Virus record (IMG/VR): IMGVR_UViG_3300033571_001946
Coordinates: 1-54,194 of that record
Source: a virus
Direction: 5' to 3' (one strand)
DNA length: 54,194 bases
In this document: in pieces, positions 1 to 54,194 of the stretch
Layout: each line of letters begins with the position of its first letter
Numbering within the stretch: the stretch's first letter is position 1
Notes under the pieces: model-generated
Database searches by the model: none
The model's input: the letters and a program-made list of their open reading frames with translations, nothing else
What the model was told of the DNA's origin: nothing
Position numbers and translations under genes: made by a program

Positions 1-444
1 AAAGAGCATGAAAGCTTTTACTTTACTTCTAATCTGATTGAAAAATTAAGACCTAATCTCAGCAAACTTATTAAATCAGTATATGATGTGTATTATTTGT
101 ATAAACAACAAGTAAACCACAGGTTTACATATGTATTCAGAGATAATTGGGAAAAGTTTATTGAAGGATTTGAAAAGACTGCTGTAGAAAAAGGTTATTT
201 GGATTATAAGCTAGAAGCAGTAGGTGTTAAATATATTAAGTATGCTAAAATGTATAACTTCTTAATACATGTAAAGGATAATAACAGTAGTACACTTAGG
301 ACTTATAGTAAAACTCAAACAGCTTTTGCAGTAGAACTTTGCAGATTCAAGAAGACAAGAATGGCGTTAGAATACTATCAAAACAAACAAGAAAATGGAA
401 CAATTGCAGACTCTAATACAGAGCAAGAAGAAAGTACAGATTAA
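1..444 (+). CDS. Hypothetical protein, 5' end cut by window
   Basis: The reading frame is open from base 1, so this is the C-terminal 147 residues of a longer protein; a GTG at base 88 in the same frame is unlikely to be the true start. The visible part is basic and aromatic-rich (Lys/Tyr/Phe) and ends in an acidic Glu/Gln-rich tail after the residues EYYQNKQ. I do not recognise a family. It shares strand and tight spacing with the replication genes that follow, and its end overlaps the next gene by 50 bases. Function unknown; a small DNA- or protein-binding accessory role in the early block is only a guess. Confidence 0.6.
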   Translation, partial: KEHESFYFTSNLIEKLRPNLSKLIKSVYDVYYLYKQQVNHRFTYVFRDNWEKFIEGFEKTAVEKGYLDYKLEAVGVKYIKYAKMYNFLIHVKDNNSSTLRTYSKTQTAFAVELCRFKKTRMALEYYQNKQENGTIADSNTEQEESTD

Positions 445-808
445 CCTTAAATATGATCTTTTAGGCAATCAAATAGAGCTAGGAGATGTAGTATTATGGT
501 GTTGTCATAGTACATTTGCTGTAGGAAAAATAGTATCTTTACCTGAGAATGGTATAAATGTAACTTGTCTTATAAAAGAAAGACCTCGTTGGAACAATCC
601 AAAAGCAATTTATAGACATGTACAGAAATGTAGTCCTCACAGAGTACCAACTGCATTTGCTAAAGAGTATATTACTGAAGCTTTAAATATGCATAATGCC
701 ATAAGATATATAAGATTTTATGGAAAAAAACATTCAGATGGAGGAGTAATATATCAAACAGTAATCAATCTAACCAAGTTAAACATACACACTGATGAAA
801 ATCCTTAA
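395..808 (+). CDS. Hypothetical 137-residue protein, possible small beta-barrel
   Basis: The best part is around residues 20-60, where DLLGNQIELGDVVLWC is followed by a short strand-loop-strand pattern. The alternation of Gly-Asp turn and hydrophobic strands looks like a small beta-barrel such as is common in phage early proteins, but I cannot name a family. The ATG at 395 gives a 50-base overlap with the preceding gene; no better ATG exists before the barrel-like part, so the start is tolerated rather than proven. It overlaps the next gene (rIIB-like) by 14 bases, suggesting translational coupling. Function unknown. Confidence 0.6.
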   Translation: MEQLQTLIQSKKKVQINLKYDLLGNQIELGDVVLWCCHSTFAVGKIVSLPENGINVTCLIKERPRWNNPKAIYRHVQKCSPHRVPTAFAKEYITEALNMHNAIRYIRFYGKKHSDGGVIYQTVINLTKLNIHTDENP

Positions 809-2048
809 GATTGACTCTACAGTCACTGTTATTACTGATGATGGGCAGGTAATAACTAGCAGCAATTGCTCAGAAGAACTCTTTAAAGAGATTTATGCTT
901 ATGTACAAAAAGGTAATGTAGATGCTGTAAAGCAATTACTCGTACCTGAATTGTGCGCTGAAGAAAAAACTTTCCTTGTTAAGAAGACTATGGTAGAAAC
1001 TATCCATACAATGGCTAGTAAATACCCTAATCTTTTTACAGTACAAGGCTCTGCTTTGTACAGAAATGGTATTAACTTAAGTGTCCCAGAAGAACTGGCT
1101 TTATCTTATGTAGAGGCTTATCAGGATTATCTGGAAAATCCTGAAGAAGGCTATCCTATATCTAACTTTCAGGATAATGAAGACTTCATTGCTCTTGACA
1201 GGTTCTGGATGTGGTGTAGCTTAAATCCTAATGCAGAAAGCCGTGAGGATCTATTTAGGTTCTTGAAACACCATGAGATGCAGATTACTAACCAAGGTAT
1301 GTTCTTAGCATATCGTAGGGTAGTATCTAAGAATGCTCAGAACAAAGGTCTTGTAGGATTTGTATCAAGCAACTATGTTAAGGTAAAGGCTAACTGGAAG
1401 AAAAGTCCAAAGTCTTATTATGTGTATGAGAAAGACGGTATGCTTCAACTTGTACATATGGATAGTGTATCAGATATAGTGAGTGATGATTACACCTATA
1501 CATACAAAGGTACTCTTGAGCAGCTATATCTTGACTTACCTAACCTTATGCAAGAGCAGTTCACAGATGCCCATACTCATACTATGGACTATCGTATTGG
1601 TGTAGAAGCTAGAATAGAAAGGTATCAAGGCAATCAGTCTAACCAAGTATCTTGTTCTAAAGGTTTGCATGTAGCAAGTAAAGCTTATGATTATTCAGGC
1701 TTTGGTGATACAGCAATTCTTGTAGCAGTTAATCCTATGGATGTATTAGCTGTACCTCGTGGTGAGGATGGTAAATTGCGTACTTGTGCATTTACTCCTG
1801 TTGCTGTATTGGAAGTAGATGAGGAGAATAATATCCTGCAAGATGAAAGTCTTGACTTCTCTGATCTATTGTTTACTCATTATGAAGAGCAAGTAGAGAA
1901 CTTGCGTAACATGCTTGAGACTAATACAGCTTATGAGTTGAATGTTAACCACATTCTTAATGCACCAAGTCAACACATGCTTGACACTATCTTAAGCAAC
2001 TTAAAATCAGCAGAAGAAATTATTAACAACAGAACAAGCTACATTTAA
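795..2048 (+). CDS. rIIB-like protein
   Basis: This 417-residue protein resembles phage proteins named after T4 rIIB. The strongest signature is near residues 285-340: SCSKGLHVASKAYDY followed by a hydrophobic strand, then NPMDVLAVPRGEDGK and an R-T-C-A-F strand, matching the family pattern CSxGLHVAS...NPxDVVAVP. Upstream, around residues 155-175, a helical stretch ends in QGMFLAYRRV, also typical of the family. In T4, rIIA/rIIB affect lysis inhibition and exclusion by the lambda rex genes at the inner membrane, but most rIIB-like homologues are uncharacterised. No rIIA partner is visible here. It starts 14 bases inside the previous gene and is followed after 2 bases by the next one, so it is part of the early operon. 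Confidence 0.72.
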   Translation: MKILKIDSTVTVITDDGQVITSSNCSEELFKEIYAYVQKGNVDAVKQLLVPELCAEEKTFLVKKTMVETIHTMASKYPNLFTVQGSALYRNGINLSVPEELALSYVEAYQDYLENPEEGYPISNFQDNEDFIALDRFWMWCSLNPNAESREDLFRFLKHHEMQITNQGMFLAYRRVVSKNAQNKGLVGFVSSNYVKVKANWKKSPKSYYVYEKDGMLQLVHMDSVSDIVSDDYTYTYKGTLEQLYLDLPNLMQEQFTDAHTHTMDYRIGVEARIERYQGNQSNQVSCSKGLHVASKAYDYSGFGDTAILVAVNPMDVLAVPRGEDGKLRTCAFTPVAVLEVDEENNILQDESLDFSDLLFTHYEEQVENLRNMLETNTAYELNVNHILNAPSQHMLDTILSNLKSAEEIINNRTSYI

Positions 2049-2050
2049 TC

Positions 2051-2626
2051 ATGGAAATTAAAATCTATAGAGAGCCAGAAAATGAGCATTTAATCTTAGA
2101 TGAAAATGCATTAGCTGAGTATCACAGATTAACTGAAGAATTAGGTATTCCTGCAGTTAAACCTGAAAAAGTACCTAATGTATATCAACCAATAAACTTA
2201 GCACAAGCTAGGATTCTTGGTGCATTATGTCCTATGTCTGTAAAGATTACAGCTTACACTAAATCAACTATTCCTGTTGAAGTATTGCAGAGTATCAAGT
2301 TTGCTCAAAACATGGAAATGTTTGATTGGATGGAAGTATGGTATGATGATAAAGCTCCAGATCCTATGATTATTGGTAAGTCTTACCAAAGTGAAGAGGA
2401 TCGTGTTAAAGGTTATAACTGGAGAATGCATCATACTCTTGTAGCAAGATGGGGTGATTGTGCTTATGAGTTTCTTGAGTTACTTGAATTAGGGCGTCAA
2501 AGGATTATACAAAATCTTACTAATGAAGCTAAAGAAATAAAGCAATTAGTAGATATGTTCTTGGCAGAACCTGAAGTTCATACAGAAAAGTTTATTCAAA
2601 CTGGTACAACAATCTACAAAAAATAA
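2051..2626 (+). CDS. Hypothetical protein, 191 residues
   Basis: No family recognised. The protein has a mixed alpha/beta N-terminal half with a Pro-rich stretch (residues 37-50), a middle part with WMEVWYDDKAPDP, and a helical C-terminal third beginning near HHTLVARWGDCAYEFLEL, ending in charged helices. No transmembrane segment or catalytic motif is evident. It sits between the rIIB-like gene (2 bases upstream) and the SF2 helicase (1 base downstream). Such packing implies co-translation with the helicase, so an accessory role in DNA transactions is possible but unproven. The start ATG follows directly after the upstream stop. Confidence 0.65.
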   Translation: MEIKIYREPENEHLILDENALAEYHRLTEELGIPAVKPEKVPNVYQPINLAQARILGALCPMSVKITAYTKSTIPVEVLQSIKFAQNMEMFDWMEVWYDDKAPDPMIIGKSYQSEEDRVKGYNWRMHHTLVARWGDCAYEFLELLELGRQRIIQNLTNEAKEIKQLVDMFLAEPEVHTEKFIQTGTTIYKK

Positions 2627-2627
2627 T

Positions 2628-3884
2628 ATGCTAGACAGCAAAAGGGATGAAATCCAAAATGCTGCGGTAGATACCTGGGTACAAGCGGGTAAAAAAGGTA
2701 CTCTTAATCTGAGTACAGGTATTGGTAAGACATTCTGTTTTATCAAAGCCACTCGCTTGTTACCTAAAGGTTCCAAGATTCTATTCTTAGCAGAGACTAC
2801 TCAACGTGAGATTGATTTAGAGAAAGACTTAGCCTTCTTCAAGAAGCTGTTTAAGTATGATCTAAAGAAGACTCATCAGTTGACTTTTCTTTGTTATCAG
2901 TCAGCTTATAAACTGGTTGATCAAGAATGGGATTTTGTATGTGCAGATGAGATTCACTCTTCTCTCACACCGCAATACGTACAATTCTATAAGAATAATA
3001 CGTATAAACATATTATGGGGCTGTCTGCAACTGTAGACAGGAATACAGCTTATCTTGATGAAGAGGGTAACCAACTGACTAAGGGGCTATGGGTAGACCA
3101 GATTGCTCCTGTCTGCTTCAAGTATAACCTCAATCAAGCTGTAGAAGATGGGACTACTAAGAAACTCAGGATGTTTATTATTAATCATGGTCTAGACCTT
3201 GTAAATAAGAATGTACCTGCAGGAACTAAAGCTGCTCCATTCATGACTACAGAGAAAGAGAGTTATGATTACTGGGATAACCAGTTCAAAAAAGCTCTGT
3301 TTTTACCCGATGGTAACATGAAGACCTTTAAAATTAGGACTACCTCTGCAGCTAGGGCTAAAGTATTGTATACTTTACCTAGTAAAATCAGAGAAGTCTT
3401 AAAGCTTTTACAAGCTATTAAAGGTAAAACCCTAGTATTTGGTAATAGTATAGAAGCATTATCTCTGGTAACTCCTAATGTAATTAGTAACAAGAACTCT
3501 GAAAAGGCAAATGCTCAGCTTAGGCAAGACTTTGACGCAGGGAAAGTTGATACTATAGCTTCATTCAAAATGCTAAAGCAGGGTGCTAATCTCAAGGATT
3601 TGGACAATACCATTCTCATGTCCTATTATTCCAAAGAATTAGACATGATTCAAGCTATTGGCCGTCAAAGAGTTAACAATAAGACGGGTAATATCTTTAT
3701 TTATGTCACTTCTGGAACTCAGGAGGTAAAATGGTATAGGAAAGCTATGGAGAATATTAACAATTATGAAGAGATCCACTGTAATTCCACGGACGACTGT
3801 ATTACAAAATACAGGGCAATCATTGAAGAAGAAACTCAAAAAAGCAAACCAGTTGGGAAAGCTTCAAAAGTTCAATCAGCTTAG
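2628..3884 (+). CDS. Superfamily 2 DEAD/SNF2-type helicase
   Basis: A 418-residue ATP-dependent nucleic-acid translocase. Visible SF2 motifs in order: Walker A STGIGKT (residues 29-35), Walker B/motif II with D-E-I-H (about residue 105), motif III GLSAT (about 130), and motif VI QAIGRQR (about 342), the arginine-finger helix. A shortened insertion replaces the usual large linker between the two RecA-like lobes. Phage SF2 helicases of this size act in replication, recombination or fork remodelling, in the cytoplasm; a DNA substrate is likely but strand polarity cannot be told. It is packed one base after the preceding gene. The C-terminal tail (KSKPVGKASKVQ) is basic and probably disordered. 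Confidence 0.88.
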   Translation: MLDSKRDEIQNAAVDTWVQAGKKGTLNLSTGIGKTFCFIKATRLLPKGSKILFLAETTQREIDLEKDLAFFKKLFKYDLKKTHQLTFLCYQSAYKLVDQEWDFVCADEIHSSLTPQYVQFYKNNTYKHIMGLSATVDRNTAYLDEEGNQLTKGLWVDQIAPVCFKYNLNQAVEDGTTKKLRMFIINHGLDLVNKNVPAGTKAAPFMTTEKESYDYWDNQFKKALFLPDGNMKTFKIRTTSAARAKVLYTLPSKIREVLKLLQAIKGKTLVFGNSIEALSLVTPNVISNKNSEKANAQLRQDFDAGKVDTIASFKMLKQGANLKDLDNTILMSYYSKELDMIQAIGRQRVNNKTGNIFIYVTSGTQEVKWYRKAMENINNYEEIHCNSTDDCITKYRAIIEEETQKSKPVGKASKVQSA

Positions 3885-3931
3885 TAAAATGGAGTCTGAA
3901 GATAGGTTCTTGATGTACAAAAATCTTGGAT

Positions 3932-4138
3932 ATGTTTGAACTAGTTATTATCTTTACCTTGCTATACATATTGTGTAAACTACATAATGTGCATATCATC
4001 AAACACAAGTTTCAGGGCATTTATCTATATTACGAGGTCAAGAAATTTGACATGTGGTATAAGGAATTTAAACCTATTGTAAAGAAGATAAGGCTTTGGG
4101 ACTTAGACTCCAAAGATGAAGAACCACCAATCTTCTGA
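3932..4138 (+). CDS. Small single-pass membrane protein
   Basis: I take the ATG at 3932 (MFELVIIFTLLYILCKLH) instead of the TTG six bases upstream. The first about 18 residues form one clear transmembrane helix, followed by a basic, aromatic segment (KKFDMWYKEFKPIVKKIR) that would lie on the cytoplasmic side by the positive-inside rule, and an acidic tail. No family recognised. It overlaps the following zinc-binding gene by 23 bases. Its position in an early replication operon suggests a membrane-attached accessory role or a host-takeover peptide, but there is no direct evidence. Confidence 0.6.
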   Translation: MFELVIIFTLLYILCKLHNVHIIKHKFQGIYLYYEVKKFDMWYKEFKPIVKKIRLWDLDSKDEEPPIF

Positions 4139-4298
4139 GACCTGTTTATATTGCTTTGGCGCAAAGGAGCTTACTAGAGATGGTAAGCTCCCTGTGCCTT
4201 GCCCCTTATGTCAAGGGGGTAAGCTATCTGAGAAGGAATTGAAGAAAGCCAATAAAAAGCTTAAAATGTACACTAGATTCTTGGAAGATGATAATTAA
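4116..4298 (+). CDS. Small zinc-ribbon protein with paired CxxC motifs
   Basis: Sixty residues containing CLYCFGAKE (residues 10-18) and CPLCQGGK (residues 29-36), that is two CxxCxG knuckles separated by 15 residues with a beta-hairpin between. This is the arrangement of a DnaJ-like cysteine-rich zinc knuckle and would bind one zinc ion. The remainder is a basic helix (SEKELKKANKKLKMYTRFLEDD). Phages often carry such mini zinc fingers next to replication genes, where they can act as protein or nucleic-acid adaptors. The start overlaps the upstream gene by 23 bases and its end overlaps the next gene by 11. Confidence 0.68.
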   Translation: MKNHQSSETCLYCFGAKELTRDGKLPVPCPLCQGGKLSEKELKKANKKLKMYTRFLEDDN

Positions 4299-4845
4299 CA
4301 TAGACTTGGAAAGTCTGTGCACTTCAGACCTTAGCCCTAATGAGTATGCAATCTTGTATTGCATATATCAGGCTAAAAATCCAAAAGATCATTTATGTAT
4401 TCCTGATACTGACTATTATCAAATAGCCAGCTCAGGATATTTGAGAGAAAACCCTCATTCAGAATCTAACTTTCCTTACTCTCTTACAGGAGATGGGCTT
4501 GCACTCTTTGAAAGAACAGACAGTTTCTCTAGTTTTGCAGAAGAATACCGCAACTTATTTCCTAAAGGAGTAAAATCTGGTAATGGTACTCCAATAAGGG
4601 GTGATAAACAAGGTGTAATAAAGAAGATGGAGTGGTTTCTTCGTATGTACCCCGAGTTTTCCAAAACTACTATTCTTAATGCTACTAAGGTTTACATTGA
4701 TCAGATGAGACAGAAAGGCTATGTCTATATGACACAAGCTGATTATCTCATACAAAAAGACAATGGTTCAAAGCTAGCTGCATTATGTGAAGACTTTGAC
4801 AATAAAACAGCACATATTGTAAAGTCAGGAGAACGTAGGATATGA
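4288..4845 (+). CDS. Hypothetical protein upstream of the replicative helicase
   Basis: A 185-residue protein starting within the previous gene and overlapping the DnaB-like helicase by 4 bases (ATGA). The N-terminal part (SPNEYAILYCIYQAKNP) looks like a winged-helix start, and the C-terminal half (FLRMYPEFSKTTILNATKVYI, then YMTQADYLIQKDNGSKLAALCE) is helical, with a spacing reminiscent of the small helical domains that end phage helicase loaders and DnaD-like replication proteins. The segment LFPKGVKSGNG is Lys/Gly-rich and could bind DNA or partner. I infer a helicase-loading or primosome role from position and rough architecture only; no family match could be confirmed. Confidence 0.6.
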   Translation: MIINIDLESLCTSDLSPNEYAILYCIYQAKNPKDHLCIPDTDYYQIASSGYLRENPHSESNFPYSLTGDGLALFERTDSFSSFAEEYRNLFPKGVKSGNGTPIRGDKQGVIKKMEWFLRMYPEFSKTTILNATKVYIDQMRQKGYVYMTQADYLIQKDNGSKLAALCEDFDNKTAHIVKSGERRI

Positions 4846-5987
4846 GGATATACCAGAAGGTAAAGCAAGAAATTAAGAAGAACAAGCAGCTGAGATTGGA
4901 TGGAGGATACACCTGCATCCCGTTTGTTCTGTTGCCTAAACTGGGGCAAGTAGTACCAGGTATTGAGCAGGAAAAGTATTATCTTGTAACTGCTAACAGT
5001 AAAGTAGGTAAGACTAAGCTTGCTGACTTTTTGTTTGTTTACAATCCTTATGAGTTTGTAACAAGCAAGCACAGTGATGTAAAGCTTAAGATATTCTACT
5101 TCTCATTAGAGGTAAGCAAAGAAGAGAAGCTTAGCCAATTCTACAGCTATCTGCTGTATAAGAATCACAACATTGTAATATCCCCAGAGAAACTTAAGTC
5201 ACGCTTTGAGAACTATATTCTTGAAGATGATATAGAGAAAATCTTGGATACTTATGATGCTGAGATGGATAAATTTGAGTCTATGGTAACTATTATAGAC
5301 AATGTAAAAAATCCTTTCGGTATTTACAAACACATGAGGGATTATGCATATAGTAATGGCGTACATTATGATAAAGATGGTAATGTCATTCCTGTAGAAG
5401 CATTGTTAAGTGATAACCCACAGACTAAAGAGAAGGCTAATCTTGCTATAGCTGACTATAAGGCTAATGATCCTAATGAATATGTGATTATTGTAGTAGA
5501 CCACTTGAGTCTGTTGCATACTGAGAAAGGCCAGGATTTATGGACTACCATCTTTAACTTTAGTAGTAAGTATTGTCTTGCTATGCGTGATAGATGGAGA
5601 TATATTCCTGTAGTTATTCAGCAGCAAGCTGCAGATCAAGAGAAGCAACAATTCACTTTCAGAGGTGATAGTATTATTGCAAAGCTTAGACCAAGTCCTG
5701 ACGGTCTAGCCGATTGTAAACTTACACAGCGTGATGTAAATGTAATGTTTGGTTTGTTTGCTCCTCATAGGTACAAGATTGAGAACTATGAAGGATATGA
5801 TATAGACAAACTGGGAGACAATTACAGAGAGTTCAATGTAATGTTAAATCGTAATGGTTCAGGATTTATCAATATAGACTTATACTTTAATGGGGCTTCT
5901 AACTTCTTTAAAGAACTTCTTCCAGCTGAAAAAATGGAAGAAAAGCACTACAAATCAATCGCAGCAATCAACGCAACAGCTAAGTAG
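4842..5987 (+). CDS. DnaB-like replicative helicase (RecA-fold ATPase)
   Basis: A 381-residue SF4-type ATPase that should unwind DNA at the phage fork. Walker A is ANSKVGKTKL (residues 51-60), followed by a strand ending FYFSLEVSKEEK (motif H1a, with the conserved Glu), Walker B VIIVVDHLSLL (about 214-224), a Gln motif IQQQAADQEK (about 265) and a sensor-like stretch LTQRDVNVMFGLF (about 300). There is no N-terminal primase-binding domain, so it is only the helicase core; the primase is encoded separately at 8447. The substrate is single-stranded DNA and the active form should be a hexamer. It overlaps the preceding gene by 4 bases. Confidence 0.85.
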   Translation: MRIYQKVKQEIKKNKQLRLDGGYTCIPFVLLPKLGQVVPGIEQEKYYLVTANSKVGKTKLADFLFVYNPYEFVTSKHSDVKLKIFYFSLEVSKEEKLSQFYSYLLYKNHNIVISPEKLKSRFENYILEDDIEKILDTYDAEMDKFESMVTIIDNVKNPFGIYKHMRDYAYSNGVHYDKDGNVIPVEALLSDNPQTKEKANLAIADYKANDPNEYVIIVVDHLSLLHTEKGQDLWTTIFNFSSKYCLAMRDRWRYIPVVIQQQAADQEKQQFTFRGDSIIAKLRPSPDGLADCKLTQRDVNVMFGLFAPHRYKIENYEGYDIDKLGDNYREFNVMLNRNGSGFINIDLYFNGASNFFKELLPAEKMEEKHYKSIAAINATAK

Positions 5988-6477
5988 CCTTAATCCTGAA
6001 TTTACAGAAGAAGAAGTTACTCAAATGCTTGCAGACTTACGTAGAGACTTAGATGCTTATAAAAACAGCATAAATAAGTTTAAAGAAGAAGTAGAAGACA
6101 TTACTGAAAGTTTCAAGAATAACATTAGTACTACTATAGACATGGTAGATACTTTTGAACCTACTGCTCCTGTCTTTATTACTCGTAAGATGGACAGTAT
6201 TCTTGACTTTATTAATTCTTGTGATCCTTTGACTAAGGATAGAGTACTAGATGCATTGAAGAGTTCTTCTGCAGATAAAGCTTTATTCCTGACTGCTGTA
6301 AAAGATGATGAAAAGACTTATGTAATTCTCATGAACATAACCAGTCTTCCTGAAGAAGAAGGATTAGCTTTGGCTTATTCTACTGATCTGGACACTCTGA
6401 GTTATTTTCTTGCAGAGCTGACTACTCTTAGCGAAGATGACGTAAAAAATGAATTTAAAGATGGCAAAGAAGAGTAA
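5890..6477 (+). CDS. Hypothetical coiled-coil protein
   Basis: Unrecognised. From residue about 46 it forms a long charged coiled-coil helix (LADLRRDLDAYKNSINKF and on to about residue 75), followed by an alpha/beta part (DSILDFINSCDPLTKDRVLDALK, then KTYVILMNI) and an acidic helical end. The ATG at 5890 lies 98 bases inside the helicase gene and its first 35 residues are Lys/Gln/Ser-rich and low quality; an in-frame ATG at 6025 (MLADL), preceded by a purine-rich run, is an alternative start. The end overlaps the next gene. A structural or oligomerisation role is all that can be said. Confidence 0.55.
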   Translation: MGLLTSLKNFFQLKKWKKSTTNQSQQSTQQLSSLNPEFTEEEVTQMLADLRRDLDAYKNSINKFKEEVEDITESFKNNISTTIDMVDTFEPTAPVFITRKMDSILDFINSCDPLTKDRVLDALKSSSADKALFLTAVKDDEKTYVILMNITSLPEEEGLALAYSTDLDTLSYFLAELTTLSEDDVKNEFKDGKEE

Positions 6478-6757
6478 ACTTGAACTACTGGACTGTGAAC
6501 GAGTAAATGACCTGCTTATAGATGAATGTAACAGGATTAAAGAGTTACTTGTAAAGAAGAACACAGATTATAACAATTCCTTGTATGCTAAAGCTCCTTT
6601 ATTTGAGATTGACCCAAGAGTAGGGTTGATGGCTAGAATAAATGATAAGCTTAACAGAATAAAGCAAGTAGGATTGACTGATGCTACTGAAGACAGTCTA
6701 GATGATCTTATAGGTTACCTTATCCATTTAAAGATTACTAACAACTTAAATAAATAA
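6461..6757 (+). CDS. DUF1599/Nmad1-like nucleotide-associated protein
   Basis: Ninety-eight residues from the ATG at 6461; an in-frame ATG at 6449 would add four residues. It shows the family pattern of the small all-helical domain DUF1599, also called nucleotide-modification-associated domain 1: KNTDYNNS (about residues 33-40), ARINDKLNRI (58-67) and EDSLDDLIGYLIHL (75-88), with acidic residues that resemble the metal site of MazG/dUTPase-type hydrolases. Known members occur in phages near DNA-modification and nucleotide genes; activity is mostly unproven. Here it lies between a coiled-coil protein and a small unknown protein in the replication operon. The likely role is handling a nucleotide or modified nucleotide pool in the cytoplasm. 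Confidence 0.78.
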   Translation: MAKKSKLELLDCERVNDLLIDECNRIKELLVKKNTDYNNSLYAKAPLFEIDPRVGLMARINDKLNRIKQVGLTDATEDSLDDLIGYLIHLKITNNLNK

Positions 6758-6759
6758 TC

Positions 6760-7029
6760 ATGATTACAATTAAAGACAAGTCACTGGGCAAGTACAGTGT
6801 GGTAGAAGACTTTCAAGGCCTTAAGGTTCTTGATGAAACCGGTAAATCTCTGGTAAAAGTAGGTGCATTTGAGGAAGCTCTGAGGTATATTGCCTCTAGA
6901 CTTATCCTAGACAATGATGCTACTTATACTTTATGCGAGTATACTCGTAAGAAGAAAGAAGTGTATGATGCTATTGTAGCAGCTCAAGAGGCTGATCAAC
7001 AGGTAATTCCTTTTGAAGAAGTACAATAA
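6760..7029 (+). CDS. Hypothetical protein, 89 residues
   Basis: Small, charged protein with a beta-rich first half (SLGKYSVVEDFQGLKVLDE) and a helical second half containing the basic cluster TRKKKEVYDAIVAAQE. No motif or family recognised. It is 2 bases after the Nmad1-like gene and 17 bases before the RecT-like gene, so it is co-transcribed with them. Function unknown. Confidence 0.6.
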   Translation: MITIKDKSLGKYSVVEDFQGLKVLDETGKSLVKVGAFEEALRYIASRLILDNDATYTLCEYTRKKKEVYDAIVAAQEADQQVIPFEEVQ

Positions 7030-7046
7030 TCTTAAAATGTGTATAG

Positions 7047-7631
7047 ATGTCTGACAAAATTGTAAAACACGAACAAGACACAGCTGTAATGCCCCGCAAC
7101 GAGATGGAGCAATTACAGTTACTTATTGACTCTAAAGTCTTGCCTGCAAATGTCAAGACTATAGAACAGGCCTTTGCTATTGCTCAGTTTGGTAAGGACT
7201 TAGGCATGAAGCCTATGCAGGCTTTTCATCAAGTATATTCTATTCAAGGTCGTCTTGCTCTTAGTTCTAAAGGTTTGGGTGCTATGTTGTGGGCCAATGG
7301 CATCCAATATAAAACTTTACAGGACTTTGAGAAAGTTGACAAAGGAGACGGTAAGAGTGATTTTATTACTACGATTGAGTTTTATCGTGGTAAAGTCACA
7401 GATCGTGCTTCATTTTATTGGTCTGATGCAGTCCGTGCAGGATGGACTACAAAGGATAACTGGGTTAAAATACCCAAACATATGTTATACGCAAGATGTC
7501 TTGCTCTAGGTGCTCAGCGTATTGCACCAGACAAGATCCTTGGTCTGTATACTGTAGAAGAAATGGTAGATGTAACCAATGCCCCTGGTGTATCTATCAA
7601 TGATGAAGGGGAAGTAACAATTAATCAGTAA
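7047..7631 (+). CDS. RecT-like single-strand annealing protein
   Basis: A 194-residue protein with the hallmarks of the phage RecT-type recombinases: an early helix-strand motif FAIAQFGKDLGMKPMQAFHQVY (central part), then GRLALSSKGLGAMLWANGI, a beta-hairpin core with FITTIEFYRGK, and a C-terminal segment YARCLALGAQRIAPDKILGLYT, where RecT-like proteins have a helix before their last strand. RecT-type proteins bind single-stranded DNA and anneal complementary strands, normally with an exonuclease partner. A candidate partner is encoded at 10124-11131, the RecE-like nuclease. It is 17 bases downstream of the previous gene and followed by the HTH protein. Confidence 0.72.
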   Translation: MSDKIVKHEQDTAVMPRNEMEQLQLLIDSKVLPANVKTIEQAFAIAQFGKDLGMKPMQAFHQVYSIQGRLALSSKGLGAMLWANGIQYKTLQDFEKVDKGDGKSDFITTIEFYRGKVTDRASFYWSDAVRAGWTTKDNWVKIPKHMLYARCLALGAQRIAPDKILGLYTVEEMVDVTNAPGVSINDEGEVTINQ

Positions 7632-7637
7632 GCTATC

Positions 7638-7832
7638 ATGGCACAGAAAGAAGTATCAATGGGTGCATTTATTGCAGCCCGCAAAGAAGGAAAGACTGTA
7701 AAAGAACTTTCAGATCAGTTTGGCATCTCAGCAGCTAGTTGCAAAAGCATTATCAAGCAATTAGATCTGCCTAAGCGTGCAACTAAACCTGGGTTCGTAC
7801 TTGTGAATGACGTAAATCAAACTTCTATCTAA
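7638..7832 (+). CDS. Small helix-turn-helix DNA-binding protein
   Basis: Sixty-four residues dominated by a helix-turn-helix: GKTVKELSDQFGISAASCKSIIKQL (central part), with the typical Gly turn and a recognition helix SAASCKSIIKQ. The C-terminal tail is short and hydrophobic. It is likely a cytoplasmic DNA-binding regulator or an accessory factor for the DNA-transaction genes beside it. It is only 6 bases after the RecT-like gene and 2 bases before the SSB-like gene, so all three form one unit that ends at the hairpin at 8408-8438. Confidence 0.68.
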   Translation: MAQKEVSMGAFIAARKEGKTVKELSDQFGISAASCKSIIKQLDLPKRATKPGFVLVNDVNQTSI

Positions 7833-7834
7833 TT

Positions 7835-8380
7835 ATGGCATACGGTAGTAAAACAACCTCAGACGGCAAACAAATTTCAGCTGATGAGACACGTACAAGT
7901 CCTGTAGTAGGCATTGTTAATGACTGCACCATTAAAGGTGTATTTGAACTAAATGATGATAAGTCTGTGGCTAGTATCACTTTTGTGCAGCCTAATGGTA
8001 CAGAGATTACTCACAAAGAGTGGTCTAGTACTGACCCTGCAGGTATTGATGATACTAATCGTCGTATTAAGCATATCTGTACAAAGCTTGTAACAGAGGC
8101 AGAGTATAATGCTATGCCTGAAGCTACTAGCTTTGAAAGTTTCTTTACTAATGTAAACCAGGTTATTTCTGGTAAGACTGCTGGTAAGTTTAGAATGCTC
8201 TTTCATTACAATAACAAAGGCTATGTTACTGTACCAAGGTATCCTAACTTTATTGAGTCTATGACTACTAACCCTACCCGCATCACAGTCAGCAAGTATG
8301 TAGCTGATAGGCTTGTAAAGCCTACAGCTCCTAAGCCTGATCCAGAAATGGACATGTCTGCTGATGCACTTCCTTTCTAA
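7835..8380 (+). CDS. Single-stranded DNA-binding protein (SSB-like)
   Basis: 181 residues. The body is beta-rich and has aromatic residues in strands (for example GKFRMLFHYNNKGYVTV), as in an OB fold. The C-terminus is the strongest clue: a Pro/Lys-rich linker (TAPKPDPEMDMSADALPF) ends in acidic residues and a terminal Leu-Pro-Phe, the classic bacterial SSB tail that recruits replication partners. It probably coats single-stranded DNA at the fork and feeds the RecT-like annealing protein. It is the last gene before a strong hairpin, so it may be transcribed more highly than the primase that follows. Confidence 0.75.
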   Translation: MAYGSKTTSDGKQISADETRTSPVVGIVNDCTIKGVFELNDDKSVASITFVQPNGTEITHKEWSSTDPAGIDDTNRRIKHICTKLVTEAEYNAMPEATSFESFFTNVNQVISGKTAGKFRMLFHYNNKGYVTVPRYPNFIESMTTNPTRITVSKYVADRLVKPTAPKPDPEMDMSADALPF

Positions 8381-8407
8381 GTGTCTTTGTGTTTCTATTA
8401 TTAGTTA

Positions 8408-8438
8408 GATTAGGGGCGGGTAAAACCGCCCCTTAATC
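8408..8438 (+). terminator. Strong GC hairpin between SSB and primase genes
   Basis: The left arm GATTAGGGGCGG (8408-8419) pairs with the right arm CCGCCCCTTAATC (8426-8438), apart from one extra T, around the loop GTAAAA, and is followed by CTTTATA. It is a plausible intrinsic terminator or attenuator. Because the primase ATG at 8447 is only 8 bases further on, the same fold could also limit primase translation. Confidence 0.75.
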
Positions 8439-8446
8439 TTTATACT

Positions 8447-9466
8447 ATGTACGGCAAACCAGTAAAAGAACTTACAATAGATGAGATTCTATCTAGAGTC
8501 TCAGAATGGGACTTATGGTCTTATTATATCCCTGGTGTACAGCTCAAGAAGAAATTCAAGAGTCCACTACGTAAGGATGAAGAGCCATCTGCTTCCTTGT
8601 TTGTAAACAGACAAAACTCTATACTCTTTAAAGACTTTGGTACAGGTCAAACAATGAATATCTGGTCTTTCCTGCAGGTTAGATACAATGTTACCTTTAG
8701 AGAAGTTTTGTTACTGGTTAACAATGACTTCAATCTAAAACTAGGTAGTAAAACCCTGAAGATAAAGCCTTCTATGGAACTCTTTGGAGTAGTTACTAAC
8801 CATGTAATAGAGCAAAAGGAACCTAGTACCATTAAAATAAAGAGTAGACCTTGGTCTTTAAAGGACAAAGAGTACTGGGGACAGTATGGACTTACCGTAT
8901 CATTCCTAGACTCTCATAATGTAAAACCTTTACAGAACTATTGGGTCAATGATTATTTAGTATACTGGCATTCAGACAGTAACCCTGCATACAGCTATGA
9001 GTTTGGACGAAGTAAGAGGAAAGTGTACAGTCCTTTTGCTAAAAAGTTTAAGTTCCTTACTAACGCAGGAGATAAGACAATCCAAGGCCTAGATTATCTT
9101 CCTAAGACTGGAGAATGCTTAGTAATTACAAAGAGTTATAAAGACGTCCTTGTGTTACAAAGTCTTGGTTATCACTCAATTGCCCCACAAAGTGAGTCTA
9201 TGACCATATCATCTGAGATGATAGATAATCTTAAAAGTAGGTTTAAGCACATATATCTGTTGTATGATAATGATGCTACAGGTAAAAAGTACAGTAAAAA
9301 ACTTTGCGAGCAATATAGGCTTATGTCTATATTTGTTCCAGAGCCTATTAAAGATATATCAGACTATAGAAAAACATACGGTATAGTCAAAACAGTAGGT
9401 TTGCTAAAAGCCCTTCTAGATGAAGACAGAGAAAGAGAAGAAGTCACAAAAGGTAATTCGTTCTAG
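8447..9466 (+). CDS. DnaG-like primase with TOPRIM domain
   Basis: 339 residues. The N-terminal part (about 1-100) carries FKSPLRKDEEPSASLFV and ILFKDFGTG (about residues 37-66), the primase core pattern of phage DnaG-type proteins but without the CHC2 zinc-binding cysteines. The TOPRIM domain is visible as LVITKSYKDVLVLQSLG (about 225-241; the usual E is replaced by K-S) and IYLLYDNDATGKKYSKKL (about 270-287), the D-x-D metal-binding part. It should make RNA primers on single-stranded DNA for the helicase at 4842. There is no helicase domain fused. The start is 8 bases after the hairpin at 8408-8438; the end overlaps the resolvase-like gene by 47 bases. Confidence 0.8.
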   Translation: MYGKPVKELTIDEILSRVSEWDLWSYYIPGVQLKKKFKSPLRKDEEPSASLFVNRQNSILFKDFGTGQTMNIWSFLQVRYNVTFREVLLLVNNDFNLKLGSKTLKIKPSMELFGVVTNHVIEQKEPSTIKIKSRPWSLKDKEYWGQYGLTVSFLDSHNVKPLQNYWVNDYLVYWHSDSNPAYSYEFGRSKRKVYSPFAKKFKFLTNAGDKTIQGLDYLPKTGECLVITKSYKDVLVLQSLGYHSIAPQSESMTISSEMIDNLKSRFKHIYLLYDNDATGKKYSKKLCEQYRLMSIFVPEPIKDISDYRKTYGIVKTVGLLKALLDEDREREEVTKGNSF

Positions 9467-9860
9467 GCCTAAGCCTAAGTCTCCTAACTCAGGAGCAAGG
9501 GCAAGAAGAAAAGGACATACGTATGAGCGTAATATTGTCAAGTTCTTTAAGGATCTAGGATTTGAGCAAGCCAAAACTAGTAGACTAGGAAGCAGATTGC
9601 TTGATGCTGCAAAGGTGGATATATGTGATATACCATTCAATGTACAATGCAAGGCAGTCGAAGCGCACATAGATTATTACAAATTGACTGAAGAAATTAC
9701 AGCTGAGGTCAATAAACTTGTGCCTAAGAGAGCAGAGTATCCTGTAATAATCTTTCACAAAAAGAACAAGAAGACTAACATAGTAATGACTATGGAAGAG
9801 TTTAAGAAGTTCTTTAACACAATGTGGAGTAACAAATTAATTTATGACCATTACGTTTAG
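9420..9860 (+). CDS. PD-(D/E)XK Holliday-junction-resolvase-like nuclease
   Basis: 146 residues. After a basic disordered N-terminus (KTEKEKKSQKVIRSRPKPKS) comes GHTYERNIVKFFKDLGF with Glu36, then TSRLGSRLLDAAKVDICDI with acidic residues near 62 and 67, and the strand NVQCKAV with Q-x-K (residues 76-78). This E ... D ... QxK order is the PD-(D/E)XK pattern of archaeal- and phage-type Holliday junction resolvases. The likely role is cutting branched replication or recombination intermediates before packaging. The long overlap (47 bases) with the primase makes the start somewhat uncertain; the nuclease motifs all lie downstream of the overlap except the basic tail. Confidence 0.7.
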   Translation: MKTEKEKKSQKVIRSRPKPKSPNSGARARRKGHTYERNIVKFFKDLGFEQAKTSRLGSRLLDAAKVDICDIPFNVQCKAVEAHIDYYKLTEEITAEVNKLVPKRAEYPVIIFHKKNKKTNIVMTMEEFKKFFNTMWSNKLIYDHYV

Positions 9861-10152
9861 TAGTCAGTACAAAAGAGAATGCTACGATGCATTCAGATAT
9901 TCTCCATATATTAATAAAGTCATGGAGTCTCTGGATAGTGGTAATTCTCCTAATCTTAGGTCTTACATGGATGCATCTATTGATGATTTACAGAATGAGA
10001 TAAATCAGCCAATAGGTGATGGTGAGCATAGCATCCATAATAGCAGAGTACAACAACTTAGATTGATGTACTCTAGCTGGTATAAGTTATTTGAATTATT
10101 GGAAAGTCAAGACACAACAGAATATGAACTACTTCCAAATACCAGCAATTAG
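9844..10152 (+). CDS. Hypothetical protein, 102 residues
   Basis: A mainly helical small protein with an aromatic N-terminus (YKRECYDAFRYSPYINKV), then SMDASIDDLQNEI-like helix and a central segment GDGEHSIHNSRVQQLRLMYSSW. No family recognised. It sits between the resolvase-like and RecE-like nuclease genes, overlapping them by 17 and 29 bases. Function unknown; context suggests a recombination accessory protein. Confidence 0.58.
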   Translation: MTITFSSQYKRECYDAFRYSPYINKVMESLDSGNSPNLRSYMDASIDDLQNEINQPIGDGEHSIHNSRVQQLRLMYSSWYKLFELLESQDTTEYELLPNTSN

Positions 10153-11131
10153 TAATTCTTCACTCAGTACATTTAATTACGACCCTTCGTATTATTACAA
10201 GGTACATGTAACCAAGGAGCTTGTAGATAGAAAAGAAAGCTCTTCTCTTACCTTTGGTTCATTGGTACATTGCCTTATACTAGAGCCTGAAGAAATACCT
10301 AACAGGTATGTAGTATCCACGCTAAATCCAGAGGACAAACCTGCTGGTATGATGCTGGACTTTATTAATGCCCTTCTTCAATTTGATATTGTAGATGATA
10401 TTAGCATAGATGCAGCCTATGCAAAGTCAGGCTATAAGATCAGTAAAGAGAAGGTGCTTGAGTCATTTAATAAGTCTGCTAATCAACTCTACTACAATGA
10501 GATGTTTAACAGCAAAGGCAAAAGCCTTGTTTTAAAGAATGAGTTTGATCTTGCTACACAATGTGCAAACATTGCTATGCATAATCCTCAATGGCCTGAA
10601 ATCTTAGGTGAGTATACTTGGATTACACACAAAGAACTTGAGATACTGTGGGAAGAAAATGGCCTGCAGTTTAAGTCAAAGCTAGACCATCTTTATATAA
10701 GAAGGACTGGTGATACTTTGTTTGTCAAGTACTTTGACTATAAGACAGACAGCCAAAAACCTGTATATAAATACATAGAAACATTTGAGTATTGGAAGAC
10801 CTACAGACAGATGGCTTTTTATGAGAAAGCTATTAGGCAGTGGGTCAAACAAGAATATGTAGATATTCCTCATGTACACATTGTAATGTACCTTGTACCT
10901 ATTGATGTGATAAGGTGTAAATCCCTTATCTATAACGTAGATAAAAGTTACATTGAGAAAGGTACTAAGGAAATAAACGAAGACCTCAATAACTTGTTAT
11001 GGCATATAGAGACAGGTAAGTGGGAATATCCAAGAGCTACATATAAGCAATTGGAAAGTTCTTCTAGCCTGACTTTGTTTGACAAGGAATATTATCTACA
11101 TTTAGGACTCAATAAGCTGAACATAGCATGA
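10124..11131 (+). CDS. RecE/lambda-exonuclease-like PD-(D/E)XK nuclease
   Basis: I start at the ATG at 10124 (MNYFQIPAISNSSLSTFNYD), typical of the family, not at 10091, which adds a Lys/Thr-rich tail inside the preceding gene. The first motif is FGSLVHCLILEPEE (about residues 44-57), found in phage exonucleases of the RecE/Cas4 type, and the catalytic core is KSKLDHLYIRR (D at about 188) plus YFDYKTDSQ (D-x-K at about 205-207). It should degrade one strand of double-stranded DNA ends. Together with the RecT-like protein at 7047 it would make a RecET-type annealing pair. It overlaps the MazG-like gene by 4 bases (ATGA). Confidence 0.75.
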   Translation: MNYFQIPAISNSSLSTFNYDPSYYYKVHVTKELVDRKESSSLTFGSLVHCLILEPEEIPNRYVVSTLNPEDKPAGMMLDFINALLQFDIVDDISIDAAYAKSGYKISKEKVLESFNKSANQLYYNEMFNSKGKSLVLKNEFDLATQCANIAMHNPQWPEILGEYTWITHKELEILWEENGLQFKSKLDHLYIRRTGDTLFVKYFDYKTDSQKPVYKYIETFEYWKTYRQMAFYEKAIRQWVKQEYVDIPHVHIVMYLVPIDVIRCKSLIYNVDKSYIEKGTKEINEDLNNLLWHIETGKWEYPRATYKQLESSSSLTLFDKEYYLHLGLNKLNIA

Positions 11132-11523
11132 AAGAGTGTATAAAGAAAATAGAGGAGTTTCATAAAGCATTCAAGATTCATTCTGAGAGTGTTCCTACTA
11201 TACCTGATACAGCTACAGTACAGCTCAGGTATAAACTGGCACTAGAAGAACTCCAAGAATTCATGGATGCATGTCAAGTTGAGGATTCAGTAAAGGTATT
11301 TGATGCACTTGTAGACCAATTATACATTCTTTTAGGTACTGCTCATGTCTTTGGCATGGCAGATGCATTGGAAGAAGGTTTTAAGGAAGTCCATAGGTCC
11401 AACATGACCAAGCTGGATGAGAATGGCAAGCCAGTATATCGTGAAGATGGGAAAGTAATTAAGTCACATCTTTATGAAAAGCCTGACCTTGCTACAGTTT
11501 TAGGCGAAATATATTCAGTATAG
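11128..11523 (+). CDS. MazG-like nucleoside-triphosphate pyrophosphohydrolase
   Basis: 131 residues with the all-alpha MazG/phosphoribosyl-ATP pyrophosphohydrolase signature: a first helix beginning IEEFHKAFKI, the EExxE motif LEELQEFMDA (E40, E41, E44), a second metal-binding helix with D59 and D63 in FDALVDQLYILLGTAHVFGM, and the trailing EVHRSNMTKL. Members hydrolyse NTPs or dNTPs to the monophosphate and pyrophosphate. Phage versions are thought to tune nucleotide pools or alarmone levels. It overlaps the upstream nuclease by 4 bases and is followed after 5 bases by an unrecognised gene. Confidence 0.85.
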   Translation: MKECIKKIEEFHKAFKIHSESVPTIPDTATVQLRYKLALEELQEFMDACQVEDSVKVFDALVDQLYILLGTAHVFGMADALEEGFKEVHRSNMTKLDENGKPVYREDGKVIKSHLYEKPDLATVLGEIYSV

Positions 11524-11528
11524 TAAGT

Positions 11529-12104
11529 ATGAGGAAGACCAGGTTTGAACCAAAAGAAAGGAACAAAGCCTACATCTTTCTTCCTCCTATGCTTGATATA
11601 GACCCTGTATTTATGCAATTGCATCTGTTGCTAAATGTATATTTATCTTCAGATGATCTCCCGGATGTAAAGAATTCCATATTCTTACATTATGAGTATC
11701 AAGATTTAGAGGGGTCCTTTGCAAGATTAGAAAATAATCTTAAGAAGAACTTGCATTTCAGAGGTATGTATGAACCTGATAAGTACACTACCATATTCTA
11801 TTTTCATGTCCCCAAACACTGGTTTGATGATTATCTCCTGTTCTTAGATAGTAAGTACAGTAAGATTTCTGAGACATTGAAAAAGAAGATTCTGAGATTC
11901 TACAATCTTGGTTCACACTCCCAAGTGTACAAAGTGCTTTACAGAGATATAGAAAGACGTAGAGAGCTAGAAGAAGAATTAGATGTAGAGCTACCAGCTG
12001 AAGCAGAGGTAGCAAGTGCATTAGACTTTAGACAAGAGAGCTACACAGAAGCACACAAAATAATCCACTTGAATAAATCCAATAAAGAACTCTGGGAAAT
12101 TTAA
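11529..12104 (+). CDS. Hypothetical protein, 191 residues
   Basis: No family recognised. The first half is mixed with hydrophobic helices (DPVFMQLHLLLNVYLSS), the middle has an aromatic stretch (TTIFYFHVPKHWFDDYLLFLD), and from about residue 110 on it is highly charged and helical (RDIERRRELEEELDVELPAE). No membrane segment or catalytic motif. It lies between the MazG-like and DnaA-like genes, 5 and 8 bases from them. Function unknown. Confidence 0.62.
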   Translation: MRKTRFEPKERNKAYIFLPPMLDIDPVFMQLHLLLNVYLSSDDLPDVKNSIFLHYEYQDLEGSFARLENNLKKNLHFRGMYEPDKYTTIFYFHVPKHWFDDYLLFLDSKYSKISETLKKKILRFYNLGSHSQVYKVLYRDIERRRELEEELDVELPAEAEVASALDFRQESYTEAHKIIHLNKSNKELWEI

Positions 12105-12112
12105 ATTAAGTA

Positions 12113-12643
12113 ATGCGGAATATCATAGTACCTGAAAGTGCCCTAGAAACTTCCGATAAATTTAAGCAATGGTTCTCTATGATGTACGCTGAGTTATTTG
12201 GCGACCCTTTAGTAATGAAGCTCCAAAGAACGGGCTTTCCTAAAGATCCAGAGAGAGCAACAGCATTGCTTGAGATGATGCTAAAACATGTAAATTTGAT
12301 ATTGTTTGGCGATCCTAATTTACCGTACTTTAAGACAAAAACTAAAAGATTCTCTGGTAGAATATCTGATGTATTAGCTGTAACTGCTCATCTTATCTTA
12401 GAGCAATACGCAATACAACTTGTAGAGCTAGGGAACCATCTTAGTGTAAACCATGCTACTGTTATTTACTACCGAAAGAAAGTAAATGACAGGCTATGTG
12501 TAGACAAGAAGTTTGCATCTGCGTATATAAGAATCCTTCTTAGTATGCAAAGAGCAGGTCTTATTGACACAATAAAGATTTCTCATCCTGAGTTATCTAA
12601 GTTGTTGAAAGTACATGGTGGAGCACTTGCTGAACTAAAATAG
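12113..12643 (+). CDS. DnaA-domain-IV-like DNA-binding protein
   Basis: 176 residues. Residues about 88-128 (ISDVLAVTAHLILEQYAIQL, then LSVNHATVIYYRKKVNDRL) resemble the C-terminal helix-turn-helix of DnaA, whose signature is a (D/N)H-(A/S/T)-TV motif in the recognition helix; here N-H-A-T-V is present at about 113-117. There is no AAA+ ATPase domain. The N-terminal 80 residues are unassigned and contain two FGDP repeats. The likely role is sequence-specific DNA binding, possibly at the phage origin or at DnaA boxes of the host. It is the last gene of the plus-strand block, ending before the convergent terminator. Confidence 0.65.
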   Translation: MRNIIVPESALETSDKFKQWFSMMYAELFGDPLVMKLQRTGFPKDPERATALLEMMLKHVNLILFGDPNLPYFKTKTKRFSGRISDVLAVTAHLILEQYAIQLVELGNHLSVNHATVIYYRKKVNDRLCVDKKFASAYIRILLSMQRAGLIDTIKISHPELSKLLKVHGGALAELK

Positions 12644-12651
12644 TGTGTGTG

Positions 12652-12688
12652 AAAAGAGAAGGAGGCCCGTAAGCCTCCTTTCTCTTTT
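12652..12688. terminator. Bidirectional terminator between convergent gene blocks
   Basis: The left arm AAAAGAGAAGGAGGC (12652-12666) pairs with the right arm GCCTCCTTTCTCTTTT (12673-12688) around the loop CCGTAA, with one extra T. The A-rich and T-rich ends serve as a uridine tract in both directions. It lies between the DnaA-like gene (+) and the 1073-residue gene (-), exactly where transcription would meet. Confidence 0.9.
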
Positions 12689-12725
12689 ATTAGTAGCCCT
12701 TCGTGAGCCCCTTTTTTTCAACTGA

Positions 12726-15700
12726 TTAAAACAAAGCTCGCTGCTTTATAAAATCTAGGTTGCTTCCAGGGTCTTGAAAATCATAAATTTTAGAAAGAAT
12801 AGGAACAAGGTCATTTATATCTTTCTCTAGTTTATAATCTCCTTTTTCATAACGACCTGTCTTTCTCTCATATACCTCAGTAGGAGCAAAGATTAGCTGC
12901 TTCATAGCACCACTCATCTTTTCAAGTACTCCCATAGATACTGCAGGTGTACTAAGGATTCTTAAAGAAGCATTTACATCACCTATATAAAACCCTACAT
13001 CATCACTAAACCTTCTAAGTTGTAGTTCTGCGTGTTGAGTTACAGGATCATCATCATCTAAACCACTTAATCCAAAGATTAAGATGTTAGTTGCAATGAA
13101 TGTAGATATTTCTACTAAGGTCTTTTTTAAAGCTTCTTGTTCTTCAGGAGTACCAGTAGAGAAAGCTTCTAAAGATTTTTCTTTATAGCTCTGTATTACT
13201 TTATTTATAAATACTCTGTAATATCCTGCAGTCCATTCACCCTCTTCCATATCTACATAACCACGACCCCATCTTTTTCTTATGCTTGGGTATACGTATT
13301 TACGGAACATCATAATAAGCTTACCGTACCATCTTCTTTGAAGACTTGGAGAATCAAACCTATTGTAGACACCATGCATTTCTTTGTTCATTTTATGCAG
13401 TTTTTGCATAAGATTGAACCTATCCTGCTCAGACCATTCTACACCAGGTTTTAATTTACCATTACCATCATAAGCATCCCAAAGGCTTATTTTATCTCCT
13501 TTGTAGTTTACTTTAGTACCTTTTAACAAGGCAACCATAGCAGTATACTGAATTTGCTGCTCTGAACCTTTCATTAAAAAATACCCAGCATCAGTAGTCA
13601 TGAGTTTTCTTGCGTAACTACCTGTAATCTTACGACCATACATGTCAGTAAACTCACCTTGAATAGCATCATATACCTCAGCAAGAACACCAAGCTTAGA
13701 TTTAGGTACACCATTAGCTACATCTTGTAGTAAACCTGGAGCTTCAGAAGTATATGTAGCTAAAGCTTCAGCATAATCTTTTGCACTATAGTATCTACTA
13801 CCTACTGTTTGCAGTAAGTTTTGGAAGTTACCAATAGTCACGTTGTTAATAGCAGAAGTTATATTACCCATCAACTGCACAGCAGCTGTAAGAGCTCCTG
13901 CTTTTTTTGCTAGTTTATTTACAGTAATATTAGTACCAGGTATTTTATCTACTATTTCTTCTTCTCCATATACTACTTTATCAAGGAACTCAAGCAGTTG
14001 GTTGTTTATTTTAGTAGCATCAGCTTCAGTCCATTCTGCTTTATCTATTACATCTTTTATACCACCTAAAGCTGTACGTTGTGTAATACCAAGCTGGACA
14101 TTACCTTTTACCAAGTCTGTAAGAATTGATACGTTAGGTAATACATTAGACATAGTATCATACGTATCAGCCATTTGTGAGAACTTAAGAACACTTTGCA
14201 GTAAGTCTTTACTCAGCTGACTATCCTCAATTAAAGAGGTGTAATAGATTGGTACATACTTCTTTCTTTCTCCTGAAGGAGTAAATACACCAAACTCTCT
14301 ATCATAAGTATCTACTTGTACAGCACGTTGCAAGTCAAGCTTAGCAGCTTTTAAAGGATCTTTAAGATAAGCTGCACGCCTATCATCAAAATCCTGTGGG
14401 ATTATACCATGCTTAAGTTGCCTTGCAGGATGTAGCTTTTTATTTGCTGCATCATACTGCTCATACAATTCTTTGTAGTAAGGGTTTGAAGCTACAAGCT
14501 GGAAAAACTTTTCATTCCTATACTTAGCCATAGAGGGTCTTTTAAACTCTCCTGAGTATATAAGTATAGTCTTGCTGTTCTTAGAATAAACTTGCTCAGG
14601 ACTATAATAATCTGAAGTAGATGTACCATCTCCATATAAAGAGTTATCTACTTCTACAGTATTATCTTGAATCCAGCGCTCAAACTTAGCAGGAGATAGT
14701 GTCCTGCGTTTTTCTTCTAGTAAAGCTCTAGTATCAGCAAGCTCAGTGTTAGCTTTATACCAGTTAGCTACTGCTGCTGACCATTGCCTGTGTTCTTCAG
14801 TACCAAGTAAAGGTTTTCTATCACCGTATTTATTCTTAAGCTTCTCAAAGAATTCATCCTTATTCTTTTCAAATAAGTCTGTTCTAATAGGTGTATGGAA
14901 AGCAGCTCTTTTTATATACTTCCATTCACCTTTCTTTTGACCATTTTCTATAATAGGCTTACCATTTTTATCTAGCTCTGCAACAAACTCTTTGTGCTCT
15001 ACATAATGATAGTAAGGTCTATTAAAATCATCCTGGTCACCCTCATTACCAGGAATTTGCTTATACAAAGAAAAAAGCTTGTCACGTCTATCTATCTGAG
15101 CTAAACGTGCATTCTCTAATTCTCTTTTTAAAGTAGAAGCTACAAGACCTAATAAAGGATCTCTACTGTTTGCAACTGTACCAATAAGACCTGTTACTAC
15201 ACTTACATCAGCATCTGCATATTTCAGAAGTTCTTCAAGACGCTCTTCAGATATAAGCATATCTTCTTTGCCTCTTTTACGAAGGTTCTCATTAACCCTA
15301 TCAAGCTGAGGCTTAAGCCACTTTACTGTAAGAGTGTAAGACAGTTCTTGATAATCATTTATAATATCACGTCTTCTTTGAATAGCATTGAATAACCAGT
15401 CTCCGTGCTGACCAAAGACAGAACTTCCATCTTGTCTAAATACACTTTTATAAATGTCATCCAATACACTGTATGTAGCTACAAACTCTTTAAGTTCATT
15501 AAGAGTTTCAGCTACATCTTTTTTCTCCAGTTCACTAAGCTTGTCATAGTCTCCTGAGAGTAGCATATCTTTAATAGCGTTAATACGCTTTTCAGCATAA
15601 GCTACTTTACTATTGGCAGTACGTATAAGGTAAAGCATACCTTCATACTTATTACCTTGCTCAAGATTAAACAGGATAGTGTCAATCTCTTGTACAAGCT

Positions 15701-15947
15701 TTTGACCTAAAGGTTTTTCTTGATAAATCTTACGTTGCTTTTGTAAGACCTCTTTTACCTTATTGACTAAAGGCTTGGGTACAATAGGTACTCCTTCTTT
15801 GTCTTGTTCTAAAAGTTTCTTAGCATCAGTAAGACTTGACGGAATGTCAAACTTATTCAGAATGTATGCCTTCATGGCTTGGTCTTCACCAAGCGCATCA
15901 ATCATTTCACGGTATATAGGGTGTGCTTTGTTAGGACAGAATTGCAT
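12726..15947 (-). CDS. Large virion cargo protein downstream of virion RNA polymerase
   Basis: 1073 residues, starting by a 1-base TAATG overlap with the end of the giant RNA polymerase gene, so the two are translationally coupled. The N-terminus MQFCPNKAHPIYREMIDALG is followed by long charged helices. The C-terminal third carries the basic stretch GKLIMMFRKYVYPSIRKRWGRGY and one hydrophobic segment STFIATNILIFGLSGL, then acidic LDDDDP. In crAss-like phages the RNA polymerase is accompanied by other large ejected proteins; this is the best reading here, with the basic and hydrophobic end perhaps touching membrane or DNA during entry. No enzymatic motif was found. I cannot say whether it is a second polymerase subunit. 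Confidence 0.65.
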   Translation of the reverse strand: MQFCPNKAHPIYREMIDALGEDQAMKAYILNKFDIPSSLTDAKKLLEQDKEGVPIVPKPLVNKVKEVLQKQRKIYQEKPLGQKLVQEIDTILFNLEQGNKYEGMLYLIRTANSKVAYAEKRINAIKDMLLSGDYDKLSELEKKDVAETLNELKEFVATYSVLDDIYKSVFRQDGSSVFGQHGDWLFNAIQRRRDIINDYQELSYTLTVKWLKPQLDRVNENLRKRGKEDMLISEERLEELLKYADADVSVVTGLIGTVANSRDPLLGLVASTLKRELENARLAQIDRRDKLFSLYKQIPGNEGDQDDFNRPYYHYVEHKEFVAELDKNGKPIIENGQKKGEWKYIKRAAFHTPIRTDLFEKNKDEFFEKLKNKYGDRKPLLGTEEHRQWSAAVANWYKANTELADTRALLEEKRRTLSPAKFERWIQDNTVEVDNSLYGDGTSTSDYYSPEQVYSKNSKTILIYSGEFKRPSMAKYRNEKFFQLVASNPYYKELYEQYDAANKKLHPARQLKHGIIPQDFDDRRAAYLKDPLKAAKLDLQRAVQVDTYDREFGVFTPSGERKKYVPIYYTSLIEDSQLSKDLLQSVLKFSQMADTYDTMSNVLPNVSILTDLVKGNVQLGITQRTALGGIKDVIDKAEWTEADATKINNQLLEFLDKVVYGEEEIVDKIPGTNITVNKLAKKAGALTAAVQLMGNITSAINNVTIGNFQNLLQTVGSRYYSAKDYAEALATYTSEAPGLLQDVANGVPKSKLGVLAEVYDAIQGEFTDMYGRKITGSYARKLMTTDAGYFLMKGSEQQIQYTAMVALLKGTKVNYKGDKISLWDAYDGNGKLKPGVEWSEQDRFNLMQKLHKMNKEMHGVYNRFDSPSLQRRWYGKLIMMFRKYVYPSIRKRWGRGYVDMEEGEWTAGYYRVFINKVIQSYKEKSLEAFSTGTPEEQEALKKTLVEISTFIATNILIFGLSGLDDDDPVTQHAELQLRRFSDDVGFYIGDVNASLRILSTPAVSMGVLEKMSGAMKQLIFAPTEVYERKTGRYEKGDYKLEKDINDLVPILSKIYDFQDPGSNLDFIKQRALF

Positions 15948-18900
15948 TATGCTCCAGTGTTACATTTTTTAATAAACTCTTGTACTAATTCTTCTTTTGT
16001 CATAAGCTTAACTTTAGACATAGCATCCATTAAAGGCATACCTTCTTGTATATATGCATCTCTAACAGCCTTCCGCATCTCATCTACAGCAGGTAAAGTA
16101 TTAGCGTCTTGAGCATAACCAGCATCAGCAGCTGCAGCTTTCTTATTAGCTGATAACAAATCTAAAGGATTACCGCTAGAAACAGGTGCTTCTTTTTTAA
16201 CAGGCTGGGCTTTAGTTGTAGAGATCTGATCTAAAGGATTGTTAGCCTGCTCCATTAAAGGCTCTGACTCACCATTTATATCTTGAGTTTTTTCTTTCTT
16301 GGGCAGTTTACTTTGAGCTACTTTCTCAGCTTCTTCTAGACCTATACCATAAGGTACTACTTTGTTGTACTTATCTCCAAGAGTTTCTTTAAGTACATAA
16401 GTAGCACGTATACCTACTTTAGAACCATCAGCTTCCCTAGTCTTTTCAGTAAACTCTACGCCTTCTTTAGTCTTCTTACTTACCTCTACACTCTTAAGTA
16501 CATAGACACCTTTAGAATCTTTCATTCTAAATCCATCTAAGAACTTAATTCTAGTATAAGATTTACCACCTACTACTTCTGTAGTAAGAGCAAACATCTC
16601 ATTAAGGTTAGTAAGATTAGAAATAAACTTAGCCAGGTTTTCTTCTTGTACTTTACCTTGCAGACTCTTCTTAACCTCTTCCCAAGATTTTACTTCACCT
16701 GTTTCAGGATCTACAGACTCTTCTTGGATAGCTGAAATTTCTGTTGCAGTATAACCTGCCTGCCATCCTTTGAACATATCAAAGGTAATAGAGCCATCCT
16801 CATTTTTAGTTACAGGCATTTCAGGTTTAAATGCTCCTTCTTTATAGAAAAGTAAGTTACTATAATTCGCAGCATCTCGTACAGACAGTTCTACAAACTC
16901 ATCAGTAAGTTCTTCTAAAGACTTACCAAACATTTCTTTGTACTCTTGTTCAGTAGCTTCTTTGTTAAGTAATTCTAACACTCCTTTGCTAGCCCTACTG
17001 TATGCTTTAAACATAGCAGCAGGCATAATATTAATGAAAGAATTATTCTTAAACTGCAGTGCATCTTTAGCTACAAGGTAATTAAAGAGCTTAATTACAA
17101 ACTCTCTAGTATGTTCTGCAGCATAGAGATTCTCTAGGTCATTAGTAAGACGTGTCTCAAACTCTACATTACCTTTTGTAGAGTTATAGTTGATACCCAT
17201 AAAACCATTGCTAGTTTGTGGTCTAAATCCTAGGCTATACAAAGCAGGGCTTTGACCTACAAACTCAGGGTACTTTTCAGAAAGTTCTTTGTACTCATCA
17301 AGTAACATAGCCTGACTATCTTCAAGCTTATACAGCAGTCTAGAAATATTGTCTGTGTTTAAGACTGTAGATTTTTGCTGTATACTGTAAGCTCTTAATA
17401 CAGTAAATGCTAAAGCAGCTTTCTTTATAGCGTTCTTTTTAGTAGCTACATCTCCAAGTACACGCTCAATATTACGCCATCCTGCATTAGTCATTTTACG
17501 TAAAGCAGGTGTTTGACTTATGGCAATCTTACCTGTGTTAGCTCGTTTATCTGCTAATACCTCAAGATTAGCTTTAGTAAGCTTATGCTCTCTAAAGATC
17601 TTAAGAATATTAGGCATAATCTTATTCTCTTTGGCCTTTACAATCTGCCAAGAACCATTGACTTTTTCAAGCTTACCACCTAATTGTTTAAGAGTCTCTA
17701 TAATAATTTCTTCTTCTTCAAATGTAGACCCTGTACCTTTAGTAATCTTAATTACACTACCAATCTTTGAAAAAGTCTTAGTGATAGGCTCAAGCCCACT
17801 GTACATAGTAAGAGCTTTGTAATTAGCCACAAGGTACTCTAACTGTGCTTGTTTATCATCAGCAGCTCTTTCTTTCAAAGCATTGAGTAACTCTTCTGTA
17901 GTAAACTCATTACTGTCTAAATCTACAGTAGCATTAGGAGCTATCTCTTTAATCTTTTTCTTTATATCCTCTAGCAAAGAGTTATAATACTTACTAGTAT
18001 TAATATACTTTTCACCTAAAGGACGAATCTTATTCCTTTTATTAGCTACAAATTGTGTATACTTCTTTACATAATCTTGGTTGATTAAGTACAAAGCGTC
18101 ACGTAAAGAATAACCTAACCCTACAAGGTTAGATACATTTGACAATGCGTCTATACTTAACCCAAGCTTATTTACAAACCCATACTTAGGGTTATCAGTC
18201 ATTGCAGAGGTTAAAGTAGACAAGATGTCCATGACTCTTTTGCCATCTTGGGTTTGATAGCTAGTGTACCCTTCTGATGTAAAGCCATTTATTTTAGGAA
18301 GGTTCTCCAAAAAGAGCTCACCAATCTTTATATTAAACTCACGCAATCTACCAAATATCTGAGTAGCATTTACTGCAGCACCAATAGACTCTTGACCTGC
18401 TCTGTTAGAATCTAAAGCCTGCATAAGAGCTGTAAGAGTACTTACATCATGCTTTACATCCATCTCATCATAAGACTCAAAGCCTTTAGCCTTAGCAATC
18501 TCATCAAGGATTGTTTCTACCTCATCAATAGTAGCAGGAGTAGAAGTAATCTTTCTTACAGCTGGATTAGAGTGTAAAACAATCTTAGCATTAAGAATAG
18601 TATTATTCAGAGTACCAGGGTTAAGTTCCCCTTTTTCTTTAGTCTGCTGAGCATACTCTGCAGCATTAGAAGGTAATCCAAGTTCTTTTAATGCTCTTAA
18701 TACAAGTTGCTTGTTAAGATCCCTAAGCTTCTGTTTAATAGCAGCTTTCTCGTTAATAAGTTCTTCCTTATTAACAATCATCTCTTCACCTAAAGAAAGC
18801 TCTTCAATGATATTTCTAAGGATCTGTTTTAACTCAAGTTCTTTAGTATTAGCACCGTTCTTTTCAATGTCTTCTGTAATATACTCTTTTACAAGAAGGT

Positions 18901-21900
18901 CTACAAACTTATCGTTAGTGTAGTATTGTAAGAACTGATCAAACTCAGAGTCTTCTGTATTCCCATACACCATAAACTTAGGTTTACCATTTACATATTT
19001 GACGTAATGGTCAGGCCTATGAATATAGAATGAGTCAATATCAAAGTCAGATCCTGTAAGCTTTACAATCTCATGAGGAAACACTGCATTAGAACCAGTA
19101 AAGTTAGGCAGGATGTCTACAAGCTTTAAGCTCATTGCAGAGTGCTTATCTTGAGAAGGAATTCTCAATCCAAACATATATGCAATCTCTTCAGGTATAA
19201 TATCACCAGCTTTAAGTCCAAACTGTTCTGCAAAGTGTGCAGACATTACAAACTCAGAGTACTTACCTATCTCTTTACCATTCTTATCAAGCCTTGGTTT
19301 GTTGTAAGCTAAGTCACGAGTCTTTAATCTACCAGCTTTATAATCAGCCATGTATTTCTCAGGGTTCTCGTCAAACATAGCTTTGTTGACAATAACCTCT
19401 GTACCATCAGCTTTTTCATAAAACATAATCTGGTGTCCAAAGCCAGACTGTAAAGTAGTTTTATAGCCAGGAATCTTCTGACTGAATACCTTATTGAAGT
19501 GTGCATTGTACATAGCCTCAAACTTTGCAGTAGTATGAGGCATATTTGCAAAGTCAAACACAGGGACACCACTTGAATCTACCTTAAAGAAGTCTAGTAA
19601 CTGTCCAGTAGCTCCTGTTTTGATAAGACTTTCACGCATTATCTTAGCAAGGCGACCCATCTTAGGATTAGTCTTACCTTCTTGTAATGCAAAGATTATA
19701 GATTTAGCTGGGATGTAGCTACGAGTTACCTTCTGAGCTTGTGCAGAATCATATAAATCAAGCAGGTCTCCTACAGTCTTGATGTTATCATAAAAAGGGT
19801 ACTCTATCTTTTGAGCCCTGTCTTGTTCTACCTCAATGATATTTTGCATCTGGGTAGGATTACTAATCTGATCTTTATTTGATGGGTTCTCTTGTTGTAA
19901 CCTACCAAACAAATTACTGATGCTACCTACTTGTCTTGTAGGATCAGGGACACTAAACATATCATTAGCATCCATTTCTACTACATTCTCAGTAAGCATC
20001 TTAGATGCAGAGGGAGGCATTAACAAGTCTATACCATGCTGCTCCATTTGTTGCAACATGTTAAACTTAACTTCCATTCCAGGACGTGCTACTCTTTCAC
20101 CATTTATCTCAACAGATACTTCTTCTCTGCTAAGAGTTTGTACAGACAGTTTAAAGAACCTAACTCCATCATGGTATACTAACTTCATAGAGTTAGCCAT
20201 GACATTCTCTTTCTTCAAGGTAGTCCAATCTTCAGGTGAGATAGGTTTACCTTCTATAATGTCATTATAGATTGCACGAGTCTTTTCAGTAAGTCTGCCT
20301 AAACCATACAAGTAATTCATAGCAGCTCTTGCAGAAATGTAACCTTGAGCATCTGCAATATCTACCTTACCTTTCTTGCGTATATCAGCAAGTTTCTTTT
20401 CTTTTTGTGCTTGTGTAAGAGTATCATCATTCTGAATAGAGTCAAGGACTTCTTTAAATTCAGCTTGATCCTCAGGGTTGTTCATATCTAAAACCCTGTT
20501 AGTAACAGTAAACTGTTTACTAGGATCTTCTATCTTACCACCTGCAGCTCTTTTACCTATGATTGCAAAGCGTGTTTCAGGCATCATTTCACTATACAAT
20601 GAATCACCTGAAGCATTACGTGCTTTAGCACGCTTAAACCAATCAATAGGATTCTTAACTACTTGTGCAGCATCTCCTTTGATAAGTTGATTATAACTTA
20701 ATCTGTTTAGGTAGTTATTTAAAAAGACTTGAGCAATATTATCTCCAGCATATCCAGAAGTAAAAGGATTTTTCATCCTCTGGTCTGTCATTGCTTTTAA
20801 AATCTTATTACGTGTTTCTGTAGTTTCAGAAAGCCACTTACCACCACTTATATAATCCCTACGTCCATACCTAGTATCTAGGAGTACGTTTATATAAATA
20901 GGTTTACCGTCTTTATACCCTTTCTTTACTACACCTAGCTTAGCAAGCTCATCAAGATGTGTATCAATTTGAGCTGTAAAGTACTTCTCAATCTGCTCTT
21001 TAAGTGCAGGAATATATTGATCAAACTCACCAGCTGAAGCTGCTTCTAACTCTTTAAGTAAATCAGAGTTTTCAAACTTAAGCAGGTTCTCAAAGTGCCA
21101 GAACTTAAAGCCTCTCAGCTTATTACGTTCACCTTCAACAGCACCCCAATTAAACCCTTCTATCTTATCTAAAGGATTAGAGCCTTGACTCTTTACAACT
21201 TGAATCCTGTTAAACTCTCTTCTTACCTCTGCTACAATAGCATCTTTAAACTTATCAGTAATCTTACCTTGCTTGTCAATAGTATCTACTACAGGTAAAG
21301 GTACCATATTAAGAGACTTTGAGTTCTCCATAATATCCAGAACAACAGGTCTTACTTCTACCTCATTGTTACCTACTATACCATCAAATCTAGAGTCAAG
21401 GTAATGACTGTACTCAGCAAGTGCAAGTTCCCTAGCTTTATAATCTCCAAAGGTTGACCCTTCTTCTGACTCTTTGAAAGTATCAACTTCAAATTGTCCA
21501 AACTGGTTTATCTTCATGTACCTTACTCTTGCCCCATCTTCACGGAGCAGCTTAAGGTGAGCTTTGATTTTTTGGAAATTAGCGTTCTTAAGTAAGTAAT
21601 GGTCTTTAAAATACTCGCTCTGGTAATCAAGAGGCAATAAGTCCATTCTATCCCTAGCTATAGCTAAGGTTATAATACTATCAGCAGTAGGCTTTTGTAA
21701 GCTGTAGATAGTCTTATTCTCAGCATTTAAGAATGAGTTAGGAGATAAAGTCTCATCAAATAACTCATTGTTCTTAGCAAGAACAAGGATTCTACTTACC
21801 AATCCTACCTCTACTTCTTTCTCTTTACCATCCTTTTTAACCTGTTCAACATCACGTACAAAAGGATTCTTACCTGTAGAAATATGTTTTACAAGCTCAT

Positions 21901-24900
21901 CAATTGTAGTTACTATATAAGGCTGGTCTTCTCTTAAACTATAACCAAAAGATTCTACATAGCTTTTTTGAATATCAGATATACCTGCGTAGTTAGGGTT
22001 ATTTAGTACTAAGAACTTAAGGTAACCTTGTGATAAAGAAATACCTACAGATTTTAATGCTTCATCTAGATTAGTAACCCTGAACATAACATCAGAGTTA
22101 CTTAACTCTTTAGGAGTATTGATATTAATAGCATTACTAGCTTTAGTAAGTTTATCAACAATCTTAGCTTTAGCTGTAGCTATTTTCTCTTCAGGAGTTT
22201 TACCCCACTTTTGCCAGGCTTTTACATAAGCAGCATTCCAACTTTCAAACTGTTGTTGGTCAGCAGTCTTACGATTAGAAGAGTAAGATCTTGCTATACC
22301 CAGATTAAAATCATACTCTGTAAATGTATGGTCATGTGAATGCAGATTAAACCCTTTAACCATTGCATGATATAAATCAAGGTTAGCAGGTTTAAGTTCT
22401 GACTCAGAGTAATTTCCATCTTTTAAGAATGACTCAAGAGGAAAGCCAATATCATTTAAAAACTTATCTATTACATACCTAGGCTCACTAGACACATTTC
22501 TGTAATGAATGAGCTTAGTCATTACTTCTTTGCTAGTCAAAGAATTCTGAGTAGCCTTGGCTATACCATTATATACACGTTTAGTGTCTACTGCTATAGT
22601 CATAGTAACATCTTCAGGGAATACATCAGGTACTCCAAAGAAGTCATTAAGACTTGTAGTATATGTAGTAAGAGAAATATAAGCTCTAAGCTTCTTACTT
22701 AAGTTTTTAAAACCACCTAAGTTTTCTTGATTTAGATCCCTATTTCTTTCTTTAGATTCTGTATCACCTTTTTTAGATACCTCATCATTACTTTCACCTT
22801 CATTCTCTTCTACTACCAAGTCTACATCAAAAGATTTAAGAGCAGCCTCTACTGCATTCTTAATCTCTGTTCTTGGAGACTTTGGAAACCCAGGTTCATT
22901 TATATAAGACTCTGGGTTAAGAGCAAACTCAATAGAGTAAAATAAGTCTTTTGCTTTTTCATTAGTACTAGCATCAATATAATCAGATCTAGTATCTAAG
23001 TTAAAGTTATCATGGAATGCATTTATAGCTTCATCAATAAGCTTACTTGTAGGAACATTAGGCTTAAGCTTAGCAGCATTATATACATTACTAATAACAG
23101 TACCAATAATTTGGTTACTTATATGCTCAGGTAAGAATGTAGGAATGACTACAGGATTACCTTTATCATCTAATACATTATTACCATTAACATCTTTTTC
23201 AAAAGAAGATCCTGCAAATAATGATACTTGAGCAGGAAGGACAGTACCAGTAAACTGGTTACTAACCATCTGCTTGTTCTTAAAAGTACCATTATCAATA
23301 GCTTCAAACAGACCATCAAATGCATCTGCTTGTTTACTCTTTACAAAAATATCTAAGACTTTGCTAAGCTTTTCCCAAAGAGTCTGAAGAATACCTGCTA
23401 AACCAGTCTTAGCTTTAGTCTCTTTAGCCATGCGATGAGCTTTATACTTATCTGCCATGTACTCTTCAAGCATAAGATTAAAAATCTCCTGCTCTGAAAA
23501 CTTAGTACCTGGGTTCTTAGCATAGAACTCTTTGCTAAACTTAGCTGCCTCAGAAGTAATACTTATATTCTTCTTCTTAAGCTCATCACGCATCTGCTGC
23601 TTTGCAGCATCTCTGTAAAATGCAATCTCCTGATCTGTAAGAAATGCACGGAATACTCCGTGAAAAGCCTCATGATATTCAGTACCTTCTGGAGAAAACC
23701 TAGATAATCTAATTAAATTATCCTTAAAGTCTCCGTATAGTACAGAGCCATTTGCTAATCTTTCTTCTAACGCATCAAGAACTGTAACACCTATACTATC
23801 TCCAAATACACTACGTATATAAGCAAAAGCTTTAGTCAAGTCTCTAGCCCTAGCACGCACCTCTCCACTACTCTGAGCATCAGGATCTAGCTTAGTAGGA
23901 TCAATCTTTACTTGTCCACGAGGATTAGCTTTCTTATTAGAAACAGGAGCTGCAGAAGGTTGAGTAGGTGTAGGTGCTTGTGTAGCAGGTTGAGCAGGAG
24001 TACTATAGTTTATTCTAAACGAAAGATTAGTCTTTACGTTAGGAGTAACAGTAGGATAAAAAGATTGTAACGCAGCATCTGTATTAAGATCTGGTAGCTG
24101 TGTAGGAATTTGTGTTTTAAAATTCTTTACAGTAATAGCTGGTTCGTTCTTATCAGTACGAATAGCATCTACTGCAGGCTTACCTTGAAACTGCTGTGGT
24201 CTTTTAGGATCTTGTAGACTTTCATTAAGCTTTGTAATAAACTCATTTGCAGTAGTTGTAGGAGTTATAGTTACATTAGCAAAGACAGAAGGTTCAGAAC
24301 CAAACTTAAACTCTAATGTAAACTGCTTAAAGTCTTCACTAAAATATAAACCTACATCCCAACCACTTCTTAAAGAAAAGAATACTTCTGAATTAAGAAG
24401 AGTAGCCATCTCTTTAGGAGTAGCAGTCTTTTCTTCTTGGAAAGTTTTAAGAGTATTAAGAAGGTTGTCAATAGGATACTGAGAAGGCACCAAAGGAACC
24501 CACTCATACTTTTTATTATCTCCTTTAATACTTACTGTACCATAAGGATGCTCTACCAAAGCTACATACCTTTGTAAAAGCCTAGTGTTATGGATTTTAC
24601 CCATAGCTTTTCTTTCAGCTAAAGCTTCAAGGGCAGCTTTATATTCTTCTTTAGTTTCTAAAGTAGCAGGGTCTACATGCATTTGCTGTAAACTCTTATC
24701 AGTATTAGTATCTACAATAAACAGATTATTATCAGCATCCCTATATACAGGCCTTTCAGAATCAAATTGCTCTAACATAGGAGCTTGAAGCATGTCAGGG
24801 GCAGCTTCAAAGAACCCTTTGTTTATTTGAGGGTTTATAAGCTGGATAAGTTCTTCAGTATTATATGTATTCTTACCTTGCAGTAATTGAGCATATACGT

Positions 24901-27900
24901 AATCAAAGAATTTCTTAGCTTCTTGATAAGCTTTTACAAACTCTTGGAAGTTAGCCTTAGTACCTTTACCCGTCTCTTCGTTTATCTCTACACTAAAAAG
25001 AGTTTTCCACTCTTCGTAGCTCATAAGAGTAGGGTCTAATGGTATACCTTCTTCATTTACAAACTTACCATAGTAAGGTATATAAGCAATGTCTTTTCCC
25101 TTATGCTGAATAGCCATAGTAAGAGGAGAACCACTAAATGCATATGGAGCATTCTCTACTTTTGTAATTTTTAAAGGGTCTGTATTAAGTCGTATATCAA
25201 GAGTAATCTCATCTAAAGCTGCAGGATCATTTATAAGAAGATCATCTAAAGCTTGTTGAGCTTTTAATCTAGCAGCTTTAACTTTTGCTTTACTCATCCC
25301 ATCAAGGGGATCAGTAGAAGGAGTATCTACTTCACTATCTACAAACTGTTCACCTATAACAAAGGTATTTAGATACTCACGAATATCTTTAAAAGGACGC
25401 TTTACTTTCTTGTCTTCTTTTGTTTCAGCATCCTTAGCATTCTGACGTTTGATTAACTCTTGATGAATTGCTCTTACTTTATCAGAGCTTACAGTATAAC
25501 CATTCTCTTCTGCCTTAGCTACAATAGCTTCTACATCTTGTGATGATTTAGCTTGAGCAAGCTCTTCTGCTAAAGTATTAGCAGTTACATTTTCTCTTGA
25601 AGAAATTTCTTGTGCAACAGCTTGGTCAAGTTCTGCTAGTTCTTCTGCTCTATCATTAATAAGCATTTCAGATGCAATCTCTTCTCTAAAACCACGAAGA
25701 TCTGCAATATCCATACTAGCCAAGTCCAGTTCTTTACCATTAAGATCTGTAACTATGTTCTTACGATTAACATCTTTTACAAAGACATCATTAATTAACT
25801 CTGGAGGTAAGTTAGATTGTTTTTTTAAAGTACTTGCAGTTTGTTTGTTATTCTCTTCCTGCTCAGCATTTTCAAACATTGCTTGAAAAGCTTCATCTTC
25901 AGTCTGAAGAACTTCCAAAGCTTTTGCAGGATCCTGTAAAGCATTATAATACTTTACAAAGTCTCCTTTTCTTTCTGTAAGTTTATTTAAATCTGCAAAC
26001 AGATTAACAAGTGCTGCACCTTCTACAGGACTCTCAGCCTCAAACTGTTTTAAAGCAGCTGTATAAGAATCTATTGCATTGCTCTTTAACTCTTTGAGGT
26101 ATTGCTCATATGTCTTTTCAAAAGGAACATTCTCAGGAGTAACAGTATCTGCAATAGTAAAGATGTTCTTATGCATCTGCAAAAGCTTAGAAGCCTTTGC
26201 ATCTTTAAGATCAAGAATCTCTTGTTCTATATTCTTAGTACGTGCCTCTACATCTTTAATAGTAGAAGCTGCAAAGAAAAACCTATCTCTTATCTTTTGA
26301 TTAGTAGTTCTTTGTTCAGGTGTACCACTAGAAATACCATAAAGAGTAGTAAGATTGTCATTAAGCTTCTGTAACTCTGCAGTCTTATTAACAATCTTAT
26401 CAATATCTTCTGTAGTAGTACCAGGACCAAAATGCTTTTCTAACTCTGCAGGATCTATGTCTTTCATAGACTGCAAACGAGTTACAAAATAATCTGTAGT
26501 ACCTGCATCAATCTGAGCTTTGATATATCTATTTAATGCCTTGTCTGTTTCGTTCTTAGCACTAAATAAATCTCCTTTCTTGAGATACTCTTCTCCTTTA
26601 TTTGCATCACGTACACTGCCTAAGTACTCTCCTATAAGCTTGTTACTTTGTGTAAAGTTAGGATCAGCATTAAGTGCATCTACAAGCTTCTTAGTATTCT
26701 CATTCTTAGCAAGCCTTTCTGCACGTACACCTTTTAATCCAAAAGGTCCACCCACAATACCTCCAATAAGAATAGATTCTAAACCTTCTCTGTCAGTAAG
26801 AGTACTTGAAATACCCTCTGCTGCACCTTCATAAAAAGCATCAGCCCAAGCATCTCTTGAAAACTGGTATTGATCTACAAACTCTCGTGATGCTATGTTA
26901 GATGCATACTGTGCACCTTCTTGTAAAGACTCAGGTAAGAACCCTTCGACAAACTTTTTACCAAAGTTAAAATACGCAGCTCCTTTCTGAGCAGCTACTT
27001 TATCAAAGTATTCAGTAGTACCTTCTGCAAGAGTTCTAGTACCAATACTATTGTATTGTTTAATTGCAGCTTTCTTACCTGGATTGATAAACTTACCTAA
27101 AAGCAAAAGGTTTGTACCTCCTGTAATAGGCATGTTGATAAGGTAATTAGTATTACCTACATCAGTAGCTAATTGCTCAATCTGTTTATCAGTAAGAGAA
27201 GCATACTGTGCATACTCAGGATTAAAGTCAGGATTAGAAGGATCTCCTAAAGCTCGTGCTTCATTATAAAAATCCAAAGCTTCTTTAAAACTTTGGCGTG
27301 CTTCCATAGAAGATTCACCATGAGCAAGGACAGTACCTAAAGCCATCTCTTTAGTTAAATCCCATCTTCCTTTACTAGCTGCTGCTGCACCTATACCTTC
27401 TGCAGTAGTACTTAATCTTCCTGCTGCAATAGTTTCATCTCCAATCTGAGCAAGCTGTGCAGCTTTACCCATTTTGAATAGACTGCTTATACCATAACCT
27501 GCAGCTAAAGAACCTATAGTATAACCAGCACCTCCTAAGACTTTATCAAACCAAAAGTTTTGATACCCCATACTACCAAGAAGACTAGCGTTCTTCTCAG
27601 CCTCACTATAATAAAAAGGATTAGACTCTCGTACTGCCTCATTTATAGAGTCCATAGCTTGGCCAAACTCATTGTTCCAAACTTGATCAGCCTCTCCTGT
27701 AATAAGACCTTTTGATATCCCATAAACAAAACCTACTGTAGAATCAAGAGCACCTGTAAAAGCACTAATAGTCATATTAACTAGACCATTACCAAGCTTA
27801 TCTAAAGCAGTTTGTTCTTGAGCCCTTATTTCATTTAATTGTTGTAAGTTTTCAAATGTAAGGGGTTGCTTATCATATTGAGATTGTCCATATCCTGTAT

Positions 27901-28006
27901 ATCCTACTTGTATAGGAGTTGAAATAGTAGGGCCAGTCTTTGCTACTACTATTTCAGGAACAGAAGGTGTATTATTAGGAAGTGTGGGATTTAATGTATC
28001 AGCCAT
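15947..28006 (-). CDS. Giant virion RNA polymerase with metallopeptidase-like domain
   Basis: A 4019-residue protein. Residues 71-103 and 155-180 are hydrophobic Gly/Ala-rich helices that could insert in a membrane. A Pro/Thr/Ala-rich linker near 1340 precedes a zincin-like part: HEAFH at 1445-1449 with a likely third ligand in EEYMAD at 1514-1515. The polymerase core lies roughly at 2600-3400. RIPSQDKHSAMSLKLVDILP is followed by KLTGSDFDIDSFYIHR, whose D2987, D2989 and D2991 form the DxDxD metal-binding loop of the double-psi beta-barrel, as in the single-chain crAss-like phage polymerase of Cellulophaga phage phi14:2. It should be packaged and ejected with the DNA to transcribe early genes. 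It is coupled by TAATG overlaps to both neighbours. The functions of most of residues 180-1330 and 1530-2600 are unknown. Confidence 0.85.
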   Translation of the reverse strand: MADTLNPTLPNNTPSVPEIVVAKTGPTISTPIQVGYTGYGQSQYDKQPLTFENLQQLNEIRAQEQTALDKLGNGLVNMTISAFTGALDSTVGFVYGISKGLITGEADQVWNNEFGQAMDSINEAVRESNPFYYSEAEKNASLLGSMGYQNFWFDKVLGGAGYTIGSLAAGYGISSLFKMGKAAQLAQIGDETIAAGRLSTTAEGIGAAAASKGRWDLTKEMALGTVLAHGESSMEARQSFKEALDFYNEARALGDPSNPDFNPEYAQYASLTDKQIEQLATDVGNTNYLINMPITGGTNLLLLGKFINPGKKAAIKQYNSIGTRTLAEGTTEYFDKVAAQKGAAYFNFGKKFVEGFLPESLQEGAQYASNIASREFVDQYQFSRDAWADAFYEGAAEGISSTLTDREGLESILIGGIVGGPFGLKGVRAERLAKNENTKKLVDALNADPNFTQSNKLIGEYLGSVRDANKGEEYLKKGDLFSAKNETDKALNRYIKAQIDAGTTDYFVTRLQSMKDIDPAELEKHFGPGTTTEDIDKIVNKTAELQKLNDNLTTLYGISSGTPEQRTTNQKIRDRFFFAASTIKDVEARTKNIEQEILDLKDAKASKLLQMHKNIFTIADTVTPENVPFEKTYEQYLKELKSNAIDSYTAALKQFEAESPVEGAALVNLFADLNKLTERKGDFVKYYNALQDPAKALEVLQTEDEAFQAMFENAEQEENNKQTASTLKKQSNLPPELINDVFVKDVNRKNIVTDLNGKELDLASMDIADLRGFREEIASEMLINDRAEELAELDQAVAQEISSRENVTANTLAEELAQAKSSQDVEAIVAKAEENGYTVSSDKVRAIHQELIKRQNAKDAETKEDKKVKRPFKDIREYLNTFVIGEQFVDSEVDTPSTDPLDGMSKAKVKAARLKAQQALDDLLINDPAALDEITLDIRLNTDPLKITKVENAPYAFSGSPLTMAIQHKGKDIAYIPYYGKFVNEEGIPLDPTLMSYEEWKTLFSVEINEETGKGTKANFQEFVKAYQEAKKFFDYVYAQLLQGKNTYNTEELIQLINPQINKGFFEAAPDMLQAPMLEQFDSERPVYRDADNNLFIVDTNTDKSLQQMHVDPATLETKEEYKAALEALAERKAMGKIHNTRLLQRYVALVEHPYGTVSIKGDNKKYEWVPLVPSQYPIDNLLNTLKTFQEEKTATPKEMATLLNSEVFFSLRSGWDVGLYFSEDFKQFTLEFKFGSEPSVFANVTITPTTTANEFITKLNESLQDPKRPQQFQGKPAVDAIRTDKNEPAITVKNFKTQIPTQLPDLNTDAALQSFYPTVTPNVKTNLSFRINYSTPAQPATQAPTPTQPSAAPVSNKKANPRGQVKIDPTKLDPDAQSSGEVRARARDLTKAFAYIRSVFGDSIGVTVLDALEERLANGSVLYGDFKDNLIRLSRFSPEGTEYHEAFHGVFRAFLTDQEIAFYRDAAKQQMRDELKKKNISITSEAAKFSKEFYAKNPGTKFSEQEIFNLMLEEYMADKYKAHRMAKETKAKTGLAGILQTLWEKLSKVLDIFVKSKQADAFDGLFEAIDNGTFKNKQMVSNQFTGTVLPAQVSLFAGSSFEKDVNGNNVLDDKGNPVVIPTFLPEHISNQIIGTVISNVYNAAKLKPNVPTSKLIDEAINAFHDNFNLDTRSDYIDASTNEKAKDLFYSIEFALNPESYINEPGFPKSPRTEIKNAVEAALKSFDVDLVVEENEGESNDEVSKKGDTESKERNRDLNQENLGGFKNLSKKLRAYISLTTYTTSLNDFFGVPDVFPEDVTMTIAVDTKRVYNGIAKATQNSLTSKEVMTKLIHYRNVSSEPRYVIDKFLNDIGFPLESFLKDGNYSESELKPANLDLYHAMVKGFNLHSHDHTFTEYDFNLGIARSYSSNRKTADQQQFESWNAAYVKAWQKWGKTPEEKIATAKAKIVDKLTKASNAININTPKELSNSDVMFRVTNLDEALKSVGISLSQGYLKFLVLNNPNYAGISDIQKSYVESFGYSLREDQPYIVTTIDELVKHISTGKNPFVRDVEQVKKDGKEKEVEVGLVSRILVLAKNNELFDETLSPNSFLNAENKTIYSLQKPTADSIITLAIARDRMDLLPLDYQSEYFKDHYLLKNANFQKIKAHLKLLREDGARVRYMKINQFGQFEVDTFKESEEGSTFGDYKARELALAEYSHYLDSRFDGIVGNNEVEVRPVVLDIMENSKSLNMVPLPVVDTIDKQGKITDKFKDAIVAEVRREFNRIQVVKSQGSNPLDKIEGFNWGAVEGERNKLRGFKFWHFENLLKFENSDLLKELEAASAGEFDQYIPALKEQIEKYFTAQIDTHLDELAKLGVVKKGYKDGKPIYINVLLDTRYGRRDYISGGKWLSETTETRNKILKAMTDQRMKNPFTSGYAGDNIAQVFLNNYLNRLSYNQLIKGDAAQVVKNPIDWFKRAKARNASGDSLYSEMMPETRFAIIGKRAAGGKIEDPSKQFTVTNRVLDMNNPEDQAEFKEVLDSIQNDDTLTQAQKEKKLADIRKKGKVDIADAQGYISARAAMNYLYGLGRLTEKTRAIYNDIIEGKPISPEDWTTLKKENVMANSMKLVYHDGVRFFKLSVQTLSREEVSVEINGERVARPGMEVKFNMLQQMEQHGIDLLMPPSASKMLTENVVEMDANDMFSVPDPTRQVGSISNLFGRLQQENPSNKDQISNPTQMQNIIEVEQDRAQKIEYPFYDNIKTVGDLLDLYDSAQAQKVTRSYIPAKSIIFALQEGKTNPKMGRLAKIMRESLIKTGATGQLLDFFKVDSSGVPVFDFANMPHTTAKFEAMYNAHFNKVFSQKIPGYKTTLQSGFGHQIMFYEKADGTEVIVNKAMFDENPEKYMADYKAGRLKTRDLAYNKPRLDKNGKEIGKYSEFVMSAHFAEQFGLKAGDIIPEEIAYMFGLRIPSQDKHSAMSLKLVDILPNFTGSNAVFPHEIVKLTGSDFDIDSFYIHRPDHYVKYVNGKPKFMVYGNTEDSEFDQFLQYYTNDKFVDLLVKEYITEDIEKNGANTKELELKQILRNIIEELSLGEEMIVNKEELINEKAAIKQKLRDLNKQLVLRALKELGLPSNAAEYAQQTKEKGELNPGTLNNTILNAKIVLHSNPAVRKITSTPATIDEVETILDEIAKAKGFESYDEMDVKHDVSTLTALMQALDSNRAGQESIGAAVNATQIFGRLREFNIKIGELFLENLPKINGFTSEGYTSYQTQDGKRVMDILSTLTSAMTDNPKYGFVNKLGLSIDALSNVSNLVGLGYSLRDALYLINQDYVKKYTQFVANKRNKIRPLGEKYINTSKYYNSLLEDIKKKIKEIAPNATVDLDSNEFTTEELLNALKERAADDKQAQLEYLVANYKALTMYSGLEPITKTFSKIGSVIKITKGTGSTFEEEEIIIETLKQLGGKLEKVNGSWQIVKAKENKIMPNILKIFREHKLTKANLEVLADKRANTGKIAISQTPALRKMTNAGWRNIERVLGDVATKKNAIKKAALAFTVLRAYSIQQKSTVLNTDNISRLLYKLEDSQAMLLDEYKELSEKYPEFVGQSPALYSLGFRPQTSNGFMGINYNSTKGNVEFETRLTNDLENLYAAEHTREFVIKLFNYLVAKDALQFKNNSFINIMPAAMFKAYSRASKGVLELLNKEATEQEYKEMFGKSLEELTDEFVELSVRDAANYSNLLFYKEGAFKPEMPVTKNEDGSITFDMFKGWQAGYTATEISAIQEESVDPETGEVKSWEEVKKSLQGKVQEENLAKFISNLTNLNEMFALTTEVVGGKSYTRIKFLDGFRMKDSKGVYVLKSVEVSKKTKEGVEFTEKTREADGSKVGIRATYVLKETLGDKYNKVVPYGIGLEEAEKVAQSKLPKKEKTQDINGESEPLMEQANNPLDQISTTKAQPVKKEAPVSSGNPLDLLSANKKAAAADAGYAQDANTLPAVDEMRKAVRDAYIQEGMPLMDAMSKVKLMTKEELVQEFIKKCNTGA

Positions 28007-30051
28007 TAATCTAAAGTAAAATTATTCTGAGTTAACCAATTCACATATTCTTGTTCATATACAGACTTAGCGTCACTAGAGTTCAATAAAGTACCCTTCT
28101 TATTATCAGAAGTTACAGAGTACCTATTAATCTTTACTCCATAAACACCATCAGCAGAAATATTAGGAGAATACTCATATAAGAATGGTTTATTAACACC
28201 ATTATCTGCTTCATATACTACTTGCTGTTGCGCTTTATTATTCTTAAAGGCTTGAGAAGCTCTTATACTGTGTGTGTATACTCTCTTAGTTGCAGCATCT
28301 TGCTCCATTACTATATCCTGAGGTACACCATTCTTATCAGGTATTTGCGCTAAGACAGCTCCAGGATTTAAGAATCCTCCAAAGCCAGTAAACACAGCTT
28401 TATCTAAAGCTTCTTGTGGTACACCATCTTCAAACCCTAACTTTTTCTCTGCTTGACGTTTAGTACCGCCTTCTTGTAAAGAGTAAGTTACCCTATTAAA
28501 TACATTAGTATTGAAAAGAGCTCTTTGTACAGACTCTGACATAGCAGGTTGTCTAGGAGTCATCATGTTACCTATTACAGCAGACCCATTCTTAATACTT
28601 TGCTGTACAAAGTTAATTACATTACCTGCGTTAGCATCATAAGTAACTGAACCATCACCAGTTTGCTTAGTCTTTTGTGTCTTAGGGAATTTAGTAGCAA
28701 CTTCAGGAAACTCTTTTCTTAATTCTTCAGCTTGCTTATCAAATGCCTGCTGTTTAGTTTCAGTAGAAAATATCTTTCCCATGTCTTCTACAGACTGATT
28801 TAATCTTTGTGTAGCTGCTCTACCAGAGTTAGAACTTGGAACACCTGTTGTAGCTAAAGTAGGATCAAATATAGCAGCTATACCTACTCCTATCATATCT
28901 CTTACAGGACTAAGTAAATAACCCCATCTTCTTAATCCAGTACCAGCTGCATTCTCTTGTCCTCCTTGAATACTACCATCTGGAGATACACCTACTGATT
29001 CAGGAGCACTAGCTGCAACTGCAGGTAATGTTTGAGCAGGTAACTGGAAGTCATACAAAGCTCTTTCTCTAGCTTCTCTTTCATTATCTCTAGCTCGCCA
29101 GTTTTCTTTATAATCTGCATTTATTGTACGCTTAGACTGTCTGTAAATATTTCCTGCGTTACGAGCAGCTCTTTTTACATCTCCATAGAAACTTTCTTCT
29201 AACCATTGGTCAGCATTCATTTGAACTTGACCTTGAGGTGTATCTATAATAACTCCTTCAGCAGGACTGTTTGCTAATGTTTGACGCCAGTTGTCTAGAT
29301 CTCCAGAAACTGTATGCTTAAACTTGAGATAGTCGTTAACTTCTCTATCTTGCATTACCATTCTATAAGCCGCCCTTTCAATTTCATCTGCAGCTAAAGA
29401 TGTATCGCCTGTTGTAAGATTAACAAAGTAACCAGTGTTACTATCATACTTTAACCCTGTCATTTGTTCAACAGTTTGAGGCTTCATCTCTTTAGCCACT
29501 TCCATTACCTTAGTCTCAATATCTACGTGAGGTTGAGAAGCCATAGTATTATAAGTAGACCATCCATAAGCAGTCTTCTCAATAGGTTTATTCATACGAG
29601 ATAGCTCATAATTACGAGCATTAAGAGCATCTTCTTCTGACATGCCTCCTTTCTCTCCCATCATATATCTCTTTACAGCTTCTGCTCGTTTAGCTTCAGC
29701 TGTAGAGAATTGATTATATCTTTCTTTAATAGCTCCTAACTCACCATAATTAGTCTCATATTGTACTTTACGGTTCAAAGCTTTAATCTCAGGAAGAGCA
29801 CCTGCTAAATTACCCTTATACTTATCTACTAATGAATATACTTGTTGTTGTAATTCTCCTACTAACTCTTGCTTTCTTGGAGTATCTAAAGGAATACTAT
29901 TGATCTTAAGAAAAGATTCATCTAATCCTGATAAAAGCTCATCAGCTTTATCTTGTCTCTGCTGTCTCTTTTCATACCCATACGCCAATGCCTCAAAAGG
30001 CAAAGGCGCTATTTTCATTTCTAAGGGTTTAGTCCACGGTGATATAGCCAT
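28006..30051 (-). CDS. Virion cargo-like protein, 681 residues
   Basis: The N-terminus ISPWTKPLEMKIAPLPFEAL leads into long charged helices (KRQQRQDKADELLSGLD, then YSLVDKYKGNLAGALPEIKALNRK), the typical start of internal podovirus and crAss-like cargo proteins. The middle (residues about 330-400) is Pro/Ala/Gly-rich, probably flexible, with GVGIAAIFDPTLATTG, and the C-terminus is beta-rich. No catalytic motif was found. It is 11 bases downstream of the 950-residue gene and coupled to the RNA polymerase gene by a TAATG overlap, so it is probably part of the same set ejected into the cell. The role as cargo is inferred from position and composition; its specific task is unknown. Confidence 0.65.
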   Translation of the reverse strand: MAISPWTKPLEMKIAPLPFEALAYGYEKRQQRQDKADELLSGLDESFLKINSIPLDTPRKQELVGELQQQVYSLVDKYKGNLAGALPEIKALNRKVQYETNYGELGAIKERYNQFSTAEAKRAEAVKRYMMGEKGGMSEEDALNARNYELSRMNKPIEKTAYGWSTYNTMASQPHVDIETKVMEVAKEMKPQTVEQMTGLKYDSNTGYFVNLTTGDTSLAADEIERAAYRMVMQDREVNDYLKFKHTVSGDLDNWRQTLANSPAEGVIIDTPQGQVQMNADQWLEESFYGDVKRAARNAGNIYRQSKRTINADYKENWRARDNEREARERALYDFQLPAQTLPAVAASAPESVGVSPDGSIQGGQENAAGTGLRRWGYLLSPVRDMIGVGIAAIFDPTLATTGVPSSNSGRAATQRLNQSVEDMGKIFSTETKQQAFDKQAEELRKEFPEVATKFPKTQKTKQTGDGSVTYDANAGNVINFVQQSIKNGSAVIGNMMTPRQPAMSESVQRALFNTNVFNRVTYSLQEGGTKRQAEKKLGFEDGVPQEALDKAVFTGFGGFLNPGAVLAQIPDKNGVPQDIVMEQDAATKRVYTHSIRASQAFKNNKAQQQVVYEADNGVNKPFLYEYSPNISADGVYGVKINRYSVTSDNKKGTLLNSSDAKSVYEQEYVNWLTQNNFTLD

Positions 30052-30062
30052 CTTGTAATATA

Positions 30063-32915
30063 TTATCTATTTTGATTTTCAGGGTATGCCATTCTCAAAG
30101 CATCCATCATCTGCTTATTCTGCCAGAGTTGCCCAGAAGCTTGACCAATATTACCAATACCTGCTCCAATCATTTCAGCTTTCTTTTCTCTAGCCTGCTG
30201 TGCAAGATAATCACGATTCATACGCATCTGCATGTTAGACTGTTGAATAGTTTTATTAAGTTGGTTTATCTTAGCACGGCCTGCTTTATTTCTATTCTCA
30301 AGAGCTTCTTCATACGCAGCTAAGTTTTGTTGATATGCATTAGTACCAGATTGTAAAGCAGCTAAAGCATTAGAGCCTCCAATCTGACGTGCATTATATT
30401 TATTAGCTGCATAAGCACCAAACATATCTCTACGTCCAGCTTCTCCAGTTAAATCTTCCCACTTTAAATCAGCAGGAGTTTCGTAACTACCAGGCTTCCA
30501 AGCTTTCTCAAAGATACCACGACCTAAGTTATAAGCAGCAGGTAAGAATTGACCAGCCATTAAAAGGTTGTCCATTCTATTCTGTCTTCTAGCAGCTCTT
30601 TGCTCAGGAGTAAGTTGTGCATCAGTATCTCCAAACAACTCATCACCTGTGTACTCTCTTTGAGTACCCATTGCTGGTACTTGTTGTTCTGCACCAGGAG
30701 GAGTTGTTTCATACATTCTTTCTGCGCCTCCTACATTACCTAAATCAAAGTTATCTTGCATAAACCTTGGAGTAGCTAAAGAAGAAGCTAAGCCTGTAAC
30801 TTGCTCATCAGATATACCTCTCATAGGAGCCATAGTCATAGTTTCAGCAGGAGTACGCATAGCTGCAGGTGCAGGTCTAGCAGTAACAGGTCTAGCAGGT
30901 CTAGCAGTTCTACCAGCTGTAGCTCCAGTATTTGTAGGAGCTGTGTAAGTAGGACGACTTGGAGCAGTATATCTACCTGCTGAAGTAGCATTAGAAGGTG
31001 TAGGCTGAGTAGCAGGTCTAGAAGAACCTCTTTGTAAGAAAGGACTAGGTTGTATATTTCTTGTTATATTTTGAAAGAAAGGAGAAGGCTGAACACCTCT
31101 CATAATATCTTGTACACTTCTACTACCTGTTGTTCCAGGATTAGGAGTATAGTTAGGACCTGTACGATAAAAATCATTAGTACCTACAAAGTTAGCTACA
31201 TTTTGTGCTAAGCCAGGACTCATAGTAACATTACTATTGTATGGTCTAGCAGCAGGTGCACTAGCAGCAGGTGCAGCAGTTGTATTACCTGGTCCAAATA
31301 AGTTTGCTAAGAAAGGACTCATAGGAGCATTTTGCATAGCTCTAGTTACTGCTCCATTTTGATACATAGGAACCATACCACCTCTAGCATACATACGTTG
31401 AACTGCTCCACCATACTTTGCAGTAAACTTATCATATGCAGTCATAGCAGCTTGTTCTTCTGCTGCTTCTTTTTTCTGTCTATCAAAGGCAATATTATTT
31501 CTAATAGTATCTGCATAAAGCTTATCGTGATTCTTCATAGCTTTCTTATACTTATCTGCCATACGTTTAGTAATAACAAACATTCCTTCTTGTGCAGGTA
31601 CTGTACCTCTTTCATCAATACCTTCTTCAGGATGAGGCACCATACCTCCTCCTTTATATTCAGTAACTATCTTACCATTTTTATCAGTAAGAAGCTCGCC
31701 TTTTTCTACATTAATCTGAGTAGGTTGACCAGTCATTCCACTCATAGCAAAAGTAGGCATATTACCTGTATCTATCTGAAGAAGGTTAGGCCCATTTATT
31801 GCACCTCCCATAGCCATACCCATGTTAGAATGATTCTGCATGCTTATTACATGAGATAAATCTCCTATTTTAGTAGTACCTCCCATACCATAAGCATCTA
31901 CCATACCGCCATACTCTTTCTTCTCAGCAGCACGAATCTTTCTTTCTTGCTTCAGCATTTCCTTAGTTGGCTTCTTTCCACTTCCTTTGTTAGCACGAAT
32001 ATTATCCCAAAGGCCACGCTTAGAGTAAGAACCATCTTTACGCTTAATCATACCTCCACGACCATAGTCTTCCATCATTGCATATCCACCCATCTCATAC
32101 ATATCAGGAGTAGGCATACCCATAAGTTGATATACATCTACTACACCACCTTCTGCATAATGCTGTGCTTTGTATGAATTAATCTCATCTTGAGAAGCAC
32201 CTGAAGCTTTCATTCTAGCTTCAAGTAAATCTACAGGAAGTTGTCCCCCATCTCCATATGAAGCAACCATTCCTCCATCTTCCCAAGTAGCTCTTGCGTA
32301 AGCACGGAAGTAAGGGTTATTCTTTAAGTTTTTAGCATGTCTTGCATAAAAAGCTTTCTTGCCATTTTTAGACTTACCTCTTTCTCCCATGTTAGGGTCA
32401 CCGAAGTATTTCTTTGTACCGTCAGGTCCAGTTACTACATGAGTCTTACCCTTACGGTCATTTGAGCGTCTTACTGTATAACCACCCTTGCCATACATTT
32501 CAACTTCTCCTCCCTGCTCATAACTATCAATATAATCTTGTGCTTCAGCAGGACTCATGTGAGACTCAAGTCTAGAGCGTAAAATACTTTCAGGAAGTTT
32601 ACCACCCTCAGCATACATATCTACCATACCACCTTCTTCTTTCTTACGGGCTTTGGCCATCTTACGAAAAGTCTTGGCTAAAGCATAACGCTTAGTACCA
32701 GGACGACAAGAAGGTCCACCAAAGTTAGAACCTGTACATACTCCTTCAGTACCACGTTTTTTAATAGAAGCAGTGGCTTTTTGTATCCACCCACCTTTCT
32801 TATATTCATCTACCATGCCTCCCATAGCCATTTCAAATGCTTCTTGAGTAGGATATTGTTGATAGAACTCTTGTTCAGAGAGTCCAGTCATTTCAAGTAT
32901 TTCTTGTTTAGTCAT
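30063..32915 (-). CDS. Gly-Gly-repeat virion protein with small viral domains
   Basis: A 950-residue protein of three parts. Residues 32-522 hold about nine variants of the unit GGMVxxYxxGG (for example GGMVDMYAEGG at 95-105, GGMVDAYGMGG at 336-346), spaced by small domains. One is IQKATASIKKRGTEGVC to RYALAKTFRKM (44-86); another is GPDGTKKYFGDPNMGE to AFYARHAKN (163-196). From memory both resemble small domains also seen in eukaryotic giant viruses (DUF5872- and DUF5754-like), which needs checking. Residues 540-720 are Ala/Pro/Thr-rich and probably disordered. The C-terminus (about 830-950) is a helical bundle ending in Gly-rich GAGIGNIGQASGQL, similar to internal ejection proteins. It is 4 bases downstream of the transglycosylase gene. 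The likely role is an ejected or tail-interior protein; the detailed function is unknown. Confidence 0.65.
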   Translation of the reverse strand: MTKQEILEMTGLSEQEFYQQYPTQEAFEMAMGGMVDEYKKGGWIQKATASIKKRGTEGVCTGSNFGGPSCRPGTKRYALAKTFRKMAKARKKEEGGMVDMYAEGGKLPESILRSRLESHMSPAEAQDYIDSYEQGGEVEMYGKGGYTVRRSNDRKGKTHVVTGPDGTKKYFGDPNMGERGKSKNGKKAFYARHAKNLKNNPYFRAYARATWEDGGMVASYGDGGQLPVDLLEARMKASGASQDEINSYKAQHYAEGGVVDVYQLMGMPTPDMYEMGGYAMMEDYGRGGMIKRKDGSYSKRGLWDNIRANKGSGKKPTKEMLKQERKIRAAEKKEYGGMVDAYGMGGTTKIGDLSHVISMQNHSNMGMAMGGAINGPNLLQIDTGNMPTFAMSGMTGQPTQINVEKGELLTDKNGKIVTEYKGGGMVPHPEEGIDERGTVPAQEGMFVITKRMADKYKKAMKNHDKLYADTIRNNIAFDRQKKEAAEEQAAMTAYDKFTAKYGGAVQRMYARGGMVPMYQNGAVTRAMQNAPMSPFLANLFGPGNTTAAPAASAPAARPYNSNVTMSPGLAQNVANFVGTNDFYRTGPNYTPNPGTTGSRSVQDIMRGVQPSPFFQNITRNIQPSPFLQRGSSRPATQPTPSNATSAGRYTAPSRPTYTAPTNTGATAGRTARPARPVTARPAPAAMRTPAETMTMAPMRGISDEQVTGLASSLATPRFMQDNFDLGNVGGAERMYETTPPGAEQQVPAMGTQREYTGDELFGDTDAQLTPEQRAARRQNRMDNLLMAGQFLPAAYNLGRGIFEKAWKPGSYETPADLKWEDLTGEAGRRDMFGAYAANKYNARQIGGSNALAALQSGTNAYQQNLAAYEEALENRNKAGRAKINQLNKTIQQSNMQMRMNRDYLAQQAREKKAEMIGAGIGNIGQASGQLWQNKQMMDALRMAYPENQNR
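31350..32822 (-). repeat. Array of degenerate GGMVxxYxxGG peptide repeats
   Basis: Encodes residues 32-522 of the 950-residue protein. Copies include GGMVDEYKKGG, GGMVDMYAEGG, GGEVEMYGKGG, GGMVASYGDGG, GGMVDAYGMGG and GGMVPMYQNG. They are degenerate in DNA, so they are conserved as protein, not as recent DNA duplication. Each copy bounds a segment of different sequence, so they look like hinges or linkers between mini-domains. Confidence 0.75.
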
Positions 32916-32919
32916 GTTA

Positions 32920-35745
32920 TTAAAGATTATCTAGCCAACCGCCAGAAGATTGTTTGTTATATTGTTTTACTCCTGTTCTAGGATAGTCAGGTATCCAGTT
33001 GTATATTGGACCACCATCTGCTTTTTTATAAACAGGCTTCCTATAACCCATTTTAAGCAATTGCTCTTCACTATATACAGGAGGTACTTGTGGAGTATTA
33101 CTCCATTCACCTTTAGTATCCATGTATTGAGTAGGTAATGGATTACTTTCAGGTACATTTACTTTCTGAGGCATAGCTTCTATATTATCAGAAGGTAAGC
33201 CTCGCATTGGCATCTGTACCATCAGATGGTACAGATGTAGCATATTAGGTATGTCAGGATTAAAGATTACTTTTTGTTTAGGTTCTGCGTACTGAGGATA
33301 AATCACCCACCTAGAAGAATTGTTTCTTATTTGATGAGCATCATCTATAAAATATATAGGTCTAATTTTATTTTTTTGTTCGTATTTTTGGCCTAATTTT
33401 TTTACATGTTGTTCTAATTCAGGTACTGAAATTATATCCCAATTATATTTTTTAGCATCTTTAATAAGCTCTGGATCATAATACTTTTTAAATAAACTTG
33501 AACTATCATTATAAGCTTTTAATCTTTTTTCATACTCTGCACGATTAGAAGTAATGAATGGTAGTACATCTCCTCCATCTGCAAAAGTAATTCCTCGTTG
33601 ATTAGTAGGTCCTACATACATTCCTGCATCAGATGCTCCAGGATTAACAGCATAAGGTATACCTACTCTTTTTTTATATTTACTTGTAATACGTCCACCA
33701 TTTCTAGCAAACATCATATCTGTAGCTCCTACATTAATATCTCCTACTCCTCCTAGGTTAGCATTGGTAAGACCTCCTCCTGTGTTACTACCAGGATTTA
33801 CAAACATGCTACCAAGAGATCCTAATTGACCTATAGTACCAAGAGCTTTAGAATTAAATTCACTTCCTGCAGTACCAAGCAATTCTCCAGCTCCTCCTAC
33901 AATCTGTTGAGGATTACCACTAGCTATACCTGCAACTAAGTTACCAGCACTAGAAGTAAGTTGTCCAGTTTTATTAGCCCACTTGTCCGCACCTCTTTGT
34001 TTCTCTTGACTAGTGCCTATACCTTTACTTATTTGTTGTAACTGTCCTTTACCCATTCCATAAGCTGGGCCTAAGAATGAAGTACCTACTACATCTGCTG
34101 CTCCTCCAAGTATTCCTTCAGATACAGCAGCTGCATTAGCCATACCTTTATTAGCATAGTTAAAGTTAACAAAGTTATTACCTGTAACTTGTTCTAATGG
34201 AGCAGCAAGAGTATTTGCAAATAACTTTCCTATATCTCCTACAGTAGAACCTAAACCATAACTAGGTACATAACCACCATAAGCCATACGTGTAGTATCA
34301 GGTGCATGTAATCTCATAGGTCCTTTGTAAGGATTGTATCCTTGAAGTACAGGAGGAGATGAAGGACTGTAAGGATCCGTAGGTCCTGTTATTTTAATCT
34401 CAGGATATGGTACTTGAGTACCAGGAGATTGTGCACGTTGAGGTGTTATCCTTTGAGTAGTAGTACGAGTAGGAGTACCAGCTACCCAAGTAGGTGTAGT
34501 TTGTTTAGTCCATACGGTAGCACCATGTGCATACGCAGGAATCTCAGGAGTAGCATCTACAATCTTACCATCAGGTAAAGTAGACTTAGGAGTACCCATC
34601 TGATAATTAGTCAAAGTCCTATCAGGATAATCAGGATAATAAGATGGAGTAGTAGGAGTAGGAATCCTTTGGTCTTCTATTGTACTTCCATTAGCATACT
34701 TCTCTAGCCAACCGCCTTGCTTATTACGTGCACCTACTCTTGGATAGTTAGGTGGGATCCAGTTATATACTGGACCTCCATCTTTTTTCATCCCTGTCTG
34801 ATACCCAGCTTTAGTATATAAAAAATTCTTTAAGAATGGATCTGTAATAAGTTGATTATTAACAGAGACTTGTTCACCAGTAGCAGGATCTCCAGCATAA
34901 TGAATTAAAGAACCAGGAGTAGTCTGTTTGTAGTATTGTCTAAACCCATCATTATCAGCTATAGACGACTCAAAAGTATTTGCGTAATTATTATTATCTT
35001 GAAAAGTCTTTTGAGTAGATACAGAACTTATTCCTGTATTATAAATAGGACCTCCATCTTCTTTAATAGATACATTAGGACTATATAAATCCCAATACTT
35101 ATCTTTTACTTCTGCATATTCTTTTTCAAACTTAGGATCTTTAGCTAATAAAATCTTATTAACATAGTCAGAAGTTTCTTCAGGTAACTCTTTTAACCAT
35201 TCTAATTTATTAGAATAAATATCAATACCTTTTTGTTTAGCCTTATTTAAAGTATTAATTACGTTTGTAGGTCCATAGTTATAGGCTGCTAAAGCTTTAG
35301 CTACTTTAACAGTATCTGACTCATTACTAGAATGATTGATCCAGTTTCTTCCCATAAGATCCCCCATCATCCATTTTTGAAACTTTACTGAATTTTCGGG
35401 AATAGTTACATCAATATCTTCTTTAAATTTCTTTTTATATTCTGCTAATGCTGCAGGCATTGCTTGTGCCATACCTAAAGCACCTTTAGAAGATTTAGTT
35501 AATCCTTGTACAACTAAAGGATTAAACATACCAGTTTCTTTACCAGTTTGCCTGTGATATATTCTATTCATATCTATCTCTTCTCCAGCTTTAGGAGAAG
35601 TAGATTTTACAGGCAAAGTAGGAGGATTAGGATTTTGACTATACCACTCCTGCCAATTAGAATAGCCTGGGGGTAAATTTTTAGGTAAAAACAAAGGCCT
35701 ATGTGGGGTAGGCGATACTTGAGTAAGTTTACTTTTCTTAGCCAT
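32920..35745 (-). CDS. Virion lytic transglycosylase with repeat-bearing C-terminal part
   Basis: A 941-residue protein. Residues about 57-200 form an SLT/GH23 lytic transglycosylase domain: catalytic Glu70 in TGKETGMFNPLVV, the motif KGALGMAQAMPAAL (87-100) and AAYNYGPTNVI (153-163). This would cut peptidoglycan glycan strands to let DNA through the wall during entry, as does gp16 of T7. The rest is mostly low-complexity Pro/Thr/Gly sequence with Gly-Ala-rich helices (about 490-680). Two copies of the pattern DGGPxYNWIPxYPRxG followed by GGWL occur at about residues 321-353 and 907-941 (the end). Start and end are coupled to neighbours (TAATG at 35745). An AT-rich segment near residues 735-835 looks like an insert. 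Confidence 0.78.
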   Translation of the reverse strand: MAKKSKLTQVSPTPHRPLFLPKNLPPGYSNWQEWYSQNPNPPTLPVKSTSPKAGEEIDMNRIYHRQTGKETGMFNPLVVQGLTKSSKGALGMAQAMPAALAEYKKKFKEDIDVTIPENSVKFQKWMMGDLMGRNWINHSSNESDTVKVAKALAAYNYGPTNVINTLNKAKQKGIDIYSNKLEWLKELPEETSDYVNKILLAKDPKFEKEYAEVKDKYWDLYSPNVSIKEDGGPIYNTGISSVSTQKTFQDNNNYANTFESSIADNDGFRQYYKQTTPGSLIHYAGDPATGEQVSVNNQLITDPFLKNFLYTKAGYQTGMKKDGGPVYNWIPPNYPRVGARNKQGGWLEKYANGSTIEDQRIPTPTTPSYYPDYPDRTLTNYQMGTPKSTLPDGKIVDATPEIPAYAHGATVWTKQTTPTWVAGTPTRTTTQRITPQRAQSPGTQVPYPEIKITGPTDPYSPSSPPVLQGYNPYKGPMRLHAPDTTRMAYGGYVPSYGLGSTVGDIGKLFANTLAAPLEQVTGNNFVNFNYANKGMANAAAVSEGILGGAADVVGTSFLGPAYGMGKGQLQQISKGIGTSQEKQRGADKWANKTGQLTSSAGNLVAGIASGNPQQIVGGAGELLGTAGSEFNSKALGTIGQLGSLGSMFVNPGSNTGGGLTNANLGGVGDINVGATDMMFARNGGRITSKYKKRVGIPYAVNPGASDAGMYVGPTNQRGITFADGGDVLPFITSNRAEYEKRLKAYNDSSSLFKKYYDPELIKDAKKYNWDIISVPELEQHVKKLGQKYEQKNKIRPIYFIDDAHQIRNNSSRWVIYPQYAEPKQKVIFNPDIPNMLHLYHLMVQMPMRGLPSDNIEAMPQKVNVPESNPLPTQYMDTKGEWSNTPQVPPVYSEEQLLKMGYRKPVYKKADGGPIYNWIPDYPRTGVKQYNKQSSGGWLDNL
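32931..33027 (-). repeat. DGGPxYNWIP...GGWL repeat, copy B (C-terminal)
   Basis: Encodes the last about 32 residues of the transglycosylase protein, with DGGPIYNWIPDYPRTG and then GGWLDNL just before the stop. It is similar to copy A at 34696-34785. Confidence 0.7.
33211..33237. repeat. Perfect 12-bp inverted repeat inside the transglycosylase gene
   Basis: CATCTGTACCAT (33211-33222) and ATGGTACAGATG (33226-33237) flank a 3-base centre CAG. It would form a tight 12-bp hairpin in mRNA or a cruciform in DNA. It lies in coding sequence (codons for HLYHLMVQM) next to an AT-rich part of the gene. Confidence 0.8.
34696..34785 (-). repeat. DGGPxYNWIP...GGWL repeat, copy A
   Basis: Encodes about residues 321-350 of the transglycosylase protein, with DGGPVYNWIPPNYPRVG then NKQGGWLEKYANG. 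The partner copy is at 32931-33027, about 1.7 kb downstream in transcription. The DNA is clearly similar but diverged. Confidence 0.7.
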
Positions 35746-38700
35746 TACCTTGAGTTAGCTGAGTAAATTGCTTTTGCAGTGTGCACTACAAACTTATTAT
35801 TAGGCGTATTATTATAACGCAGTTCTACTACAAACCATTTATCTTTCATACGTCTAGTAATACTAGGACGTACAGCAGCTAGGTTAGCAGGATCAAATAT
35901 ATTATTAGTTACATCTATTACTCTATCAGAAGGAACTTTGATATTCCAGATAGTCTTATGTCTTCTTGATAATATACTCAAAGGAATCCAGTCAGTGTTT
36001 TGGTAATTATCAAATACACGCATGTCTTCAAAGAAGTTATAATAATCTATTGAAGCAAAAGGATCGTAAAGATGTGGGTTATTACTAGGTCTAACTAAGT
36101 TCTGACTATAAGCTTCAGCTACTACTTCAAGATTAGTAAAAGTCTTTTCAAGAGTAGGATTGTTGTTTACTACAAAACTTACAGTAGAATAATTGACTAC
36201 TTGGCTATTATAAAACCTTCCATAGTCACCATAGTTATGTATAAAGATACTATCAAAGCTACTTCCAATAGGCAGGTAAGGTGAGAATATATTTACCTTA
36301 TCATTTATGTAGACTTTAGGATAGTGTGTATACTCTCCTACAAACCCATCAAACAGATCATTATATACCAGAGTTACATAGTTGTCTGGGTCATTAGGAA
36401 GAGTAGGATCATCAGGGTTTAAGAAAGTCATGAAGAACTCATTATGTCTGAAGTCATAAGTACTATGAACTCCATGAGGTCTCCATACTACACCTTGAAT
36501 AGGATCATCAACCATCCTATAAGGATTGTCTCTAGTCTGTAGAAAACCATTAGTCCTATTGTACAAGAAACCATTATAACCTTTTATATCAGTTAAAGGC
36601 TCTAGTGCTCCAGGTTTATATCTATATAACTTTCTTGCAAGAGTATCAAACCATACCATACTATAGTCTGAAGCATACATACTGAACTGATGCTTAGTAC
36701 CAGTCTTAGTAGATATATAATCATACCTTTCAAGGATACCTGAGCTACCAAGAACCAAGTCAGCATTGCCTCCTTGATCTGTAATAAGCTTTTGCTCTGC
36801 TACTTGTAATACTCCAAACGCTCTGTCTTGAATAAAGTAAAGCTTATCTTGGAATACTACAAGATTATTTAAAGGACCATATGCTGACTCTACATCTAAG
36901 AAAGAGCTAGGCTTGAATATACTCCAAGACTCAGTAAGTTCTCCATCAATCTTTTTCTCAGAACGCCATACTCTACAATCAAAGTCTATAGGAACTTGAA
37001 TTAAAGCAGGCTTTGGGAAGTACCTGTATACACTCTTATCTGTATGATTAAATACAGGATCTACTTCAAAGTTTTCTTGTAAATCTATGTGAGGACCACT
37101 CCATCCAGCACCAGTAGCATCAGGACCACCTTGAGGCCCAATACCTGAGATATTAGGTACACAAGCTTCATCAGCAGGATTCCTATTACTAGATGTTCTT
37201 CTATAATCTACTGCTACACTAGTCTCTACTGGGAATAAAGCAAAGTGAAGACCAAACTCTAATGTATTAGGATAGTAAACAGCTTTAGCTAAATCAGTAA
37301 ACTGCATGACATGGTCAAGTACAGTTACTTTAGTGTCTCCTCCAAATACTCTTAATGAGACAGGGCTAACTCTATTACTAATATCAATGAGGTTATTACA
37401 AGCAATATACTCACTGTTACTCCTAGCAAAAAAAGTTTGTCCTCCGAACGGACTAGCAACATCTTGTCTATAGTTTGCAAAGTAAATGTTTCTAGGTGTG
37501 TTTCCTGCAGTAGCTGCCCAACCATCTTTAGTATTACGATAGTAAGCTTCTGTTCCAGGATTTACAAAGTTAAAGTTAGATTGATATGTGGTAACATCAA
37601 GTTGAATAAAAAGAGAGTTGTTACCATGTGAATAAATATCAGGTGCAAACACAGGACCCCCAATACCTGTATTATTATTACCGTCTATATTATTACCATC
37701 ACGAGGAGAACAATTCTTAAGAATCCTGTTACCTACTGTAACACCTGCAGGAACAGACGCACCAGTATTCCATACAGTATTAAATCCTTCGTTAGGCCAG
37801 TTATTATAAATCTGTGTAGCTCTGTAAACTCTATAAGGATTTTGAGTATTTACAGTATCCTTAATACTATAAGGTATTGTAGCAGATTCTTTAATAGTGT
37901 AATTCTTAGAAAGATACCCGTAGTAATTTTGATTACTTTGTTGTCTTGGGCTCATCCAAGGAGCAGTAGAAGTATTAAACCAAGAAGCTCTTAACCATCC
38001 TTGGTTCATAGGAAAGTTTAATCCTGTTGGAGGTATATGAGGTACAATATCCTCAAGCACTCCTAATACATCTAGTCTATCTGTAGTAGAGCTACCTTCA
38101 AAAGATTTAAAGAGGAACTCTGGGCTACGTAATGTAAAAGAGTCATTCCATATCTCATTAGCATCAGCATCCTCTATACTACTTACATTCCAGAGGTAAG
38201 GATTACATGTGTATACTACTCCTGTATCTCCATAAGGAGCAGGGATACCATCACTCTTCCAAGTGAATTGTAAAGCACCTTGACCTAAGATATGTTTAAA
38301 ATCATTCCTTAAAGGAGTCCTTACAATCATAGCTTTTTTATACTGAGCAGGTATGCCAGTAAAGTTTTTGATTGTAAACTTAATGCCTAAAGGTTTACCA
38401 GTTAATGTTTGAGTTGGAGCATCATAAGATACAATAGCAGAGCTAAACTCAGAACCAACTGCAGTGTAATTAACTGTACTTCTATTTGAAGCAGGGTAGT
38501 TAGAACCTGCACTATCACCAGGCATATAAATATGCGGCATACGTATATCTGCAATCCAGTTTACGTATGTGGGATTATCTAGTTCATCAAAGAAGACTAT
38601 ACCAAACCTATACATCTCGTCACGCCTGTAACCTACAAGCATGTCATAAATAAAAGGAGAGTTGTAATCTGTGTAACTTAAGTTCTCATATTGATGATCT

Positions 38701-41204
38701 CCTAAGTTGATTACTTGATTTATAGTATTTACCTTACGGTAAGGAGCAGTACTTGAGTATTCAATAGTATCAAGTATCACATCTTGAGTTACAAACTCAA
38801 ATCTAATGTTAGGGCCTTCTCCACCAAGAATATCTGAGTTAGGAAGGTATAAATAATTAGTAGATATATCAGGAGACTGATTAGCATAGCTTTGAATTGC
38901 ATCATGCGTGTCAGGCACTTGATTAGTAGTACCATCATAGTAGTAATTACCACCAGAAGAATCTACTGAAAAGAATTGATTTGCAGCTTGACTATAAATA
39001 TAGGTAATAGGATTATCCTTAGGGAACCTGTAAGCTCTAGAATCAAAAGGTACTTCTTGTGAAGCTGTACTTATATTACCTAAGAAAAGAGTTTGCTTTT
39101 TAGCAGCAAGTGTTTTAGCTCTTTTGATAAAAGTATTAAAAGCTGTAAACTCATCTACTGTAATAGGTACAACATCCTCTGCTCCTGTAATTGTAGTTTC
39201 TACAAATCCTGATGCAGGAATAAATTCTTCTTTTATAATATTAACTATAGGTACAGATGTATCATCAAAGTAATATAGAGTAGCAAACTCTATAGTATCA
39301 TATGTAGTATCAAGATTACTAACAGAGATTTTAATACTCTTATTAGCATCTTCTCTTACATTAGAACCTGCAGTACCAGGTGTAGTAGCCCCACTAACTT
39401 GGGGAAAGTACAGCTCGTTAGAAATACCTTCTGACTTTTCAATAATAGGAATAAGATTACTTGTCCTACTAAATCTAGTTTCAGAACCATTTGTATTCTT
39501 AAGCCTATAAGCTACTTGATACACACCTACAAGTAACTCTCCTCCATTAAGCACTTCACTAAGGATAGGAATATCCATAGATAAAGAAGGCTGTAGATTT
39601 AATTGTTCTACAGTAAGAGATGCTACGTTAGGATCTGCTACATTTATTTGTCTAGGTACATTGTAATTGTCTGTCCAGTATATCTTCTGAATACTAGGAC
39701 TTTCATACCTAGACTCTATCATACCAGGATTAGCGATAGGCCTGGATGTAGTAAAGTTAAGTTGGTTACTATATACTAAGGTAAGTTGATAGTTTGCAGG
39801 ATCTGCATAATCTCCTGCCTTATCATAACTAAACTTCCATATTTGTCCTGAGGTTGTAGGAGGAGTAGGACCACCCCAAGTAGTAGGATCATCTGGATCA
39901 AATATACCATCTGTAGTAAACAGATATATATCATCTCTTAACGCAGTCCATCCTATAATAAATCCAAATGTAGCAGGAACGGCAGTAGTTTGCACACTTA
40001 CCATACTTGCAAAATTCAGAACAGGTCCCTGTACTCTGAATCTATCTAAGTATAAAGTAGCACTATAAGCTCCAGGAGCTGCACCTTGTGCATTAGCTCT
40101 AATGTAAAAACCATTATAGTAATACCCAGAACCTGATGCAAGTAGATTTTTTAAGTTAGCTAAACCTGCAGGATTAAAAGAAAATGTATATGGCGCACCA
40201 ATATAGTTTACATCATTTACACCTGCAGCAATAGTAAAGTCATCAAGTACAATAAGGTTATAGCCTACTGCAGGAATATTCTCTAAAGTAATACCATACG
40301 TAGCAGCTGCTACAGGATCTACAAATGGACCTAAGTCAAGATAAATTCTTAATCTTAATTCTGTATTAGCAGTTTTTGCAGAGTAAAAACCAAAGTCAAT
40401 TTGATAAGGACCTCCTGTAAAATAATCAAAAAGACTAGGAGAAGAACTGTTTATATTACTAATATAAAGAGGATCGCATGTCCATAATACTTCAGAGTCT
40501 ACAGCATTACCTGCCATAGTAGTCCTAAGGACAGTAGCTGATAGATTTACTAAAGTAGCTGTACTACTGTATACTCCAGTAGTCATCTGAGTAGTAAATG
40601 TAGTACTAGGAGTAAAGTCTGTAATATACCACTGAGGTGGTGGTACAAACCCTGCATTAGCATTATAGCTGTTACCATTAAATGTCTCAATAGCAAACTC
40701 CTCATCAAAGACAGTATAAGGAAATAAGCTAAGACCTGCAGGTCCTCCTGGAAGACCAAATGAAGAAACAGCTATTGTATCACAATTGGGTAAGGTAATT
40801 GTAATCCTGTCTGTACCTGCTAAAGCACTTATATTAAAAGGTACAAAGAAAAGATCAGTATTTATAAAGTTTGTTACATCAGTAATTAAAGTAGATGCAG
40901 ATGAAAATACAATACTTAAAGTAGGAGCAGGTACATTATTTACAGTAAGAATAAAATCATAAGTAGTACCTGGTGTAAGTACTGCATTTATGTTAACTAC
41001 ATCAAATACTAAAGTTTGAATGCAAGGTCCTGGACTAAGTCCTGCAATATTCTTGTTACCTTTAATATTCTGACGTGCTGCAGCAGTATTACCATCTTCT
41101 GTAGTAATACGAAAATTTACAGAATCAAGCACAGCTTCTTGAGGAAGCTTGCTAAATGCTAGATCCTTATTTACTAATCCACCTAAATCTTTAAACTCTT
41201 CCAT
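35745..41204 (-). CDS. Muzzle-like tail protein (crAss tail stabilisation type)
   Basis: An 1819-residue protein immediately downstream of the ring/hub-like proteins, the position of the muzzle (gp44-type) protein in crAss-like phages. Its composition is beta-rich, with many Asn/Thr/Pro turns. The C-terminal half has repeated blade-like motifs (FQDKLYFIQDRAFGVLQV, then GSSGILERYDYISTKTGTKH and YASDYSMVWFDTLARKLYRY), as expected for a beta-propeller. The first 800 residues are Ser/Thr/Asn-rich strands that may form an extra outer part. The protein should close the tail tube and open on host contact. Both ends are TAATG overlaps. No enzyme motif was found. The assignment rests on gene order and size. 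Confidence 0.75.
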   Translation of the reverse strand: MEEFKDLGGLVNKDLAFSKLPQEAVLDSVNFRITTEDGNTAAARQNIKGNKNIAGLSPGPCIQTLVFDVVNINAVLTPGTTYDFILTVNNVPAPTLSIVFSSASTLITDVTNFINTDLFFVPFNISALAGTDRITITLPNCDTIAVSSFGLPGGPAGLSLFPYTVFDEEFAIETFNGNSYNANAGFVPPPQWYITDFTPSTTFTTQMTTGVYSSTATLVNLSATVLRTTMAGNAVDSEVLWTCDPLYISNINSSSPSLFDYFTGGPYQIDFGFYSAKTANTELRLRIYLDLGPFVDPVAAATYGITLENIPAVGYNLIVLDDFTIAAGVNDVNYIGAPYTFSFNPAGLANLKNLLASGSGYYYNGFYIRANAQGAAPGAYSATLYLDRFRVQGPVLNFASMVSVQTTAVPATFGFIIGWTALRDDIYLFTTDGIFDPDDPTTWGGPTPPTTSGQIWKFSYDKAGDYADPANYQLTLVYSNQLNFTTSRPIANPGMIESRYESPSIQKIYWTDNYNVPRQINVADPNVASLTVEQLNLQPSLSMDIPILSEVLNGGELLVGVYQVAYRLKNTNGSETRFSRTSNLIPIIEKSEGISNELYFPQVSGATTPGTAGSNVREDANKSIKISVSNLDTTYDTIEFATLYYFDDTSVPIVNIIKEEFIPASGFVETTITGAEDVVPITVDEFTAFNTFIKRAKTLAAKKQTLFLGNISTASQEVPFDSRAYRFPKDNPITYIYSQAANQFFSVDSSGGNYYYDGTTNQVPDTHDAIQSYANQSPDISTNYLYLPNSDILGGEGPNIRFEFVTQDVILDTIEYSSTAPYRKVNTINQVINLGDHQYENLSYTDYNSPFIYDMLVGYRRDEMYRFGIVFFDELDNPTYVNWIADIRMPHIYMPGDSAGSNYPASNRSTVNYTAVGSEFSSAIVSYDAPTQTLTGKPLGIKFTIKNFTGIPAQYKKAMIVRTPLRNDFKHILGQGALQFTWKSDGIPAPYGDTGVVYTCNPYLWNVSSIEDADANEIWNDSFTLRSPEFLFKSFEGSSTTDRLDVLGVLEDIVPHIPPTGLNFPMNQGWLRASWFNTSTAPWMSPRQQSNQNYYGYLSKNYTIKESATIPYSIKDTVNTQNPYRVYRATQIYNNWPNEGFNTVWNTGASVPAGVTVGNRILKNCSPRDGNNIDGNNNTGIGGPVFAPDIYSHGNNSLFIQLDVTTYQSNFNFVNPGTEAYYRNTKDGWAATAGNTPRNIYFANYRQDVASPFGGQTFFARSNSEYIACNNLIDISNRVSPVSLRVFGGDTKVTVLDHVMQFTDLAKAVYYPNTLEFGLHFALFPVETSVAVDYRRTSSNRNPADEACVPNISGIGPQGGPDATGAGWSGPHIDLQENFEVDPVFNHTDKSVYRYFPKPALIQVPIDFDCRVWRSEKKIDGELTESWSIFKPSSFLDVESAYGPLNNLVVFQDKLYFIQDRAFGVLQVAEQKLITDQGGNADLVLGSSGILERYDYISTKTGTKHQFSMYASDYSMVWFDTLARKLYRYKPGALEPLTDIKGYNGFLYNRTNGFLQTRDNPYRMVDDPIQGVVWRPHGVHSTYDFRHNEFFMTFLNPDDPTLPNDPDNYVTLVYNDLFDGFVGEYTHYPKVYINDKVNIFSPYLPIGSSFDSIFIHNYGDYGRFYNSQVVNYSTVSFVVNNNPTLEKTFTNLEVVAEAYSQNLVRPSNNPHLYDPFASIDYYNFFEDMRVFDNYQNTDWIPLSILSRRHKTIWNIKVPSDRVIDVTNNIFDPANLAAVRPSITRRMKDKWFVVELRYNNTPNNKFVVHTAKAIYSANSR

Positions 41205-42100
41205 TAATATCTACCTCTATGTCCACGAGTATTCATACCACTAAAGGCTGTGCGGAAATCTTCCGTACGTACAATCATTTTAGTAAGCTGTCTTCTTAAG
41301 CTTTCCATTTGAGTTATATCAGGCATCTTAAGATGTGAGCTTGCAGAAGCTACATTCCATTTCCAGTCTTCTTCAGACTTAAGAAATACTTTATCAGATA
41401 ACATCTCTTGTCTCCATAAGATGTAATCCATTCTCATTTGTATATAAGAAGCTATAGCCCTTTTGTACTTCACATCATCTGGTACAAGAGGATAGCCCTC
41501 TTCATCTAAAGGAAAAGCCCAATAAGCCATACATACTTTACCTTCTTTAATATCAAAGGTTATGTAGTTATTGTTCAGACTAAATTGAGGAGGATTAGAT
41601 ACAATCCTAGTATTAAGAGGTAAAGCTTGAGGAGAAAAAGTATTTCCAAAGTTATCATAGAAATTCTCCGTAGGCATAGCATCTGTATCATACCCACAGC
41701 ATGAACCATCAAGTAAATGATGAAACATATTCTGGGTAGGTAATGCAAGAACTCCATCTACTGCTACTGCAATAAGCTTATGAAAATCAGCAGGAAGCTT
41801 TACTCTATAGTGGCCTAGATTAGTACTAGCTGTATAAGTAGTAAGATGTGTATGAGGAGTAGCAGGATGTACTTGTGAAGGAGGAGTTATAGTACCTACA
41901 TTAGTACTACCTAAATCATACATAGGATCTTCTTTATGTCCTATTACTTTAGGAATATACTGCAAAGGATGACCTATGAGTTCCATAGCTTCATATGTCC
42001 AATATGCAGCATCCCCATAATTGAACAAGTCATTATAGGCAGTATTCCTAAAGAAATTATTTATAGTCTCCTTACTGGAGGTGTATTTGGCTATCTGCAT
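41204..42100 (-). CDS. Tail hub/ring-like connector protein
   Basis: A 298-residue protein placed just upstream of the muzzle gene, coupled to both neighbours through TAATG overlaps. It has aromatic-rich mixed sequence (NNFFRNTAYNDLFNYGDAAYWTYEAMELIG), central beta strands (HYRVKLPADFHKLIAVAVDGV), and a helical end (RRQLTKMIVRTEDFRTAFSG) with RGHRGRY at the C-terminus. This fits a tail-hub or ring protein of crAss-like phages joining the neck to the muzzle. The specific number or homologue cannot be stated. No enzyme motif. Confidence 0.65.
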   Translation of the reverse strand: MQIAKYTSSKETINNFFRNTAYNDLFNYGDAAYWTYEAMELIGHPLQYIPKVIGHKEDPMYDLGSTNVGTITPPSQVHPATPHTHLTTYTASTNLGHYRVKLPADFHKLIAVAVDGVLALPTQNMFHHLLDGSCCGYDTDAMPTENFYDNFGNTFSPQALPLNTRIVSNPPQFSLNNNYITFDIKEGKVCMAYWAFPLDEEGYPLVPDDVKYKRAIASYIQMRMDYILWRQEMLSDKVFLKSEEDWKWNVASASSHLKMPDITQMESLRRQLTKMIVRTEDFRTAFSGMNTRGHRGRY

Positions 42101-42609
42101 TATTCAAAATAGTCTATGTTAGTTGTCTTTATAATCTTGGCAAGTTCTCTCTTCCTTTCACGTAGAGGTTCAAACTTATAGTATGACTTGCCACTTGGAC
42201 CTTTCTTACACAGCCAGTAAAATTTATATCTGCAGTTATCCCTGTCTTCATTCAGGTGCTTTATAATCTTGCCTGTCTTTTGATAGTGTCCCCAATCTAC
42301 CTTTAAATTCTTATTTTCATTCAGAAACCCAATATCCATCTTCTTCTTCTGGATTCTAAACTCTCCTAATTTATAAGGTAGAGTTACAGACTTAGATTTA
42401 TATAGTATCTGCTGCATCATATATTCAAAGCATGCATCTACTACTTTCTTATATTGGTCAAAGTCTAATGCTAAATCCATAGGAGTAGCTCCAGAGTATT
42501 TACTACCCTGAGCTGGAAAGTCAAACTTCTTTAAGTATAAAATGTAAGCATCTCTTAGACTTCTGTCTACTTTATATTTACCCTTACCTCTTTTCGCAAG
42601 TCTGCTCAT
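42100..42609 (-). CDS. Ring/connector-like protein, 169 residues
   Basis: A small, basic protein (starts SRLAKRGKGKYKVDRSLRDAY) with the middle motif LGEFRIQKKKMDIGFLNE and Lys-rich C-terminus. In crAss-like phages small basic ring proteins sit here, between the larger ring protein and the tail hub, and this matches in size and order. It is coupled to the 298-residue gene by TAATG and overlaps the 231-residue gene by 4 bases. No catalytic motif was seen; it probably binds DNA or the tail ring during assembly. Confidence 0.6.
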   Translation of the reverse strand: MSRLAKRGKGKYKVDRSLRDAYILYLKKFDFPAQGSKYSGATPMDLALDFDQYKKVVDACFEYMMQQILYKSKSVTLPYKLGEFRIQKKKMDIGFLNENKNLKVDWGHYQKTGKIIKHLNEDRDNCRYKFYWLCKKGPSGKSYYKFEPLRERKRELAKIIKTTNIDYFE

Positions 42610-43301
42610 TGTCCTCCCTCTTGTGTTTTACTTTGAGTTTCCATACCTTGATTAGCACTGTTAGTTCTATCCTGTTGTACCTTCAAGCTAAGAGTAAGTT
42701 CTTCTACAACCATCTTGACACAAGGATCAACTAAGTGTGAAGACATAGGATAGTTACTATCCCAACTGAAACATACTCCTCCAGTACAATCATCATAATT
42801 AGCTAAGTCATTAGGATTCTCAAATACTCCTGCTACACTAATTACTTCTGTATAAGGTGCATCTACTAAATAAATATAACCGTTAAAAAGTACAGCCAAA
42901 GGTCTTTTAAATCTAGTAGACCTAGCGTATGGTAATCTTGCATAGGGAATAAACTCATAAGCCATACCTCCCATTTCAGGTGGAGATATAGCTGTAAGCA
43001 AGTCTTTATTCTTCCCTTCAATAGGTTTAGGAATAGTTTGTTGTGTCTTATAAACTCTGCAATCCAGATTAAAGTTAGGATCTAAAGAAGTATCTACAGA
43101 TTCTAAAGGCATACATTTGATATGCTGTATGTTATTTTCAGACAGACTTTGCCCTTTATTAAATTGCTGCCTAAGTAATGCAGCACGAGCACCATCTATT
43201 AAAAATGCTACAAGCCTATCAGAGATCTTATCATCATCTGTAATAAGTCCTCCCCTTAGAATGCTTTTTACTGCGTAGATCAGTTCCCTCTGAGTTGCCA
43301 T
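42606..43301 (-). CDS. Ring/connector-like protein, 231 residues
   Basis: Starts ATQRELIYAVKSILRGGL, a helix followed by a second one (DRLVAFLIDGARAALLRQQFN), then a beta-rich core with PPEMGGMAYEFIPYARLPYAR and LAVLFNGYIYLVDAPYTEVISVAGVF, and an end with Gln/Ser-rich tail. Helical N-terminus and beta core fit the head-tail connector (gp11-like) family, which forms rings under the portal in podoviruses. It overlaps the next gene by ATGA. The assignment is by architecture and order. Confidence 0.65.
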   Translation of the reverse strand: MATQRELIYAVKSILRGGLITDDDKISDRLVAFLIDGARAALLRQQFNKGQSLSENNIQHIKCMPLESVDTSLDPNFNLDCRVYKTQQTIPKPIEGKNKDLLTAISPPEMGGMAYEFIPYARLPYARSTRFKRPLAVLFNGYIYLVDAPYTEVISVAGVFENPNDLANYDDCTGGVCFSWDSNYPMSSHLVDPCVKMVVEELTLSLKVQQDRTNSANQGMETQSKTQEGGQ

Positions 43302-43455
43302 TTAATTTAAACTTTTTTACTTGCTTCCTTGCTTTGTTTTTTAATTGAGGGATTTGTGGAAGTTCTATTTGAATATTACCATCCTCATAGAGTTCATCCT
43401 CTTCTTCTGGGTCACCCTCTACCCATCCTTTAGTGTTTGGCTTCTTGTTTTTCAT
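43234..43455 (-). CDS. Small charged protein overlapping neighbours
   Basis: Seventy-three residues: an acidic central part (WVEGDPEEEDELYEDGN) and a basic end (KNKARKQVKKFKLNGNSEG, then KKHSKGRTYYR). It starts 26 bases before the end of the metallophosphoesterase gene and ends 68 bases inside the 231-residue gene. Without it a gap of about 130 bases would be left, and the charged pattern looks protein-like over its first 50 residues. The overlap makes it uncertain. No family recognised. Confidence 0.4.
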   Translation of the reverse strand: MKNKKPNTKGWVEGDPEEEDELYEDGNIQIELPQIPQLKNKARKQVKKFKLNGNSEGTDLRSKKHSKGRTYYR

Positions 43456-44530
43456 GGATATTGACTTGAAAATAACCTTCTAGACCATATTCCTTGTTCC
43501 ATATGTAAGCCTGTGCTGCACGAAGATGGCTGTAGCCCATCATTTTATGCCAATCATCTGTAGGACAAATGCTAGGTAAGAACCTAGTCTTTACACCACA
43601 GTATTCGTTCAGCATCTCCTTATGAAAGTGACCAAGGTGAGCTTCCCTAAACTTTGTTTGAGCAAACATCTCAGGTTGTTCAGTAGCCATTATAAGAGGT
43701 AAAGTAGCAGTCTTTTCTTTGTCCCCGTGCGTGAACATTAACATATTTACTCCATACTGATAATACTTTCTGTAATCTCCTGAGTTATTTACTTTGACAT
43801 TATTATTAGAACGGAAAAATGCTCCAAGCACTTCTCCTATATAAAACATACGTTCCATGTCATGGTTACCAGGGACTATCATTACATCAACTGGATACTT
43901 GTCACTAAGTACTTTAACTACTGCAGCAATAGTAGTCCAGTAATGTCTAAAAGATTCCTGCCAATCTACAGAATCTTCTTGTGGTGTTCCACCTGTAGTG
44001 GTCTTCCTCTTACCCTCTGAGTTTAACCCATCATTCCCAATGGGTAAGAGTATCTTATCCACTCCAAACTTTTCAGCTTTTTCAAGTAGAACAAAGACTG
44101 TATTTATAAAGTTTGTTACAGTAGTGTCTATATCTCCTTTACCAAAGTGTGCGTCAGGTAAACTTATTTCCAAACATACTTCACCTGGTTTAGAAGATTT
44201 AGATTTTACAGGAGTAGATAATGCCCCAAGCATAGTCAAGTCTTTAAGAAATCCTTCTTTAAACTTGTCCCACTTTTCTAACCAATCTACTTCAAACTGT
44301 AAAGACTCTCGCCAAGAGCCATCATGTAACTGCCAAACTTTACCTTTTGTAAAAACTCCTTTGTAACCTTCAGGGGTTTCAACTTGTTGACTTTCAGTAG
44401 AATTATCCTCAAGTCTTCTTTTAACCCCTCTGGCACGATCAAAGGAAACACCAAAATGCTGAGCTACATCCCGTGTAGAAGCATGAGGGTTTTCCCTTAT
44501 ATACTGCCTTATTTGGTCGTTTTGTATCAT
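43430..44530 (-). CDS. Metallophosphoesterase with N-terminal HTH
   Basis: 366 residues. Residues 5-42 are a helix-turn-helix (ASTRDVAQHFGVSFDRARGV). The rest is a calcineurin-like phosphoesterase: D126-A-H128, GND (165-167), GNHDMER (221-227), HGD (268-270) and GHFH (300-303), the full two-metal set seen in Mre11-like nucleases and phage metallophosphatases. The substrate is unknown: DNA, nucleotides or a phosphorylated regulator are possible. It lies between the lysis genes and ring-protein genes, an unexpected place for an enzyme, which may mean it acts late or is inserted. It is preceded by a 165-base gap with a possible promoter (44544) and a hairpin (44654-44685). Confidence 0.82.
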   Translation of the reverse strand: MIQNDQIRQYIRENPHASTRDVAQHFGVSFDRARGVKRRLEDNSTESQQVETPEGYKGVFTKGKVWQLHDGSWRESLQFEVDWLEKWDKFKEGFLKDLTMLGALSTPVKSKSSKPGEVCLEISLPDAHFGKGDIDTTVTNFINTVFVLLEKAEKFGVDKILLPIGNDGLNSEGKRKTTTGGTPQEDSVDWQESFRHYWTTIAAVVKVLSDKYPVDVMIVPGNHDMERMFYIGEVLGAFFRSNNNVKVNNSGDYRKYYQYGVNMLMFTHGDKEKTATLPLIMATEQPEMFAQTKFREAHLGHFHKEMLNEYCGVKTRFLPSICPTDDWHKMMGYSHLRAAQAYIWNKEYGLEGYFQVNIHEKQEAKH

Positions 44531-44543
44531 TAAAGTTTTTTTT

Positions 44544-44551
44544 CAAATATA
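44544..44551 (-). promoter_or_regulatory. Possible Bacteroidota -7 promoter element
   Basis: The minus strand reads TATATTTG, matching the TAnnTTTG -7 element of Bacteroidota housekeeping promoters, 13 bases before the metallophosphoesterase ATG. No convincing TTTG at -33 is seen, so support is weak; an AT-rich TATAAT also lies 20-30 bases further upstream. The whole gap 44531-44695 holds no gene. Confidence 0.25.
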
Positions 44552-44653
44552 AAAAGAATTTCGTATATTATAGCCCGTTCTGTAAATTATTGTTTTTCAG
44601 GCTATTAAAATTTCTTTCTATTTGAAACTTTTGAGAAGAAGTCCATAATAGCT

Positions 44654-44685
44654 ACTCTTACACTATCAATAGTGACTTTAAGAGT
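44654..44685. repeat. Inverted repeat downstream of the lysis genes
   Basis: ACTCTTA (44654-44660) pairs with TAAGAGT (44679-44685) and CACTAT with ATAGTG (44661-44674), with a 4-base bulge on one side. It lies 10 bases after the stop of the second small membrane protein gene. No clear uridine tract follows, so it may be a processing or stability element instead of a classical terminator. Confidence 0.55.
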
Positions 44686-44695
44686 CTCTAAGTAA

Positions 44696-45088
44696 CTAAG
44701 GTTCAGGACTATCTTCAGGATTGTCCACACGAGTAGGATAGATATAATTGTCTTCATCATAGCTTGAATACATTGACTTTTGGTTAAATCTTCCCCTGAC
44801 TATCTGTACTAGATTCTCGGCTGTCAGGAACCCCAGTCCAAGAAGCACTATTACACTGAATATTACCAGTAGTTCTACCTGTATGGTTTGTGTAGTATAC
44901 AGATGATCTACAAAAGCTGTTACTAAAAGAATGAAGGCTATAAAGACGGTAAGCTTCCTTGCAGAAGCCTTACCTCTATACTCAAAGGATTGTCTGAACC
45001 ACTCCAAGATTATGAGAAATACAGAGTTGCTTCTGCCTGTCTCCTTGTTATCAGACCCTTGATTACTTTGCCCCCTGCTCTTACCCAT
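44696..45088 (-). CDS. Small two-helix membrane protein of the lysis cassette
   Basis: 130 residues with a hydrophilic Ser/Gln/Lys-rich N-terminus and two transmembrane helices, about residues 46-63 (LTVFIAFILLVTAFVDHL) and 71-89 (VELLVIFSVIVLLGLGFL), then a short cytoplasmic tail with acidic and Pro/Asp-rich end. The ATG at 45088 lies 79 bases inside the lysozyme gene; a TTG at 45007, 3 bases after the lysozyme stop, could be the true start. It follows the lysozyme and the holin-like gene, so a holin, antiholin or spanin-like membrane function is likely, but none can be assigned. Convergent roles are possible. Confidence 0.6.
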   Translation of the reverse strand: MGKSRGQSNQGSDNKETGRSNSVFLIILEWFRQSFEYRGKASARKLTVFIAFILLVTAFVDHLYTTQTIQVELLVIFSVIVLLGLGFLTAENLVQIVRGRFNQKSMYSSYDEDNYIYPTRVDNPEDSPEP

Positions 45089-45456
45089 CTCATAAATTGC
45101 TTTTCAATATCTGGATCATTAGGATTAGCATTAATTCTTTTGAGTAATGTAGAGTTCTTATAGTTTACAAGACCCACATTATACGCAAAGCTTACTAAAG
45201 CATCAAATTGATTCTGATTCACATGGTCCTTAGTCATAGCATCTACGCCACGTTCATAATGTACCATGTTTCTTCTTAAAAGTTCTTCGGCCCATTCTTC
45301 ACTTATTGACCTGTCGGTAAGTTTTACTTTTACTCCATTTTCGTAATAAGTAGAACCATATCCTATAGTAGGCACTCCTGCGGGGCATAAGTATGGCTTA
45401 GCTCTGAATCCCTCAAAGCGCTTTATTAGATCCAGACCTTTTTGACTTATTTGCAT
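45010..45456 (-). CDS. GH24 (T4-type) lysozyme, endolysin
   Basis: 148 residues. The motif RFEGFRAKPYLCPAGVPTIG places Glu15, Cys24 and Thr30 in the positions of the catalytic Glu-Asp-Thr triad of T4 lysozyme; Cys in place of Asp is seen in other phage GH24 enzymes with CPAG. The core NQFDALVSFAYNVG and RRQAEATLYFS helices complete the fold. It hydrolyses the glycan strands of peptidoglycan and should be the main lysis enzyme. There is no signal peptide or anchor, so it needs the holin to cross the inner membrane. It overlaps the holin gene by 44 bases. Confidence 0.9.
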   Translation of the reverse strand: MQISQKGLDLIKRFEGFRAKPYLCPAGVPTIGYGSTYYENGVKVKLTDRSISEEWAEELLRRNMVHYERGVDAMTKDHVNQNQFDALVSFAYNVGLVNYKNSTLLKRINANPNDPDIEKQFMRWVRAGGKVIKGLITRRQAEATLYFS

Positions 45457-45655
45457 AACATTTACATTTCTTTACTATCCATTTCTGAATAGTATTACCA
45501 GTAAGAGTGTCTATAGCTACTACAACTGTAAAGAAATAAGCAGAACCTTGTAAAAAGGTTACTACGCTTATAGCTTCAAAAAACTTGGCTATACCAAGTA
45601 ACATAAGACTAAGAATTGTACCCTGGACACTTTGAGTGTCAATTGCTGTAGACAT
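45413..45655 (-). CDS. Holin-like membrane protein
   Basis: I start at the ATG at 45655 (MSTAIDTQSVQGTILS), giving 80 residues; a longer frame from 45727 would overlap the upstream gene and add a basic, non-membrane stretch. Residues about 14-31 (LSLMLLGIAKFFEAISVV) and 36-52 (GSAYFFTVVVAIDTLTG) form two hydrophobic helices, with a strongly basic tail (KKCKCYANKSKRSGSNKAL). A two-helix protein with basic C-terminus directly upstream of the lysozyme fits a class II holin. It overlaps the lysozyme gene by 44 bases. No homology is claimed. Confidence 0.6.
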   Translation of the reverse strand: MSTAIDTQSVQGTILSLMLLGIAKFFEAISVVTFLQGSAYFFTVVVAIDTLTGNTIQKWIVKKCKCYANKSKRSGSNKAL

Positions 45656-45684
45656 AGTGTGTTTAAGTGTTTTTAATGTTAGTT

Positions 45685-45999
45685 TCAAATTATATCTTTT
45701 TTGATTGCCGCAGGGTCTGTGCAACATCCGCAGAGGTCACACAACTCAAACACTTCTTCTATGATATTTTCTATTTGTGATGCGCTAAGGCAAGGCTCAG
45801 TATCTAATAAAAGGTAAACTGTTTCATAGTACCTATTCAGTACATGTAACAATGCTTGTATATATCGAACATTCTTAAATGCTTTTACAGCATCAGACTT
45901 TAAAAACATCTCTTGTTTTAAAGCTTTATACGCCATATCAGCAGCACAACATTGTGCTCTTACTATAACATCTAAGAAATTCTCTTGAGTCCTTGCCAT
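45685..45999 (-). CDS. Cys-containing helical protein, 104 residues
   Basis: All-helical, with CC at 17-18 (VRAQCCAADMAYKALKQEMF), a central helical stretch (YIQALLHVLNRYYETVYLLL) and a C-terminal CDLCGCCTD cluster. The CxxCxCC end could bind a metal or form disulfides. It is coupled to the fibre gene by a TAATG overlap and followed by the holin. No family recognised. A chaperone or small adhesin-linked part of the fibre is possible because of its position. Confidence 0.55.
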   Translation of the reverse strand: MARTQENFLDVIVRAQCCAADMAYKALKQEMFLKSDAVKAFKNVRYIQALLHVLNRYYETVYLLLDTEPCLSASQIENIIEEVFELCDLCGCCTDPAAIKKDII

Positions 46000-48900
46000 T
46001 ATTGATTGATTATTTTGCTAATAACTCTAATGAAAGATCCTTGACGCATTAAGACTAATTCATCATATACATCAAACTCTAGATAACCACCAAGAGGAGT
46101 ATTATTATAAGCAGTAATAGTATAAGTTGTAGCAGCAGAATCTCTGACAATACTAGGTACAGTAGTAGCAGGAGTTGTAACTGAAACTAAGTTAAACTGT
46201 ACAGTAGTTCCAGGAGATGTTATAAATCTTACTGGAATATTGTCAGGCATATCTCTGATCTGATCAATTTGTACTGTAGCTGCAGCACCCCAACTTCCTA
46301 ATAATACTGTATGTCCTATCGTATCAAAGAAATGCGGTATAGTTAAAATTCTAGTTGCAGGGTCATAAAACCTATCTGCTGCTGAAGGTGCTCCAAGATT
46401 CCAATTTTTAAATTGATATAAGAATCTTGATCCGCCAGTAGGAGTAGGAGGAGGAGTAGCAGAAGAATTATTTATAGATATTCTAACTATTGGCCCTGCA
46501 ACAGCAGGATCTATAATACTGTCTTGAATAGTAGTATAAGGATTAAATCTATAAGAGTTTGGCCACCAATTTGAATCAACATATCCTTGAGGATCATTAC
46601 TATCTGAATAAGGAGTTACAATACCAGCGCCTGGTGGAGGAGCACCTGTAGAGTCATTAACACTATTAGAAGGATGTAATAAGTATCCTATGTTAAGTTG
46701 ATATAATGGACCTCCTTGTGAAACTTCTACTCTAAAAGTGTATTCATCAACAATACTCATTACTGTAGCAAAGCATAGAAACCCTATAAAATAAGGATAA
46801 GGCTCTGAAGCAGAAATAGTTTTATAAATACCATTTGGGTAAGGAATTCCTGTACTTTCATCCCCATCAGTAACAATACGCATAGTATTGAATCCTCTAA
46901 AGCCTAAAGTAAAAAGATTTCCAATTAATGCGTCAGTAAATAAATGAGGAGCTTGTGTAGTAACATCTAATGTATAAATAGCTCTTGTATAAGTGGTAGT
47001 TCCAATAGTTACAGGAATTGGAGTACTACTAACTACTGCTATATTTCTAATTATATTAGCTTTAGATAATGTTAATCCTGGTAATACTTGTCTGTATATA
47101 CTAGATTTAGTAACTCCTGAAATCTTTTGGTCTCTTATTGTAAATGACCTAAGATTGTCTGTAAAACGTAACTGCTTAGTTTCAGTAGTTGGTACCCAAG
47201 TTAAAGAATCTAAACCTGCATTTACACCTTCAAATAACATATACTGCAGTGTACCACTAGCATTAACAGTGACACTAGTAAGTCCTGCACAAATGCTAGG
47301 ACCATATACTATATCACCAGGAACAGAAGTACCTTTGAAATTACAGTATTGTATAAACCCTCCTGTTTGTATTATACATTGACTAATTATGTTAGTAGCT
47401 GCTGTGTAATTATCACTAAATATTCCTATGAAACTATTTTGTCTTACTAAAATAGAATTTCTATTATTAACACTTTTAAGCGCAGATCCATTCCATGTTA
47501 ATGGAAAATCTTTACCGCTACCATCAAAAACATTCTTAGCAAAAGTTCCTATAAATCCTCCGTTAACTATACCTCCTGTAGCAGTTTGATCATGATTAGC
47601 TGAAAAAGAAGTATAAGAAATAGTATTATTATAAAATGGATTGTGGAGTTTATTTTCTGAGAAAATAGAATTTGTAAATCTATTGTCTGCAATGTAAGCT
47701 CCTTGATATTCAGCTCCTGGAGCATTATACGCAAATCCTGGAAAAGCTGCATTTAAAGGAGTATGAGTTACATAATTTTCAAAGAAAGAGTAATCTAGAA
47801 TATTATTAGTAAATGTAGTATTCATACCAGAAACAGTAGCAGCACTTACTGTTTTATTAATTCCTCTGAATACACTTCTAGATATAGTATTGTTTTTAAA
47901 AGTAGTTATAGAAGTTCCTATAGAAGGATAATAGAATCTACATGTAATGACTTGATTAATTTGAGAAGGTACTGTAGGATCAGCAATTGTAAAGCTAGTT
48001 AGGCTAGGAGTAGTTGCTACTACATGTACTGTATTTAAAATATTAGCAGGACTAGTAGCAATAAATTGAATATAATCACCTACTGCTGCTCCTGTAGTAC
48101 TGTTAGGACCAAATAATTCTACTAACACACTAGGTCCTGCTAGAGTAATATCACTAGAAGCATCACCTGCAGCAGTCCATGTTTTACATCCAAAATTATA
48201 GATGATGGCATTATTAGGTAATTTAGTAAAATCTAGCTCATCTAATAAGCTTTCAATACCTGCACCAGCTGTGTTTGTATAAAAAATATCACCAAGAACA
48301 GAATGATCTGTTATAGTGTTATTAAAGAAAGATGTAGAAGCAAAGTTATTTAGAACTGAGTGAGAGATAATATTATTATAGTATCTATATGATGTAGAAG
48401 CTCCAACGCCATTAGATGTAATATTACTTACTACAGCATTATTTAAAGTATTTCCATAGAACTGCCCTTGGCTATTCATGTACATATGGAAAAACCTAGT
48501 ACCTACTTTTAGAGTAAAGTCACTAGAAGGATTAAAATTAGTATCTACTTTATTATCCTTAAAATTTCTTACGTTTCCATAATTCATTAACTGTCCTGTA
48601 TTAATAAAAGTAGGACTACGTTGAATATCTGAAATACTTCTTTTACTAGTATCATCAGCTAGGTTAATCGTATTACCATTAATAGTAGATACTCCCCAGC
48701 GGAATACTTTTCTAATAAACTCGTTACTTGTAGAAGAGCTTATTACTTTTAATGTATTATTTTTATTATCCCACCTTTCACGAATAGCAGGATAACCACT
48801 ATTAGCTAAATTGACTATATCAATGTAGCAACCTTGAATTTCTGTAATATAATGAGTAGTATTGTCACGAGGTACCCAATCCCAACTTACAAGTGCATCA

Positions 48901-49733
48901 GCAGGTTCTGCATTAGCAACTAAAGGCCCTCCTGAAACATTTGTAAATACTTGATTATAACTAGCTACAGGTGCACTTGCAGCATAACTAGTACCAGGCA
49001 TAAACCATTGCGTAGTAAGAGGATTAGGCACTCTTGCAATGTAAATACCATTAGGATCTACTGTATTGTTTGAAATTGCTCTTACAATAATTCCTGTATT
49101 GTGTGGATATGCAGCAAAAGCAACAGGGTTAGCAAAGTTAGCATAGTACGCAGGACTACATTCTGCTTGATATATACTTCCTACTGTACCATTACCTTCT
49201 CCATCTCCAATATCTACAATCCAATAACTTGCACCAGGTGTAAGGTTATTCCCTGCAGCTAAAGCTTGAAATGAAGTAAAATGAGTTTTAACTAAACCTG
49301 CTGTAACAATTTCTACAGTAGCATAGTTACCACCATTATCTGTAACTGTAACTCCAGTAAGACCTGAGCCTTGGAAGTTTACCGTATTAAAAGGTCCTCC
49401 TGCTACTGCTACTCCATCATCTTCTAGGTTTATACCTGATAAAGTAACTCCTGTAAGAGGTACCCAATATCCATCAAAGTCTGCAAGTACAGGAGGAGAC
49501 AGAGGTACATTACTTGTAATTACAGCAAACCAGTCTGATGTAGCTGTAGGATAATCTAATTGAAAACCTACTGTAGCTTGACTAGGATTACCTGAAGAAG
49601 GTCCATTACCTCCATCTATTACAGTCTCTGCAAAAGCTACATAAATATAGGCAGAAGCTCCTGCAGGACCAGGAATAGGAGTAGCTACATTATATATAGG
49701 AGAATCTCCGCAGCAATTATTTAAGTTGCTCAT
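45999..49733 (-). CDS. Tail fibre/receptor-binding protein, beta-helical
   Basis: 1244 residues, coupled to both neighbours by TAATG overlaps. The N-terminus has PIPGPAGASAYIYVAF, a short collagen-like turn and a strand-rich anchor part with GVTVTDNGG. The central portion (about 380-800) has repeating NNTI/NNxI-type turns (FFNNTITDHSVLG, FKNNTISRSVFRG, YNNTISYTSFSAN), the arrangement of a right-handed parallel beta-helix in tailspikes. The C-terminal 300 residues are beta-rich with Pro/Thr, ending VYDELVLMRQGSFIRVISK. The role is presumably adhesion to surface polysaccharide; whether it also cleaves is not known, since no catalytic residues stand out. Confidence 0.7.
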   Translation of the reverse strand: MSNLNNCCGDSPIYNVATPIPGPAGASAYIYVAFAETVIDGGNGPSSGNPSQATVGFQLDYPTATSDWFAVITSNVPLSPPVLADFDGYWVPLTGVTLSGINLEDDGVAVAGGPFNTVNFQGSGLTGVTVTDNGGNYATVEIVTAGLVKTHFTSFQALAAGNNLTPGASYWIVDIGDGEGNGTVGSIYQAECSPAYYANFANPVAFAAYPHNTGIIVRAISNNTVDPNGIYIARVPNPLTTQWFMPGTSYAASAPVASYNQVFTNVSGGPLVANAEPADALVSWDWVPRDNTTHYITEIQGCYIDIVNLANSGYPAIRERWDNKNNTLKVISSSTSNEFIRKVFRWGVSTINGNTINLADDTSKRSISDIQRSPTFINTGQLMNYGNVRNFKDNKVDTNFNPSSDFTLKVGTRFFHMYMNSQGQFYGNTLNNAVVSNITSNGVGASTSYRYYNNIISHSVLNNFASTSFFNNTITDHSVLGDIFYTNTAGAGIESLLDELDFTKLPNNAIIYNFGCKTWTAAGDASSDITLAGPSVLVELFGPNSTTGAAVGDYIQFIATSPANILNTVHVVATTPSLTSFTIADPTVPSQINQVITCRFYYPSIGTSITTFKNNTISRSVFRGINKTVSAATVSGMNTTFTNNILDYSFFENYVTHTPLNAAFPGFAYNAPGAEYQGAYIADNRFTNSIFSENKLHNPFYNNTISYTSFSANHDQTATGGIVNGGFIGTFAKNVFDGSGKDFPLTWNGSALKSVNNRNSILVRQNSFIGIFSDNYTAATNIISQCIIQTGGFIQYCNFKGTSVPGDIVYGPSICAGLTSVTVNASGTLQYMLFEGVNAGLDSLTWVPTTETKQLRFTDNLRSFTIRDQKISGVTKSSIYRQVLPGLTLSKANIIRNIAVVSSTPIPVTIGTTTYTRAIYTLDVTTQAPHLFTDALIGNLFTLGFRGFNTMRIVTDGDESTGIPYPNGIYKTISASEPYPYFIGFLCFATVMSIVDEYTFRVEVSQGGPLYQLNIGYLLHPSNSVNDSTGAPPPGAGIVTPYSDSNDPQGYVDSNWWPNSYRFNPYTTIQDSIIDPAVAGPIVRISINNSSATPPPTPTGGSRFLYQFKNWNLGAPSAADRFYDPATRILTIPHFFDTIGHTVLLGSWGAAATVQIDQIRDMPDNIPVRFITSPGTTVQFNLVSVTTPATTVPSIVRDSAATTYTITAYNNTPLGGYLEFDVYDELVLMRQGSFIRVISKIINQ

Positions 49734-50374
49734 TAGCAGTTAAGGCAGTTTTTAGTGTTACAAATCCATTGAGCTTTGGCAAGATTCTTCTTAGCCATTT
49801 CTATTTTGCCGCATGCTGCAGCATATTCAGCAGACTTAAGAAAAGCTTCTGCTTCAAGAGCACTACTAAGTTTTTCATTCTTACAATCTGTACAATCAGA
49901 CTGAGAAGCAAGATGAAACATTTTATCAATGCAGCATCTTGTCTGGCAAGTAAGAAGGAAGTTTTGTGTCACACTATTAGTAAATAATGTGACGCCTGGA
50001 TTAAGATAATCTCCAGATACTGTATAATATACTACATATATACCATCAGCAAATGCAGAGCCTACAGTAGGACTATTTAATGTGATGCCTCCAACTTGAT
50101 TAGTAAACTCAAGTTCTTCTAGACCTGTAGGATCAGGCCAGTTAGGAGGAGAATTAAAACTATATGTAATTCCAGCAGGGTTAGTAATTTGTACTAATAC
50201 CTGATCTGTAGCATCACTAGGTTGAGGATTAGGGCCTCCTGGTGCATTTGCCCATCCACCTGTGTTAAGTACAGGATCATATTCTCCAGTAGTTTCAGTT
50301 AACTTAAGAACTTTACAATTACTTGTTTGACACAAGTGAATTCCTAATACTAGGGGGCTAGGAGGATTTGGCAT
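49733..50374 (-). CDS. Cys-rich virion protein upstream of the fibre
   Basis: 213 residues. The first part is beta-rich (FNSPPNWPDPTGLEELEF, YVVYYTVSGDYLNPGV), typical of tail adaptor or adhesin-assembly proteins. The end has a Cys cluster: LTCQTRCCIDKMFHLA, then SDCTDCKNEK and ICNTKNCLNC at the C-terminus, separated by a helical pair. These cysteines could bind zinc or form disulfides. TAATG joins it to the fibre gene, so it may link the fibre to the tail. It lies downstream of the terminator at 50409. No named family. Confidence 0.6.
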   Translation of the reverse strand: MPNPPSPLVLGIHLCQTSNCKVLKLTETTGEYDPVLNTGGWANAPGGPNPQPSDATDQVLVQITNPAGITYSFNSPPNWPDPTGLEELEFTNQVGGITLNSPTVGSAFADGIYVVYYTVSGDYLNPGVTLFTNSVTQNFLLTCQTRCCIDKMFHLASQSDCTDCKNEKLSSALEAEAFLKSAEYAAACGKIEMAKKNLAKAQWICNTKNCLNC

Positions 50375-50408
50375 TTATTAGAGTTTATTAGTTATACTTT
50401 TTAAGAAA

Positions 50409-50432
50409 AGGGGTGAGGAAATCCCCACCCCT
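50409..50432 (-). terminator. Terminator after the 459-residue structural gene
   Basis: On the minus strand AGGGGTG and CACCCCT (7 bp) close a GC-rich stem, and GGA/TCC could extend it; then TTTTCTTAA follows. It is a good intrinsic terminator shape for minus-strand transcripts, located about 45 bases after the stop of the 459-residue gene and about 35 bases before the next start. Confidence 0.8.
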
Positions 50433-50475
50433 CTCTTTCAAACAATCAATTACAAAAAATTAGAACACCAAAAGA

Positions 50476-51855
50476 TTAAGCAAAAGTTACGTTTGCAAAG
50501 CTACCTACTTTAGGCTGAGCCATAAATGCGTTAAGAGCATCAGCAATATCAGTACCTGCACCACTGTTTTGACCTGAACCATTAGTACTAAAGATCTTAA
50601 TCAGCTGACGCATCTTAGGACTAGTAGTAACAGTCTGATAATTCTGAGAACCAAAGCCAATCTCAATGCAGTTGTAAAGGTTAGCAGCACCTCCAGGAGT
50701 AGAAGTAACTACTAAATCTCCACATGCCACACCATTGATAGTCAAAGCAGCAGTACCAGTAGTAGCAGAAGCTTGGAAAAACTCATTAGCCAAGGGCAGA
50801 GGAACAGTCATGCGATTGAGTGCTCCTTCAAATCCTTTGCTGAATGATTCTTCTTCAAGTACCAAACGGCCATCTCCAACACCATACAAGGGGTTTTGAG
50901 TCTTGTAAAGTTGAGTAGCACCAAAGCCACTCATTTGAAGAGTAAAGCTTACACGCTTAAACTTGAAGAAATCACGACGGAAAGGAAGAGCCTTACCAAC
51001 AAATCTTACTCCATAAGCTGCACCAGGAGTACCAATGTATCCAGCATCTGCTACAGGAAGAACTCCATTAGAAGGACCTGCATAAGGTTGGTCAAGAATC
51101 CAACCATTAGTAATAGTAGGATGAGCCTCTTTTACAGTATACACAGGTATACCCACACCTACTGCAGAACCAGCAATACCTAAACGAATCAAACTACCTG
51201 CACCAAAACCTACGTTAGTAATAGCAGCATTAGCTACAATTACAGGTGAACCGTGAGTTACTGCTACAGTAGCAGCTCCTGTAAAAATAGCAGCAGTTCC
51301 ATTATTTACCATAACTGCAGTAAGAGCAGAACCATCAGTAAGGTACTTCTTCATCTGAAGTTGTACAATCTGCTTAGCAAGATCAAGTTGAGTATTAACT
51401 ACGTTGTTAGTAACATAGATAACATTCTTCTTCTTTTGCTCAGACCACTGCATGTCATCCTGATTCTCAATTACAGTTAATTGGAAGTCAAGACCAGCAG
51501 AAATATCTAAAGATCCAGCAGGAACAGTAAGAGTAGGATTATAACCAATATGATAAACTTGCTCTTGTCCTTGTGAACCAGCAGTAGCTGCATAAGACAT
51601 TACTCCATTGTAAGGAATCTTAGCAGACCAAGTTAAAGTACCATTGTTATTTTCTACAATTTGGATATACTGTGAAGTATTATAAGTAGGAGCAGATGTC
51701 CCATCTACTACACCGCCTTGATCATTTACTACTACAATTTCACCATCAGTGATATAACCAGCAGCATTAGGATTCAAGACTTGGGTTGCTGTACGAGCTT
51801 TGCCTACAGCACCTACAAAAGTTTCTTGTAGGTTTTGAACACTAAGTACACTCAT
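50476..51855 (-). CDS. Abundant-type structural protein, 459 residues
   Basis: Begins SVLSVQNLQETFVGAVGKAR, is Thr/Ala/Gly-rich and beta-rich with few cysteines. Middle: LDFQLTVIENQDDMQWSEQK then helix LDLAKQIVQLQMKKYLT. C-terminal part: FRRDFFKFKRVSFTLQMSG and SPKMRQLIKIF. A dedicated terminator follows, as expected for a gene needed in large amounts, and it is located in the capsid-to-tail section. It could be an auxiliary capsid, head-fibre or tube protein. I cannot match it to a family, and the HK97-fold coat protein is more likely the truncated gene at the window end. Confidence 0.6.
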   Translation of the reverse strand: MSVLSVQNLQETFVGAVGKARTATQVLNPNAAGYITDGEIVVVNDQGGVVDGTSAPTYNTSQYIQIVENNNGTLTWSAKIPYNGVMSYAATAGSQGQEQVYHIGYNPTLTVPAGSLDISAGLDFQLTVIENQDDMQWSEQKKKNVIYVTNNVVNTQLDLAKQIVQLQMKKYLTDGSALTAVMVNNGTAAIFTGAATVAVTHGSPVIVANAAITNVGFGAGSLIRLGIAGSAVGVGIPVYTVKEAHPTITNGWILDQPYAGPSNGVLPVADAGYIGTPGAAYGVRFVGKALPFRRDFFKFKRVSFTLQMSGFGATQLYKTQNPLYGVGDGRLVLEEESFSKGFEGALNRMTVPLPLANEFFQASATTGTAALTINGVACGDLVVTSTPGGAANLYNCIEIGFGSQNYQTVTTSPKMRQLIKIFSTNGSGQNSGAGTDIADALNAFMAQPKVGSFANVTFA

Positions 51856-51888
51856 TTTATTTAGTTTTAAAGGTTAATTAAAAAGGAA

Positions 51889-52341
51889 TTAAAGGATAAT
51901 AAATTTAATTTTTACGGTAGGAATTCCTGTTAAGACTACTCCATTTACCAGTGTTATAACAAAAGATCCTGTAGAAGGCACAACACTTGCAATATAAACT
52001 GCACCTGTTCCTACATTAGCATCTGTAATTACAGCTAAAACAGTACTATTTGCAGTACAATAAGAATTTGTTACTGTGATAGTTTGTTTAAGAGCAGCTG
52101 TAACAGTTAACGTAGTACTAGTAATAGTACCACTAATAGCATTTAGTGTAGCTGTAGCAGCGTTAGCTGCAAATGCTGAAGTAGTAACTGCATTTGCAGT
52201 AGTATTAACATCTGAACGCTGATTAACCCATTCAATAATAGGATTAATATCAGACGCACGTCCCTGTTGGTTATTACCAATAGGTCTTTTGCCTTGGGCT
52301 ACACGCCCAGAATAAATTTTGATTTTATTTAAGAGTGGCAT
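51889..52341 (-). CDS. Small beta-rich virion protein
   Basis: 150 residues. The N-terminus (KIKIYSGRVAQGKRPIGNNQQ) is basic, and residues about 50-100 are very Thr/Ala-rich with repetitive strands (NAATATLNAISGTITSTTL), then VITDANVGTGAVYIASVV. It resembles a short fibre or head-decoration protein. It is 3 bases after the upstream ring-like gene and 33 bases before the 459-residue gene. No family is recognised and function is unknown. Confidence 0.55.
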   Translation of the reverse strand: MPLLNKIKIYSGRVAQGKRPIGNNQQGRASDINPIIEWVNQRSDVNTTANAVTTSAFAANAATATLNAISGTITSTTLTVTAALKQTITVTNSYCTANSTVLAVITDANVGTGAVYIASVVPSTGSFVITLVNGVVLTGIPTVKIKFIIL

Positions 52342-52344
52342 GGT

Positions 52345-53052
52345 TTAAATTGTTTTAATCAGTTTATCAAGTTGTTCTAATTGAAGCCTTGGATCATTCA
52401 TAGTTCTAAGAGCTAACTCTACTGCTATTTCTATAATCTTAGTGGCAGCTTTAGATTCTAGTTCACAATCTACATTAGGAACTGGAACAGAGTATTGCGT
52501 ACCGTAAGTAATCTTAGCAGGCTCTCTTAGATAATCTAAAAAGTAAAAGTTTATAACACTGCCTGGAAAACTGATTAATTCAAATCTGTTACTATCCGAA
52601 ACAAGTCTTATAATTTCTTCCTTCCAAGGTTTCTTAAAAGGGTTATTAACTACTTTATTATATTCATCCCTAGTCATTGGAATAACTGGAACTCTTGCTG
52701 TAACACTTGCCCCACACTCTGTGTAAGTTATACTTGCTTCTTCAAGCAAGGCTAATCTGTACAATTGGCTTGGACTAACATTAGGAAGATCTACATATCT
52801 TCCATTTGGTTTGTTAGTAGCAGCAACTGGTAAAGGAGCAACTGAATATACTGTAGTTATGTTCTTCAGATAATCCAGCCACTCCTGTGATTTTTCCAGT
52901 CCCTGTTCAGTAAGTATTTTAATGAACTGATATTGTGCGTTGTTTAGATAAAGATCAACCTCTTCTGGTGTGACTTCAGGCGCAGAGAAATTACTTTGCT
53001 TGTCATACCAATGAAGGAACTGTTGATGCATATCTGCAACGGGTAGTATCAT
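52345..53052 (-). CDS. Ring/connector-like protein, 235 residues
   Basis: Helical N-terminus (HQQFLHWYDKQSNFSAP, then PEEVDLYLNNAQYQFIKILTE), beta core with KPNGRYVDLPNVSPSQLYRLALLEEASI and a C-terminal helix (AATKIIEIAVELALRTMNDPRL). The N-terminal helical pair with a beta centre is like gp11-type head-tail connector proteins, and in crAss-like phages one such ring protein follows the coat genes. It overlaps the upstream gene by 4 bases (ATGA). No catalytic motif. The assignment is by architecture and order. Confidence 0.62.
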   Translation of the reverse strand: MILPVADMHQQFLHWYDKQSNFSAPEVTPEEVDLYLNNAQYQFIKILTEQGLEKSQEWLDYLKNITTVYSVAPLPVAATNKPNGRYVDLPNVSPSQLYRLALLEEASITYTECGASVTARVPVIPMTRDEYNKVVNNPFKKPWKEEIIRLVSDSNRFELISFPGSVINFYFLDYLREPAKITYGTQYSVPVPNVDCELESKAATKIIEIAVELALRTMNDPRLQLEQLDKLIKTI

Positions 53053-53933
53053 TTCGTAGCATTAAGTTTAGCGATTAAACCAATCTTTGTTTCTTGAAAA
53101 TCATCAGCACGAAGATTTGTAATGACTTGCATTTTACTAATGCCAATCTCTACGCCTCCTGTGATAAAGAACTTTCCACCTTTACGAGAAATAATGTTTT
53201 TGCTCAAAAGGTCTTCAAGAAGAACATAATCTTTAAAGTAAGGATTATCAAACGTGTCTAGGAATTCTTGAGGATCATTTTCTACGATATTACCTAAAGT
53301 CTGCTCAATAAGATCAGGTTTAGTAATAGCGTCTACCTTAGAAGCACCCTCATTGAATACTTTAAGATAGTTAATCTTATCCTGCAAGCTCATTCCGCTG
53401 AACTTGACATAAGCCTTAGTCTTAGTATTGATCTTTTCAGAATCAAACTTAGCTTCTTGCTCAACCGAAGAAAGAAGAACATCAGCTATAGAGTTTACAG
53501 CTAAATCTTCTTTGCCCTTAGCTACACGCTTAGAGGCTGAGAGAATCTTAAACCAAAGTTTATGCTTTACGTTATTGTCACAATCAAGTGTCAAACCATC
53601 CTTGGGAATCTTGATAGCATTCTTTTTGTCTGCCCAAAACTTAAGGTTGTAAGGTGACAAGGCACCAGCTTGAAGAAACATCTCTTTTTCAAAAGCTTCA
53701 CGTTCTTCTTCACTTAGCCCTGTAATTACAACATCAGGATTTGAAGCACTTCTCGCAGCTACAATCCAGATTTGAGCACCACTAAAAATAGTGTTACCAT
53801 CATGGTTAGGGTTAATGGTGTGAAGCCAAGACTTTCTGCAAGGCTTCACTGACCATTTACCGTTTATATTAGCGAGAGGATTTGACACTTTGACTTGTTC
53901 TTTTACTTTACTTTCAACTGCACTTTTCTCCAT
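53049..53933 (-). CDS. Virion-block protein of unknown function, 294 residues
   Basis: I start at the ATG at 53933, not the GTG at 53936. A basic segment (NINGKWSVKPCRKSWLHTI) precedes a mixed middle with SEEEREAFEKEMFLQAGALSP, a helical Lys-rich middle (HKLWFKILSASKRVAKGKEDL) and an end with NIISRKGGKFFITGGVEIGIS. I do not recognise the family. It lies between the putative coat gene and a ring protein, so a scaffold, auxiliary capsid or assembly role is possible. It overlaps the ring-like gene by ATGA. Confidence 0.6.
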   Translation of the reverse strand: MEKSAVESKVKEQVKVSNPLANINGKWSVKPCRKSWLHTINPNHDGNTIFSGAQIWIVAARSASNPDVVITGLSEEEREAFEKEMFLQAGALSPYNLKFWADKKNAIKIPKDGLTLDCDNNVKHKLWFKILSASKRVAKGKEDLAVNSIADVLLSSVEQEAKFDSEKINTKTKAYVKFSGMSLQDKINYLKVFNEGASKVDAITKPDLIEQTLGNIVENDPQEFLDTFDNPYFKDYVLLEDLLSKNIISRKGGKFFITGGVEIGISKMQVITNLRADDFQETKIGLIAKLNATK

Positions 53934-53974
53934 CACTTTAAAGTTTATAGTTTATAACGAACTACTAGAACGTA

Positions 53975-54194
53975 TTAATAAGTTACATCCATGATAAGTT
54001 CAGCAGCACTCAAGGGGTTTTTCAACATAATACCTTGAGTAGTCTGGCAGTACATTTCATAGCCATCTACAGGAGATGCGCCCATACCACCATTCTGCGG
54101 ACCAAAAGGAGTAGTAGAACCAGGTACATACCACTTCACTTCAGCACGACCTTTAGGAGCAACTTTCTGAATGTTAGGCTCACCATTAGTAGTA
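53975..54194 (-). CDS. C-terminus of probable major capsid protein (partial)
   Basis: The frame is open to the window end, giving the last 72 residues and a TAA stop at 53975-53977. Visible: NIQKVAPKGRAEVKWYVPGS and, further on, DGYEMYCQTTQGIMLKNPLS with LIMDVTY at the end. The beta-rich, aromatic end, and its place at the head of the virion block, suit a coat protein of HK97 type. The N-terminal part is outside the window, so this is inference from position and composition. Confidence 0.4.
   Translation of the reverse strand, partial: TTNGEPNIQKVAPKGRAEVKWYVPGSTTPFGPQNGGMGASPVDGYEMYCQTTQGIMLKNPLSAAELIMDVTY

Follow-up and report, generated by a model that had tools for sequence, protein, structure and literature searches.

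Does a giant phage protein that carries both a peptidase-like motif and the catalytic loop of an RNA polymerase work as one machine, and does its peptidase-like part act on the chain itself? The question is raised by an open reading frame (ORF) of 4019 amino acids at 15947..28006, on the minus strand, as are all features of the window given below. The window is the whole stretch of DNA analyzed here, positions 1 to 54,194 of a 54,194-base virus record that is a linear, 54-kb fragment. The original prediction described a single 4019-residue chain, strand unstated, with HEAFH at residues 1445 to 1449 and DFDID at residues 2987 to 2991; the ORF is uninterrupted, and both motifs are present and conserved among relatives. 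What had been observed was mostly right, while the interpretation placed on it mostly was not.

From its sequence, the window is a crassvirus (order Crassvirales), as indicated by a muzzle protein of 1819 amino acids (35745..41204; PF25731, E 2e-134), and it has the Crassvirales trait of a large transcription gene block beside tail and cargo genes (for comparison, see PMC7886860). A DNA-level search with the first 25 kb of the window found no close phage record. The ORF shares one base with each of its two neighbors, an arrangement like that of a tight operon. The upstream neighbor encodes 681 amino acids weakly similar to phi14:2 g068 (28006..30051; E 4e-4), and directly downstream, with its start overlapping the ORF stop, lies the gene of a 1073-amino-acid, gp49-like, RNA-polymerase-associated protein (12726..15947), which matches crAss001 gp49 by blastp (E 3e-49) and aligns at 35 to 38% with the corresponding proteins of the IMG/VR loci L018 and L019. 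A 941-amino-acid protein with an SLT transglycosylase domain (PF01464, E 4e-9, above the cut-off) is encoded at 32920..35745. Between it and the polymerase block, a protein of 950 amino acids (30066-32915) matched no Pfam family or phage record, and one of 1244 amino acids in the structural gene block (46002-49733) matched no PHROG, Pfam family, or phage record.

This crassvirus record, not described before, can be assigned to an established polymerase family by profile and structural comparison. Scans of the whole chain with Pfam and PHROGs found no meaningful family, and weak Pfam rows and a PHROG tail-fiber row (E 0.0026) were dismissed as noise. A tblastn search with residues 1301-4019 matched crAss-like phages, with several of the matched proteins annotated as RNA polymerase (RNAP) subunits. 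In IMG/VR, a scan with the single sequence found 0 relatives; the 80 that were kept came from a profile scan. A 13-sequence profile around DFDID (19034..19048; chance expectation by composition, 0.0025 for a protein of this length) matched the virion RNA polymerase of phi14:2 in the PDB (6vr4_A, E 4e-37), with DFDID aligned to gp66. The AlphaFold2 model of residues 2297-3417 (17756..21118; 44 sequences, pLDDT 81, pTM 0.81) matched the same structure across the whole core in Foldseek (E 6e-28, probability 1.00, TMq 0.63), in agreement with a gp66-like fold; the next fold matches, QDE-1 (E 0.0025) and RDR2 (E 0.021), were weaker. R2948, P2950, and the DFD.D residues do not vary among relatives, in most of which the RIPS motif of the window (residues 2948-2951; 19154..19165) reads RIPT. 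We take RIPS to be comparable to the RxPT of cellular β′, the order R-x-P-T...DFD resembling that of the β′ subunit, and the DxDxD catalytic loop of the chain is present in a β′-like context. The term virion polymerase is supported by homology to phi14:2 gp66 and to the crAss001 cargo proteins gp47, gp49, and gp50, all three of which were found in virions by mass spectrometry (PMC10172136); the database record of phi14:2 annotates g065 to g067 from MS/MS proteomics. A review puts the length of crassvirus polymerases at up to about 6000 amino acids (PMC10136315).

Judged by sequence comparison, the ORF joins a gp47-like cargo protein, which carries the zincin-like domain, to a gp50-like virion RNA polymerase, and we infer that the junction lies near residue 1630. 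This assignment follows from the mapping of the chain onto crAss001 by blastp and from the distance between its two motifs. Residues 21-431 (26714..27946) match crAss001 gp47 48-520 (E 4e-19), with residues 40-352 also matching phi14:2 g067 (E 1e-8); the HEAFH region matches gp47 again, at 2119-2181 (E 3e-8); and residues 2915-2999 match crAss001 gp50 around DFDVD (E 5e-12), so that the order of gene parts in the window is gp47-like, gp50-like, gp49-like. HEXXH and DxDxD are 1542 residues apart in the chain, similar to the distance of about 1650 to 1670 that results from joining the two separate proteins of crAss001, crAssphage, or Jaberico in tandem. Among crAss-like phages the fused state, with both motifs in a single ORF, is common: it was found in 36 of the 80 IMG/VR relatives, a set that is not dereplicated and in which many ORFs run off the locus, with a spacing of 1280 to 1812 residues; unrelated HEXXH motifs in L071, L089, L092, and L095 were excluded from this count. 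The earlier figure of about 2200 residues without assignment proves too high, as alignment with crAss001 gp47 covers about the first 430 residues and alignment with two IMG/VR relatives extends over about the first 1240. L018 and L019 align across residues 42-3941. For most of the stretch from the zincin to the modeled core, and for the C-terminal ~600 residues, only close relatives can be aligned.

The occurrence of a peptidase-like domain in a polymerase chain had been presented as a novelty, but this kind of fusion is already public, and the 4019-residue chain adds another member. GenBank annotates the partner as a zincin: in crAssphage (Carjivirus communis), gp45 is a "putative RNAP associated protein fused to zincin protease," comparable to the zincin part of the chain, and gp44 a "putative RNAP catalytic subunit fused to unknown RNAP subunit," comparable to its polymerase part. 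Proteins of cr11_1, cr110_1, and ctbg_1 have labels similar to that of gp45, and the Jaberico protein bears the note ZnMc_tr. Unlike the window, crAssphage keeps zincin and polymerase apart, joins the polymerase to the downstream part instead, and has a divergent type of zincin. The Bacteroides phage crAss001 (Steigviridae) shares TTYHEAFHVVF near the C terminus of gp47, DFDVD in gp50, and gp49 as the counterpart of the 1073-residue neighbor, but its gp47 and gp50 genes are unfused and lie on opposite strands. In the Cellulophaga phage phi14:2, gp66 (PDB 6vr4) resembles the window by its DFDID core, in sequence profile and predicted fold, g065 is a gp49-like neighbor, and g067 matches the N terminus of the chain; g067, g066, and g065 are, however, separate genes, and zincin is undetected in g067. 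Single chains with HEXXH followed by DFDID, and with a downstream partner gene, occur in Suoliviridae phages cr118_1 (4946 amino acids), cr113_1 (4328), and cr130_1 (5801), in another branch of the tree and under the annotations DNA helicase or DprA-like. The cr118_1 chain has both motifs and no stops, whereas those of cr113_1 and cr130_1 would need recoding, because they contain 73 to 74 standard stop codons. Most similar are the single chains of L018 and L019 (4334 and 4301 amino acids; 30 to 37% identity over most of the length), which have the same downstream gene and differ by a longer, variable linker ahead of the zincin.

The core of the zincin-like domain spans residues of about 1390-1555 (23342..23839). 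Within it, HEAFH (23660..23674) would provide two zinc ligands and the general base E1446, and the ExxA motif (residues 1515-1518; 23453..23464) the third ligand. In our alignment A3 of 26 relatives, H1445, E1446, H1449, E1514, E1515, and A1518 are identical throughout. The third ligand had been placed at 1514-1515, which can be narrowed to E1515 as the most likely residue, since it alone changes (to T or I) together with both histidines throughout a zinc-less clade in which E1514, though also invariant in A3, is not replaced. The AlphaFold2 model of the core (pLDDT mostly >85) places HEXXH within one helix and E1515 in a later one. A fold search of BFVD with this model gave 14 matches at E ≤0.001, to giant proteins of which the named ones are all crAss-like; among the giant proteins matched by the zincin region, one crAss-like group is annotated as zincin. 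The divergent zincin of Intestiviridae (crAssphage-type) is related by profile comparison (probability 93%). Against solved structures the outcome was different: the PDB fold search had no match at E <0.001 (a PprI entry at E 3 is not evidence), and PDB sequence searches with zincin profiles gave weak or unrelated rows only, from which Pro-Pro endopeptidase rows (E 0.45 to 0.5) were set aside. Pfam had no match to the region. The original assignment as zincin-like therefore stands on the conserved HEXXH...ExxA and the crAss-like matches, and not on any solved zincin. Taken together, conserved residues, the modeled core, and the BFVD and profile matches make a metal-site domain well supported and a zincin fold around HEAFH likely as a prediction, and the domain probably binds zinc. 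In the collection of literature searched, no paper on a zincin or metallopeptidase of crAss-like phages turned up.

The lack of Pfam and significant PDB matches would also suit the view that HEAFH is a chance motif and that no zincin is present. We consider this highly improbable, as a chain of this length and composition should contain only about 0.03 HEXXH by chance, HEAFH, E1515, and A1518 are unchanged in a diverse set of relatives, HEAFH lies on a confidently modeled helix, and the profile similarity above is to a zincin annotated separately.

It had been proposed further that the chain may process itself. As a self-processing polyprotein, it would be cut by its own zincin, for example near the gp47/gp50 junction, to free the polymerase at assembly or entry. 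The zincin indeed lies just ahead of the inferred junction, both parts occur as separate genes in relatives, and the first histidine is kept in 50 of the 63 loci in which the profile detected the domain. Self-processing demands an active protease in every fused chain, however, and this is contradicted by chains that have lost their ligands. In 10 loci (L041, L042, L043, L044, L047, L049, L051, L052, L053, and L068), WEAFR or a near variant of it stands in place of HEAFH, and E1515 is replaced by T (nine loci) or I (one), so that all three predicted zinc ligands are lost and the general base E is retained. In three others (L026, L030, and L031), the motif reads EEAFH, with E in place of the first histidine. 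These domains sit mostly in fused polymerase chains, such as those of L041 to L053 and L026/L030, and they fall in two separate places of the tree, which points to two or more losses, at least one of them complete and one partial, rather than thirteen events. Moreover, split phages keep the zincin near the C terminus of the gp47-like protein, where no junction exists for it to cleave, and the phi14:2 polymerase is functional although g067 of that phage, with an N terminus that matches that of the 4019-residue chain, has no HEXXH and no zincin-profile match. Obligate self-cleavage of the polymerase chain is therefore unlikely from sequence, and the self-processing polyprotein as such appears very doubtful to us.

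Retention of the domain after ligand loss in two clades would be expected if it now served only in the folding or docking of the ejected chain, its chemistry being unimportant. Set against the invariance of ligands and general base in most lineages, including all 26 relatives in A3, this seems rather unlikely. About as doubtful, in our estimation, is a mixed situation in which the zincin of the window would be active and triggered by entry, freeing the polymerase or cutting a specific host protein after injection, while the zincins of sister lineages would be inactive and structural. The retained domain after predicted ligand loss in two lineages and the functional phi14:2 polymerase without a detected zincin are possibly new observations, and through them the role of the crAss-like zincin becomes testable by comparison of intact and zinc-less chains.

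The reading that we hold to be very probable is that of a gp47-like cargo module fused to a gp50-like virion polymerase, with a gp49-like partner encoded downstream and a zincin that, if active, would most likely act in trans. The gp47-like module would comprise the N terminus and the zincin-like domain, and the gp50-like catalytic module to which it is joined would hold β- and β′-like active-site parts within one chain, with the gp49-like partner encoded directly downstream. By analogy with relatives, the chain would be packed in the capsid, threaded via portal and tail with the first DNA, and refolded inside the host, where it may transcribe early phage genes without the host polymerase. Least certain is the step at which the zincin, if active, would most likely act in trans on a protein of the host or the phage, cutting it during entry or afterwards; it would not be needed for release of the polymerase from its N-terminal partner.

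The chain had been suggested previously to be an "autonomous entry machine," and membrane-like helices had been noted at residues 71-103 and 155-180. Averaged over 19 residues, Kyte-Doolittle hydropathy peaks at 1.09 and 0.99 in these segments, no such stretch in the whole protein exceeds 1.26, and the usual membrane cut-off is 1.6. A transmembrane reading of the N terminus was rejected on this low hydropathy. Homologous N termini are more hydrophobic, with 1.57 in crAss001 gp47 (105-125) and up to 1.72 in phi14:2 g067 (168-192). Judging by its domain, the SLT transglycosylase protein is more likely than the giant chain to cut the cell wall, and gene order keeps the chain together with separate muzzle, SLT transglycosylase, and gp49-like proteins. 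With helices that are insufficiently hydrophobic and a likelier neighbor for cell-wall cutting, autonomous entry is left unsupported.

Two minor observations concern more distant proteins. The cyanobacterial Leptolyngbya phage Lbo-JY46 (L099) encodes relatives of the N-terminal region of the chain (7122-11780; E 5e-17) and of the gp49-like protein (11782-20028; E 5e-64), with no DFD.D-type motif in the three proteins searched. Other HEXXH motifs occur in L098 g065 (residue 245), L013 (11176-18699), L071, L092, and L095, in RNAP-block proteins or at unusual spacing; sometimes present twice per protein and without a match to the domain profile, they may represent a different peptidase-like domain.
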